From contig NC_084933.1 in the NCBI RefSeq assembly GCF_958298935.1, positions 11,639,001-11,703,000 on the forward strand: a stretch of 64,000 nucleotides of DNA, in the 5' to 3' direction. Origin of the DNA: Phragmites australis. Lineage: Eukaryota; Streptophyta; Magnoliopsida; Poales; Poaceae. The notes below the pieces were generated by a model. The model was not told the origin of the DNA. It did not search any database and saw only the letters and a list, made by a program, of their open reading frames with translations. Position numbers and translations under genes: made by a program. The stretch's first letter is position 1; each line of letters starts with the position of its first letter. Positions 1 to 64,000 of the stretch are shown here, one piece after another.

Positions 1-610
1 TCATGTATACTAGGAGTACAAAACTTATCGCGCATATCTTTTTCCTAATGAGAAGGGAAGAAATTTTCTTTTAGGGACTGCAGAGAACCTTATCAAGTCC
101 CCGAGTGCTTGAAAACTCAGACGTTTCCCGCTTGAAGTCGAACCTAAGGTCGTCATGACCAACATCCCAATAAGAAATTCCGCAAACCAAAAAACTATCC
201 GAAAGAAGTGCCAAACACTTGTTAAAACTTCCTTGTATTCAAAAGAAGGTTCACAGTCATACACATGTATTCTAATAGAAATAGGAATCTTTCCTTTAAC
301 AAGATTTTTTGAGCTCTTTTACAGATAAGCTAAGGGATAGATTATTACAAAAAGTCCTAAAAGAGCTACCCAACAAAGAGAAAGGAGAGACTTCCCTAAC
401 TTTCCTACCCAATGAGAGGTTAAGGTCAGCGGTGCCCCAACTCCTGGCTGAACTCGCCGGTGTTACAGCTCGAAATTATCGACATCTTCGATGACGACGA
501 TTTGGGAGAGGCATTGACTCCCCACCGCCATCGCCGGGGTTGCTGCTCTACGATGACGGTTTGGGTGAGGTATTGGCTCCCAACTGCCATCGTCGGGGTT
601 GCCGCCTTGG

Positions 611-1006
611 CTACTCCCTTCGACCGCCCTCGCCAGAATAACACGATGACGGAGAGAATGAAGTGGTGGGTGTCTTGCCGTCTTTAATAGAGACATTGCC
701 GGACATCCCCATTTTCTCTACCTTGGCCGCTGCTTCTTCCTCCTCTATTTTCGCCTCCAGGAGGTCACAGCCCACCTCGTCTTGAACTGGAGATGCCGGG
801 GGCTTGCCATCTTTAACAGGGACGCCGCGAGTCACCACTTTCTCCCCACCCTCCTCGTCGGAGGAGACATCAATGACCTCTACCACCAAAACAGATTCGG
901 TGGGAGACGATGATGAGTTGAGGGGTGTGTACTCGGGGGAAGAAGGTGAGTAGTCGGGAGAAGAAGGCGTGTACTCAGGATGAGGAGAATCCATAATTGA
1001 ACTCAA
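611..1006 (-). CDS. antisense ORF of the gypsy element, with repeats like the RNA polymerase II tail
   Basis: This 131-codon ORF reads opposite to the presumed retrotransposon. It opens with a Ser/Pro/Tyr-rich segment in which the units PEYTPSSP, DYSPSSP and EYTPLNSS repeat, reminiscent of the YSPTSPS heptads of the RNA polymerase II tail. An acidic stretch (EVIDVSSDEEGGE) and a Glu/Ala-rich segment follow. A TATA box lies about 33 nt upstream of the ATG. No catalytic domain is visible and it may be only the first exon of a longer antisense gene. I infer it is the counterpart of the antisense gene in E1, but the proteins are not recognisably alike. Function unknown. Confidence 0.45.
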   Translation of the reverse strand: MSSIMDSPHPEYTPSSPDYSPSSPEYTPLNSSSSPTESVLVVEVIDVSSDEEGGEKVVTRGVPVKDGKPPASPVQDEVGCDLLEAKIEEEEAAAKVEKMGMSGNVSIKDGKTPTTSFSPSSCYSGEGGRRE

Positions 1007-1038
1007 GTTTGGTGCGGCTAAGATCTGGCATCCAAAGG

Positions 1039-1046
1039 TTTATATA
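1039..1046 (-). promoter_or_regulatory. TATA box for the antisense ORF
   Basis: On the minus strand the sequence reads TATATAAA, 33 nt upstream of the ATG at 1006. The short leader is compatible with a plant core promoter, although the ATG would be very close to the start site. Confidence 0.45.
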
Positions 1047-1590
1047 GACCAACAGGTCAAGAGGCGAGATGCCTTACCTCCCGAGCATTAATTCTAGTTG
1101 CGGCGGCATTTTGAGCCACAGACGCCCAAGTGACGCTCGGTCATCAAGGCAACGTCTTTTCAGCTAACCGACATGGACAAAGACGCAGACCCGCTAGATT
1201 TTTCAGTGCATGGGAGCAGTCGAAAGGATGGAACAATGATCCCTCTGCATTCATGACAGATAATCTTTTTCACCACCATGCAAACTTTCCGCTGCCATAG
1301 TTCAACTTTTGAGCCTAGCCAGCGACGAGTCCTATCTCACTTGTACTTGGCAAGGATGGGATAATTTTTTCGGGCCGAGTAGAAAACATACCCGGATGGG
1401 ACAAAGAATCCAATACTCTTTTGAGAAGTTGGAGGCATTCGGAATCTCGAGTAGGTGATCTGAGAACCCAGGAAATCCAGTTAGATGCTTCATCCTAATC
1501 GGAAATCCGAGTCTACTCGATGACACAATCAGATAAAAGCTTATCTTTGCTGGCTATGTATTTGTTTCGTCGAAGCCTCATTTCACATAC

Positions 1591-1601
1591 TGATGGGGGG
1601 C
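1591..1601 (+). other. polypurine tract
   Basis: TGATGGGGGGC lies directly before the LTR start at 1603. It is the expected primer site for plus-strand DNA synthesis in LTR retrotransposons. Confidence 0.5.
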
Positions 1602-1602
1602 T

Positions 1603-2087
1603 TGACGATGAATAATGGATAGTTACCATATCCGGGTACCCTAGGGTTTCCTGTAATTCTCAAAGCATATCTTTATCTCTGGGAAGGAGATCCATGAAAG
1701 AAAGGAAACCACCCGTAGATATTGAAGGCATCCTGTAACCGGAAAGGTTTATCTCCAAGAATAAGAACGAGGAGTCAAGAGGATGTACAACACCCCCATA
1801 TTTATACGGAGCCAAGGGACTCTGCAGAGGACAAGCCCAAACAAGTCAAGACAAGCAACAGAAGCTAAGGATGAAGTCGTCGACTAGGTTTAGATCCATC
1901 TAGACTAGCTACACCCCCTTGTAACAAACTCAGATCAATACAAGATAAATAGGATGTAGGGTTATTATCCCAGGGAGGCCTGAACCTGTCTAAAACCCCC
2001 GTGTGTTCCCTTTGTAATTCGTCTACTCAAAGTATCCCCCAATTCTTCAACAAATTTGTTAGATCAGCGGTTCAAAATTCGTCGACA
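1603..2087 (+). repeat. 3' LTR (485 bp) of the leftmost gypsy element
   Basis: It begins TGACGATGAATAATGG and ends AATTCGTCGACA, so it has TG...CA ends. The last part (about 1960-2060) has the 'cctgaacctgtctaaaac' wording common in the R/U5 part of grass gypsy LTRs and shared in kind with the E1/E2 LTRs. The partner 5' LTR is outside the window, so boundaries rest on the PPT and the TG/CA ends. Confidence 0.5.
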
Positions 2088-2525
2088 CTCCCCTCCTAGC
2101 ATCGCCAAGCCACCTGCATTGTTTCCCCTCCCTCTCCCATGCACAAACACTGCCCCAAGAGCCCAAGAGCCGCCACCAAGCTTCCGTCGTCACTCCTCGC
2201 CGTTGCCAGGACGCTCCACCACCCTCCGACACTAACGTGCGCGTCAAAAAACTCCCCGCCGCCTGAGGGTCATCTTCTTCCACTCGTCGTCGAAGACCGG
2301 CCACCAGAGCTCAACTCCAGCGACCACCCAAGCCCGCACCGCCGTAAGGACCACGTTGTCGTCGCCGTTCTCGCCGGACTCCAGGTTGGTTTAATCCCCA
2401 CCGTTCGATCGTCTATCAACGGCCAAGATTAGATCCCTCATACCAGTTTGTTTTGCCCAGTCAGCTAGCCACGTGGCATAGCCATGTCATCATCTTAATC
2501 CTACGTGGTCGGCTGTGAGGATCGG
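2088..2525. other. noncoding, GC-rich then mixed; left half of a repeat-like segment
   Basis: Short reading frames here have no recognisable domain. The sequence resumes in character after the inserted repeat at 2526-4120 (text such as 'cacgtggcatagccatgtcatc' on the left and 'cacgtggacgccgccacgtc' on the right). I read 2088-2525 plus 4121-6058 as one older repeat split by an insertion. Confidence 0.3.
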
Positions 2526-4120
2526 TGACGTCCTAAGAGGGGGTAAATTAGGACACTTAGAAACTATTTGGCTCCAAAAACTTCACAAGATAAGCCTATC
2601 TCAATTTCTATCTAAATGTACTCTAGGTTTATCTAGTGTGTCTACTCTATTGGTCAAAGAGCTTGCAATCTATCTAAGAAGGTAAATTGCAAATAAGTAA
2701 ATACAGAAACATAAATAAGGTAGAGAAAGCAAACTTGACAAAAGGATTTTTCCCATGGTATCGATGGCATGAATGCCACCCCTAGTCCACGTTGGAGCTC
2801 CACCGAGGATATGCTTCGGTCGGCACCCGATCACGGCTATTGAGCCACCAAGTCACAAAGACAACGTCTCAACTTGGATGAGCCGCCAAGCCACCAAGGC
2901 AAGGCCTCACCACAAGCCTCTCTTTCGGTCCCTTACCATCGTAATCACTTTGGAGCTTGAGCCACCAAGACAAGGGTCTCCGCGTCCCCGTACACGTATC
3001 TTGCCACCGCTCCACACCAAGTGGGAGGGTCAACAACTTGCCGGCGAGTCACCAAGACTCCAAGTTGCTAGTGTACCTCTTAGTATACGGTTGGATCACT
3101 CCTTGATCCACTCTCTAGGCAGCAATCACCTAGCAACACTCTCTAGGCCTATAAGCACTAATCACTCACTAATCTTGTGCTTAATCGCCTTGGATGATCA
3201 CTTTAAGCACTTTGGTGGCTTGAATATCTTCTCAGATGTATATGGACTTCTCTGGATTCCAGCAGCATGCCACACCTTCAAATGACTGAGTGAAGGGGTA
3301 TTTATAACCTCAAACTCGCGTACTAGCCGTTAACCCAATGACTCAAAAAAGTTGTTAAAATCGGATGATTCGGTGAGAACAGTGGTACTAACACCGGATC
3401 ATTCAGTGAATATATCTTCAGAAATTAGCTATTGGACTTCCACTCAGTCATCCTGAACACCGGACACTCCGGTGTATACTTCATCCACATCACCGGACTA
3501 TCTGGTAAGTTATCCTGAGCCAGACCGCGCCACTTCTTCTTTGTGCAAAACACTCCGGTGTAAGCCTCTGGTGCACTTCCTATTGACACCGGACCATCCG
3601 GTCAGTTCATCTTCGTTCTTTAACACATGGAATCGCCTTTGCAAGAAATGCTCGGTGAAGCCTCCGGTGCACTCACTTCCCATCACCGGACCTTCCGGTC
3701 CGTTGTTCTCCGATCTTCAACACTTGCAACACTCTCTGCAAGAATTGCTTCGGTGTATTTATTCCGTTGATCACCGGACTTTCCGGTGAGTTCAACTTCT
3801 TCTGTCCCAAGCCAAAATACTCTAGTGAGTACCTTCTTCATCAACACTGGACTATCCGGTGGCTTCTTCAGTTCTTATCTTCTCTGCAGATAAAGCTCCG
3901 GTGCTACACCTTGCTGATCACCGGACTATCCAGTGAGCCAAATCTTCCTGAAATTTCTCCAATTCAACCAAAATTTGTCCCGACTGCGATGGCTTCTTCA
4001 TGTATTACATCCATGAGACCTACTAATATATATTCTTGACAAACACATTAGTCTCATTGACTATATTATCATTAACCACCAAAATCACAATTATAACCTT
4101 ATAGGGTCATTTTCGCTACA
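2526..4120 (+). repeat. palindrome-array repeat, copy 1 (LTR-like, 1595 bp)
   Basis: The copy starts TGACGTCCTAAGAGGGGG and ends TCATTTTCGCTACA, with TG...CA ends in either orientation. Between about 3360 and 3950 it carries around nine imperfect palindromes of the form CACCGGA-nnn-TCCGGTG, spaced roughly 60-90 bp. A second copy lies at 17008 and an inverted, more decayed one at 25771. The five bases on each side (atcgg / ttggc) do not match, so there is no target duplication. A solo LTR is my best guess; no internal coding region is present. The ORFs in it are low-complexity by-products. Confidence 0.7.
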
Positions 4121-6058
4121 TTGGCCACATCAACCCTCTGTCCCACGTGGACGCCGCCACGTCAGCGCACCCTTTTTCTCCTTTCTCTTTTATTTCTGAT
4201 GCTGACATCAGGCTAACGTCATAAATATCTTTTTCCTTATAAAAATAATTCATAAATACGAAAATAGGGTTTTCCTAATAATAAAAATTAGGAAAAATAT
4301 TTATTAATTCTAAAATAATAGTTTTAATGTTTAAATAGGTTTTCATTAATGTTTTTAATTCTAGAAATTTGATAAATAATTATGATAAATCATAAAATAA
4401 GTTTTTCTTTAGTAAAATAATTTTGAATAATCTATTTTAATTCTTTTTAGTGTTTCTTTAATTAAGAAAAATCCTTTTTAATTTCTAAAATTTGTTAGAA
4501 AATCCAGAAAATATCAGGAGCCTTCAAGGAAAATTCCTACACTCTTCTCTCACCCTTCCAAGGCCATATCTCCACCGTCGCAACTCTGATCTAATTGTTT
4601 CCTTCTCCAATAATTCACCAAAAATCATATAAATAATAAATTGAGTTGTTTTGATTGCTTTTGGCTCTTTTTTGGCTTTTGTTGTTTATTGCATTGTTTT
4701 ATTTTGCAATTAGACGCCGACGTCTAGGTGAAGGAGCTTTGCAGGTTTTCAGGTCCAGAAGTTTGTGGATTCTGCTAAGCACTAGGGTGAAGACAAGTTG
4801 TCCTTGATACATTTTGTTCCTATGTTTTCTAAATGATTTGTTTTGCAAAGTTGCACGCTTTTAACTGTTGGTGGAAAACCCAAGTTAGGTTGTGCCTTAG
4901 TTTTCTCACATCTACCTGGTCGCCTCGGCTTTGGTGGGATCAAGGGTAGTATTGCTTAGCCATGCTTGGGAGTTGGATCACACTTGGTATAATAATTTTG
5001 ATAATGATTCTATGCAATGAGATAAAATTGTGTTTCAGCAACATGGACTAGGGAATTGAGCAAGAGGTTGGGTTGGTTGCCAAGGGCAGGTGGATTGTAA
5101 TCTTGCTCAATTCGATTAAGGATCGGTTCATAGTGCGTTCTGATCAAGCTTTACAGTACAACCACAAATCTGGTATGAGACGGGCCTAACTGACTAATTA
5201 GGCTCTCCCAACATAGTGTAGACTAGGTGATGGAATGTGGAACAAATAGAATTTACGTGGAACCGTAAGGCGCAAGAGGGGGCTTCCGTTGTTGAGGATA
5301 TTTGCGTCACACGGTAGTGAAACCTCAGTAGGTAGACACTTGTTGGGAGAAATTTTGTAAAGACCTTGCAGTGGTCAACTCGACGCACACCTTGAAAGTA
5401 TGTAAGGTACCGACAGGTACCGGCAAAAGAGTTTGATCACGTTTTGTGGGTAAAGTGTACAACCTCTGCAGAGTGTAAAACTGATATATCAGCCGTGCTC
5501 ACGATTATGAGCGGTGAGGAATGTCACACATGATTAGAATACACTATTTTTTGTGTAACGTTGGGTTGGTGGTTCATTCATGGTTGCGGGAACCATGTTT
5601 GAGGTGGTCAACTTCGGTTGAGGTTGTTTATGTCAAGAATGTCAATTCTTGAGGTTGTTATTTATTATTGCTTTTATTAAATTTTGCCTTTATGCAAATT
5701 AGCCATATAAACCTTATTATTGTGAATGCCTTCATATCATATTTTACCACAACTTGCGGAGTACGAAATATACTTACACTTGCTATAACCACACTACTCA
5801 GTTGGGGAAGATTATGAGGATTGCTAAGGTGGTACTCTACATCAACTGCCTGCGGGAACGGGAGATTAAGAATGCTACGCTAGTTGCGGTGTTTATTTGC
5901 TTCTTGACCCTCGAAGGTCCCTTTTGTAATCATAAGTAATTACGTTAAGTTTTGACATTGTGTTTTGTTTATCATCTATGAAGTCCCTATATATTAAGAT
6001 TGATTTCTGGCTCAATATATAGTATGGGTATTGGTCTATCCTTAGACCGGTCCCGACA
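4121..6058. other. noncoding, AT-rich then mixed; probable long-LTR-type gypsy remnant
   Basis: 4200-4520 is AT-rich. 4700-5560 has the texture of long grass gypsy LTRs, including a segment on tcagccgtgctcacgattatgagcgg near 5490. The possible right end is 'ggtcccgaca' at about 6058. No ORF with a domain was found. Assignment is by general resemblance only. Confidence 0.3.
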
Positions 6059-7072
6059 GCAGCTGCTGCTATGCTACGTGCGTGAGTGAAGGAGGGGGTA
6101 GCTAACATGGGCTGGATGGGCTAGGGTTACAGAATGAGTTGAGGGGTTAGTTTTGTGGGCTAGACAGTCTAGCAGCCCACTTATTAATTCTTCTTGTCTT
6201 TGTTTCCTTTTTTTTCTTTTGTTTTACTCATAATATATTATTGCATATCAAATTTATTGCTATCGTCCCATGCCATCATTCCACGCGGAGGGAGGCTTGG
6301 ATGGCCGCGGCGAGCTGGAGTTGGAAGGCATGGTCGAGGTCGCTGTCGGAGATGGCGGTGGCGGAGATAGGATGAATGTAGTGGATTAAGGTTAGGGCTT
6401 CCTTTACATGAATCCAAGGTTGATCTGAACTGCCCATTTGAGATGCAAAGGTAAAAAAATGGAAACTACTAAATGATAGTATGTGGCCGGCTGTGGAGGC
6501 TGACCAATCTCAAATCCGATTTTGTGCTATAATTACATTTCTATTTTGATTTCTAAAATCCTAGATTATCATTTTTGAGCTACATTTACATTGCCATTTA
6601 CCAATATAATTTCCTATTATCCTAGACTATGATGTGTTTATTCGCCATGCTGATGTGTGTATGGCGTCGCCACCATAAGCACTATAAATATGTAATGGTG
6701 GTGGGTTGCCGCGATTCGCCGCATCGCCGTAACAACTATGACTTCCTTAGACATTTCTTTTAGCAACTTTTCCCTTGTGGAGAGGGTTTTCTACTATTTA
6801 AACCACAAAATGTGAAATTTACCTCTTCTGTTAGAAGAAGGGGTACTCTACTATATGAGACATACGCAGGCCTACATATGATTCCCCACATCTATGAGAA
6901 AATCAAGTGTCAACGCTTGGCCTATAACCTTCTTGGTGCATGCATGTGTGAGCACATAAAGGTTAAAATAATCAACGCAATGTTCACCTCATCTTAAAAA
7001 AACACACACACACAATGTTCACCTTGTGCTAACGAACGCAACCTTTTTCGAAAGGTTAATTCGAAAAGTTAC
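6059..7072. other. intergenic or intronic, no gene seen
   Basis: I see no coding domain and no repeat with clear ends. A short (CA)n run occurs near 7000. If the ABC transporter gene continues to the left, this is the start of the intron after its exon at 7073-7163. Confidence 0.4.
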
Positions 7073-7954
7073 CTGTCGTTAGCCTCTTCTTCTCACCACC
7101 CGAGATACCTCTTCTCATGGCATCTCCTACCATTGAGTCCGCACATTTGTCCAGTCCCATAATCTTATTAAGCAAAAAGGAAAAACAAATACTAGTTAAT
7201 GTTCGATGAAACTGAAATGAAGCATTTTGTTTGGGCCTTGGTTACCTTCATGATGTAATCCGTGTGAAAACTCTTTTCTGAACCTTCCATATATATTGCC
7301 TGCAATAGAAGTGCCGCTTCAAGTTTTGTGGCGGGGCGATGTTACGAATTTAACAGCAAACAGTTCAATTTACACACAAAAAAGAAAAATCCCGTGTTCT
7401 AAACATTGACTGAAATTGTGTTTGTACCTTCATAAACATATCAACGTCAGGATCAGCGGTAATCCCAGCCTCCTCCTCCCTTCTAATAACCTCTTTCAGG
7501 ATTTCTATACTTGCAAAACAAACATGAAAATTGTACAAAATGTTAAGCGAAGAACCAGGTAACTAAATATCGTATAAGATAAAATCCATGATACTTCAGA
7601 CATTTCAAATGGTGTTGTGTGATGAACATGTGGTAGTATCGATCACTACTGCTATGTGAATCATCCCGTGGAGGGCAGTGTGGTCCAAAATGGATTTCAA
7701 CTTCTGCTCTAAAAGTTGTAGTTTCATCACCAATAGGGCCACTCCTTAGGGCCTATGTGCAAAGACAGGGTTGTCTTCGGAACTTTTAAAATGTCTACAA
7801 ATTTGAACTAAATATTAAGAACTTTGATCCTAACCCCTCTATCTAAGCCTGCCTTTATTAATATCTTGTGAATGAAGGTCTCTATTGTAACATATGCTTT
7901 CTTAATTCATATGCATGTTTACCAATTGTGTTGGTTGCAAGGCAAGTATGTTCT

Positions 7955-8135
7955 CAAATCCTTTTTTCATAACAAACATGGTGCTCTCCTTCCTGGAGGA
8001 GACTCTACCATGGCGGATTGGGGGACCACAGAGCGAAGAGTAGTGCACATGGATTTCCTGGAGGTCTGTTGGCAATTGTGGAACGAGAGGAATGTCAGAG
8101 TGTTCAGTACTTCAGTAAACAGTTAGTTGCATTCG
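7955..8135 (+). mobile_element. LINE-type reverse transcriptase C-terminal remnant (zinc-binding/endpiece)
   Basis: Inside an intron of the ABC transporter gene, a plus-strand frame reads VCWQLWNERNVRVFS. This matches the W-x-x-W-x-E-R-N-x-R-V-F signature near the C-terminus of plant non-LTR retrotransposon ORF2 proteins and related zf-RVT sequences. Only about 60 codons are present, with no RT or endonuclease. A short, 5'-truncated insertion is typical of LINEs. Orientation is opposite to the host gene. Confidence 0.5.
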
Positions 8136-8403
8136 GCAGGAAGGATCGATTCGGTGCAAACGGGGGTGGCATGCCTCAGTAGCTGGATTATGGAATGTCG
8201 CCCAAATCTATTTGATCTCCATAAAAGAAATGGATGGCGCTACCTGCTCTCCAGCCAACACCCTGAAACCTTGCAGAGAAGTCGAGTGCCTCTCTAACAG
8301 TCATCTCAGGAACATGCAGGTCATGCTGGCTCACGTAGGCTGATGTCTTCTCCGGAACAAACTCGTTCAACTTCACGCCGTTGTACTCAATCTCTCCTGT
8401 CAC

Positions 8404-9497
8404 CTGCAATGCATGCACAAAACAGATGTATGAAGAAAACATGGGTCCCTCTTTAAATAGTAGAGAATACCAGGCTCACCAAGCAAGTAATCTAATAATC
8501 ATGTATTCTAGTGAGTGTTTGATGTAAGAAATGGAATGGAATGGCATCCCATGTTAAATACAAGAGCAAATTTCACTTTGGACCATATATTAGTACACTT
8601 GGTGCACTTTGAACCATATTTAGCAATATGTGTCACTTTGAACCATATATTTTAAGCTAATATTTCAGTTTGCACCGTGTCTAAGGATGGGGCCTTTGAC
8701 CGTGCTCACGTGACGAGCAGTTCCATTCACCTCAGATCCACGGATTCAAATGAGAGGGTGAACTGCTGTTTTCAACTCATGCTTTCTCTCACTCAATTCA
8801 TTCTTCGTTGTCTGCTTCCCATTTAGCCTCAAGTTGCTAGAGCTGCTCTCCGTATCAGACCTCCAGAGCCTAAATGTCACCACTCGCAGACTTTGTCATC
8901 TACTTATATTCCTCACTTTATCATCCACTTTGGCATCACCGGTTCTTTCAGATGGCAGCTTGCATGGATGGAGCTTGCTGTTGAAGTGTATATATATCAT
9001 CTATAGCCGCATTGATTGCTACCAAGTAGGAATTGCTGAGCTTGTTTATATCCAATTTGTTGAGCATGTTAGAGCTTTTACTTACCAAGCTGACCATGTG
9101 TAATCATGCAAAATGCATGGAAAAACTATTATCAAACAGGTAGCATAATCTAATAAATCTATCGTTTTCATGCTAATTTGGATCAGGGGATAATTTTATT
9201 TTTTTGTTTCCACCACCCATTTTGCTTCTACGATATTTTTATGATCTTTTGTTTTTGCCACCTGTTTCACGAAAACAAGCACCGGAGAAATGAGTGACAA
9301 AAACAAAACATCATATAAATGGATGGCAGAAGCAAAATTTGCTGTGCTCTTAATGGCAAAAATAAAAGTATACCTTAGGTGATTCCGTTGATTCAAATTT
9401 TAACGGGAAAGGAATGCATCCTATAACAATACCTTTTTTCAGACCATCCCTATAGCAATACCATTAATTGGTCCCACAGTAAAATGTGGATACATAC
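8404..9497. other. intron of the ABC transporter gene, no separate gene seen
   Basis: The intron has AT-rich text with a short internal repetition of 'cactttgaaccatat' at about 8570-8660. Nothing else is recognised. Confidence 0.35.
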
Positions 9498-9648
9498 CTT
9501 GAGGCGTTTGTCGAGCCTTCCTGCAAGCGCACGCAGGAGGGTGGTCTTGCCACACCCCAGGGGGCCAAGCAGAAGGGTCAGCCTGGATGTACATGTGCAA
9601 GACATTTGCATATATTGTTAGTAGTTTAGTGAAGAATTGAAGAATTCA

Positions 9649-9666
9649 CACACACACACACACATA
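9649..9666. repeat. (CA)n microsatellite
   Basis: A run of CA dinucleotides followed by TATATA lies just outside the exon at 9705-9797. Confidence 0.8.
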
Positions 9667-9797
9667 TATCCAGTCGAGCAATTGGGTAGTGACAAAGAGA
9701 GCACTTTCCTCCCTGGCCTGACGATCCCATTGACACCTTTAATCAGCTGGATCCTTGCTTTCTGACTGTAGTTCAAACCTAGCATACCCGTAAGCGT

Positions 9798-11261
9798 CTG
9801 CGAATTCGATAGAAATTGAAAGAAATTATCTAGATATATAGACAGAGTCATCTAGGCTTAAAGTATCCACTATTACTTCTCTCCCCAATAAACTCTTGTC
9901 ATAATAAGGTAACTCCTGTATTTATGAATCTTCACTACTACATAAGGCTTGTCTTATTAGACAGTTTCTTTAGAACAATGTGAGATAAATTATCTTATGT
10001 CTATTTGGATGTGTAAGATACGCCGAACCATATGAGACAAGTATCCCACACAATTCCAATACGGAGTCACCTGGGATAATATCACAAACAAGTGTACACA
10101 AAAGCCATCTATAATATACACACTTCATCTAGCGTGCGACTCATCTCCTCCCCTCTCCTCACTAAAAAACCCCATTCCGCCCTCTCTCCTCACATACTGT
10201 TCAAATCCGGCTCCATTCCTCCTCCACTGCTGATGCTCCTATCACACCATGGAAGCTTTGCCGCCGCTACCCTCTCCATTGCCCTCTCTGCCATCGAAGC
10301 ACTATCTGGCATGGTCCAGACTTAGTTAGCCCACGTCCGAGGAGGAGGAGGCTATGGAGCTGTCTAGGGAGGAGAGATTGAGCGTGCTCTCCTTCAACGA
10401 GGAGGAGGAGGGCAGCGATGACAACTACCTTTGGTGGGACGGCAATCCGCCACCGCCGGACTTAGAGGAGGAGTTGGACTTGTACAAGGAGGAGATGAGG
10501 ACAATGGTAGAGCCATTGAGGATGAGGAGGGTGGCGGCGGCGGCGGCAACTAGAACAACTACGGCGCGAGGGCAGCTGCAATAATGGTACCGACAGCGAC
10601 GGCGAAGAAGGCTAGGATAGTGTAGGATTCAAATTGCTAAGTGAATGCATGATTTAAACTCGTTCTTGTGATAAAATTTTCTTATGTTTAATTTCATTGT
10701 TGTGTTTAAAATTTGTCGCCAAGTGAATATATTATCTAGGTTAAAAGGAATATATCCGCAATCATTGGCATGAAACATAAGCTAGCTCAGTTGGTAGATG
10801 TGTTAGGCGCTGACATGAGGTTCTGAGTTTGATTGTTATATTAGTGACGTCCTGGCAAATAAAGTGAGAAATTTGTGAGACTTGGGGTGATCCCGGGTGA
10901 CTATGGTTGTCCCAGGTAAATAGGTGATCGTACAATTTTTAAAATTTGTTTAGCAACTTTACTATTTTTTTTGTCTTTTCTTCGGTACTAGAACCATGTA
11001 TATATCACATACGGTTCGGAATCTATTATCTCTTATAGTTCTATTGTGAAACAGTCCAAAATAATTAATTATCCCGGACGGTTTCTAACCCGTCTGAGAT
11101 AACTAGATCGATTTATCACTGGTGCTACAACTTTCGCTTTAAGTGACAAAATTTATAGCCATATAATATGAGACGCACTCGCACGTGTGCAAGTGTGGTG
11201 TGTGTATATATAGTGATGTGTGTTAGTGTGTGTTGTCAGTGTAATAGAAAAAAAAACTCAC
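9798..11261. other. large intron of the ABC transporter gene with repeat debris
   Basis: It begins near CACTACTACATAAGG (9933), which looks like a CACTA terminus. Around 10980-11100 it has 'cggttcggaatc' and 'cggacggtttctaacccgtc' units typical of subterminal repeats, but I could not find the other terminus. A GC-rich frame at 10354-10584 is rich in acidic residues and has no recognised domain. Confidence 0.3.
10783..10840 (+). repeat. tRNA-derived SINE-like segment
   Basis: TAGCTCAGTTGG at 10783-10794 is a perfect A-box. A degenerate B-box (GAGTTTGATTG) follows at 10825-10835, about the spacing found in tRNAs. No folding tRNA or anticodon stem is convincing, so a tRNA-derived SINE head is more likely than a tRNA gene. 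Confidence 0.4.
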
Positions 11262-12023
11262 GGAAGTGACTGCGAGAGCAGAGTTCCACAGCGTAGGAAG
11301 GGGCTTTCCTTGGACAACCCGGCACTCCGCTTCCACGCTGAGGTCCCTGAATCTCACCTCTATCGTCGGCTCCTGCACGTCTACCCTGAATCCATGCATG
11401 CACCCGGCCAGGTTATGGCAGGTAATGCTATATAGTGTGTAGCATGTGTGCCAGTGAAACTGATCAGCACAGAGATATATAGGTGAAGGCGATGTACCTG
11501 TCCATCCTGTCTCTCATCTTCTGCAGCAGCCGGCGGTTGTCCTTCTCCACGTGCGTGATGAGCCTGCCGATGAGCTCTCGCCGTCCGGCGGCTCCCCCCG
11601 GAATCGGGGCGACGGCACCGTTGGCATCGGGTGACCTCTTCTCCGGCTGCTCGTCGAGCTCGGTGTTGCCCATCCTGCGCAAACCTCAAGTGGCGCTGCC
11701 TAGCTTTGCTAGCTCTGTTTACTTAATTATAAGGTGTCGTCCCAAAAGAATTAAAAAAAAGAAGAGAGAGAAAAATGTCTCACTACGCAGTACGCACTAA
11801 CATCATATCATCGCATTACGTTAGTGCGTCCACGCGTATGATCGACTAATCTATAATGGAATCGCGTAGCTCGCGTTATGGGTTTCCTTGTCAGATGCCA
11901 GTAAGTACATGCATATATATTCTTTCCCGACAAAACGAACAAAATGCCACTGAATAATTGCATGTTCTATAATATATAGGTGAAACTGATCAGCACTGAG
12001 ATATATAGGTGAAGGCAATGTGC

Positions 12024-12195
12024 CTGTCCATCCTGTCTCTCAATCTTCTGCAGCAGCCGGAGGTAGCCCTTCTCGACGTGCTTGATGAGGCTGTCGACCA
12101 ACTCTCGCCCTCCGTCGCCGTCTTCACCGACAAGGTTGAGCGGTGGTCTCTCCTCAGTCTCGGCCATCTCGCGGAGCTCTACGACGCCGGCCGTC
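12024..12195 (-). pseudogene. duplicated and decayed copy of the first ABC transporter exon
   Basis: This segment repeats the exon at 11498-11674 about 525 bp further upstream of the gene. Shared are the RREL/GREL...HVEK...LRLLQK region and the following intron start ('tatatctctgtgctgatcag' versus the same with 'cagtgct' on the minus strand). The acceptor (TTTGTGCAG) is kept. The donor has changed from GTACAT to GCACAT, and one extra base near the end shifts the frame. The similarity continues into the flank (the phrase 'ctcgcgttatgggtt' occurs at about 11870 and 12313). It is a tandem duplication, not a separate gene. Confidence 0.75.
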
Positions 12196-12433
12196 CTGCA
12201 CAAACCTCAAGTGTAGTTTGGCTAGCCTTTGCTAATTGCTAGCTTTTGTCTAACTTAAATTATGTCATGAGCAAGCAACGCATGCGTTTAACAATTTCAA
12301 AGAATCTTGTAACTCGCGTTATGGGTTGACTCTCTGATTCCCTCCGGTTTCCGTATCTCATCCTCCTGCGAGAAATGATCCGTTCTCCAATCTCTAGGCG
12401 TTTTCCATGTGCCATGAATGCACAGAAAAATAA

Positions 12434-13673
12434 CACTACAGCAGAACACCTCACCGTGGCGGTTCAAAATCACCATCAGTGACAGGTTTTGAACCACCAC
12501 TGATTACTCGATACTGATAGTCAGTGTCGAGTCTGGAACCGGCATTGAAAGTAGGCATCACTGCTGGTTCGTAGCTCCAACTGGCAGTGATGCCTCCTCC
12601 CAAAAAACAAAAAAAGAAACAAGCCAGCTCCGGATAGCCGCTCGGCCGCACGTCCGCCGTCGCGCTCGCCCGTACGCGCTCACTTGCTCCACCCTGCATA
12701 AGAAAACATGACGGCACGAAGCCACAGTACAGACACCTCACAATCAAATCATCTCAACACAAGAACAGATCAACTCAACTCATCTCATCTCCTCACAATT
12801 GACTCATCTCACATATCAGATAGAACAAATCGAACACAAGGCTAAAGAACACCGGTAGCACAGATCGAACAAATCGAATACATGAGGTGAAGAGGACGAG
12901 ATTTGAGGAGCGCCGCTGCTGTCGAACACCTGTTGTGGTGAACACCTGTTGAACTAATCGAAACCTATTGCGGTGACCGGAGCTGCTGCTGCTATCATAG
13001 AACCTGACCCCACGCCCGCCGGCGGACACTCTATCTCTCCTCACAGCCGCTGCCGCCACTTGAGGAAGGGAGCGAGTGCTTCCTCTGTGGATAGCACCGG
13101 AGCGGGCTCGGGCTCCTCCTCAGCCTCAGCATCCTCCGCGACGATCAGGGACGGCTTCTCGAGGAGGTGGAGCTCGTCGACCCCACTCCCGCCACCGCCG
13201 TCGACAGCGACAGAGGAGGACGGTGAGGCGTGGGGCGGCGAGTGGGCTACTGCTCTTTGGAGGCAGAGGAGCAACAGCTTGGAAGCAGGAGCGAGGGAGA
13301 GAGAGAAAGAGATAAGGTGGAGAGAGAGGGAGGGAGGAGACGAAGAGATAAAGGAGTGGAGCGGTCAGAGTCGAACGGACACAAGCTGAGCCAAAATGCC
13401 ATTCAAGAGAAATTTCGGGTCTGTCCGCATTAGTGGCGGTTCGTGGCTCGAATTGGCACTGATACCCGACTATCAGTGCCGACTCATGTTACAAACTGGC
13501 ACTGACATTAGTGCCGGTTTATAACATGAACCAGCACTGATAGTCAGGTATCGTAGCGATTCCACCATGGTTCAGGCGTGGGAGGTTAAGAACCAGCACT
13601 GATATATTTTCAGTCGCGGTTCTGTTCAACCGATACTGATGAGATGTCACTTACGACTAGTTCTATAGTAGTA
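12434..13673. mobile_element. non-autonomous CACTA (En/Spm) transposon, 1240 bp
   Basis: The left end reads CACTACAGCAGAAC and the right end reads TTCTATAGTAGTA, the inverted complement of CACTA with one changed base. The element is flanked by the 3-bp direct repeat TAA (12431-12433 and 13674-13676), the duplication size expected for CACTA elements. Subterminal copies of 'agtgccggtt / cactgatagtc' occur at both ends. There is no transposase, so movement would need an enzyme from elsewhere. The centre (about 12800-13400) is GC-rich, with overlapping frames on both strands but no recognised domain. It may be a captured host fragment. Confidence 0.8.
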
Positions 13674-13785
13674 TAAATTAAGTGGTTAGAAATCCCATGG
13701 GTGTTCAGAGATCTAAAACTAATGTCCTGGATCATGTCATGTGTTAGTGTTGTGTTGGTGATGTGATGGTTGGTATGGATGCTGG

Positions 13786-14268
13786 TGATATACCCTAGAG
13801 GCAATGATAATTCGGATTGGATCCATACGTGCGCTTTACGGATAATGATCTGTGAGGAATTAGAACTTTAATAGGCTTCCAACGTGGGAGCTCATTAATA
13901 GGGTCTATATAAGTGGAGGCGTGAGGGCTGCAAGTGACACTAATTCCACCACCCTGAAACCCTAGCCTCCTCCTCCAACCGACCTCCCCATGAATCCCTA
14001 GTTGGGCATGCGATGCTAGCACACCGGCGCATGACATTTCACCCCTGGACATGTGGATACCGTAGAGGCATTGTTGCTGTTGCTGCGGTGCTGATCGGCG
14101 ATAAGGACACGAGGGGGAGATGTTCGGTTCGTTATGAGATTGAGTACTTCCTCTACACTAACGCGTACAATGTTGGACCAGCCTTGTCCAACTCTTCTTC
14201 CGCTACAATATACATATAGTGGTAACAATCCATGATCTCCTACTTGTGTTTCCTGGATGAATGCGGTA
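13786..14268 (+). repeat. Ty1/copia-like LTR remnant
   Basis: It begins TGATATACCCTAGAGGCAAT, a start familiar from grass copia LTRs. It has a TATA-like TCTATATAAG at 13904-13913, then a 'gaaaccctagcctcctcc' leader. The right end is not sharp and no PBS follows. No coding region belongs to it. Confidence 0.4.
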
Positions 14269-14316
14269 TAACTTTTATTTTGCGCTAGTGTAGTGTCTAG
14301 GCCTCCAGTTTAGTTC

Positions 14317-14730
14317 ACTACGTAAGAAACCAATAAAGGAGACACCACATTAGTGACGGCTACTCAACACGCGTCACTAATGTCCTATTAGTGGCGGGCC
14401 CAATAAGGACACGTCACTAATATACCTTCTGATCAGGATCTATCACTAATGAGTGGTCATTAGTGACGGGTAATAACATGACCTGTCGCTGATGATAATA
14501 GTGACGAGTCAAGTTGTGACCCGTGTCACTAATGACTAGGTCATCAGTGACAAGTCGTCCTAGGTCAGTCATTAGTGATGGGTTAAGTTGTGACCCGTCA
14601 CTAATGATAAGATCATCAGTGATAGATCGTCTTAGGCTAGTCATTAGTGAAGGGTCAAATTGTGACGGATCATCCTAGGCTAGTCATTAGTGATTGGTCA
14701 AATTAGTCATCAGTGACAGGCCACAGTAAT
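14317..14730 (+). mobile_element. left end and subterminal repeats of a second CACTA element
   Basis: CACTACGTAAGAAACC at 14317 resembles the CACTACAAGAAA terminus. It is followed by about ten direct and inverted copies of 'cattagtgacgggt' up to 14720, the dense subterminal array of CACTA elements. I could not find the matching right terminus, so the length is unknown. 14731-15493 behind it is AT-rich with no gene seen. Confidence 0.5.
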
Positions 14731-15493
14731 ACTTACAGAACTTACAAGACCACAGATATTGACAGTTAATTTACATCAAAACATAGTAGACAATCTGAAT
14801 TATACAGAATTTCATAAATTCCAGTGATAAATAGAATGCTTGCTATTCTATCCAATAAAACAAAACCCAGAAGAAAGTATAGAGCTAAACTGCCACTCTA
14901 CCTATTAATCATAATGACACAACACCAGCCAACGAAGCATTTCAGCAGCATCTGACAAAAATAAACTAAGCTTGATTCACAAACATTACATCACAAGGAA
15001 ATAAGCAGTCTGTTTAGACTCACAATAAGCCATCATAATACAGCTTTCCCATTTAAATACCTCCACACCAAGTTGGAAATAAAATTTACATGTTAGATCT
15101 TGAGTTGGGATTTGTTAAAAAAACATCATCTATCTTTTTCAAGCACTAAACACTACAATAGAATTCCACATAAAGCAACCTAACTAAATCACAAAAAATG
15201 CGCACCCGTTTCCTACACCAAGGCTATGTTGACATGAGAATAGAATTTGCTACTTGGACGAATATCTAGAAGCTAATACTTTCAACTGAGCCACACCAAA
15301 TGGATTCATAATCTAGATTAGTGTCTTCCTCAAGCACTGGTAGATTGACAGAGCACCAAAATAAAATCATCATGAGGAATTGCTAGAATTTGGGTTAATA
15401 CAGGTTCAGTTAACTACTTTGCCGCAAAATTTGGGTTAATACAGGTTCAGTTAACTACTTAGCTGCAAACCACATACAAGCTCAAGTAAAGCC

Positions 15494-15676
15494 CTAAAAG
15501 CTGAAATTCATGAGCACCCGCATCTGAGAGCTCTCTTCAACCTGCTCATGGCTAGATCGTTCAGATGTTGGACGTGGAATCTCAATAAAGGGTAAATCGG
15601 CCACTTTAAGATTACCATCTGGGGAGGCATACGATAGTTTGATTATCTGTGGACGATTTCTTTCTCGTTCAATGCC
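15494..15676 (-). CDS. orphan terminal exon of an unrecognised gene
   Basis: A clean 60-codon frame begins after a splice-acceptor-like TCGTAG and ends in a TAG stop. It contains NRPQIIKLSYASPDGNLKV and PFIEIPRPTSERSS. Composition and codon use look protein-coding rather than random. I do not recognise the family. A possible first exon with a GTGAGT donor lies at about 16852-16890 on the same strand (MSSARMVGQPPASP). The two could be parts of one gene or gene pieces carried by the CACTA element starting at 14317. The reading frames between them do not connect it further. Confidence 0.35.
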   Translation of the reverse strand, partial: GIERERNRPQIIKLSYASPDGNLKVADLPFIEIPRPTSERSSHEQVEESSQMRVLMNFSF

Positions 15677-15761
15677 CTACGATCCAACAAGCCAAGCCTG
15701 GTAGCAGAAAAGGCTTTTTCACTATTTTGAAATACGAAAAAGATCCAAATCCAAAACGGCT

Positions 15762-15800
15762 GTTTGGTAGCTCACAAGGCTCATAACCTTGGGGTTACGG
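15762..15800 (+). pseudogene. organelle-type initiator tRNA-Met (CAT) fragment
   Basis: The segment matches, as I remember it, the D-arm, anticodon arm and variable loop of plastid/mitochondrial tRNA-fMet. The D-loop part GTTTGGTAGCTC leads into the stem-loop CAAGG-CTCATAA-CCTTG with a CAT anticodon. The acceptor stem and the T arm are missing on both sides, so it is not a working tRNA. It suggests a piece of organelle DNA in the nucleus; neighbouring 15800-15905 and 16030-16480 might belong to the same insert, but I cannot show that. Confidence 0.4.
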
Positions 15801-15905
15801 ACGGCATAGCTGCCCCAGTTGCCACAGTTGCTAGTCTGTTTAGAGTCCTTTCGGACTCCGGCTAAGTACCCTCCCGGTAGTACTCTGGCGATGGCCAAGA
15901 CCAAT

Positions 15906-17007
15906 CAGACGGATCCTGCACAGTGCAAGAAGAGGCATCCAAAGAAATAAGGCAACCATGATCAGTAAGCTGAATTGATACACCATTTAATTGATATCAT
16001 TTAGATTCATGGAGATATAGAACAGCATATAAGTTATCATGCTTGCATATCCATCAAGCGAAGGCACCTTTCTCTGTATGGAAAAAGGAAGAAGATGCTG
16101 CTTCGGCAGTTCAGCCCTCTTCTCCCATGCAGAGTCGCAGGGGGGCATCCCCTTGGCAAGGGGATGGGTTGCCTCCACTCGTTCCTCGTTCCGGTCTTAC
16201 CATCCCTCGAGTCCAATCTCGCTTTTCTTGCAAGCTAGTTTCTAAGTTTCCAGAATCTTGTGTGCCCTCCTCGGCTGGTCTAGAAAGAGAAAAGAAACTA
16301 TTTATGATGTTCCTGGGATTGTAGCCAGGGATCGTCAACCTTATCAGTGGCACTACCACCAAAAATAGAGTAAGCAGTGGAAGCATAAACATCGCAAATT
16401 TGCTAGCGCGGGCTTCTTTAGTACTACTGTAATTTTGAAAATGGAAACTACCCAACGACGAGTGAGCCTGAGAAGTGTTCATATTGTGGTTGCAAGTTTT
16501 GCATTAAGAAAAAGTATTTCGATCATAACCAAAAGATAACACAGCAAGTCCAAGTCAACCACTTAATTTCCTGTAATTCATAGCGCCTAACAGAACGTAG
16601 CAGCAAGGGACAACCCACCCATACAGACAGCCTGCGGGGAGGATGGCACTACTGGCAAAGACCGTCTGGCGAAAAAAAGAAGGAAACAACACACTGCAAA
16701 AAACACTCTCCTTTACCATTAACGGAGCCCCTAATACCGAGATCCGGTCATCTCCCCTAGATCTCCCCATCCCATACAACCTCGAATCAATCATCCACGC
16801 TATGAACAACAACCTGACCCACAGATCGGGCGTTGCGAGCCCACTCACCTTGGAGATGCCGGAGGCTGCCCCACCATGCGGGCGGAGGACATCAGCAGTT
16901 GGAGATGGCGGCGATGGTTGTTACAAATCCTGCACAAAGCAAATACAGTATTCAGGAGAGAAATAGAATGATAAAAGCAAATACGTTGTCCTGTCTGAAG
17001 GGGTCAG
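15906..17007. other. mixed noncoding segment, possible organelle-derived or gene-fragment DNA
   Basis: Two overlapping frames on the minus strand (16111-16482 with a hydrophobic stretch FAMFMLPLLTLFLVVVPLI, and 16555-16848) have no recognised domain. They may be exons of the orphan gene or translated organelle DNA. Confidence 0.25.
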
Positions 17008-18585
17008 TGACGTCCTAAGAGGGGAGGGTGAATTAGGACACTTAGAACTATTTTGGCTCTAAAAACAACAAAAGATAAACTTACATCAATTTTATCTAAA
17101 TGTGCTCTAGATTTATCTAGTGTGTCTACTCTACCGATCAAAGCACTTGCAACCTATCTAAAAAGGTAAATTGTAAGTAAGTAAATGCGGAAACGTAAAT
17201 AAGGTAGAGAGAGCAAACTCGGCACAAGGATTTTTTTTCCCGTGGTATCGATGGCATGAATGTCACCCCTAGTCCATGTTGGAGCTCCACAAAGGATATG
17301 CTCCCGGTCGACACCCGGTCACGGCTCTTGAGCCACCAAGTCACAAAGACAATGCCTCCACTCGAATGAGCCACCAAGGTAAGGTCTCACCACTAGCCTC
17401 TCTTCTAGTTCCTTGCCGCCGTGATCACTTCGGAGCTTGAGCCACCAAGGCATGGGTCTTCGCGTCCCCACACAATCACCTTGCCGCCGCTCCACACCAA
17501 GTCGGAGGGTCAACAAGCTTGCCGGCGAATCACCAAGACTCCAAAGTGCTGGCGTACCAAGAGGTACACTGTTGAATTACTCGATCCACTCTCTAGGCAG
17601 CAATCACCTAGCAACACACTCTCTAGGCCTGTAAGCACTAATCACTCACTAATCTTGTGGTTAATCACCTTGGATGATCACTTTAGGCAGTTTTATGGTT
17701 TGGATGTCTTCTCAGGTGTATATGAACTTCTCTAGACTCCAACCCTCTCAAATGACTGAATGGAGGGGTATTTATAGCCTCAAACTCGCACACTAGCCGT
17801 TAACCCAATGGCTCTGAAAAGCTGTTAATATTGGATGATCCGGTGAGAACACTAGTACTAACACCGGATCATCCAGTGAGTACACTCTCACAAACTAGCC
17901 GTTGGAATCCCCACTCAAGTCTCTGTTAACACCGGATACTCTGGTGTATACATCTTCTTCATCACCAGACTATCCGGTGAGTTATCCTGAGCCATCCGAG
18001 CCTTTCCTTCTTCTCTATGTAAATTGCTCCAGTGTAAGCATCCAATGCTCATCACTTCATCACCGGACTATCCGGTGGGTTAATCTTCCTTCTTCAGCAC
18101 TTCGAACCTTCTCTGCTGAAATTACTCTGGTGTGTATCTCCTCTGGTCACCGGACCATCCGGTGGGTTCAACTTCTTCTACTCTGCTGCAAAGCTCATAG
18201 GACAATGAACAGTGCCAAACACCGGACTATCCGGTGAGTTCATCTTCATTTTCCAGCACTTGAATTCTTCTTTGCATGAATTAGTCCGGTGGACATATTT
18301 GCTTATCACCGGACCATCCGGTGAGGTCTTTAGCCCTTTGTCCCCCTTTATCAGAAATGCTCCAATGAGTTCAACACAGTGAACACCGAACCATCCGGTG
18401 AGGTAAATCTTCCTGAGACTTCTCCAATTCACTCGAACTTTATCCCGGCTTCGGTGGCTTCTTCATGTATTGCATCCATGAGACCTACTAATATATATTC
18501 TTGACAAACATGTTAGTCTCATTGACTATGTTATCATTAATCATCAAAATCACAATCATGTCCTAATAGGGTCATTTTTGCTACA
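17008..18585 (+). repeat. palindrome-array repeat, copy 2 (LTR-like, 1578 bp)
   Basis: It is collinear with the copy at 2526 from TGACGTCCTAAGAGGGGA to TTTTTGCTACA. It has the same array of CACCGGA-nnn-TCCGGTG palindromes (about 17840-18400), many of them perfect. Flanking bases (gtcag / ccatc) do not match, so again there is no target duplication. Confidence 0.7.
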
Positions 18586-19029
18586 CCATCATCAGCTGCC
18601 GCTCCATCGTTGTTCGGGAACAGCAAAGAGGTGGGGCAGCATGTGGGGGAGGTGGTAGTTGCACGCGGAGTATAAGGCAGCAACGCAGGGGATGGAGACA
18701 GCAACAGAGGTGAGAGGTGGGGCGTCGGGTGAGAGGGAGCAAGGAAGAGGCGGGATGAAGGAGGCGGAGATGGCTATCATGCGCATGGAAGGAGTGTGGC
18801 GAACAGGGATCGAGAACGGGGGAGAGAGGGGAAGAGTCGAGAGAACCCCGGAGGGTACGTCAACGGTTGCTCATCACCTTCAAATTGGACAGTGGTAGTT
18901 AATCTAGAGAGCAATCTGACGGGCATCAAATTCTTGCCGACGTGGCTCAACGGCTGAGCGTGTAAGGCACACGCTTTAGTATAATAAGATGTGCAATGAT
19001 GCAACAGTAGCACGAAATGCAGTAGGAAA
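18586..19029. other. noncoding, GC-rich then mixed
   Basis: There is no domain in any frame. 'gtggctcaacggctgagcg' at about 18942 resembles an A-box but no B-box follows. Confidence 0.3.
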
Positions 19030-19478
19030 TTGGCACATCAGAAAATAAGCATAGCATTTATCTAACCAAATCTTCACATCAGTGCCACCAATTTTTGGAA
19101 AATCCATCATCAGCATCCAAGTCCTTCTCGAGTTTGTATCACTACTTCACGAGAATTGGAAGATTGATGAGCTATATGATTCACCTTATTTGGTGGTGGT
19201 GGTACCAGTGGTAATCCATCCGGACGAACCCCCACCACTCCAGCATCCATGTACGCCACGTTCGTCAGGGCTGATGTGGATCCAAGCTTCAGGTGTCTAG
19301 CCACTTGGATTTGCTCTTGTTGGACCAAGCTGATTGAACTCATTGATAGATCCACCTTGGCTTGCACTTTCTGCAGCGCTGCTCCGTGAGTATCAACCTT
19401 CTTATCTAGCTCCTCAAGCTTCTCCGTCAACTTCATCACCTCGTCCATCAACTTCTGCTCCATCTCCGCCATCGCCAC
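19030..19478 (-). pseudogene. Ty3/gypsy gag N-terminal remnant
   Basis: The frame from 19478 starts with a coiled-coil segment (MAEMEQKLMDEVMKLTEKLEE...) like the N-terminus of many grass gypsy Gag proteins. After a frameshift near 19110 it goes on as MDFPKIGGTDVKIWLDKCYAYF, matching the FPKFDGxxPxxW...C-x-x-Y-F start of the retrotransposon gag domain. The rest of gag and all of pol are missing; the element is cut off near 19030 or at the repeat ending at 18585. A primer-binding site and LTR lie just upstream, which fixes its orientation. Confidence 0.65.
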
Positions 19479-19654
19479 GATGATGTGTTAGGCTTGTTGA
19501 ATGGACTCATACGGCGATGTATTGAACTTTGCTCCAAATTGATCCAACCTTGATAACGGATTTATAGCAGCCACCCAAGAGCATACACAACCTTCCCCGT
19601 GGTATTTTACGGATCGAAATCAAGAGGATCGAGAGTTTCAACAGTGACATACCC

Positions 19655-19667
19655 GTCTCTGGTACCA
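19655..19667 (-). other. primer-binding site (initiator tRNA-Met type)
   Basis: The minus strand reads TGGTACCAGAGAC, close to the TGGTATCAGAGC site complementary to the 3' end of initiator tRNA-Met. It sits a few bases inside the LTR end at 19671. Confidence 0.55.
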
Positions 19668-19670
19668 ATT

Positions 19671-20150
19671 TGTAATGTCCGAGCTTGCTCGAAGGCAAAT
19701 CTCAGTAGAACAATAAAGTAATTTGGGTTTTAGGATTTGTATTACTATAGAATGAATTGTTCACATGTAGTTTGGAAGGATGAACAGTAGAGAGATGGAT
19801 TGGAGAGGAAGAAAGGGGAGGAGTCCGATTACAACTTCGCTGCCCTCTCCTCTGCGTCTATGGTATTTGAACAAAAAGGACCACAGCTCGCAGGCCGGAC
19901 TTCACACTCATACGCGTACTACGGCCCAAGGCCCAACTGGATTACTCGGGCACCAAACTCTTCCACCAATTGTTCCTGCCGTCACAGCTCCACTAGCGAC
20001 TGAGTACTGTGGCATGTGTCGCGGTTGTCCACAAGCACGACAAAAATGCATCTTATGTGTTTTGTTGCGTTCTATCGATAATGTGGCTCGTGCACTTTGT
20101 TGTGTAATTTGGGCTGTTGTAATCTGCTGGCTTGGAGTCTAAACATATAT
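19671..20150 (-). repeat. LTR of the gag remnant (outer end uncertain)
   Basis: In transcript orientation the LTR ends GCTCGGACATTACA just before the PBS. The other end cannot be fixed by TG/CA alone; I place it near 20150. 20151-20599 holds nothing I recognise. Confidence 0.4.
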
Positions 20151-22848
20151 TGTTTTAAAATCAGGAGCAATTTAACAAGGTCGCAATTCTGATTCGGTCG
20201 CAACATGAACTGGCGAGTTAAGGAAAAAAGAAAGGAGACTTATTCGTCACGGTAATCAAAAGATACAAGAAACTAAGAAAGGCATGGACAAAATGGTTGT
20301 GCAAATTCAAACGGATTATGCGACATACATACGGACAAACGGATTACGTTCAAGTGCTCAGTTACCTCAAGAACACTGCTCTCTATTCTTTCTAGGGCAG
20401 CTAAAAAACTTGTTATTGAGCCTGATCGATCTCACCTAGAAACGATCGATGCCGATCAAAATAAGTTAAACAACCAAATCTTCATGTTCTTAAACAGTGA
20501 GGTGCCGAGGTGCCCGGTGGTAAGGTACAAAGGAGGTGCCGAACCGGTGAGGGCTCCAAAATAAGTTCCGGGTTGGTTAAGGGATCCGGTGCTAAAAAAA
20601 CAAACAGGGTAGGCAGCAGCTAGCTGCGCGAGTATGCTTTTCGCGGCCACCCTCCTGCTGCTCACGAGTTTGAACCACTGACTCTCCGGGTCGCAGCTGT
20701 TGCCGCCGCTCAGGCACCGGCACCGGTTGGTGACCACGCTCCGGCCGTCCGCGCCGACGTCCAGGCAGAGCATGTCGCTCCTGGAGTACGAGGACGGCGA
20801 CGTGCAGCTTCGAGTCCGACACGAGGAGCCACCGGGCCAGCGCGCCGGCGCACCCCACACGACCCAGGCCGAGGCACGCTGGCCTGCCGGCCCCCTCGGC
20901 CCGGAGGCACAGCGTCAGCAAGCTGTCCGCAGGACCTGCCTATGCTCCGGCGTGTACTCCCACGCCGCTGTCTCGTTGCACGGGCCCAGCTCCAGCGGCT
21001 GCATCAGCGACCGCCGCACCACGCACAGCCCCGTCGCCGGGTGGAACAGCACCTTGTACGGTGCCGCCTCCGCGAGACCAGGCCCTGCACCCAATCATAC
21101 CATAGGTTTAAGGTTACCTACCGGCGACGACGAGAGCAATTAAAGTGAGGCGCAGGAGCGCGGCACATGGAAAATAACCTCTGAAGGGGCGCTGCAGGGC
21201 GTGGATCCTGCGGAGCGCGGTGTCGTTACGCGCCTTACGCGAGTCCCGGTCGAGCACCCCGTACGTCTCGTCGTGGCCCAGGACGCCCTCCCGGATGTAG
21301 TAGCTCCCGTGCAGCGTCCAGAGCGCCCACTCCAGGTCCAAGCCGGCGGCCACGGCGGCGACGCACCCCCATTACCGGTTGGCGCCGACGTTGCCGCCGC
21401 TATGCGCGCACACACCCGGTTGGCATTCCCACCGGTCCACTTGAGCGGGTTGGAGAAGCTGTACCAGTGCACCTCGAACGCCGCCTTCCCCGCGAAGCTG
21501 AGGCTCACCTGCCGCTAGCTGCCCAGCTGAGGAAGGCCAGGTCGTTGTCGAAGCTCAGGCCGGAGAGGATGACGAGCACGCGCGGGTCCGCCGCGTGCAC
21601 CGCCTCCGCGCCGCGCTGCATGTACCTGCACGCACGCGCACGAGAGGACGCAGGCGATGGTTGCTATCAAACTCATCGGAATGCCGTGCAGCCGCGGGTG
21701 GCATGCAAGCATGCATGCATGGTTGGTGTGCGTACACTTTTCCCAGCTTCTGCATGCAGAAGGCGATGAAAGGTCGTCTTTAAGCTAGCTACGATGAAAT
21801 ACTAGTGGTACTACACTGAACGAATGATGCAATCTACTTTTGAGAGGGAAAGCAACAAAAATCTTTTAACTTTTGCTGAACTCAGAAATGAGTACCGGTG
21901 CTCTATTTTTCTTGGGAGGTGCTCATTCTTAGGTGACTCAAATTTTCTTTTGTTTGACAGTGGATAAGGTGGATTATTGGATCTACATTGGACGTCTTCT
22001 TTCTTCTTCCTCGGGAAAAATGCAATGCATGCCACTATCATGGTAAGCACGCTTAGCATGATCCTAAGCGTCATTATGAGCATGGTGTGCCTGCTGGTGT
22101 TTGTAGTGATAAGTTGGCATATGCGCATGTTACTTGTAACAGAAAAAAAATCATCATTATTTTTGTTGTCGTGTTGTATAGTCCTTCTGTTTTTAAATAT
22201 TTGACAATTTTAACTAAACACGGATAGCTAGACAATTAGGTTGAATGAAACTTGACCGAAATATCCCTCAATAGTACCTTAGTCACACATAACGAGGTAA
22301 AAAGTAGAGGAAGATGGTAGGGCCATTTCGGAAAAGTATAAAAAAATATGTATTGGGAAGCGTGAATTATCAAGCATTTGGAAATAAAACTGTAGTTAAA
22401 AGTGTCAATTATTAAAAACAGAGAGAAGTACTGCATGTATTTTCGGCATATCTAGAAAATGGTGGCAGCTCGCAGCTCCCAGGGTTCACAAATGCGACAA
22501 ATATTGGTCGAAATTTGACCAATTCAAGCCGCATCGAATTCCTAAACCGAGCGAATTTCAAAATTTGAATTAAAAAATTTCAAAAAAATATAAAAAATCA
22601 CAAAAAAATTAAAAATACTAGAGAAAATTCTAAGACCTTCACTGAAAAAAAATCAAAATAATGTCGTTTGCATCATATTTTATATGGAGAAAGTTTGAAA
22701 AAAAAAGGAAAATACTGAAATAGGCAGTATGAACATGATGATTTGGCCCATCACATTAAGAAAAAGCTTAACATGCAAACACATATTTTTCTTTTGTAGG
22801 GCGTATATTAAGGGGATCTTTAAATTTTGTTTCAATTCATTTAGAGTT

Positions 22849-23078
22849 TTATTAATTTCTCCATGATTTTTACAAAGTTCACAAGCATAAAGTGAACATA
22901 TTAAGAAATAACACTGTAATTAACTTTTTCATGTCTACCATTATTTTTCCTACATAAAGCATTTTATTAATTTCTCCATGATTTTTACAAAGTTCACAAG
23001 CATAAAGTGAACATGTTAAGAAACAACACTGTAATTAACTTTTTCATGTCTACCATTATTTTTCCTACATAAAGCATA
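22849..23078. repeat. tandem duplication (about 115-bp unit) inside the TIR transposon
   Basis: The text 'ttaatttctccatgattttt' through 'cctacataaagca' occurs twice in a row, almost without change. Confidence 0.8.
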
Positions 23079-23384
23079 GTATAAGTAAACAGATAAAAGT
23101 GATTTCATTAATTTTGGAGGTGTGATGGGTTAGTTATGAATTAATCTAGTTGTAATACATTTACACAATCCTGCATGTTACAATAACTATTTCATGAGTT
23201 CATATATTTTTAAAAGATATAGGATCGTGTAAGGAGACTAAAAAATTATTTTTATGATTTTTGGATTGGCAAAGAATTAATTATGAATTTAACTAGTTTT
23301 AGCAAATACATTTTCTCACAAAAAATATTCAACTTTTTTATGAGTATAAATACTTTTATCATGTAGACCATGTTACAAAGAAAC

Positions 23385-23990
23385 CAACAAAATTTGTTTC
23401 ACTTGATTTGAAGCCCAGATGAATTAGTTATTGAGTTTACAAGATTAAACTATTTTTTAGTTTTTTTGTTGAACTTTATTGAAATTCGAGAAATGCTCTT
23501 GGTAAATCGTGAAAATTGAACGGTTTTTGAAAATTCAAGCAGTTTTCGATATTGATCGAAATGCGACGAATGCGATCGAATATCGACAAACAAAATTTGT
23601 TTCACTTGATTTGAAACTCAGATGAATTAGTTATTGATTTTACAAGGTTGAACTATATTTTGGTTTCTTTGGTTGAACTTCACTGTAATTCGTGAAATGC
23701 TCTCGGTAAATCAGGAAAACTGAACGATTTTCAAAGAATTTGAGCGGTTTTCGACATTGATTGAAATGCGATGAATGCGATCAAATATCAACAAATAAAA
23801 TTTATTTCACTTGATTTGAAGCTCAGATCGAATACAAGGTTGAGCTATTTTTTTTTTTGTTTGGTTGAACTTCAATAAAATTTGAGAAATGCTCTTGATA
23901 AATCGGAAAAACCGAATGGTTTTTGAAGAATTCGAGTGGTTTTCGACATCGATCAAAATGCGACGAATGAGATCGAATATTGACAAAACC
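23385..23990. repeat. three tandem units of about 200 bp inside the TIR transposon
   Basis: Each unit runs from 'aaatttgtttcacttgattt' to 'gatcgaatatcgaca' or similar. The third unit is the most changed. Confidence 0.75.
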
Positions 23991-25168
23991 GGTCAAATTA
24001 TTGAGAAAACCGGTCGCATTTCGAGAGTCCGATTCGAGCATTTTTTGCCTTGGTTAATAGGGTTTGACCGCATGAATTCGTTTGAATTTTTTAAATTTTT
24101 TTTCAAATCTTGCGTATTTTAATAATATACGAGGGTTACATTTCGACCCGTTACATTTGTGAACCTGCTCCCAACCACTCCCAACGACCACTTGGCTCAT
24201 GGACATGGGCACAGAGCAGGCGATAGCTGACAGATCCATGTGGTACATAGCGCAGCGCTGTCGGCTGTCGCCGATCACTGATCGACATATACCAACAGCA
24301 AACTAAATTCACTTGATGTCCCCCTTTCCCGATGCAGATGCATCAGCCATCACGCTAATCAGTTTTCTACTAGTGTTAATCCTGCCTAAATCCTGGTAAA
24401 AAAAACCAAAAGAAGAAAACCAACAAGCTGATTGGCTTTCTTGTACCAGTCGTTCCCCGAGTCCACCTGAGCTCGTTCCTGAGGCTCATGCCGACGGAAT
24501 TGGGCACGCCGGCGAACATGGCGGCCATCTTGGTGAGGCCGTCCACCCAGACGTCCGGGTCGAAGTCCGCGTCCCCGAAGAAGCCGTTACCGTCGTCCCT
24601 GCGGCAGCACCACTCGGGCCTGCTCCACGTGGTTGTCAAGAATCACCATCACGTCGCTCTCGCCCAGGCCGGACACCACGGCCCTGAACGCGTCGATGAG
24701 CTTGAGGCCCACGATGCCGGGGTTGTTCGCCCCGACGCTGGCGAGTGACTCCGTGAGGTTGAGCCTCCGGAAGGACTGGGCGACGGTGATGGACGCGTAG
24801 GAGGCGTCGGTCACAAGGAACGTCGGCCAGGTGAGCCGGACGCAGTTGAACCCCATGGCGGCGACGTCGGCGGCGATGGCGCCCAGGGGCCGCTTGCCCA
24901 GCCCCTCCGCGAGCATCGGCTCCAGGAGGGACGGCCAGTTCACGCACGCGAGCTTCACCCAGCGCCCGCGCTCAGCGACGACCCACCGCGACGACGTCGA
25001 TAGCGTGGCGGCCGCCGCGCGCTCGTGGTGGTTGGCCAAGGCGAAGGCGAGAACAGCAAGCCACGACCACGCGGTGAGGAGCTCATGGCGTCGGGTGGGA
25101 GAAAGCTCGGAAGGGGTTACTGCTCTAGTGCAATTAATAGCACTAGTTAATCCCACACAGAAGTGCAC

Positions 25169-25770
25169 TTGAACGTAGTGATTTATTTACGTCCTGCTTA
25201 TGAAGAGGAACTCACGCAAAACGATTTCAGTAATTCAGAAGCAACGTTTCAATATGGTTTTGCTTTGAATTTAAGAATGTGGTATTGCCCAGATCATGTA
25301 ACGTGCGTGCGGTTCCATGTATGCCTTGTCAAATCATTTGAATTGGCAACTGAATATGCTGGTCAAAATGAGGTTGCCTTGGATGTTGGCACGTGGCTAG
25401 ATGGCTCAAGGCTAAGGATGACAGTTTTGCCTATTTATCTACAGGTAAATATCTTAATAGGATCAGATTTGTTCTTTATTTATTACCTATGAGAATGTTA
25501 GTGAGCACAAATCGCTACCCGATAATTATACGGGTACAGATATAAGTAAGACATACTTATACTTGTGAGACCTGTTTACCTGTCAATATATATGACATAC
25601 GGGCTTGGTTTACCCTAACCCCTAATATTCCAACCACTCCAATAGTCCAACTCCAACGTCCCCACCGCCTCCACTCACACTAGCCCACGTCCCTAGCTGC
25701 TCCCCACCGCCCGTCCGCTGCAGCCCAGCCCAGTCCCCGAGTTGCGTCGCCACTACTAGCCCCACCCCAC
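25169..25770. other. upstream flank of the GH5 pseudogene, no gene seen
   Basis: A plus-strand frame at 25163-25492 has no recognised domain. 25600-25770 is C-rich and resumes after the inserted repeat (27171-27330), so the repeat at 25771 split a C-rich segment. Confidence 0.35.
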
Positions 25771-27170
25771 TGTAGCAAACATGCCCTTGATGAGATTGTA
25801 ACGACCATCTTTAGTGCATGTATATAATTTTGGTGATTAATGACAATATAGTCGACAAGACTAACATGTTTAGCAAGTATATGCTTTAGTAGATCTCATA
25901 GATGCAATATATTAAGAAGTCACCATAACTGGAATAAATATTAATTGAATTTGAGAAGTCCCAGAAAAATTGTAGTGGTCCAGTGCACATAGATTTATAC
26001 ACACCAGAGCATTTCCAGAGGAAAAGGGTTGAAGATGCTACACGCTGAAAGGTCCGGTGTTCTGAGTTACACATGCTAGATGGTCTAGTGCTATGAAAAT
26101 GGTGCATGTCAGAGCATTTTCTGTGGAAGGAGAAAATGCACAAGACGCTGGATTGTCTGACGATGAAGATTGGCTATGCCAGAGTATTTTGCACAAAGAG
26201 AAGTTACGTAGTTTGGCTCGATCATACACGCAGGATGGTCCAACGATGAAGCTGGTGATCACACCAAAATATTCAGTGTTCAGAATGAATTTGAGTAGGG
26301 TTCTAACGGCTAGTTCGTGGAGGATGTATATAATGGATGGTCTGATGAGTATAATCTGGTTTACACCGGATCATCCGGTGTATACAGAAAAGTTGAGTCA
26401 TTGAAGCAACGGCTAGTCCGTGGGGTTGAAGCTATAAATACCCATCTACTCGGTCATTTAAGGATGCTGGAGTCCAGAGAAGCTCACACTTAAGAAAACA
26501 TCCAAGCCACCAATATTCTTAAAGTGATCATCTAAGACAATATGCACAAGATTATAGAGTGATTAGTGCTAATAGTCCCAGAGAGAGTTGTTGCTAGGTT
26601 TTGTTGCCTAGAGAGTGAATTAAGGAGTGATCCTGCATTATACAAAGATATGCCAGCATCTTAAAGTCTTGGTGACTCTCGACACCGTGACCCTTGGTGG
26701 CTCATGCTTGTTGACCCTTCGAGTTGATGTGGAGGGATGATAAGACTATTGTACGGGGACGCAGAGACCTGTGTCTTGGTGGCTCAAGCTTCGAAGTAAA
26801 GACGACGGCAAGTGACCAAAAGAGAGGTTTGGTGTGAGCCTTATCTTTGTGGCTTGGTGGCTCAAGAGCCATGACCGAAAAAGTTTTAGCGACCAGAAAC
26901 ATATCCTTAGTGGAGTTTTAATGTGGATTAGGGACGACGTTTATACCATAGATACCACGGGATAAAAATCCCTTATGTCAAGTTTGCTAATTTATCTCTC
27001 TAGAGTAGTTTGCTTAAATTAGTTATAGATTGTAAACTTTTGAACGGTAGAGTAGACAAACTAAATGAACCTATAACACATTTAAAAAAAAGTGATATAA
27101 ATTTATCTTGTGAGATTTTTAGAGCAGATTAGTTTTAAGTGTCATAATTCATCATCATCTTAGAACGTCA
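25771..27170 (-). repeat. palindrome-array repeat, copy 3, inverted and decayed (1400 bp)
   Basis: It reads TGTAGCAAACATGCCC at the left and TTAGAACGTCA at the right, the reverse complement of the ends of copies 1 and 2. The internal order is collinear in reverse. Only a few palindromes survive (for example caccggatcatccggtgta near 26365). No target duplication is visible (cccac / ccttt). Confidence 0.65.
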
Positions 27171-27371
27171 CCTTTTCCTTACACCCACCCTGAGCCTCGC
27201 CATCGCCCCCTGCCACCCCGAGCATCACCGTCGCCTAGCCCCTCCCCATCCCGAGCCGCGCCGCTGCCCAACCCTACCCTACACCGCCGTCGCCAGTCCT
27301 ACCCCTCCCCACCCCGAGTTGAGCCACCACCACCCAGCCGACGAATAAATGGGTATACCCACGAAGGACGG
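27171..27371. other. C-rich flank of element E1
   Basis: No gene is seen. It ends in gacgg, the left member of the imperfect target duplication of E1. Confidence 0.5.
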
Positions 27372-28817
27372 TGTCGGTGTATCAGGAACCAGGGGTCCCC
27401 GAATCCCGAGGCTAGGCCAGCAATCCATCACGTGACGCCATCCCGCGGTGTTTCCTTGGCGAGGTAAAAAAAAGATTAAGTCCCGGGAGAGGGCGCTCGG
27501 GGCCACAGTCGGTGGTCCTCGAGCACCCCAGTTCCCCGATGATCTGCAAAGTCTAAGTGCTGGGAAGAAAGTGCTCGGGAAGGTGTACGGTGACCCCCGA
27601 GCACCCGAGTCCCCCGACTGCCAGGAAGGCTAAGTACCGGGAGAAGTGTACCCGGGGCCGCGAGCGGTGGCCCCCTGGGCGCCCAAGTATCCCGAGGACC
27701 CACTAAAGAAAGTTCCGGGAGAGAGTGCTCGGGGCTGCGTGCGGCGGCCCCTGAGCACTCGGTCCCCCGAAGATCCGTACAAGTGTGCCGGGAGAGAGTG
27801 CTCGGGGAGGTGAATAGTGACCCCCGAGTACTCGGTTCCCTGAGGACCAAGAAGGGCATTCCTGGGAGAGAGTGATCGGGGAGGTAAATAGTACCCCCGA
27901 GCACTCGGTTCCCCGATGACTCAAAAAGCCCCTTGACAGTGGCCCCGACAGGAGTCCGCTGATGAGGTGTCGGCCAATCAGAGGTATGAGGCCGTATTTA
28001 AGAGCGCGTGTGGCCTGTCACCTCCACCTGCTCCTGCCACGCCCGGTGTCAGTTCCTGCCACATTTTTGGCAGAGGGGCGTGGGGTCATTGAATGCACGG
28101 GTCCCATCCCGTGCCATCCGGCTCGTCTCGGGATAACGTCGTAAGGGCCAAGGCGTTCCGTCTGCCGCGCTGCTGTGGCAGGAGAACAAGACAGGACGGG
28201 CACGCCGAGCCGCCCTGCGGCTGCCGGTGGGCCCTCTCCACGGCGCCCGTTGCCAGTGCATTTATGGTGACGGACGACCGGGCGTGGGATGCTTTTTCCA
28301 CTCCCGGTCACTTCGCCTAGAGGTAATGATGATGTCTTTTCCATTTATGGTTTTTCGGAACTCGTGCCCCCCTCCCGTTCGGGGCACGCTGCTGCCGGCG
28401 GATATTTAAAGCGGTCGGCGGCACGGAAGAAAGGAGAGTAGTTAATAGAAAAAAAAGACAAGCTTCGGAAGAGGAAACAATTGCTCATAAATAGAGAAGA
28501 GAAGATCACATGCCAAAAAAAAAGAGCCCCAGGCTCTAAGATAGATAAACATTCTTGTAACTAGTAACATCCTTGAGGGACTTTCTCAGGGCATTTATAG
28601 TATCCATACAGGGGTAGGGTGTTACGCCCCAGTGCAGCCCGAACCTGTCTAACCGTTGGTGCATTTACTCCGTTCCACATTAGAACATTCCACCCCACCG
28701 GCCATCGCATTCATACCCATTTATTTCTCCGGCGAACATATTCAGGATCATCCCCCCGGCCGAATCTCTAAAAAGGGGTCCCCCAGGATCCCTGCGACAG
28801 GAGTTCACCCTCCGACA
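27372..28817 (+). repeat. E1 5' LTR (1446 bp)
   Basis: It begins TGTCGGTGTATCAGG and ends CCCTCCGACA, with TGTC...GACA ends. 27480-27925 is an array of about six degenerate units that each contain 'gtgctcgggg' and its complement 'ccccgagcac', so the RNA could fold into a row of hairpins. A TATA-like TATTTAAA at 28403-28410 is the likely promoter core. The element's genomic RNA would start just downstream. Confidence 0.93.
28403..28410 (+). promoter_or_regulatory. TATA-like box of the E1 LTR
   Basis: TATTTAAA follows a GC-rich stretch and is conserved in the 3' LTR (41067-41074) and in the E2 LTR (53583-53590). Confidence 0.55.
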
Positions 28818-28819
28818 GC

Positions 28820-28837
28820 TGGCGCGCCAGGTAGGGG
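28820..28837 (+). other. E1 primer-binding site
   Basis: TGGCGCGCCAGGTAGGGG starts two bases after the LTR end. It begins with TGG, complementary to a tRNA CCA end, and is identical in E2 (54088). I do not assign the tRNA with certainty. Confidence 0.8.
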
Positions 28838-28881
28838 GAAGCATCCCTGAATTTGTTTGTTTGTTTTCTTTTGCAGAAAAA

Positions 28882-30003
28882 ATGACCGGTGGTCATCGTC
28901 TCCAGCGCTCCGGCTCTAGCTCCAGCGGGGAAATGGAGCCCCTCGCACAGGAGGCCCCAGTCGCTGCTGCGTCCCTCTCAAGGGGACCAGGGCGCTGGGC
29001 CCAGCAGGGCCGCCGCCGCCGTCGCTGGTGCACCATCCGACCCCTAGCAGGCGGCTGAAACTCCTGCTGCCAGGACCGCATCTGGACAGCGCCGGGCGCC
29101 TCTCCAGCGTAGACTCGCCTTCGGCGAGGCCAGTCCCGGGAGCGCGCTGCTTGCGGCGCACGCTCTCCTCAGGCATCCGCCAGTCCAGGTGGCAGGAGAA
29201 ACCCCGGAGGGCCGCTGGCTCCAGGAAGTCGCCGCCCTGGTCGGCACTGCCCGCCGCCAGGTGCTGGCCGAGAGTTCCCGCGCCACCACCCAGCGTGTCG
29301 CCGCTAGGACCGGCCCATCGTCGGGTGGTGGTCATGCTAGCCGGGGGGCCTCCAGGCGGAGCGCCGCCCCCTTGGTCACTTCCGAAACCCAGGACCTCCG
29401 CTTACACCTCAACGAGCAGAGGGGCATTGAAGACGCGCGCGTCACTCTCGAGCGCCAGCGGGAGACCCGGCAGGAGGCTGAAGCTGAGGACCAGGCCTCC
29501 TCTTTGCCAGCCCACGATCGTTGGGGCTCCTCGACTCGCCGGCGTTCACCGCCCAAGGGCGCTGCCCACGCCGCAGGGTATGGCACCGGGTGCCGTGCCT
29601 TCGCCAGTGAGCTCCGCCGGGTCAAATGGCCCACCAAGTTCCACCCCGAGCTGCCAGAGAAGTACGACAGGTCTATCGACCCTGTCGAGTTCCTCTAGAT
29701 ATACACCATCGGTGTCCAGGCTGGCTGGTGGTAGCGAAAAGGTGATGGCTAACTACTTTCATGTTGCCTTGAGGGGCTCTGCCCGCTCTTGGCTTATGAA
29801 CTTACCCCCAGGATCTATCAGCTATTGGGATGATCTTTGCCACCAGTTCGTGGCTAATTTTCAGGGCACATTCACACGCCCCGGCCTGGAGTGCGATCTC
29901 CATGCCGTCAAGCAGCAAGAGGGGGAGACGCTGCGGCGCTTTATTCAGTGCTTCAGCCAGGTCTGCAACACCATCCCGCGGATAACCCCCACGCTGTCAT
30001 TGT
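28882..30003 (+). pseudogene. E1 gag (capsid domain), broken
   Basis: The ATG at 28882 matches the E2 start at 54151 after a near-identical leader. The retrotransposon gag domain is visible at about 29610-29995 (KWPTKFHPELPEKYD, MANYFHVALRGSARSWLMN, QQEGETLRRFIQ). Compared with E2 there is a 34-bp deletion near 28973 at a TCCC repeat. There is also a stop at 29696-29698 (CAG to TAG), one extra base near 29730 and one missing base near 29988. Gag would form the virus-like particle and bind the RNA. Confidence 0.85.
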
Positions 30004-31360
30004 AGCTTTCCGGCAGGGCGTCCGCGATGAGCGGATGCTCGAGAAGCTAGGCACACACGAGGTTGAGACCACCGCGGAACTTTTTGCGCTGGCCGACAAG
30101 TGCGCTAAGACGGCGGAAGCTCGGGCTTGGTACGTTCCGCGCCCTGAGCACCCCGCCACCGATCAACCAGGTCCTTCCCGCTCTGAAAGGCGGGAAAAGA
30201 AAAAGAGAAGGAGGCGCGAGGCTATCCCCGTCGAGCCAGCCCAGGGCCCCGCCCGTGGGCCGGCCCTGGAGCCCGACCATCGGCAAGCACGCCGGGCGGC
30301 CACCGACAGACGGCCTGCGCCCGCGAGAGCCCCGGTCCAAGCCCCTCCTAGTGCTCTGGCTCCTGCAAGTGCTCCAGCTCCCGCCAGGGCTTCCGCTTCG
30401 GCAAGGGCCCCGCAGGAGCCGGGGAAGTGGTGCCCGATCCACCAGACCAGATGGCATGACCTCACGGAGTGCCGCACGGTCAAGGGCCTCGTCGAGCAGC
30501 GCCAAAGGGACCGCGACGAGCTCCGTGGGGGTGGCGACGATGAAGCCGCCCCCTACAACACAGAACTAGACTTCCAGGAGCCTGAGCACACCGTCGCCTT
30601 CATCGATGGAGGCGCGTACACGCCCTCCTCCCACCGCAGTGTCAAAACCATGCGACGTGAGGTGTGCTCGGTGACCCCGAGTGAAGAGGCCGCAAGGCCT
30701 ATGAAGTGGTCAAACGCACTGATCACGTTCAGCTTGGCCGACCACCCCGCCAGTACTGCAGGCGTGGGGCGACTACCCCTGGTAGTGTCCCCTACCATCT
30801 GCAACGTGAAGGTCAGCAGGGTGCTGATCGACAGGGGTGCAGGCCTTAACCTCCTCTCCAAGGAGGCTTTCGAGAAGCTGCAGGTGCCCTCCAGGCGCCT
30901 AAAGCCGTCTCTCCCGTTTTACGGGGTGACGCCCGTGCACTCCCTGTCCCTCGGGCAGGTCGAGTTGCCCGTGACATTCGGGAGCTGGGACAACTTCCGG
31001 ACGGAGAACGTCATCTTCGACGTCGTGGAGCTCCCCCTCCCCTACAACGCCATCCTCGGGCGCCCGGCGCTCGCTCGGTTCATGGTGGTTACGCATTACG
31101 CGTACCTCATGGTCAAGATGCCTGGCCCAGCGGGCCCCATCTCCGTGTCCGCCGAGACCAGCAGCGCCGTCTCCTGCGCTGAGCAGTTATACTCAGCCTT
31201 GGTCTCAGCCTGAGTCGTGGTCGAAAGTTATCCAGGGGGCCCGGGACCCTCTTCATCCAAACCCCGACTCGCTCCCGACGCCTCCGTTCCTATGAAAGAG
31301 GTCGTGGTGGGCGAAGACGCCTCCCAGGTCGTCCGAATCGGCGGTGCATTGGGCGGCAAA
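30003..31360 (+). pseudogene. E1 gag C-terminus with zinc motif, and aspartic protease
   Basis: This frame has the end of Gag (ALADKCAKTAEARAW), a basic and Pro/Ala-rich linker, and a zinc-binding CPIHQTRWHDLTEC at about 30432-30473. The retropepsin part has active site VLIDRGAGLNLL at 30821. The expected D-S/T/G-G has Arg in the second place here, while E2 has DGG, so the protease is probably dead. The frame meets a TGA at 31211-31213 (CGA in E2) and a TAG at 31361-31363 that E2 shares. Confidence 0.85.
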
Positions 31361-31363
31361 TAG

Positions 31364-32131
31364 GAAAGCGCGCTCGTCGCCTTCCTCCGGGCTAACGTCG
31401 ACGTGTTTGCATGACAGCCATCCGATATGCCCGGGATCCCTAGGGAGGTGATCGAGCACCACCTAGCTGTGCGCCCGGACGCACGCCTGGTGAAGCAGAA
31501 GGTCCGGTGGCAGGCGTCCGAGCTCCAGGAGTTCATCCGGGAGCAAGTCAGCAAGCTCCTTGACGCCGGATTTATCCAAGAGGTCCTCCACCCCGAGTGG
31601 CTGGCAAACCCAGTTATCGTTCCGAAGGCCAATGGCAAGCTCCGCATGTGCGTGGACTACACCGATCTAAACAAGGCTTGCCCCAAAGATCCTTTTCCTT
31701 TGCCCCGCATAGATCAAATTGTGGATGCGACCGCGGGATGTGATCTTCTGTGTTTTTTAGATGCAAACTCTAGTTATCACCAGATTCGCATGGCCATAGA
31801 GGATGAAGAAAAAACTGGTTTTACCACTCCGGTGGGGACTTATTGCTATGTGTCGATGCCGTTTGGTTTGCGCAATGCTAGGTCTTCTTTCCAGCGTGCT
31901 ATCCGCATCACCCTTGATTCGCAGGTTGGCCGCAACGTCGAGGCCTACATCGACGATCTCGTGGTCAAATCCCGAGACCGCGCCACCCTGCTCGAAGATC
32001 TTGCCGAGACTTTCAATAGTCTCCGCACTACCCGCCTGAAGCTCAACCCCGAGAAATGCGTCTTTGGGGTACCTGCGGGCAAGCTCCTTGGTTTCTTGGT
32101 TTCCAGCCGAGGGATCGAGGCCAATCCTTAG
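31364..32131 (+). pseudogene. E1 reverse transcriptase
   Basis: The frame continues the protease frame after the TAG at 31361. Visible blocks are GKLRMCVDYTDLNKACPKD, FLDANSSYHQIRMA, MPFGLRNARSSFQRA and the catalytic YIDDLVVKS at 31946-31972. A TGA interrupts it near 31412 and a TAG ends it at 32129. RT copies the RNA into DNA in the cytoplasmic particle. Confidence 0.92.
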
Positions 32132-33490
32132 AAGATCCGGGCCATCGAGCAGATGCGACCCCCAGCTCGACTCAAGGAGGTTCAGCGTCTCGCCGGCTGC
32201 ATGGCGGCCCTCGGGCGCTTCATCTCCAAACTTGGGGAGCGAGGACTCCCGCTCTTCAAGCTTCTGAAGAAGACCGGTCATTTCGACTGGACGCCGGAGG
32301 CCGAGCAGGCCTTCCACGATCTGAAGAAGTATCTCACCTCACCACCTGTGCTGGTGACCCCGTCCGAAGGTGAGCCACTACTGCTTTACGTGTCGTCCAC
32401 TCCTCAGGTCGTGAGCATGGTGCTGGTGGTGGAGCGCGATGAGTGCACGGGGTCAGGTGCTGGGTCCCAGCTCCCGGCCGCCCCGGAGCACTCCCCCGTC
32501 CTCGTGGCTCCCCCCGAGCACTTGGCTCCTCCCGACTAGGGAGTAGAGCCTGAGCACCCGGTCAGCCCCGACCACGTCTCCGTGCCCGGGGGCTGTAGCA
32601 GGCCCTCGGGTGAAGCCGTAGCCCGGGCCTGCCTGGTACAGTGACCGGTGTACTTCGTCAGTGAAGTCCTCCGGGAGGCCAAGACAAGGTACCCCCAGGC
32701 TCAGAAAATGCTCTACGCCGTGCTCATCGCTTCCTGAAAGCTGCGCCACTACTTCCAAGCACACAAGGTCTCGGTGGTTACCACGTACCCACTAGGACCC
32801 ATCCTCCGGAACCGAGAAGGCACCGGGCGCGTCGTCAAGTGGGCGGTGGAGCTGGCGGAGTTCGACCTGCACTTTGTCAGCCGCCAGGCGATCAAAAGCC
32901 AGGCGCTCTCTGACTTCGTGGCAGAATGGACGCCTGTCCTTGAGGTCGTTCCAGAAGAAATCTCCACATATCCCGGGCACGATGCGCCTAGGTACTGGAT
33001 TATGCATTTCGACGGTTCCCTCGCGCTGAAAGGCGTAGGGGGCGGAGTGGTTCTCACCTCCCCAAAGGGTGAAGAACTCCGGTATGTCATGCAGCTACAG
33101 TTCCGCACATCCAACAACATGGCGGAATATGAGGGCCTCATTGCCTGCCTCCGAGCCACAGTGGGCCTCGGGATTCGTCGCCTCCTGGTCAAAGGAGAAT
33201 CTCAGCTGGTGGTCAACCAGGTATCGAAAGAGTACCAGTGCACGAATCCTCAAATGGCAGGGTACGTGGCGGCAGTAAGGAAGCTGGAAAAGCGCTTCGA
33301 CGGCCTGGAGCTACGGTACATCCCTCACCATGACAACGCTCTGGCCGACGACCTTTCCCACCTGGCCTCCTCCCGTGTGCGCGTCCCTGCCGGAGTCTTT
33401 GAAGAAAGACTCACACGGCCTTCCATCCTGCCTGCCGAACAGGACGAAGGGGAACCTCAAGCTAAATTCAGGGGACCCCGGCGGCGCCCT
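32132..33490 (+). pseudogene. E1 RNase H, low-complexity linker and second (archaeal-type) RNase H
   Basis: The first RNase H begins about 32150 (EVQRLAGCMAALGRFISK, FDWTPEAEQAFHDLKKYL) and resumes with [16 protein letters not shown] and SQALSDFVAEW. Between them (about 32445-32640) is a Pro/Glu/His-rich linker that includes APEHSPVLVAPPEHLAPPD. The second RNase H starts at about 32996 (WIMHFDGSLALKG), with AEYEGL and ALADDLSHLAS. Its third acidic site is Glu (GESQLVVNQV), where E2 has Asp. Stops at 32537, 32641 and 32736 correspond to sense codons in E2. Confidence 0.88.
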
Positions 33491-34801
33491 CAGTGGGAAG
33501 CCCCGACAGGGTGCCACCGTCCGGCGAGTGCGCTGCGCTTGCTGATTGTTCTCAAGATTCCTCGTGGATGGACGAGATCCGATGGTACTTGAAGGAAAAG
33601 TTCCTCCCCGGGGATGAAGCTTCTGTCGAAAGAGTTGCTCGGCAGTACAAACACTATGCCATAGTAGACGGGGATCTCTACCGGCGTAGCACAGGCGGCA
33701 TCCTTCTGAAATGCATCACCTGGGCAGAAGGCGGCGAGCTTCTCGCTGAGGTCCACGAGGGCGAGTGTGGTGGCCATGCATCATTTCGCACATTGGTCGG
33801 GAAGGCCTTCCGGTAAGGTTTCTACTGGCCTACAACCCTCTAGGATGCTTCCGAGCTGGTTCGGCACTGCAGGGCATGCCAATTCCACGCAAAGCAGATT
33901 CACCATCCAGCTCAGGCTCTTCAAACCATCCCCCTGTCATGGCCTTTCGCGGTCTGGGGGCTGGACATTCTGGGTCCATTCCCCCGAGCGATCGGGGGCT
34001 ATGAGTACCTCTACGTCGCCATCGACAAATTCACCAAGTAGCCGGAGGCGGTTCTAGTCGTCAAGGTGACCAAGAACACGGCGCTCCAGTTTATCCACGG
34101 TATCACCAGTCGCTTTGGTGTCCCGAACCGGATCATCACCGACAACGGCACTCAGTTCACAAGTGCCCTGTTCGGGGACTACTACGAAGACCTCGGCATC
34201 AAGCTCTGCTTCGCCTCCGTCACTCATCCTCGGAGCAATGGGCAGGTCGAGCGTGCCAACACGGAGATACTGAAGAGGCTCAAAACCCGGACCTACAACG
34301 TGCTCGCAAAGCACGGGAAAGGGTGGATCGACGAGCTACCTGCCGTGCTATGGGCCAATCGGACTACGCCAAGTCGCGCTACAGGGGAGACTCCTTTCTT
34401 CCTTGTGTACGGCGCTGAGACGGTCCTTCCCTCCAAACTCACTTTAGGCTCCCCTCGGGTGCATGCCTACTCTGAAGGCGAGCAGGAGCAGCAAAGGCGC
34501 GACGACGTCGACTATTTGGAAGAGCGCCGGCAGCGTGCCACCGTCAGAGCAGCGCGCTACCAGCAAAAGCCTGCGGCGCTACCATCAGCGTCACGTCCGG
34601 GCCCGGTCTCTCGAGGTGGGGGATCTAGTTCTCCGACGCGACCAATCGCGCGAAGGAAGGAATAAGCTGTCCCCTATGTGGGAAGACCCCTTTACCATGA
34701 TCGGTGTCCCGCGAGAAGGATCCTTCCGGTTGGCCGCAGAAGATGGGCAACCGCTTCCCAACCCGTGGAACATCGAGCACCTGTGCAAGTTCTTCCCGTA
34801 G
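33491..34801 (+). pseudogene. E1 integrase
   Basis: The N-terminal zinc-binding part is visible (HEGECGGH, then CRACQFHAK). The catalytic core has D in GLDILGPF (33964), D in ITDNGTQFTS (34138) and E in NGQVERANTEI (34241). The C-terminal part (LEVGDLVLRR, LSPMWEDPFTM) ends in TAG at 34799-34801. Stops at 33815, 33841 and 34041 and a shift near 34570 break it. Integrase would join element DNA to the chromosome. Confidence 0.92.
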
Positions 34802-36487
34802 ATGGCCATGTCTGCAGGCTCTGGTCAACCAGGCCGGGGGCTTCCCCCCGCCCAAGTTGACCGGGGGCTACCACTATCTGGGTAAGTCACCCAACCTTGT
34901 AAAAAAAAATTGTCAATACAATATGTATATCAATGTGCAATACTTATGTCAAATTTTATTTTTCTAGATTCCATATGTTAAGTTGTTTGGTGAGATGCTC
35001 GATTGTGCGAGAAAATGCGCTCTCTCTTTTTCCCCGTTGATAAAAGAATCCCGATCGGTATGCGCGCGGGCAGTTGCCGCTAACTTACGTCTGTTGTGGT
35101 AGGCTGTGGTGTTCGGTGTCGTGACAGTCTCCCGAGCACTACCGAGCCCCTGGGGTCCTCGGGTAATCCTATCGCTTGAGCCGCTCGAGTAGTTTGGAGC
35201 CTAGGCCCCAGGGGCGGGCTGTCGGTACTCGGTCTGGTCTGTCATACCCAGGCGCCACCGAACTATAGAACCTCTGGGTTATACCCCTGCCTGCTCTTGT
35301 CCGCCGGTCTGGGCATTCGAGAGGTCTCGGGTCGAAAATGAGAGCAGTCTATAATGAGTACCGCACTAACAGAGCGCACCAAGCAAAGATTTTCTCTATT
35401 TTTCTCGAGTCACAGATCAACAATCGAAAGTAAGAACAGCTCGACCGCGAGGGCCTCATTGCCCAGGTCGCTGCTCGGCCTTGGGAGTCCTCGGGCGGTC
35501 CTACTGCTCGGGCATGAGTGGTCGGGATCGCCTGATCCCGGGCTCCCCATGCGCCCCCTGTAGCTCGGGCGCCCCAGCCACGGGAACCAAGCTCCCGGGC
35601 ACCCTGAGCTCGGAGCGCATGCCTCTCCTGGATCGGTTGGCCGAAAAGCTGACAGCTGTCCGGTGAGTGGTTAAATTCATACGATTTTACATTCAGCAAT
35701 ATATTGTTCCCGAGTTGTCCTCGGGGGCTCTCGTACTCTAATCTGTTCGGTGAGATGGTCTCCTCACGCGCAAAACCCTGCCACGTGTCCACTTTTTCCT
35801 GGAATGACAGAACGGTCAGTAGAAAGGTGTACCGTACGTACGGTAATGTCTGACCGAAGTCTTTCATGGTGGTCGTGGTGTTTGGTCCGCTTAAAGGGGC
35901 CTGAGCACTACCGAGTCCCTGGGGTTCTCGGGTAATCCTATCGCTCGAGCCGCTTTAGTAGTCCGGAGCCTAGGGCCTAGGGGCGGGCTGTCGGTGCTCG
36001 GTCTGGTCCGTCCTAAGCCCGGGCACCACCAAACCATGGAGACTCTTGGTCACATTCCCGCCCGCACGTGTCTCCAGTCTACTTGCCGAGTGGTCGCGTA
36101 GTGGGAAAGTGTTCACTGGTCATGGCGTGCTCCGTGCTGGATCGATCCATCTCCCGAGCAAGGAAGTTTGTGTCTTTGTCTTTTGACTTAGCCGTTGCGG
36201 ACTCGCGAGGGCTCGGGGGCTGAACACGCCGAGAAGGCCTCACTGCTCGGGTGATGAGTGGTCGGGGCGACTTCATTCTCGGGGAAGGAAAGGTCAGGCT
36301 CGGTCCGACTGAGTACTCCTCGGGGCATCAAGTGAAAATAGCAGAAACTTCATCAAGCACTCAGAAGAACACTGGAGTTGTGACCCCAAAGAAAGGCTTC
36401 CATTATATTCACAAAAGGACAGCTATTCTGAGGGATCACTCCCATATTTACATCAAGTCAAAGAAAAAGAAAAAAAACTACAAAAGC
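34802..36487 (+). other. E1 spacer between pol and the antisense gene
   Basis: This is noncoding with a duplicated block. 'gagcactaccgag...gggcgggctgtcgg' occurs at about 35134-35345 and again at about 35903-36110, some 770 bp apart. The same pair is present in E2. It may hold 3' processing sites for both the pol RNA and the convergent antisense RNA. Confidence 0.6.
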
Positions 36488-39400
36488 CTAGTCGGAGTCG
36501 GAGCCCTCGCCGCTGCTCCCCGAGTCTGGAGTCGGTGGTGCCTCTCGTCTGAAGCAGGCCGCCACCGCTGCGGCGACGCCCCGGACTGCCTCCCGGGCGG
36601 CCTCTTCCTCGGCTTCGATCACCTCTTCCCGAGCTGGTTCCAGCGGAAAGTTCGGGTCCCGGCTTCGGTAGCAGGCCAGGACATGCTCGGCCACTGCCTG
36701 GGCCAAGCCACGCCCTTCCCGGGCGGCGAGCTCCTGGACGGCCTGGGGGAGCGCCTCGAGACGCTGGCTGATTCTCTGAAAGCCAAGGGCAACCTGGCCG
36801 AGGCCCGTCCCCTTCGCTTCCACGTGGACTCGCCCGAGCCCAGCCACCCCCACGGACCTCTGCGCTTGCCGGAGGATGTCTTCCATCATCCGCTTCACGC
36901 TGGCCCGTTCGGCCGTGGCGGCCTCGAGCTCCTCCGTCGCGCTCTGCAGCCGCTCCTCGAGGCCCTGTCCCCCGGCCGCCCCAGCAGAGGCAGCGCCGGG
37001 CGCCTAGGCTTCAGCCAGCTTCACCCGCTCTGCAAGGACGGAGAGAGCTTGCTCGCGGGCGGTCAACTCTGACTCCCACTTGGCGGCCCGCTCCTCCCGA
37101 GCGACGGCGGCCACCGCTGCCACGGCAGCCTCTGTCTCCCGACGGGTCAGCTGATCCTCCCAGGCTTCCAAATCAGCCACCGTGATGTTGACGTCGATCT
37201 CTCGGATCACGACGTCCTCCTCCCGGCGCTGGAGCTCCTCCTCCTAGTGCTGGAGCTCCTCCTCCCGGTGGTGGAGTTCGGCGTGGATCCGGTCAGCCTC
37301 GCCTTTCTGGCGGGCCAATTCAGCCTGGGAGGCCTCCGCTGCCCTCTCGCGGGCCAGGACTGCCTCCTCCCACGCCTGCGCCTGCCTCTCCCAGGCGAGT
37401 GCCTCGGCAGCCTGTTGTCGCGATGCCTCGGCCAGGCGGCGGCGTCTTCCCGCTCCCGCATGGCCTCCGTGTGAGTGCCCTCTAGGGCCTTCCGCTCCTC
37501 CTCCAGAGCGCGCCGCTCGCTCTCGTTGGTGGCGCGCGCCGCGGCAAGGCGGGCCTCAAAAATGCGCCAGCCCATGACAAGCCGCTACCTCTCCGCAGCA
37601 AGGGCGGCGCGCTTCGCCTCAAGCTGCGTCATCTCCCCCACCACGGCCGCCTCCAGCCGCCCGATCACCTCCCGGGCGCTCCCTAGTACGACTGGAAGGT
37701 GGTCGGCGGGCTGGCTGGGCGACGGCTGGGTGCTGGGTCCCCTGCGAGCCTCCTCCGAGGGGCTCGGGGTCCCCGAAAATTGCCATGCAGGCACCGCCCA
37801 TGACGAGGTCGTCCGCCTCACGCTCGACGCGCTCGGGGTGGACTCAGCCGGCGCCGGTCGCTCGGGCGTGGCCGCTGCTGTCGGCTCAGGGCAGGGCGGC
37901 GCCTGCGGCTCTGTCTCTCCCGGCGCGCTCGGCGGCCCCAGCTCCACTGACGTGCTCGGCTCGGGGGCTGGAGCCGACCTCGGCGCCTTCGGCCGTCCCT
38001 GGTCCTCGGCGGCGCCCGTAGGCGGTCTGCAAAAGAAGAACGTGGTTAGTCTTCGAACTCAGTCTGGGCAAGACATGCTCAGGAAAAAGGGAAGGGAAGC
38101 TTACACAGGTGTGGGTCTTCGGTATTGCCACCTCGATGTCGGGATCCTGTACCCCGGGCCTGATGGCGTTGGCCCGGAGTCCTCCCTCCTCCTCTTCCGC
38201 GGGGGGCTCTGCGGGGCCGCCGCGCGGTCTCCGGGCTCCAGACCAGGCCCAAGCAGATCAAGGTCTGGTTCCAGAACCGCAGATGCCGCCCCCGCCGACG
38301 GCCCCACGCTGGGCGACTGATTGCCCCGACCTCCCTCCTCGCCTGGCGACAGCGACGGCGGGGACGCCGGCATAGGAACGAAAGTCTGGGGGCGCTTCCC
38401 CTGTCCCCCGGCGTTGTCCCCGCCCCGCTGCTAGCGGCACCTCCTTCTCCAGCCTGGTGGCTGCTGCCCGCAGCAGCCCCACCGCTGGCCTGCGGCCCGC
38501 CACCTGCGGTGCCCGAGCCACCGGTCTGCGCCAGATTGCCTACGGCCTCCTCACTGGCCGCCTCGTCCACCAAGGGAATCTGGATAGTCCCGGGGTTCCG
38601 GCGCCCCGTCCGGTCGACCAGCCCCTGGGCGTCAAACTCCGGCAGCGTCGCTTGCAGCGCCACCCGGTTTGGATCGGCACAGAGCGCTAGGTCCTCCCGG
38701 GGGAGCTCCGCCCGGCTCAGGTCGTCCACCCCAATCACCACCTGGAGCAGGCCCCTCAGCGCTGGCCTGCCCAGGTCCCACTCCACGCCGATCTGGGTCC
38801 GGGTGATGTCCTGGGGGCCGGTGTAAAACCAGCAGGGCTGGGCCTGTTCCCGCAGTGGCGCCAGGTGGCGGCGCAGGAAGTTCACCACCACCATCACCGA
38901 AGTAAGCCCGGCCTGGCGCAGGAAGTCGATGCGCTCCAGGACCGGCGCAATCCGCTCGTCCGCTTGCAGCGGAACCTCCCAGGTCACCTTCCGGGGTTCC
39001 GCCGCCATCTCTGGCAGGGTCAGACGGTCGTGGGGGCTGACGTCGACGTATAACCAGTCACGCCGCCAGTCCTCCCACTTGCTCCGCAGCACCTGGGGAA
39101 TGTATTGCTCCCCCAGGCCGTCCCGCAGCCGGAAGTTGTAGCAACCGGTGACGTCCACGGTGGAGAGGCCCCTCTTCTTCCCGACCGACCGCAGCACAAA
39201 GAAGTGCCAGAAGAGCGTCACCGACGGTGGCACCCCCACGAACATCTCGCAGAAGTGAGCGAAGATCGCCAGGATGACGACAGAGTTGGGGCTGAGGTGC
39301 ACCAACTGGATCTCGAACGTGTCGAGGATATGGAGAAAGAATGTCGAGAATGGCGGCACCAGCCTGGCCGCCACGAAGGAAGTAAAGAGAACGATGCGCC

Positions 39401-39575
39401 CCCGCCGGTTCGTCACCGGCGGGAAGCTCACCGGTGCCACCACCGAGGCCCCTCGCTGGCCCTCGGGAACCATCAGCTTCCGAACCCTGTCCGCCGCCTC
39501 CTCGTTCACCAGCCGGGACTCCGGCAGAATGCTGTCGGTTGCCTGGTCGCAGCGGCTTCCTCCTGCTCTCGACAT
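36488..39575 (-). CDS. E1 antisense gene, PF04195-like protein with coiled coil, one intron, decayed
   Basis: The gene reads opposite to gag-pol. Exon 1 (39575-38105) has a conserved segment at residues ~55-115 (VLFTSFVAARLVPPFSTFF, IQLVHLSPNSVVILAIFAH, MFVGVPPSVTLFWHFF). This fits the plant domain named putative gypsy type transposon (PF04195, from memory). WEDWRRDWLYVDV and a Gly/Ala-rich stretch follow. After a frame change near 38400 it reads PRKRRREDSG and reaches a GTAAGC donor. A 68-nt intron (38104-38037, acceptor TTTTGCAG) joins in frame to exon 2. Exon 2 holds PPTGAAEDQG, a long coiled coil and a C-terminal VHVEAKGTGLGQVALGF...GSDSD. Frame breaks in exon 2 show decay. A TATA box lies 146 nt upstream of the ATG. 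Function unknown. Confidence 0.75.
38037..38104 (-). other. 68-nt intron in the E1 antisense gene
   Basis: On the minus strand it runs GTAAGCTTCC...CTTCTTTTGCAG. The donor, the pyrimidine-rich end and the acceptor are standard. Skipping it joins RRPTP and PPTGAA through one split codon. Confidence 0.65.
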
Positions 39576-39720
39576 CTCGTCAGGGTGGGGGATGATCTGG
39601 ACGGTGGGGGAAGACGAGCGCTCTGATCGCCTAAGGAAAGTCTAGGGCTCAGGAGCGCAAGGAAGATGAAAGCTTGATCGCAAGATGGCGTAAAGAGGGG
39701 GGCGGTTCGCTCCCCTCCTC

Positions 39721-39728
39721 CTTTTATA
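39721..39728 (-). promoter_or_regulatory. TATA box of the E1 antisense gene
   Basis: The minus strand reads GGGGTATAAAAGGAGG here, 146 nt upstream of the ATG at 39575, inside the region between pol and the 3' LTR. Confidence 0.65.
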
Positions 39729-40091
39729 CCCCAGGGAAATTCAAACGTCGCCTGTCGCGGTGCGCTCTGCGGGGCGGTTTCCTCGGCCAACGCACCCGAC
39801 AGGTGAATCTCCCTCAAACCGTGCGGTTGTCAGCAGTTGCCAGGCGTACTTCCCTCGATTTGCGCGTTTGCCACGCACGCCGCTTGCCTCGTTATCACGC
39901 GCTGCCCGTCCCGTTATCACACGCCTCAGGAGTCGTCTGGACTCGCGTCCGTTCGACTCCCCTTGGGCCGTACCAGAAGCCCGGACCAGAAGGATCACCA
40001 TCTGAAAGTTCATCACGTGGCGTCAGTCCCGGCTTCGGCCTCGTTGACAACGAAGGGCCCATCCGCAGTCTTTGGGCTATTGCCTGCCAAT

Positions 40092-40106
40092 GGGCCCGGG
40101 GGCTGC
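40092..40106 (+). other. E1 polypurine tract
   Basis: GGGCCCGGGGGCTGC lies immediately before the 3' LTR start. It is G-rich rather than pure purine. Confidence 0.6.
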
Positions 40107-41480
40107 TGTCGGTGTATCAGGAACCCGGGGTCCCCGAATCCCGAGGCCAGGCCAGCAATCCGCCACGTGGCGCCATCCCGCGGAGTTTCCTCCGCGAGGT
40201 AAAAAAAGATTAAGTCCCGGGAGAGGGCGCTCAGGGCCACAGTCGGTGGTCCCCGAGCACCCCAGTTCCCCGATGATCTGCGAAGTCTAAGTGCCAGAAA
40301 GAAAGTGCTCGGGAAGGTGTACGGTGACCCTCGAGCACCCGAGTCCCCCGACGGTCAGGAAGGCTAAGTACCGGGAGAAGTGTACCCGGGGCCGCGAGTG
40401 GTGGCCCCCCGGGCGCCCAAGTATCCCGAGGACCCACTAAAGTAAGTGCCGGGAGAGAGTGCTCGGGGAGGTGAACAGTGACCCCCGAGTACTCGGTTCC
40501 CCGAGGACCAAGAAGGGCATTCTCGGGAGAGAGTGCTCGGGGAGGTGAACAGTACCCCCCGAGCACTCGGTTCCCCGATGACTCAAAAAGCCCCTTGACA
40601 GTGGCCCAGACAGGGGTCCGCTGATGAGGTGTCGGCCAGTCAGAGGTCTGAGGCCGCATTTAAGAGCGTGTGTGGCCTGTCACCTCCACCTGCTCCCGCC
40701 ACGTCCGGTGTCAGTTCCTACCACATTTTTGGCAGAGGGGCGTGGGGTCATTGAATGCACGGGTTCCATCTCGTGCCATCCGGCCCGTCTCGGGATAACG
40801 TCGAAAGGGTCAAGGCGTTCCGTCTGCCGCGCTGCTGTGGCAGGAGAACAAGATAGGGCGGGCACACTGAGCAGCTCTGCGGCTGCCCGGTGGGCCCTCT
40901 CTACGGCGCCCGTTGCCAGTGCATTTATGGTGACAGACGACCGAGCGTGGGATGCTTTTTCCACCCCCGGTCACTTCACCCAGAGGTAATGATGACGCCT
41001 TTTCCATTTATGGTGTCTCGGAACTCGTGCACCCCCTCCCGTTCGGGGCACGCTGCTGCCGGCGGATATTTAAAGTGGCCGGCGGCATAGAAGAAAGGAG
41101 AGTAGTGAAAAGAAAAAAAGACAAACTTCGGAAAAGGAAACAATTGCTCATAAACAGAGAAGAGAAGATCACAGGTTAAAAAAAAAGAGCCCAAGGCTCT
41201 AAGATAGATAAACATTTTTGTAACCAGCAACATCCTTGAGGGACTTTCTCAGGGTATTTATAGTATCCATACAGAAGTAGGGTGTTACGCTCCCATGCGG
41301 CCCGAACCTATCTAACCGCTGGTGCATTTACTCCGTTTCACATTAGATCATTCCACCCCCACCGACCATCGCATTTATACCCATTTATTTCTCCGGCGAA
41401 CATATTCAGGATCATCCCCCGGCCGAATATCTAAAAAAGGGTCCCCCAGGATCCCTGCAACAGGAGTTCACCCTCTGACA
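40107..41480 (+). repeat. E1 3' LTR (1374 bp)
   Basis: It is collinear with the 5' LTR from TGTCGGTGTATCAGG to CCCTCTGACA. It is 72 bp shorter because one unit of the hairpin array, present in the 5' LTR at about 27720-27795 and in E2, is missing near 40452. TATTTAAA is at 41067-41074. Confidence 0.93.
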
Positions 41481-42468
41481 GATGGGTTTGGTTCCCGCTC
41501 TTCGCTACGGACGTGCACGATTATACATGTGGGTGGAACAAAAACTGACAAATACATATATAAATAAGCACTACTCGTAACTATCATACCCGATTATCAT
41601 CCTTTCTTATGCTGAGAGTGTAGGTGTGCAACTAGCTTACCAGAGAGCTCGAGTACGAGACTCGGCACTGGTGTTCACCAGTTTCACAAGTATAAACGTG
41701 TCGTTAGTGAAAAAAAAAAATCATGTGCAAACGCTTCGTTACCTTTGTGCCTTCAATAAATTCCTTAGTGGACATGTACGTGTTTGGTAGTGATATGAGT
41801 GTAGTGTGCATCAACGTCTGCATCTGTCTTGTACTTAAAAAAAATAAGATTGCATCTTTCGACTTAAGGAAAAAAATGCCTAGCAATATAAAAAATCACG
41901 GTAATAGAATGAGAAAGTCTCCCAAATCTGGTTCAGGTTCACACTTCAGTGAGCGTGTAGCTTCCAGTTTGCTTCTTTTCCTTCCTCGCGCAAAGCATTT
42001 TTCAGGCTGCTGGGCAGGCACTCCGACACAAGTTTGTTAAAAGTTCAGATGCGCTTGAAAAGGGTGAACAGGGCAATTCATACATGTGAGCTTACCCATG
42101 AGAATTACCATGATATGCATATGCGACAACTGAAGCAACAAGTTTCCTCTAAACAGTGCGGTAAAACTTTTGAGTTCATTCTCGATATTCAAACAATCAA
42201 ATGGATCTCCTATTGTTTATGTACACATATACACATACAAACGGTTGGAAAAATACGCACTTTTATATTTAATTTAATTTAATTCCTAAATAAATCATGA
42301 GTAGAAACTAGTAGACAAACATCATGATATACCAACAATACAAAGTAGACATGTCTGTAAAAAACTGCATATGTAACTCTCAAAAGTACTCGCTAGCACG
42401 AACATCAAAGTCCTACTCAACATGGCAAACATAATTAAATAAAAATTGATCATAACAAATGTACCAAT
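41481..42468. other. flank between E1 and a copia-like LTR, no gene seen
   Basis: AT-rich text with no domain. It may include leader sequence of the LTR element at 42469-43149, which reads in this direction. Confidence 0.35.
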
Positions 42469-43149
42469 TGACAGCGAGAGATGTAGAAGCCCCCGTGATG
42501 TCGATACAGAAGATGTCGGTGAACAGGAAACAGATCATGTGCAGTTGATGGTGAAGTGGAAGTAGATCGCGAGTAGTCGTGCAGAACGTATTTCAAAAAC
42601 CTTATTCGCCTTCTCCTAGTGTAGGATCACAAGGATAACGAATTCTAGAGATATACTCTTCCGACCGCTGGTTCACATTGGCGTAGCAGGATAGAGTAGA
42701 TTACTTATGATGGCGCACCAAAGAGGAAGAAGCAAAACCTTAATTGCATATATTCTTTGTGATAGCGAACAATAGATATATATAGAGAAACCGTGTGGTT
42801 GAGATATGTCACGATCGGACTCTTAATTGACACAATTTTCTATAAATAATTGTAGATCGTTTTTCTGCACAACAAAAGAATAAAACTGCAAAATAGAGAT
42901 ACCAACCCACCTACATGTGCCCACACTCCGACCTTAACTGGCGAGAAGATTAAATGTGTGTGGCCTTCTAGCCCTCTCTTCCATATTTGCTAAGGAAGTG
43001 AAGGATAACAACTCCTTATAAGTTGATCTCCCTCTGTCCCCACTAGTAAAGTGGGACTAAACCCACCACCTCCACTTTCTTGATGGGCCTTTGAGATTTA
43101 TTGGAAAATATTCTTAAAAATAAATGTTCTAGGCCCATATATCCCAACA
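42469..43149 (-). repeat. copia-like LTR (681 bp)
   Basis: On the minus strand it begins TGTTGGGATATATGGGCC, a start I know from grass copia-type LTRs, and ends CTCTCGCTGTCA. It is followed by ATTGGTACATTTG, a degraded initiator-Met primer site. No gag or pol follows within the next kilobase, so this is a solo LTR or 5'-end remnant. The outer end near 43149 is firm; the inner end rests on the PBS-like text. Confidence 0.5.
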
Positions 43150-44806
43150 CAAACAAGCACACGAAACATCATTTTGAAGCAGACAAGATCACAGGATTCC
43201 AAAAAATAAAATAAAATGAAATGGATTGTTGTTTATGTACATGTACACAATAACAATGCATATTTATTAAAAAAAGAACAAATAAAATTAATGATGAACA
43301 AAATCAACAAACTAGACTACAGACCAAAACAAATATTTACAGCGACAACCGTGTTTTCGTGACGTGTTTTCCTGCAGAAAGTAAAGGATATGTCAAACAC
43401 TCCATCTTCATGAGATTAGTTTTCAAAGGTAAGAAAAAGGAAGCAAACGCCGTTCCAGAAGTTCCACCCAATACGAGACACTAATTTGTTACTGTTGTTG
43501 TCCGGAAATAGTTGGTCACTCAAACATATTTCACGGTTTCACCACAGCTTCTTATAGAATCCGGAAGCTATACATTTGTCCATATATATTGTCATACTTT
43601 ATAATAGGTTCTATTCAGTTTCTTTAGGTTTCATGAGATGGAAGTGCTCATATGCTTCAGAAAAAAGAAAAGAAACCCAAAAGTAATTCAATTGGGCGTT
43701 CAAACAGTTGGTGCTTTAGTTCAAAGGCTTCAACGAGATCACATGTTCCAGGTAAATGAATGTGTACATAGAACATAATAGCAGATTGTGTCATGCTGAA
43801 GAATTCAAGAAACATTGTCTGTTTGTCGAAAAGTAGGAAATGATGTTCCATAGATAGTTTAGGGCATCTCAAATTCACTAGGGTGCTGAAAAGTTAGTGA
43901 AACAATAGTAATAGTACACTAAGCACATGGCTGCTCAAGTTACAGTTTCAGTCAGATATGCTATATTGTTTCAAGAACTACGAGATAGTCAAATAGGTTA
44001 GCTTGGATGGCAGGGAAAAATAACAATGCAATCTATCATGTAACAGGTAGTGTCTTATCCATTCAGAAATAACATTGTCCGCAACCTAATAAGTTCATGG
44101 AAATATATATGTTAAATTCGTCCATACTGCATGATATAAGCATTATGAGAGTATCCTAATAAGGTCGAAAGTGGGTGCTGTGCAATTTATGGCCAGTGGG
44201 ACCAGAGAGTTAAAATAAGGACTGCAAAAAAGTTTGATACTTCAGTTAGGATTTAGGAATACTAGGTAGTTCTGAGGCAGACCTGCCTGCTAAGAGTTGC
44301 ACAGCATAAAGAATCAGGCAGGTGTTCTACTGTAAATCTGACATTTCAATACTTATCTTACAACACAAACCAGCAACCGCATTGATGCTTTTGAACATTA
44401 CACTACCAAAACTTGTACTCTATTAAACCAATCCAATCATTCAAAACAAAATAAAATGCTAGTTTGATCAGGCTTGCTTGTATTATTATGACCAAGATAA
44501 ACTTAAGAGTTTGAATGAACAGATCAAAGCATTTGTGGGGTGAGTCAATAATAGAGCTTACAAGCCGATCAACTTCAAATAGATTCTCAAGCATGCCTAA
44601 AACTTACTTATTGGATTGAAAGGCTGCTTAACAAAACACGCTACAAGATGGGCCGCAAGCACATGTACTCAGTTTGTAATATAGATTTGTGCTTCTAACA
44701 GGTGTCATTTTATATATTGATCAATGAATCATTGAAGATATTATGCTATACACAGCACAAAAAAAAAAATGTGCAAGAAAGTAACAAAATTCCATTCCGT
44801 ACTGAC
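43150..44806. other. downstream region of the GTD-binding gene, no gene seen
   Basis: AT-rich. Small frames have no recognised domain. The 3' untranslated part of the gene ending at 44807 lies at its right side. Confidence 0.4.
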
Positions 44807-46938
44807 CTAGTTTTTCTTCGAAATTTTAGAAGGACAGTACAAGTGCCGCCCTGCTTCCGCAGCCTCCTTGATTTCTTGAAGTTGATTAGCTATGTCCTCT
44901 AAAAGTTGCAACTGTAATGACTGCCTCCTTTCATTTGCCGCAAGCCTTATCTTGTCTTGTGCATCTTTAATGGCATGCAGATTTCCCCCCAGGAGATCTG
45001 CAGCAGCACGAGTCTGCAACTTTTCTGCTTGTATTGTTGCATCTGAGAAGCTTCGACCAATCACGCCCTTAACTGCATATGAACAGCTGAATTTTAGTAT
45101 CAGTTTCAATTGATTCTGTTGCAAAAATAGTTTAGAGAATGTGCCAATCACAGTAGAGATTGAGCATATCATACTGGTGAAGCAGCAAATACAGCCAATG
45201 GATAGGCATACGGAAAATGCTCCTATGGTGTGGAGTACTGTGGAGTGTGGACACAAGCAGAAGTGTTCAGAACTATGAGTAAATAAAGGCTGGAAGGATG
45301 TAGGCATACCATAAATCTCAACTTGAAAAGCTATAGAAGTAGTTTTATCAAACAAGAATCAGTAAGACCAACACAATCAGCTCTAACGTTTGAGATGTGA
45401 ACCCATGAAAAAAAGATGGCACGTACAAAAAAAGGAACTCACTTAAAAATTGAAATGATAGAAGATAGTGTGGTCTTCCTAAGCAATACAAGGACCATAT
45501 GCTCCAACGAGGTTCCGATCAATGAACGCAACATTAAGCAAAACAAGCATCAAACATGCACACTAGGAATGGTTTTAATGAATCAACTATAGCTCAAAAT
45601 TAAGATCACACCACACGCACGGGATATCAAGACCTCCCAAGAATGGAACTGTAGGCCTACATTTATTACACTATAAAAATACTTTGGCACATTATACTAT
45701 ATAGAAATCATCAATTGAGCATCATTTTTCCACAAAATCGTACCTTCTGTGGAGAAGAATATGTCATCAACCACATGCACGTCGTAGATATTTGCATCAT
45801 TCTCACTTTCTGAATGATCATGACTAATCTTGTCTACACCTCCACACTCTACCTCCTGAAATTCATCAGCAGTCTGTTGCTCTGTAACTTCTGTACCAGC
45901 TGCAGCATCAACATGAAAATCACCACCTTGATTTAGACTCCGGGCATATAGGGGGAGGATTTCCACCGTCTCTGTTCCATCATCTTCGCTGCTATCCAGC
46001 TTCAGTTTTGATCCAACCACAGGAACTTCACCGGGTGTCTGAACAGCTATCATATCGTCGTTTCCCCCTGTCCCTCGGGCATGATCTACAGGAACAGGTG
46101 GCACCAGTTCCTCACGCAAGAACGGCATCTTGAAGCTAAACACAGAATCATTCCCCAATTGCACGATCTTGTCATTACCACCGTTCCTATTAACGGATTT
46201 TGACGAGCTCGGCTCTCCCTCAGACATGATGATACTGTGCGGCGTCACCATCTCCTCCTCATCCTCGTCGTCCTCTGTGCCGAGACCAAGCAGCCGGCGG
46301 TACGCGTCCACCTCCTTCCGCAGCGCGCGGGCCTCCCGCTCCCTTAGGAGCACGATGTCCCTGAGCTCCTCCACCTCGTCCTCGTAGAAGGCGCAGCGCT
46401 CGTCGGCGGTGCGGCGCTGCTGGCGCGCCTCGATCTCGAGCGCGGACTTCTCCTTCTGCAGGCGCAGGATCATGGCCATGGCCTCCTCGGTCGCGGACGC
46501 CGACGCGCTGCGCTCCTTCTCGAGCTCCCGCTGCAGCTCCGCGCACTGCGCCTCCCGCTCCCGCTCCTCCCTCCCCCGCCACAGATTCCCATCGACGGCC
46601 TCCTCCTCACCTTCGTCTTCCTCCTCCACATCCTCCTCCTGCCGGCCCTCATCGCCGACGGCGACGAAGGGGAAGCGGGAGCGGAGGGAGGCGAGGAGGG
46701 AGTCGATGGCGCGGGCGGGGTAGCGCGCGAGGAACGCGAGGAGGCAGGGGAGGTGCGGGCGCGCGCAGGTGCAAGGCAGCGGGAGGCCGACTAGGGCGAG
46801 GAGGCGCGCGGCGGCGGTGGCGAAGGCGGCGAGGCAGAGGCAGGCCCAGGCGAACGCGAGGTCGACGAACGCGCCGGCGAGGGAGCGGACCGTCCAGCGC
46901 GCGCGCACGGCCGCCGCGCCCGGACAGCGCGCCATCAT
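44807..46938 (-). CDS. GTD-binding (DUF593) domain protein, myosin-binding type, two exons, 486 aa
   Basis: Exon 1 is 46938-45744, exon 2 is 45072-44807, with a GTACGA donor, an ATGCAG acceptor and phases that match (398 codons plus one base, then 88 codons). The N-terminus has a hydrophobic segment at residues ~20-50 (DLAFAWACLCLAAFATAAA), then an acidic stretch. The GTD-binding coiled coil follows at ~125-215 (EEAMAMILRLQKEKSALEIE, ERCAFYEDEVEELRDIV). The C-terminal IYDVHVVDD motif is found in this family. Exon 2 adds a second amphipathic helix region (LQLQLLEDIANQLQEIKEAA). Family members (maize Floury1, Arabidopsis MyoB) sit in endomembranes and bind myosin XI or zein. Start at the first of two ATGs. 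No lesions seen; it is the best intact gene in the window. Confidence 0.9.
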
Positions 46939-47604
46939 CGCATGGAAGTCACTCGGTCCGTGCCGAATGATTTTATTCAGGTCGCTGGGAGAGAGCGGGC
47001 GAAAGGGGAAAGGTTTGCGGAGGAGGAGACGTGCGAGGACGCGGGTGGGCTGGGAAAGAAAGGCTGCGGGCGGCGGCGGCGTGGCAAAACGACGTGGGGA
47101 CTAGCGGAATCGGCCCGACATTGCGTCGCGCGCGGGCGGCAGGGCGGTGACGGCCCTGACGGAGGAAGTTGGTGGAATATTTTTTATTTTAGTTTTTTAA
47201 CTAATATTTTAAAAATAGTAGGTGGTAAACCAAATTTCTAGAAACTAGCCGGTGGGAAACTAAATTTCAAGAATTAGCTTATTTTGTCACGTCAAAGTAC
47301 ATGTCATGACACATTAATATGGTCACGTTATATGAATTGGCACGATCAAGGTGGTCACGCTAGTATCAGCCTTGGCGCCTTTACACGCGAGGCCAACATG
47401 ACATCCCTGAGTTACTCCAAAGGTGTTAGGGTGACCAGTGTCACGTGAATACTTTTGGTGTGACCAGAGCGTCATGCCGGCTACCCTCCTCTCTCTCCTC
47501 CTCCTCCTTCTAGACAGTAGGACCTTGCTTGCACCTCTCTTCCCACTAATCTAAATTCTTCATCAAATCCATCGATTTTAGATCTAAATAAAAAAAGATT
47601 TCAC
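46939..47604. other. divergent upstream region, GC-rich then AT-rich
   Basis: 46939-47160 is GC-rich and probably holds the promoter and 5' leader of the GTD-binding gene. I see no clear TATA box. 47200-47600 has no gene except the leader of the zinc-motif pseudogene. Confidence 0.4.
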
Positions 47605-49236
47605 ATGGAATTGCCCATTGAAGGTAAATACTCCATTACAACCATTCAATTTCCATTTTTTTTTCTTAAATTTAGATGGTTTTAAGCTAGCTTGGGTTTA
47701 GAGATTAGGTGATGAAAATATTAAAATTCAGTTAGATTAGCTAATAATTGTTTTTTATTGTTCAATGCTTAATGTAACATATTTATTATGCTTGTACGTA
47801 GACTATTTTAATATTGTAGTTTGTGTTGTCAAATTGGTCATTCAAGATGTTAACCAAGTTTAGTGCATAGGATTTGTAGTGTTCAATGTAAAAGTGTTTG
47901 GTGCATGTTAAATTCGTAATGGATTGATATTTATGCAGTTGTATGGTATGATGGTTAATTTGTGACGTAAGCAAAAGTAGGTACACATCGGCAAGAAGTA
48001 TCCCGATATTAGTTGCAAGGATGCTCCTGTTCCTCCCGCTCTCTCCATCCTGACTTGTGAATATGGTAAGCCTACTATGGTCCTTTAGTCGCTATATGAA
48101 GATATTGCTGGCCGCGCTTACTACCTGTGCAAGGATTATCGTGTGAGTGCATATTTGTTATGGGTTAGGGTAGAAGCATATGGCATTACTTTTGCAGATA
48201 TGATATTTTAATAATTTGCAGGAGTGGGAGGTGTTCTACTTCTTCCAATGGATTGATGGACATGAGATGTATGCCCATATGATTATGAAGGTGAAACGGA
48301 TTTAGTTAGCATCCGAAGCTATATAACAAGTTTGTTTGTTGGGTTCCTCTTCCACCAAACTCACCAAAACTGATGGATAAAGAGAAGTGAGAAGTGAGCA
48401 AAAGATGTCTAGTGGATCCTCCGTTGTGCAAGTGTGGGAAGCGAAGCGTTCTTTGTGAACCTTCTGGGGGATCACCTTATTTCCATTGTGAATGGATGGT
48501 AAAGGTAAAAACTGATCATTGTTACTTGTTTACAATTTGAATGAGGTAGAATTAGATGTCATATACCTTGTATCATGAATTTGAATATGGCGCTATGATG
48601 CTACTTGTAACTTTCAGGATTTATTGTACAGTCCTCTGTAAATGTCTTAATTAGGTTAGGTATGTTCTAAGTCAAGCTAGAGGATAGTGGGCGATGGTGA
48701 ATGGATAGAGGAGGAAGAGCATCAAGTGAAGGGCAATAGGATGATAGAACCATATCGTCCAAGGAGCTGAACTTGTGGTGTGAAAGCTCGATACGGGATA
48801 GTGCCCTTTGGACTTGGTGTGCGGGCATATGGTTGGTAAGAACATGGTTAGTTTTATGCATATTATCTATATTTTCTATTTTGATATCTTATACCTTGTT
48901 AATGGGAGTTCATATGATTTTTTTTTGGAATAAAGTACGTGGAGATGTTCATGGGAGGAGTACCTTGATAAAGATAAGGTGGATCATGAGATTGCATAGT
49001 GGAGTAAGCGTCATATGACGGTGCTATCAAGCTATTTGGAGCACTGTAAAAAGGCAACTCGTGATTTTTACCGTGCTATGTATCCCCAGCACAAGAGGAG
49101 AGCCATAGAGGGTCCAGAGGCAGTGGCTAAGGCGGTACAAATGGAGACAGTGAAGGCTCTTGTTGCTAATTTGCCTATGCTAATACCGGATGATGATGAT
49201 TATGATGAATTGCTCTATGATGGGTCGGACGATTAG
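47605..49236 (+). pseudogene. GRF-like zinc-motif protein gene of grass repeat type, decayed, about four exons
   Basis: The pieces match a large grass family with a cysteine motif followed by FFQWIDG. MELPIEG at 47605 ends in a donor. 47990-48143 reads PALSILTCEYGKPTMV, a TAG stop, then AGRAYYLCKDYR. 48222-48303 reads EWEVFYFFQWIDGHEMY. A second cysteine segment, PPLCKCGKRSVLCEPSG, lies at 48418-48470. The last piece (49015-49236) is a helical, acidic-tailed end (DDDDYDELLYDGSDD) with a TAG stop. The internal TAG at about 48089 and poor frame matches show decay. The family's function is unknown and copies are often linked to transposons. Confidence 0.5.
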
Positions 49237-49269
49237 TATGAGGGGTTAGTTCAATGGGTATATAGTTAG

Positions 49270-50165
49270 TGATGTGCCCATGGCTCCTTCGAATACGATC
49301 AATACTGCCAATAATCCTCAAATCATACAAATAATTAGACCACCAGGTGAACTCGTTCCTTGCTGTTCATGCTTTCTTGGATGGATTACTACTAAATTCT
49401 TGTGATATTTTATTGCTTAGGAATGTGGGAGAAGCACCACAACCTTACCCAGATGTCACCCCTCGAAGGCCAAGTCTACTCGGATTCGAGGCTGAGCTCT
49501 AGTCGTGGTCGAAGTCGTGGTTGTGGTTGAGTCTCAGGACATCACGTTAGTAAAACGGGCATAACTCTCATACGAAGTCCATTTTTGGCAATCTTGAACA
49601 TTCTGGAAAGCTTACGACTAATCCTTTCCAATGGATATGAGCTCGACGAAATATTGCTTATAGTTTAGTCAGAGTCAAAGAAATAAGGTGCTACACCACC
49701 GTATCGGCCCCTATTGGGTCTTATAATCGTGTCGGGGTTGGAGTCCAGGTTTTGTACGCCTCTTTCCATGGCTACATAACCCTAGGTCGACCTCCTCATG
49801 TCCCTCCTATATATACACAGTAGCCATCATAGTTTAGGCTCGGGTTTAGCTTAGATTATTCTGTTTTAGACAGTTTCGCTGTTTATCGGTTTGTTGAACC
49901 CCAACTCAAGTACTTCATTGGTAATTAACAATATTCAGATTGCATCTACCTGTTCTTGCTTGTGTTCTCGATTCACTTGCAGAAAAAGCCTTCTTGGCGA
50001 GGTCAACTGCGTCTTGGTACGGTTGATAACCATGGAGTAGTGGTGTAGTGGTTGCGAGAGTTCTTGATCTGTTCTGTTCAGAGCCTTTAGATCATCAACG
50101 TTGAAGCTCTACCAATCGACTTATTAGATCATCAACGTTGAAGCTCTACCAATCGACTTATTATA
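49270..50165 (+). repeat. E3 5' LTR (right end approximate)
   Basis: The left end aligns with the E4 LTR start at 63277 while the sequences before the two points are unrelated, which fixes the boundary. The first 250 bp resemble the degraded C-terminal end of a gypsy polyprotein, as in E4, so pol may overlap the LTR in this family. A 'tcctatatatacacagtagcc' TATA region lies near 49804. The end near 50165 is set only by the PBS. Confidence 0.6.
50087..50160. repeat. perfect 37-bp tandem duplication near the E3 LTR end
   Basis: The unit starting ttagatcatcaacgttgaag occurs twice in a row with no difference. Confidence 0.9.
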
Positions 50166-50173
50166 TTACCTTT

Positions 50174-50190
50174 CGGTATCAGAACCTCGG
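50174..50190 (+). other. E3 primer-binding site
   Basis: CGGTATCAGAACCTCGG resembles the TGGTATCAGAGC initiator-Met-type site, with changes. Confidence 0.5.
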
Positions 50191-50384
50191 TTGCCCGTTA
50201 GGTAATCTCAGTTATCCCCTTTGTTTCGTCGTTTTCCATTACCTAGAGTCCAGAAAATTGCCCCATAAAAATATTTAGATCTTAGTTTTTCCGCTGTCCA
50301 AACCACTTTGTGCCTTCGCAATTTTGTTTTCAGTATTCGCGTTGTTGAGTTTGAATCCATCGTCGGTGTTTTTTTGCTGGTCGA

Positions 50385-50830
50385 GTCATCATGACCTAGT
50401 TTCTAGAGTGGAGTCTTGCTGATTAGTCGCTTTAACCATCTACTCGAGTTCGACCACTAATCAATTGAGTCGACTATCAAGTCGTGTTCGACCACTAGCC
50501 GCTTTAACCATCTACTCGAGTTCGATCACTAGTCGAGTTGACCAACAAGTCGTGTTCAACCACTAGTCGCTTCAACCATCTAGTTGAGTTCGACCACTAG
50601 TCGAGTTGACCATCTACTCGGGTTCGACCACTGGTCGAGTCGACCATCAACTCGTGTTCGACCACTAATTGCTCTGACCACCCACTCAGGGTCCCGACCA
50701 GCTACTCCGACCACCCACTCTGTTCACCCACTCGGGGTTCGACCAGGCACTCCGACCACCTAGTCAAAATCGGTGACATTCTCGGATCCGACCATCCTTT
50801 CGGGTTCGACCACCTAGTCAGAGTATATAT
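50385..50830 (+). repeat. degenerate tandem repeats in the E3 leader
   Basis: Units of about 35-60 bp built from 'ttcgaccactagtcgagt' and 'gaccatctactcg' repeat some eight to ten times, more divergent toward the right. Confidence 0.7.
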
Positions 50831-51539
50831 ATTTCTAGTTGCTCTCGGATACCTCCATACACCTTTCATATCAAGCATTGTCCGTCAAAGTTTGAGTATC
50901 ACTCGATAGTTCAAACAGAGGTAGCCAAAGTTCAGAGAGAGAGAATATCTTTTTATTACCTTTATACCCCTGCTCTCCCGAAAAAAATTTGTGACCCATG
51001 TACCTCACTAGTCTTAGAAAAGGCAGTAGAAGAGTTTTTGAGTTTGTGTCACATTCACCAAAAAAAAGAGAAAAAAGCAAGCAAGAAGCAAAGAGTGCGA
51101 AAAAGAAGAAGCAAAGAGTGCAAAAAAAAGGAGAATCAATTTGCATTGCGAATTTTGTTCCATTGTGCTTGTGTCTGTTATAGTTTTCGTTTTGCTTGAG
51201 CTAGTTCTAGGAACGTGTTCGGGCCAACAACTGTAACGAGTACTGTGGACTTTTATCCAGCTTTGCTAATCTGATTTCAATTATTGCCATTCCTTTCTAC
51301 TAAATATTGCCTATCAAAGCTACACCTTCTCTCGATCAGAACGGTTTCTCCCCTTGCAACTACCTCACTCGAACCCGATAAGGTATCACGAACCAGCCAC
51401 CGGTTGTGCCAACTGCAGTGATTAGTAAGAACACTTACAAGAGCGTGGTAAGACATTTGAGAGTGTGTGACTCCATCTCTACCACCTAGTAGTCGATAGG
51501 AATAATTTATCTTTCGTTATTTTCTATCTTCGACTAACC

Positions 51540-52552
51540 ATGGCAGGAGAAGCATCGGATGCACAGGAGTGTGTTTTGAAGGAAGAACTCACAATGGTGT
51601 TGAATGATCATCGACATGCTATCAATGAAGACATTGATAAGAAGCTTGCGGAGACAAACACTACATTGCAATGACTTAATGATAGTATTGTCATGCTCAA
51701 TACACAATTTGATCGACTGGTTAATCAACCACCAAACCATGGGCTGTGGATCCACGTGGCGCATTCCATGAACAAGAGGAGTCCATCGCAGATGATGAAA
51801 TTTTGAGGCATAGACAAGACACATTTGATGCACAACAACGGGACTGATTAAATTTCAACCATCAAGGTATGGGAGGTAATAATTTTTAGCAACATAACCT
51901 ACGTGTTAATAATGATCTATTTGCTAAGGTTAAGTTTACCCTACCATCTTTTGAGGGTGCTTATGATGCTGAATGGTATTTAGATTAGGAGATGATGGTA
52001 GAATAGAAATTTAATGCTCATTTAGTTCCTGAAGTGTATAGAGTTAGGCAAGCCACTAGTGAATTTAAAAAATTTGCAATCATCTGGTGGAATAGGGTAT
52101 GTATCGATGGATTAACGCCTACCACATGGAATGCTTTAAAGGTTGCTATGTGTAACAGATTTGTTCCACCCTCTTTTAAACGTGATTTGCATAAGAAATT
52201 GCAGCGCTTAAACTATGGTGATAGATCCGTAGAAGAATATTATCATGAGCTACAAATTAGTATGTTGCATTGTGATATTATTGAGGATGAAGATGCGGCA
52301 ATGGCACGCTTTTATGGAGGGTTAAGATGTGAAATTCAAGATGTAGTTGATTACAAAGAATACAATAGTGTTCCTAGATTGTTCCAATTTGCATGCCTGG
52401 CAGAAAAAGAATTGTAGGGACGACAACAGAGGCCAAAGAGCAATTTTGGGAGCACGATCACTTCAAAATCAACACCGGGACAAGTCAAAATAACCCCACG
52501 TTCAGCTACACAGTCTGCTACCCCTTCTCGAGTAGGGTGCATTCAGTAGTAC
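51540..52552 (+). pseudogene. E3 gag, with stops, cut by E2
   Basis: The ATG at 51540 opens MAGEASDAQECVLKEEL with a coiled-coil start. The capsid part reads VKFTLPSFEGAYDAEWYLD, then after stops EFKKFAIIWWNRV, KRDLHKKLQRLNYGDRSVEE and ARFYGGLRCEIQDVVDYKEY. These are the standard gypsy gag blocks. Stops near 51672, 51987 and 52004, each explained by one base change, end its function. E2 is inserted just past the capsid domain. Confidence 0.85.
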
Positions 52553-54085
52553 TGTCGGTGAATCAGGAACCGGGGGTCCCCGAATCCCGAGGCCAGGCCA
52601 GCAATCCGCCACGTGGCGCCATTCCGCGGGGTCGCCTCCGCAAAGCAAAAAAGATTAAGTCCTGGGAGAGGGCGCTCGGGGCCACAGTCAGTGGTCCCCG
52701 AGTACCCAAGTTCCCTGATGATCTGCGAAGTCTAAGTGCTGGGAAGAAAGTGCTCGGGGAGGTATACGGTGACCCCCGAGCACCCGAGTCCCCCGACGAC
52801 CAGGAAAGCTAAGTACCGGGAGAAGTGTGCCCGGGGCTGCGAGCGGTGGCCTCCTGGGCACCCAAGTATCCCGGGGACCCACTAAAGGAAGTTCCGGCAG
52901 AGAGTGCTCGGGGCCGCGTGCAGCGGCCCCCGAGCACACGGTCCCCCGAGGGTCCGTACAAGCGTGCCCGGGAGAGAGTGCTTGGGGAGGTGAACAGTAG
53001 CTCCCGAGCACTTGGTGACCCGAGGACCAAGGAAGGGCATTCTCGGGAGAGAGTGCTCGGGGAGGTGAACAGTGACCCCCGAGCACTCGGTTCCCCAACG
53101 ACCCAGGAAGCCCCCTGACAAGTAGCCCCCACAGGTGCCCACTGATGAGGTGTCAGGCAGTCAAAGGCCTGAGGCCGCATTTAAGAGCGCGCGTTGCCTG
53201 TCACCTCCAACTGCTCATGCCACACTCGGTGTCAGTTCCTACCACATTATGGCAGAAGGGCGTGGGGTCATTAAATGCACGGGTCCCATCCCGTGCCATC
53301 CGGTTTGTCTCGGGATAACGTCGTGAGGGTCGAGGCGTTCTGTTTGCCGCGCTGCTGTGGCAGGAGAAGAAGACAGGGTGGGCACGCCGAGACGCTCTGC
53401 GGTTGCCCGGTGGGTCCTCTCCACGGCGGCCGTTACCAGTGCATTTATGGTGACGGATGAGCGGGCGCGGGGCGCCTTTTCCACCCCTGGTCACTTCGCA
53501 CAGAGGCTATGATGACGCCCTTTCCATTTATGGTGCCTTGGGACTCGTGCCCTCCCGTTCGGGGCACGCTACTGCCGGCGGGTATTTAAAGCAGCCGGCA
53601 GCACGGACAAAGACAAGCTTGGACAGGCTAAGAATATCAGAACAGGCTGAATCTCGGCACAATCTCTCAACAAGCTCAACAAGTTAGACAATCTCTCAGA
53701 AGTAGGAAAATCCCAAAGGAAGTGGGTAGAGAAGAGAAGAGAAGCCCAAGAGCACCCAAAGCCAACAGACACACGCAGACCCAAGAACAAAGAGCCCCAG
53801 GCTCTAGGATAGCCAAACATTCTTGTAACCAGCAACATTCTTGAGGGATATTCTCAGGGCATTTATAGTATCCATACAGGAGTAGGGTGTTACGCCTCCG
53901 TGCGGCCCGAACCTATCTAAAACCCAGTGCATTTACTTCGCTCCGCACTAGATCATTCCACCCCGCCAGCCATCGCATTTATACCCCTTTATTTCTCCGG
54001 TGAACATATTCAGGATCATCCCCCCGGCCGAATCTCTAAAAAGGGGTCCCTCAGGATCCCTGCTATAGGAGTTAACCCTCCGACA
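52553..54085 (+). repeat. E2 5' LTR (1533 bp)
   Basis: It begins TGTCGGTGAATCAGG and ends CCCTCCGACA. The hairpin array (52667-53110) has all units found in the E1 5' LTR. TATTTAAA is at 53583-53590. It is longer than the E1 LTRs mainly through an insertion at about 53600-53790 with 'caatctctcaacaagctcaa' text. Confidence 0.92.
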
Positions 54086-54087
54086 GC

Positions 54088-54105
54088 TGGCGCGCCAGGT
54101 AGGGG
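54088..54105 (+). other. E2 primer-binding site
   Basis: TGGCGCGCCAGGTAGGGG, identical to E1, two bases after the LTR. Confidence 0.8.
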
Positions 54106-54150
54106 GGAAGCATCCCTGAATTTGTTTGTTTGTTTTCTTCTGCAGAAAAA

Positions 54151-55390
54151 ATGGCCGGTGGTCATTGTCTCCAGCGCTCCGGCTCCAGCTCGAGTGAGGA
54201 AATGGGGCCTCTCGCTCAGGAGGCTCCAGTCACTGTTGCATCCCAGCAACAACCACGATCTGCACACACGACGTTCCCCTCTCAAGGGAACCAGGGCACT
54301 GGGCCCAGCAGGGCCGCCGCCACCGTCGCCGGTGCACCATCCAATCCCCAGCAGGTGGCCGAAACTCCTGCCGCCAGGTCCGCATCTGGACAGCGCCGGG
54401 CGCCGCTCCGCCGTAGGCTCGCCTTTGTCGAGGCCAGTCCCGGGAGCGCGCTGCTTGCGGCGCACGCTCTCCTCACGCACCCGCCAGTCCAGGCGGCGGG
54501 GGAAACCCCGGAGGGCCGCTGGCTCCAGAAAGTAGCCACCCTAGTCGGCATGGCCCACCGCCAGGTGCTGGCCGAAAGTTCCCGCGCCACCTCGCAGCGC
54601 GGCGCCGCTAAGACCGGCCCATCGTCAGGTGGCGGTCGCACTGGCCGGGGGGCTTCCAAGCGGAGTGCTGCCCCCTTGGCCACTACCGGAGCCCAAGACC
54701 TCCGCTTGCACCTCAACGAGCGGAGGGGCATCGAAGATGCACGCGTCATCCTCAAGCGCCAGCGGGAGACCCAACAGGAGGCTGAAGCCGACGACCAGGC
54801 CTCCTCTTTGCCGGCCCATGATCGCCGGGGCTCCCCGGCTCGCTGGCGTTCACCGCCCAAGGGCGCTGCCCACGCCGCAGGGTACGGCACCGGTTGCCGT
54901 GCCTTCATCAGTGAGCTCCGCCAGGTCAAATGGCCCACCAAGTTCCGCCCCGAGCTGCCGAAGAAGTACGACGGGTCCATCGACCCCGTCGAGTTCCTCC
55001 AGATATATACCACCGCTATCCAAGCGGCTGGCGCCAGCGAAAAGGTGATGGCTAACTACTTTCATGTTGCCTTGAGGGGCTCTGCCTGCTCTTGGCTTAT
55101 GAACTTACCACCAGGGTCTATCAGCTCCTGGGATGATCTTTGCCACCAGTTTGTGGCTAATTTTCAGGGCACATTCACGCGCCCCGGTCTGGAGTGCGAC
55201 CTCCACGCCGTCAAGCAGCAGGAGGGGGAGACGCTGTGGCGCTTTATTCAGCGCTTCAGCCAGGTCCGCAACACCATCCTGCGGATAACCCCCCACACTA
55301 TCATTGTCGCATTTCGGCAGGGCGTTCGCGACGAGCGGATGCTCGAGAAGCTAGGCACGCACGAGGTCGAAACCACCGCGGAACTTTTCC
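54151..55390 (+). pseudogene. E2 gag, open through the capsid domain
   Basis: The ATG at 54151 opens MAGGHCLQRSGSSSSEEMG and the frame stays open through the capsid domain (KWPTKFRPELPKKYDGS, MANYFHVALRGSACSWLMN, ETLWRFIQRFSQV). At about 55388 a 52-bp deletion, compared with E1, removes ALADKCAKTAEARAW and shifts the frame, so the original frame runs on to 55578 as noise. This copy shows the N-terminal part of gag better than E1. Confidence 0.88.
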
Positions 55391-56600
55391 GCGCCCTGAG
55401 CACCCCACCGCAGATCAACCAGGTCCTTCCCGCTCCGACAGGCGGGAAAAGAAAAAGAGAAGGAGGCGCAGGGCTGTCCCCGTCGAGCCGGCCCAGGGCC
55501 CCGCCCGTGGGCCGACCCAGGAACCTGACCGCCGGCAAGCACGCCGGGCGGCCACCGACAGATGGCCTGCACCCGTGAGGGCTTCGACCCGAGCCCCTCC
55601 TAGGGCTCCAGCTCCCGCTCCCGCTCCAGCAAGGGCCCTCGCTCCTGCGGGGCCCGAGCCGGGGAAGTGGTGCCCGATTCACCAGACCAGGTGGCATGAC
55701 CTCACGGAGTGCCGCACGGTCAAGGGCCTCATCGAGCAGCGCCAAAGGGACCGCGAGGAGCCCCACAGGGGTGGGGACAATGGAGCCGCCTCCAACAACC
55801 CAGAGCTCAGCTTCCAGGAGCCTGAGCACACTGTCGCCTTCATCGATGGAGGCGCGTACACGCCCTCCTCCCGCCGCAGTGTCAAGACCATGCGGTGCGA
55901 GGTGTGCTCGGCGACCCTGAGCGAAGAGGCCGTAAGGCCCCTAAAGTGGTCGGACGCCCCGATCACTTTCAGCTTGGCCGACCACCCCGCCAGTACTGCA
56001 GGCATGGGGCGACTACCCCTGGTAGTGTCCCCCACCATCTGCAATGTGAAGGTCAGCAGAGTGCTGATCGATGGGGGCGCAGGCCTTAACCTCCTCTCCA
56101 AGGAGGCTTTCGAGAAGTTGCAGGTGCCCTTCAGGCGCCTAAAGCCGTCGCTCCCCTTTTACGGGGTGACACCCGGGCACTCCCTGCCCCTCAGGCAGGT
56201 CGAGTTGCCCGTAACATTCGGGAGCCGGGACAACTTCCGGACGGAGAACGTCATCTTCGACGTCGTGGAGCTCCACCTCCCCTACAACGCCATCCTCGGG
56301 CGCCTGACGCTCGCTCGGTTCATGGTGGTCACGCACTATGCGTACCTCACGGCTAAGATGCCGGGCCCAGCAGGCCCCATCTCCGTGTCCGCCGAGACCA
56401 GCAGCGCCGTCTCCTGCGCCGAGCAGTTATACTTGGCCTTGGTCTTAGCTCGAGCCGAGGTCAAAGGTCGTCCAGGGGGCTCGGGACCCTCTTCATCCAA
56501 ACCCCGACTCGCTGCCGACGCCTCTGTTCCTACGAAGGAGGTCGTGGTGGGTGAAGACGCCTCCCAGGTCGTCCGAATCGGCGGTGACCTGGGCGGCAAA
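55391..56600 (+). pseudogene. E2 gag C-terminus with zinc motif, and aspartic protease
   Basis: The frame includes CPIHQTRWHDLTEC at about 55671 and the protease active site VLIDGGAGLNLL at about 56061, with the normal D-G-G. It is open up to the TAG at 56601-56603, the same place as in E1. Apart from the upstream frameshift this protease looks able to work. Confidence 0.87.
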
Positions 56601-56603
56601 TAG

Positions 56604-57350
56604 GAAAGCGCGCTCGTCACCTTCCTCCAGGCTAACATCGATATGTTTGCATGGCAACCATCCGATATGCCCGGGATCCCTAGGGAGGTGATCGAGCACC
56701 ACCTGGCTGTGCGCCCAGACGCACGCCCGGTGAAGCAGAAGGTCCGGCGGCAGGCGCTCGAGCGCCAGGAGTTCATTCGGGAGCAAGTCAGCAAGCTCCT
56801 TGACGCCGGATTCATCTGAGAAGTCCTCCACCCCGAGTGGCTGGCGAACCCAGTTATCATCCCGAAGGCCAACGGCAAGCTCCGCATGTGCGTGGAGTAC
56901 ACCGATCTAAACAAGGCTTGCCCCAAAGATTCTTTCCCTTTGCCCTGCATAGATCAGATTGTAGATGCAACTGCGGGATGTGATCTTTTGTGTTTTTTAG
57001 ATGCAAACTCTGGTTATCACCAGATTCGCATGGCCATAGAGGATGAAGAAAAAACTGCTTTTACCACTCCGGTGGGGACTTATTGCTATGTATCGATGCC
57101 TTTTGGTTTACGCAACGCTGGGTCTTCTTTCCAGCGCGCTATCCGCATCACCCTTGATTCGCAGGTTGGTCGCAACGTCGAGACCTACATCGACGATGTC
57201 GTGGTTAAGTCCCGAGACCGCGCCACCCTACTTGAAGATCTTACCGAGACTTTCAATAGTCTCCGCACCACCTGCCTAAAGCTCAACCCCGAGAAGTGCT
57301 TCTTCGGGGTGCCTGCGGGCAAGCTCCTCGGTTTCTTGGTCTCCAGCTGA
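56604..57350 (+). pseudogene. E2 reverse transcriptase
   Basis: It is in frame with the protease across the TAG. Blocks are GKLRMCVEYTDLNKACPKD, FLDANSGYHQIRMA, MPFGLRNAGSSFQRA and YIDDVVVKS at about 57186. A TGA at about 56817 and a TGA at 57348 break it. Confidence 0.92.
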
Positions 57351-58735
57351 GGGATCGAGGCCAATCCAGAGAAGATTCGGGCCATCGAGCAGATGCGACC
57401 TCCGGCTCGACTCAAGGAGGTGCAGCGTCTCGCCGGCTGTATGGTGGCCCTCGGGCGCTTCATCTCCAAACTTGGGGAGCGAGGACTCCCCCTCTTCAAG
57501 CTTCTGAAGAAGACCGGTCGTTTCGACTGGACGCCGGAGGCCGAGTAGGCCTTCCGCGATCTGAAGAAGTACCTCACCTCGCCACCCGTACTGGTGGCCC
57601 CCTCCGAGGGTGAGCCACTACTGCTCTACGTCTCGGCCACTCCTCAGGTCGTGAGCATGGTACTGGTGGTAGAGCGCGATGAGTGCACGGGGTTAGGTGC
57701 TGGGTCCCAGCTCCCGCCCGCCCCCGAGCACTCCCCTGTCCTCGCGGCTCCCCCCGAGCAGGGGGTCCAGGCCGAGCACTTGGCTCCCCCCGAGCAGGGG
57801 GTCGAGCCCGAGCACTTGGCTCCTCCCGACCAGGGAGTCGAGCCCGAGCACCCGACCAGCCCTGACCACGTCGCCGAGCTCGGGGGCTGCAGCAGGCCCT
57901 CGGGTGAAGCCGCAGTCCGGGCCCGCTAGGTATAGCGACCGGTGTACTTCATCAGTGAAGTCCTCCGGGAGGCCAAGACAAGATACCCCCAAGCCCAGAA
58001 GCTGCTCTACGCCGTGCTCATTGCTTCCCGAAAGCTGCGCCACTATTTCTAGGCGCACAAGGTCTCGGTGGTTACCACGTACCCACTGGGGCCCATCCTC
58101 CGGAACTGAGAAGGCACCGGGCGCATCGTCAAGTGGGCGGTGGAGCTGGCGGAGTTCGACCTGCACTTTGTTAGCCGCCAGGCGATCAAAAGCCAGGCAC
58201 TCTCTAACTTCGTGGCAGAGTGGACACCCGTCCCTGAGGTCGTCTAAGAAGAAATCTCCACATATCCTGGGCACGATGCATCCGGGTACTGGATTATGCA
58301 TTTCGACAGTTCCCTCACGCTAAAAGGCGCGGGGGTCGGAGTGGTTCTCACCTCCCCAACGGGTGAAGAACTCTGGTACGTCGTGCAGCTGCAGTTCCGC
58401 ACATCTATCAACATGGCGGAATATGAGGGCCTCATCGCCGGCCTCCGAGCCGCGGTGGGCCTCGAGATTCGTCACCTCCTGGTCAAGGGAGACTCCCAGC
58501 TGGTGGTCAACCAGGTATCGAAAGAATACCAGTGGACGGATCCTCAAATGGCGGTGTACGTGGCGACAGTCAGGAAGCTGGAGAGGCACTTTGACGGCCT
58601 GGAGCTGCGGTACAATGCTCGGGCCGATGACCTTTCTCTCCTGGCCTCTTCCCGTACGTGCGTCCCTGCCGGAGTCTTTGAAGAAAGACTCACACGGCCT
58701 TCCGTCCTGCCTGCTGAACATGACGAAGGGGAAAC
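57351..58735 (+). pseudogene. E2 RNase H, repeat linker and archaeal-type RNase H
   Basis: The RNase H halves flank a longer linker than in E1. At about 57735-57860 a 42-bp unit encoding EQGVEPEHLAPP repeats three times. The second RNase H (from about 58290) has FDSS where E1 has FDGS, AEYEGL, GDSQLVVNQV with the catalytic Asp, and a 15-bp deletion before ADDLSLLASS. Stops occur at about 57547, 57927, 58051, 58108 and 58245. Confidence 0.87.
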
Positions 58736-60080
58736 CTCGAGCTCAATTCAGGGGACCCCGGCGGCGCCCTCAGTGGGAAGCCCTGACAGGGTGCTGCCGT
58801 CCGGTGAGTGCGCTGCGCTTACTAACAGTTCTCAAGATGCCTCGTGGATGGACGAGATCCGAGGGTACTTGAAGGAAAAGTTCCTCCCCGGGGACGATGC
58901 CTCTGCTGAAAGAGTTGCTCGGCAGTCCAAACGCTACGCCATAGTAGATGGGGATCTCTACCGGCGTGGCGCAGGCGGCGTCCTCTTGAAATGCATCACC
59001 TGGGCAGAAGGCGGCGAGCTTCTCGCTAAGGTCCATGAGGGCGAGTACGGTGGCCATGCATCGTTCTGCACGTTGGTCGGGAAGGCTTTCTGGCAAGGTT
59101 TCTGTTGGCCTACAGCCCTCCAGGATGCTTCCGAGCTGGTTCGGCGCTGCAGGGCGTGCCAGTTTCATGCAAAGTAGATTCACCAGCCAGCTTAGGCTCT
59201 TCAAACCATCCCCCTGTCATGGCCTTTGGCGGTCTGGGGGCTGGACATTCTGGGTCCGTTCCCCTAAGCAATCGGGGGCTATGAGTACCTCTACGTCGCC
59301 ATCGACAAATTCTCCAAATGGCCGGAGGCGGTTCCAGTCGTCAAGGTGACCAAGAACATGGCACTCCAGTTTATCCACGGTATCACCAGTCGCTTCGGTG
59401 TCCCGAACCGGATCATCACCGACAATGGCACTCAGTTCACAAGTGCCCTGTTCGAGGACTACTGCGAGGACCTCGGCATCAAGCTCTGCTTCGCCTCCGT
59501 TGCTCATCCTCAGACCAATGGGCAGGTCGAGCGCGCCAACGTGGAGATACTGAAGGGGCTCAAAATCCGGACCTACAATATGCTCGCAAAGCACGGGAAA
59601 GGGTGGATCGACGAGCTGCCTGCCATGCTATGGGCCAACCGAACCACGCCGAGTCGCGCTACCTGGGAGACTCCTTTCTTCCTTGTGTACGGCGTTGAGG
59701 CGGTCCTCCCCTCTGAGCTCACTCTAGGCTCCCCTCGGGTGCATGCCTACTCTGAAGGTGAACAGGAACAGCAAAGGCGCGACGACGTCGACTATTTGGA
59801 AGAGTGCCGGTGGCATGCCGTCATCCGAGCAGCCCGCTACCAGCAAAGCCTGCGGCGCTACCATCAGCGTCACATCTGGGCCCGGTCTCTCGAGGTGGGG
59901 GATCTAGTTCTCCGACGCGTCCAATCATACGAAGGAAGGAATAAACTGTCCCCTATGTGGGAAGGCCCCTTTACCGTGATCAGTGTCCCGTGAGAAGGCT
60001 CCTACCGGTTGGCTGCAGAGGATGGGCAGCCGCTCCCCAACGCGTGGAATATCGAGTACCTGCGCAAGTTCTTCCCGTAG
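58736..60080 (+). pseudogene. E2 integrase
   Basis: Zinc-binding part HEGEYGGH and CRACQFHAK, core D (GLDILGPF), D (ITDNGTQFTS) and E (NGQVERANVEI), and C-terminal LEVGDLVLRR. It ends in TAG at 60078-60080, matching E1. Stops at about 59176, 59193, 59272 and 59991 break it. The core from 59346 to 59993 is open. Confidence 0.92.
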
Positions 60081-61760
60081 ATGGCCATGTATGCAGGCTC
60101 AGGTCAACCAGGCTGGGGGCTTCCCCCCCGCCCAAGTTGACCGGGAGCTACCACTAACCGAGTAAGTCACCCAGTCTTGTAAAAATTGTTAATACAATAT
60201 GTATATCAATGTGCAGTCCTTATGCCAAATTTTATTTTTTCTGGATTCCATATATTTAATCTGTCTGGTGAGATGCTCGATTGTGCGAGAAAAAGTTTGC
60301 TCTCTCATTTTCCCCGTTGATAAAAGAATCCCGATCGGTATGCGTGCGGGCACTTGCCACTGACTTACGTCTATTATGGTAGGCTATGATGTTCGGTGTC
60401 GTGGCAGTCTCCCGGGCATCACCGAGTCCCTGGGGTTCTCAGGTAATGCTATCGCTCAAGCAAAGTGTAGTTCGGAGCCTAGGCCCCAGGGGCGGGCTGT
60501 CGGTGCTCGGTCTGGTCTGTCATACCCGGGCACCACCAAACCATAGGACCTCTGGGTTATGCCTTTGTCTGTTTAGTCTGCCGGTCTGGGTATTCGAGAG
60601 GTCTCGGGTCAAAAATGAGAGCAGTCTATAATGAGTACCGCACTAACAGAGTGCACCAAGCAAAGAATCTTTCTATTTTTCTCAAGTCACAGATCGACAA
60701 CCAAAAGCAAAAGCAGCTCGACCGCGAGGGCCTCAGTGCCCAGGTCGCTGTTCGGCCCTAGGGGTCCTCGGGTGGTCCTACCGCTCGGGCATGAGTGATC
60801 GGGATCGCCTGATCCCGAGCTCCCCATGCGCCTCCCAGTGCTCGGGCGCCCCAGCCGTGGGAACCAAATTCCCGGGCACCCCGAGCTCGGAGCGCATGCC
60901 TCTCCTGGATCGGTCGGCCGAAAAGCTGACAGCTATCTGGTGAGTGATTAAATTCATACTAATTTTACAGTCATTAATATATTGTTCCCGAGTCATCCTC
61001 GGGGCCCTCGTACTCTAATCTGTTCGGCGAGATGGTCTCCTCGCGCACAAAACCCTGCCATGTGTCCGCTTTTCCCGGAATGACAGAACGGACAGTAGAA
61101 AGGTGTACCGTACGTACGGCAATATCTGACCGAAGTATTTCATGGTGGTCGTGGTGTTTGGTCCGCTTAAAAGGCCCCGGGCACTACCGAGCCTCTAGGA
61201 TTCTTGGGTCATCTCACCGCTCGAGCTGCTCGAGCTGTCAGGAGCCTAGACCCTAGGAGCGGGCTGTTGGTGCTCGGTCCGGTCCATCCTAGCCCGGGCA
61301 CCATCAAACCGTGGGGACTCTTGGTCGCATTTCCGCCCGCAAGTGTCTCCAGTCTGCCTGTTTGAGTGGTCGCAGAGTGGGAAAGTGTTCACTAGTCATG
61401 GCATGCTCCATGCTGGATTGATCTATCTCCCGACCAAGGAAGTTCGTGCCTTTGGCTTTTGACTTAGCCGCTGCAGACTCGCAAGGGCTCGGGGGATGAA
61501 CGCCCAGAGAAGGCCTCACTGCTCGGGCGACGAGTGGTCGGGGCGAATTCGTTCTCGGGGAGGGAAAGGTCAGGCTCAGTCTGACTAAGTACTCCTCAGG
61601 ACATCGAGTGAAAAGAACAGAAACTTCATCAAGCACTCAGAAGAACATTGGAGTTGCGACCCCAAAGAAAGGCTTCCATTATATTCACAAGAAAGGACAG
61701 CAATTCTGAGGGATCACTCCCATATTTACATCAAGTCAAAGAAAAAGAAAATTACAAAGC
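60081..61760 (+). other. E2 spacer between pol and the antisense gene
   Basis: Same duplicated block as in E1 (about 60414-60545 and 61179-61315, roughly 765 bp apart). No coding seen. Confidence 0.6.
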
Positions 61761-63276
61761 CTAATCTAAGTCGGAGCCCTCAGAAGATAGCGGGGCCTCC
61801 TCGTCGCTGCTCCCCGGGTCCGGGATCGGCGGTGCCTCTCGCGTGAAGCAGGCCGCCACCTCGGTGGCGGCACCCCGAACTGCCTCCCGGGCGGCCTCCT
61901 CCTCAGCCTCGACCACCCCTTCCAGAGCTGGTTCCAGCGGGAAGTTCGGGTCCCGGCTTCGGTAGCAGGCCAGGACATGCTCGGCCACCGCTTGGGCCAA
62001 GCATCGCCCTTCCCGGGCGGCTAGCTCCTGGACGGCCTGGGGGAGCGCCTTGAGGCGCTGGCTGATATCCTTGAAGCCAAGAGCGATGCGGCCGATGCCC
62101 GTCCCCTTCGCCTCCACATGGACTCGCTCGAGCCCGGCCACCCTCACGGACCTCCGTGCTTGCCGAAGGATGTCTTCCATCATCAGCTACACGTTGGCCT
62201 GTTCGGTCTTAGCGGCCTCGAGCTCCTCCGTCATGCTCCGCAGCCGCTCCTCGAGGCTCAGTCCACCGGCTGCGCCGGCCAAGGCGGCGCCGGGCGCTTG
62301 GGCTTCGACTTGCTTCACCCGCTTTGCAAGGGCAGAGAGGGCCTGATCGCGGGTGGTCAGCTCTGACTCCCACTTGGCGGCCCGCTCCTCCCGAGCAGCT
62401 GAGGCCACCAACGCCTCGGCAGCCTCTGTCTCCCGGCGGATCAGCAGCTCCTCCCGGGCGTCCAGGTTCATCGCCGTAATGCTGACGTTGGTCTCGCGGA
62501 TCGCGACGTCCTCCTCCCAGCGCCGGAGCTACTCCTCCTGCCATTGGAGTTCGTCGCGGCTCTGCTCAACCTCGCCTTTCTGGCGGGCCAAGTCCGCCTA
62601 GGAGGCCTCCACAGTCCTCTCAAGGGCCAGGACCGCCTCCTCTCGTGCCTGCACCTGCCACTCCGTGGCAAGTGCCTCGGCAGCCTGCTGCCGCGATGCC
62701 TTGGCCAGGCCGACGGCTTCCTCCTGCTCCTGCATGGCCTCCGTGCGAATCTCTTCTAAGGCCTCTCGCTCCGCCTCTAGCGCGCGCCGCTCGCTCTCGT
62801 TGGCGGCGCGCGCCGCGGCGACACGGGCCTCAAAAAGGCGCCTGCCCTCGGCAAGCCGCTCCCTCTCCACGGCAAGGGCGACGCGGCTCACCTCAAGCTG
62901 CGTCCTCTCCTCCGCCACGGCCGCCTTCAGCCGCCCGATCACCTCCCGGGCGCTCCCTAGCACGTTTGGGAGGGGTTCAGCAGGCCAGCTGGGCGACGGC
63001 TGGGCGCTGGGTCCCCTGCGAGCCCCCTCCGAGGGGCTCGGGGTCCCCGAAAACTGCCATGCAGGCACCGCCCACGACGAGGTCATCCGCCCCACACTCG
63101 ACGCGCTCGGGGCGGGCTCAGCCGGTGCCGGTTGCTCGGGAGCGGCCGCCGCCATCGGCTAAGGGTAGGGCGACGCCTGTGGCTCTGTCTCGGCCGACGC
63201 ACTCGGCCGCTCTGGCTCCACCGGTGCGCTCGGCTCGGGGGCTGGAGCCGGCCTCGGCGTCTCCGGCCGTCCTTGG
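61761..63276 (-). pseudogene. E2 antisense gene, 3' exon only, cut by E4
   Basis: It corresponds to exon 2 of the E1 antisense gene. 63155-62598 encodes a coiled coil (GSAREVIGRLKAAVAEERTQ, ARAANESERRALEAEREAL) and 62183-61761 encodes the C-terminal HVEAKGTGIGRIALGFKDIS...DLD. Frame breaks lie near 62560 and 62190. The E4 LTR starts about 25 bp before the place that would be the intron acceptor, so the conserved exon 1 lies outside the window. Confidence 0.72.
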
Positions 63277-64000
63277 TGATGAGGACATCACTCTTTCGGA
63301 TACACACACACCGAATATTCCCCCAACACTAGGTCCATTGACACGAGCTCGTGCACGTCAACTAAATCATGAGGTGAGCTTGTTCCTTAGTGTTCCTTTA
63401 TACTTTGATGAGGATGGGATGCTACTAAATAATTGTTATGTATTGCTACTTAGGAACACGGGAGAAGAACAGCATGGGCGTCCAAGCCAAGGTGGAGGCC
63501 CAATCCAGTTCGAGTTCGTTTCGGAGTCCAGGACCAGTCCGCACTAAAATCATTGCCCAGGATGTATACGGACTCCGTTTTTGACGTTCTACACATGGTT
63601 GGAAAGCTAAGGAGATAAGATTTCCAACGGTACTGGTCCCATGTCCAAATTCTTTCTGAGTCAACGGGAATCGTTGAAACAAGTGGATATCCAGAATCTG
63701 TCAGGGTGCTGCGCCACCATCTTTTGGGCCGTTGGGCCGTGTAACGTGTTGGAGTCCATTAGGGACGCGTCCAGGGGTCCTTGGCCGACCCTAGTCTTTT
63801 ATATACAGTAGCCGCTGCCCTAATTAGGGTTGGGTTTTGCTTAGATATTGATCTGCACACAGTTGTGAGATTTTCGCTCTTGTTCCGGACTGACTAGGCC
63901 GCCGCAGGTGTTTGTGGAACCCCGACTTCGAGTGCTTGAATTCAATTCGCAATATTTCAGATTGCATCTTCTATGTTCTTGCTTGTGTTCTCGGTACGCT
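63277..64000 (+). repeat. E4: 5' part of an LTR inserted in E2, running off the right edge
   Basis: It starts TGATGAGGACATCAC exactly where similarity to E1 ends. The first 270 bp stay open and read DEDITLSDTHTP, GPLTRARARQLNHEVS and LLLRNTGEEQHG, the known C-terminal end of grass gypsy polyproteins, so pol overlaps the LTR in this family. 63780-63830 has the 'ttttatatacagtagcc' TATA region and the text then parallels the E3 LTR at lower identity. The right end is not in the window. The flank before it is cttgg. Confidence 0.65.

What the first reader, a model, noticed from the sequence alone, without database searches (positions are those of the whole stretch)
36488..39728. A spliced antisense gene with its own TATA box inside a Tat-lineage retrotransposon
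Opposite to gag-pol, E1 carries TATAAAAG at 39721-39728, an ATG at 39575, an exon with a conserved PF04195-like segment, a 68-nt intron with normal borders that joins two frames in phase, and a coiled-coil second exon. The second exon is also present in E2. Extra ORFs between pol and the 3' LTR are known in the Tat lineage, but an independently promoted, intron-bearing gene suggests a protein made from nuclear RNA. Since an intron on this strand is not removed from the sense genomic RNA, it survives retrotransposition. Possible roles (regulation of the element, RNA export, packaging, host interaction) are inference.
Basis: partly seen in the sequence, partly recalled or inferred. Interest (0 to 1): 0.75.

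Follow-up and report, generated by a model that had tools for sequence, protein, structure and literature searches.

The report
Broken antisense gene of plant retrotransposon
A jumping element in a grass genome carries, on its back strand, a decayed copy of an extra gene of a kind already known from this group of elements; a short intron inside it looks real and shared with relatives, but whether the gene is read at all could not be tested.

Summary
There is an antisense gene here, but of a known kind. E1 (LTRs 27372-28817 and 40107-41480) is a Tat-clade Ty3-gypsy element, probably Retand. Exon 1 has a clear PF04195/Transposase_28 domain (E 4.9e-22). One survey reports this antisense domain in 97% of recent Retand clusters; an own promoter is reported for maize Grande. 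The intron is 78 nt (38104-38027), not 68. And E1's gene is not intact: a frameshift near 38.4 kb, three in-frame stops and a second frame change in exon 2; the last ~105 residues of the 498-aa ORF are out of frame. The intron is well supported: 8 of 25 Phragmites gene models match the spliced junction without a gap, and four more relatives' proteins end at it or five codons before it. None of 120 rice relatives has the exon-end motif, so the intron may not be shared with rice. The region upstream of the start resembles one relative; the TATA match alone is not significant. E1-E2 comparison gives exon 2 dN/dS 0.52, no better than noncoding sequence. No RNA evidence was available. The texts I could read mention no intron in this antisense gene.

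The parts
27372..28817 (+). E1 5' LTR (TG...CA); primer-binding-like stretch TGGCGCGCCAGGTAGGGG from 28820
   Evidence: 93.4% identical to the 3' LTR over 1370 aligned sites, K2P 0.070; flanks GACGG / GATGG. The primer-binding reading is by position
29028..34665 (+). E1 gag-pol remnants: gag (29028-30005), protease-like (29891-31213, below cutoff), RT (31427-32131), RVT_3 RNase H-like (32774-33592), integrase core (34066-34665, below cutoff)
   Evidence: Pfam
36400..36488 (-). 3' UTR-like stretch with TTTGTA and AATATAATGG, shared with E2
   Evidence: poly(A) role inferred, motif meaning recalled
36489..38026 (-). Exon 2: proline-rich stretch, coiled-coil-like region, conserved C-terminal part; broken by stops at 37587, 37246, 37006 and a frame change near 37440
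38027..38104 (-). Intron, 78 nt, GTAAGC...CTAAC...TTCTTCTTTTGCAG, 47% GC against 68% and 72% in the exons
38105..39575 (-). Exon 1, PF04195/Transposase_28 at residues 62-129; frame change near 38.4 kb
38182..38199 (-). Basic cluster RKRRRE, candidate nuclear localisation signal, in the frame that enters exon 2; downstream of the frame change
   Evidence: similar cluster in 14 of the 18 relatives (of 23 examined) in which the exon end could be placed; the signal reading is recalled knowledge
39721..39728 (-). TATA box TATAAAAG, 153 nt upstream of the ATG
40107..41480 (+). E1 3' LTR, preceded by CCAATGGGCCCGGGGGCTGC at the polypurine-tract position
61763..63277 (-). E2 exon 2 remnant with four in-frame TAG stops; exon 1 and intron not found in the window

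Best explanation
It is a decayed copy of the antisense accessory gene (Transposase_28/TRP28 gene) of a grass Tat-clade, probably Retand, Ty3-gypsy retrotransposon. In intact relatives the likely course is: host RNA polymerase II reads the integrated DNA from a TATA promoter between the 3' LTR and exon 1; a 78-nt intron is spliced out; the mRNA ends shortly after exon 2; the product has an N-terminal Transposase_28 region, a basic cluster that may send it to the nucleus, a coiled coil and a conserved C-terminal part. It then most likely acts in the nucleus as an element-encoded regulator. Shown here: protein homology, that both exons belong to one gene, intron position and phase against relatives, broken state of E1 and E2. 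Inferred: transcription, splicing, nuclear location, regulatory role. E1 itself cannot make the full protein.
For: PF04195 E 4.9e-22. Exon 1 residues 1-391 align to P0001 with 248 of 379 identical and two gap runs; the first 330 columns are gap-free with 228 identical. The last open piece of E2 exon 2 matches 106 of the 155 fetched proteins at E up to 0.01, 105 of them among the 120 rice-search hits P0019-P0138, best E 2e-14 (E-values for a set size of 1e6 letters); most of those carry PF04195 at the other end, so both exons belong to one gene. The 78-nt splice aligns gap-free across the junction to 8 of 25 Phragmites models, and 4 more join directly after the RW motif, up to 8 codons earlier; in all 12 the spliced peptide scores above the intron-kept and the 68-nt versions. 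P0017 and P0148 end six residues after W.Y, which is E1's junction codon; P0001 and P0002 end five residues before it. Intron-like pattern in 4 of 2000 simulations. Upstream region similar to P0155, score 101 against at most 60 in 500 shuffles. RT, RVT_3, integrase order fits Ogre/Retand.
Against: No RNA data; the Phragmites models are automatic predictions and may lean on each other. Of the other 13 Phragmites models, the intron-kept peptide scores higher in 9, equal in 3, lower in 1 (it was also longer, 97 residues against 60, and those models mostly cover one exon). E1/E2 exon 2 dN/dS 0.52 is no lower than the best of six frames in noncoding sequence (0.50) and far above RT (0.16); exon 2 differs more than the noncoding gap (222 of 1493 sites against 118 of 1098) although third positions differ most (93 of 498 against 59 of 498 and 70 of 497). 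The TATA match alone is not significant. None of the 120 rice proteins has the exon-end motif, so the intron may be younger than the split from rice-type elements. The Retand call rests on domain order and the antisense gene, not on an RT tree.
Confidence: 0.85

Rival explanations
1. The antisense transcript matters, not the protein: antisense RNA from the internal promoter pairs with genomic RNA and feeds silencing or dampens transposition, and the ORF is a relic.
For: E1 and E2 are both broken; exon 2 shows weak constraint between them; PMC7264820 (parts 1-2 of 3 read) names the dsRNA route as possible, alone or beside a protein role.
Against: Exon 1 is conserved as protein over 330 gap-free residues against P0001; an intron that restores a reading frame is hard to explain for a noncoding RNA.
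Confidence: 0.15
2. The 78-nt stretch is not an intron but an insertion or decay in this copy that happens to look like one.
For: No RNA evidence; thresholds for the simulation were set after seeing the sequence; no DNA of a relative was available at this place.
Against: GT..AG borders, branch-like CTAAC, pyrimidine tract, GC drop to 47%, gap-free joining to 8 of 25 Phragmites models, and proteins of four relatives ending at or within five codons of the same point.
Confidence: 0.08
3. A host gene captured by one element, or a nested unrelated transposon.
For: Antisense orientation and a promoter of its own are gene-like.
Against: Exon 2 lies at the same place in E2; relatives in rice are widely named as retrotransposon proteins; PMC11963269 reports no similarity to TRP28 outside transposable elements.
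Confidence: 0.03

Closest known systems
TRP28 (Transposase_28, PF04195) antisense ORF of Retand-lineage elements (Vicient 2025, PMC11963269; parts 1-3 of 5 read)
   Same: Position between pol and 3' LTR, antisense orientation, PF04195, compatible domain order
   Different: That survey counts ORFs and in the parts read describes no intron; its elements were chosen as recent, E1 and E2 are broken
Grande gene23 of maize (Gomez-Orte 2013, not read; as told in PMC7264820)
   Same: Antisense accessory gene with own promoter; nuclear product would fit the basic cluster
   Different: No sequence comparison done; whether gene23 has an intron is not known to me
Rice antisense-type proteins named 'Transposase (putative) gypsy type domain-containing protein' or retrotransposon protein
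   Same: PF04195 at the N-terminus and a homologous C-terminal part
   Different: 36-41% identical to E1's first 330 residues; exon-end motif in 0 of 120. That they are RIRE2's ORF is recalled from the literature, not tested

Membership tests
Tat clade of Ty3/gypsy (Neumann 2019, PMC6317226, passages read) | additional aRH (RNase H) domain | tested here: met
   RVT_3 E 8.3e-17 in E1 and 3.8e-16 in E2; that RVT_3 stands for aRH is recalled
Retand/Ogre branches | aRH between RH and integrase | tested here: inconclusive
   RVT_3 lies between RT (31427-32131) and integrase (34066-34665), as expected; the RH domain itself was not located
Retand | long pol-3'LTR region with antisense TRP28 ORF (97% of clusters in PMC11963269; pfam04195 in 23% of Retand elements in PMC6317226) | tested here: met
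   PF04195 above cutoff, antisense, between the integrase ORF (ends 34665) and the 3' LTR (40107)
Retand | reverse transcriptase groups with Retand in a tree | not tested
   no reference RT sequences were gathered
Retand TRP28 gene | intact coding sequence, as in active copies | tested here: not met
   E1 and E2 carry stops, E1 also frame changes: the locus is a dead copy of the gene
Grande gene23-like gene with own promoter | transcription from the internal promoter | not testable with these tools
   no RNA data; TATA and one relative's similarity only

The most novel reading that the evidence does not exclude
Some grass Retand elements keep a phase-2 intron in their antisense gene under selection. 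Because the intron is on the strand that the packaged RNA does not splice, each new copy inherits it, and the nuclear accessory protein can only come from spliced mRNA made off integrated DNA, never from genomic RNA. The intron would thus be a working part of the element's regulation rather than a relic.
Probability: 0.22. Interest if true: 0.5.

Novelty: new member of a known kind. Interest (0 to 1): 0.3.

Why it matters
Antisense accessory genes are a common feature of one large branch of plant retrotransposons, yet their role is unknown (PMC11963269, PMC7264820). A conserved intron gives a clean handle: spliced reads would prove that the antisense mRNA is real and not read-through, and annotation that looks for single ORFs will cut such genes in two. 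In this window the copy is dead, so the value is in pointing to relatives.

Tried and rejected
The 68-nt intron was rejected. An intact E1 gene was rejected. dN/dS between E1 and E2 was tried as proof of selection on exon 2 and did not give it: 0.52 in the coding frame, 0.53 in the mirrored frame on the other strand, 0.50 as the lowest of six frames in noncoding sequence, 0.16 in RT. Two structure predictions were poor (mean pLDDT 46.9 and 54.6); a PDB fold search with the second gave nothing at E 0.001 or better (7 matches at E up to 10), and a profile search of PDB sequences gave two rows, E 0.11 and 0.84, taken as chance. One scan of viral contigs found no relative. In one search my loose rule flagged 16 of 25 models as crossing; I kept 8 gap-free and 4 joined after the RW motif and dropped P0013, P0014, P0015 and P0152, which lack the exon-end motif. 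In one search two exon 2 pieces of E2 were cut in the wrong frame; they were replaced. The three protein searches scored only the candidates sharing most words, so relatives may be missing.

Literature: nine of ten searches answered. Read: PMC7264820 parts 1-2 of 3 (part 3 not opened), PMC11963269 parts 1-3 of 5; passages only of PMC6317226, PMC12786077, PMC3352295, PMC5599236; other papers only as search listings. Not read: Gomez-Orte 2013, Steinbauerova 2011, Kejnovsky 2006, Ohtsubo 1999. That no intron is described rests on these searches and readings only; an intron in Grande gene23 could be in a paper I could not see.

Full report
What is there. E1 is an LTR retrotransposon with LTRs at 27372-28817 and 40107-41480 (93.4% identical over 1370 aligned sites, K2P 0.070; about 2.7 million years at the recalled grass rate of 1.3e-8). 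Its flanks GACGG and GATGG look like a target duplication with one change. Gag and RT are above Pfam cutoffs, integrase and protease below, and an RVT_3 domain lies between RT and integrase. By the passages of Neumann 2019 that I read (PMC6317226), the extra RNase H marks the Tat clade, and its place between RH and integrase marks Ogre and Retand; I did not locate RH itself or build an RT tree. The source is a grass by its relatives; the species was not identified.

The antisense gene. On the minus strand the ORF 39575-38079 (498 aa) has PF04195 at E 4.9e-22. Its first 330 columns align with P0001 without a gap, 228 identical. A search of 5.8 billion proteins gave 19 hits: 9 Phragmites gene models, 9 unnamed ORFs (8 of them from JGI) and one rice protein. 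A search with that rice protein gave 181 hits, of which the 120 listed are Oryza proteins of 741-1112 aa, most with PF04195. The last open piece of E2's exon 2 matches 106 of the 155 fetched proteins at E up to 0.01, 105 of them from that rice set, best E 2e-14. So exon 1 and exon 2 are two ends of one protein, without any need to trust the intron.

The intron. GTAAGC at 38104 and TTTTGCAG ending at 38027 give 78 nt, 47% GC against 68% and 72% in exons 1 and 2, with CTAAC about 20 nt before the acceptor. Removing 78 nt gives ...RIPTSRWQYRRPTPV|PPTGAAEDQGRPKAPRSAPAPEPS. Eight of 25 Phragmites models run through this junction with no gap at it, and four more join directly after the RW motif; in all 12 the spliced peptide scores higher than the intron-kept or 68-nt version. 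In the other 13, the intron-kept peptide scores higher in 9, equal in 3 and lower in 1; it was longer, and those models mostly cover one side only. Two Phragmites models (P0017, P0148) end exactly at E1's junction codon, and P0001 and P0002 end five residues before it, as expected if the relatives are interrupted there too. A pattern with these features arose in 4 of 2000 simulated sequences (thresholds set afterwards). The Phragmites models are automatic, and I cannot say whether RNA supported them. None of the 120 rice proteins has the exon-end motif, so the intron may be limited to part of the grass elements.

The copy is dead. Against relatives, E1's frame changes near 38.4 kb, so the last ~105 residues of the 498-aa ORF are out of frame, and the candidate nuclear signal (RKRRRE; a similar cluster in 14 of the 18 relatives in which the exon end could be placed, of 23 examined) is lost to a protein starting at 39575. 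Exon 2 has stops at 37587, 37246 and 37006 and a frame change near 37440. E2 has four TAG stops in its frame and matches E1 only up to 38003, so intron and exon 1 are not found in the window.

Promoter and end. TATAAAAGG occurs once in the window against 0.43 expected, so the match alone says little. More telling, the part of P0155 upstream of its likely start resembles E1's region upstream of the ATG, including the TATA stretch, at score 101 against at most 60 in 500 shuffles. That is one relative. Downstream of exon 2, E1 and E2 share a TTTGTA / AATATAATGG stretch like plant 3' ends (motif meaning recalled).

Selection. Between E1 and E2, exon 2 has dN/dS 0.52 in its frame, but noncoding sequence reaches 0.50 in its best of six frames, and RT has 0.16. 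Exon 2 also differs more (222 of 1493 sites) than the noncoding gap (118 of 1098), though third codon positions differ most (93 of 498 against 59 of 498 and 70 of 497). This pair therefore gives no proof that exon 2 was under selection; the case for coding rests on homology to other species. A heptad periodicity test supports a coiled coil (1 of 300 shuffles reaches the value for the first E2 piece, 12 of 300 for the second).

What is known. Vicient 2025 (PMC11963269) finds antisense TRP28 ORFs in 97% of recent Retand clusters and suggests DNA binding and regulation; Neumann 2019 gives pfam04195 in 23% of Retand elements. Vicient and Casacuberta 2020 (PMC7264820) report that Grande gene23 is transcribed from its own promoter and that its protein is nuclear, and ask for antisense and spliced transcripts to be looked for. 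[quoted passage not shown] I found no mention of an intron in the antisense gene in these texts or in the listings of nine searches; the key Grande paper was not available.

Verdict. A member of a known kind in a decayed state, with one useful addition: a probably real intron at 38104-38027, shared with Phragmites relatives.

Noticed in passing
window 63278-64000: The E2 antisense gene stops matching E1 at 63277; what follows does not match E1 and has another TATATAAAAG on the minus strand, so E2 may be cut by a nested insertion or deletion.
   Followed up: no
window 45697-46938 (-): 413-aa ORF with a coiled-coil-like middle part that looks by eye like a host gene rather than transposon sequence; a 182-aa ORF lies next to it at 44807-45355.
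   Followed up: no
window 2519-3620, 17001-18094, 26393-27172: A dispersed repeat in direct (82% identical) and inverted (73-78%) copies, separate from E1 and E2.
   Followed up: no
window 61763-63275 (-): The four in-frame stops of E2 exon 2 are all TAG, at least one of them where E1 has CAG, as cytosine methylation decay would give.
   Followed up: partly
P0005, P0142, P0145, P0150: Phragmites models that join directly after the RW motif, up to 8 codons upstream of E1's junction: alternative splicing or prediction noise.
   Followed up: no
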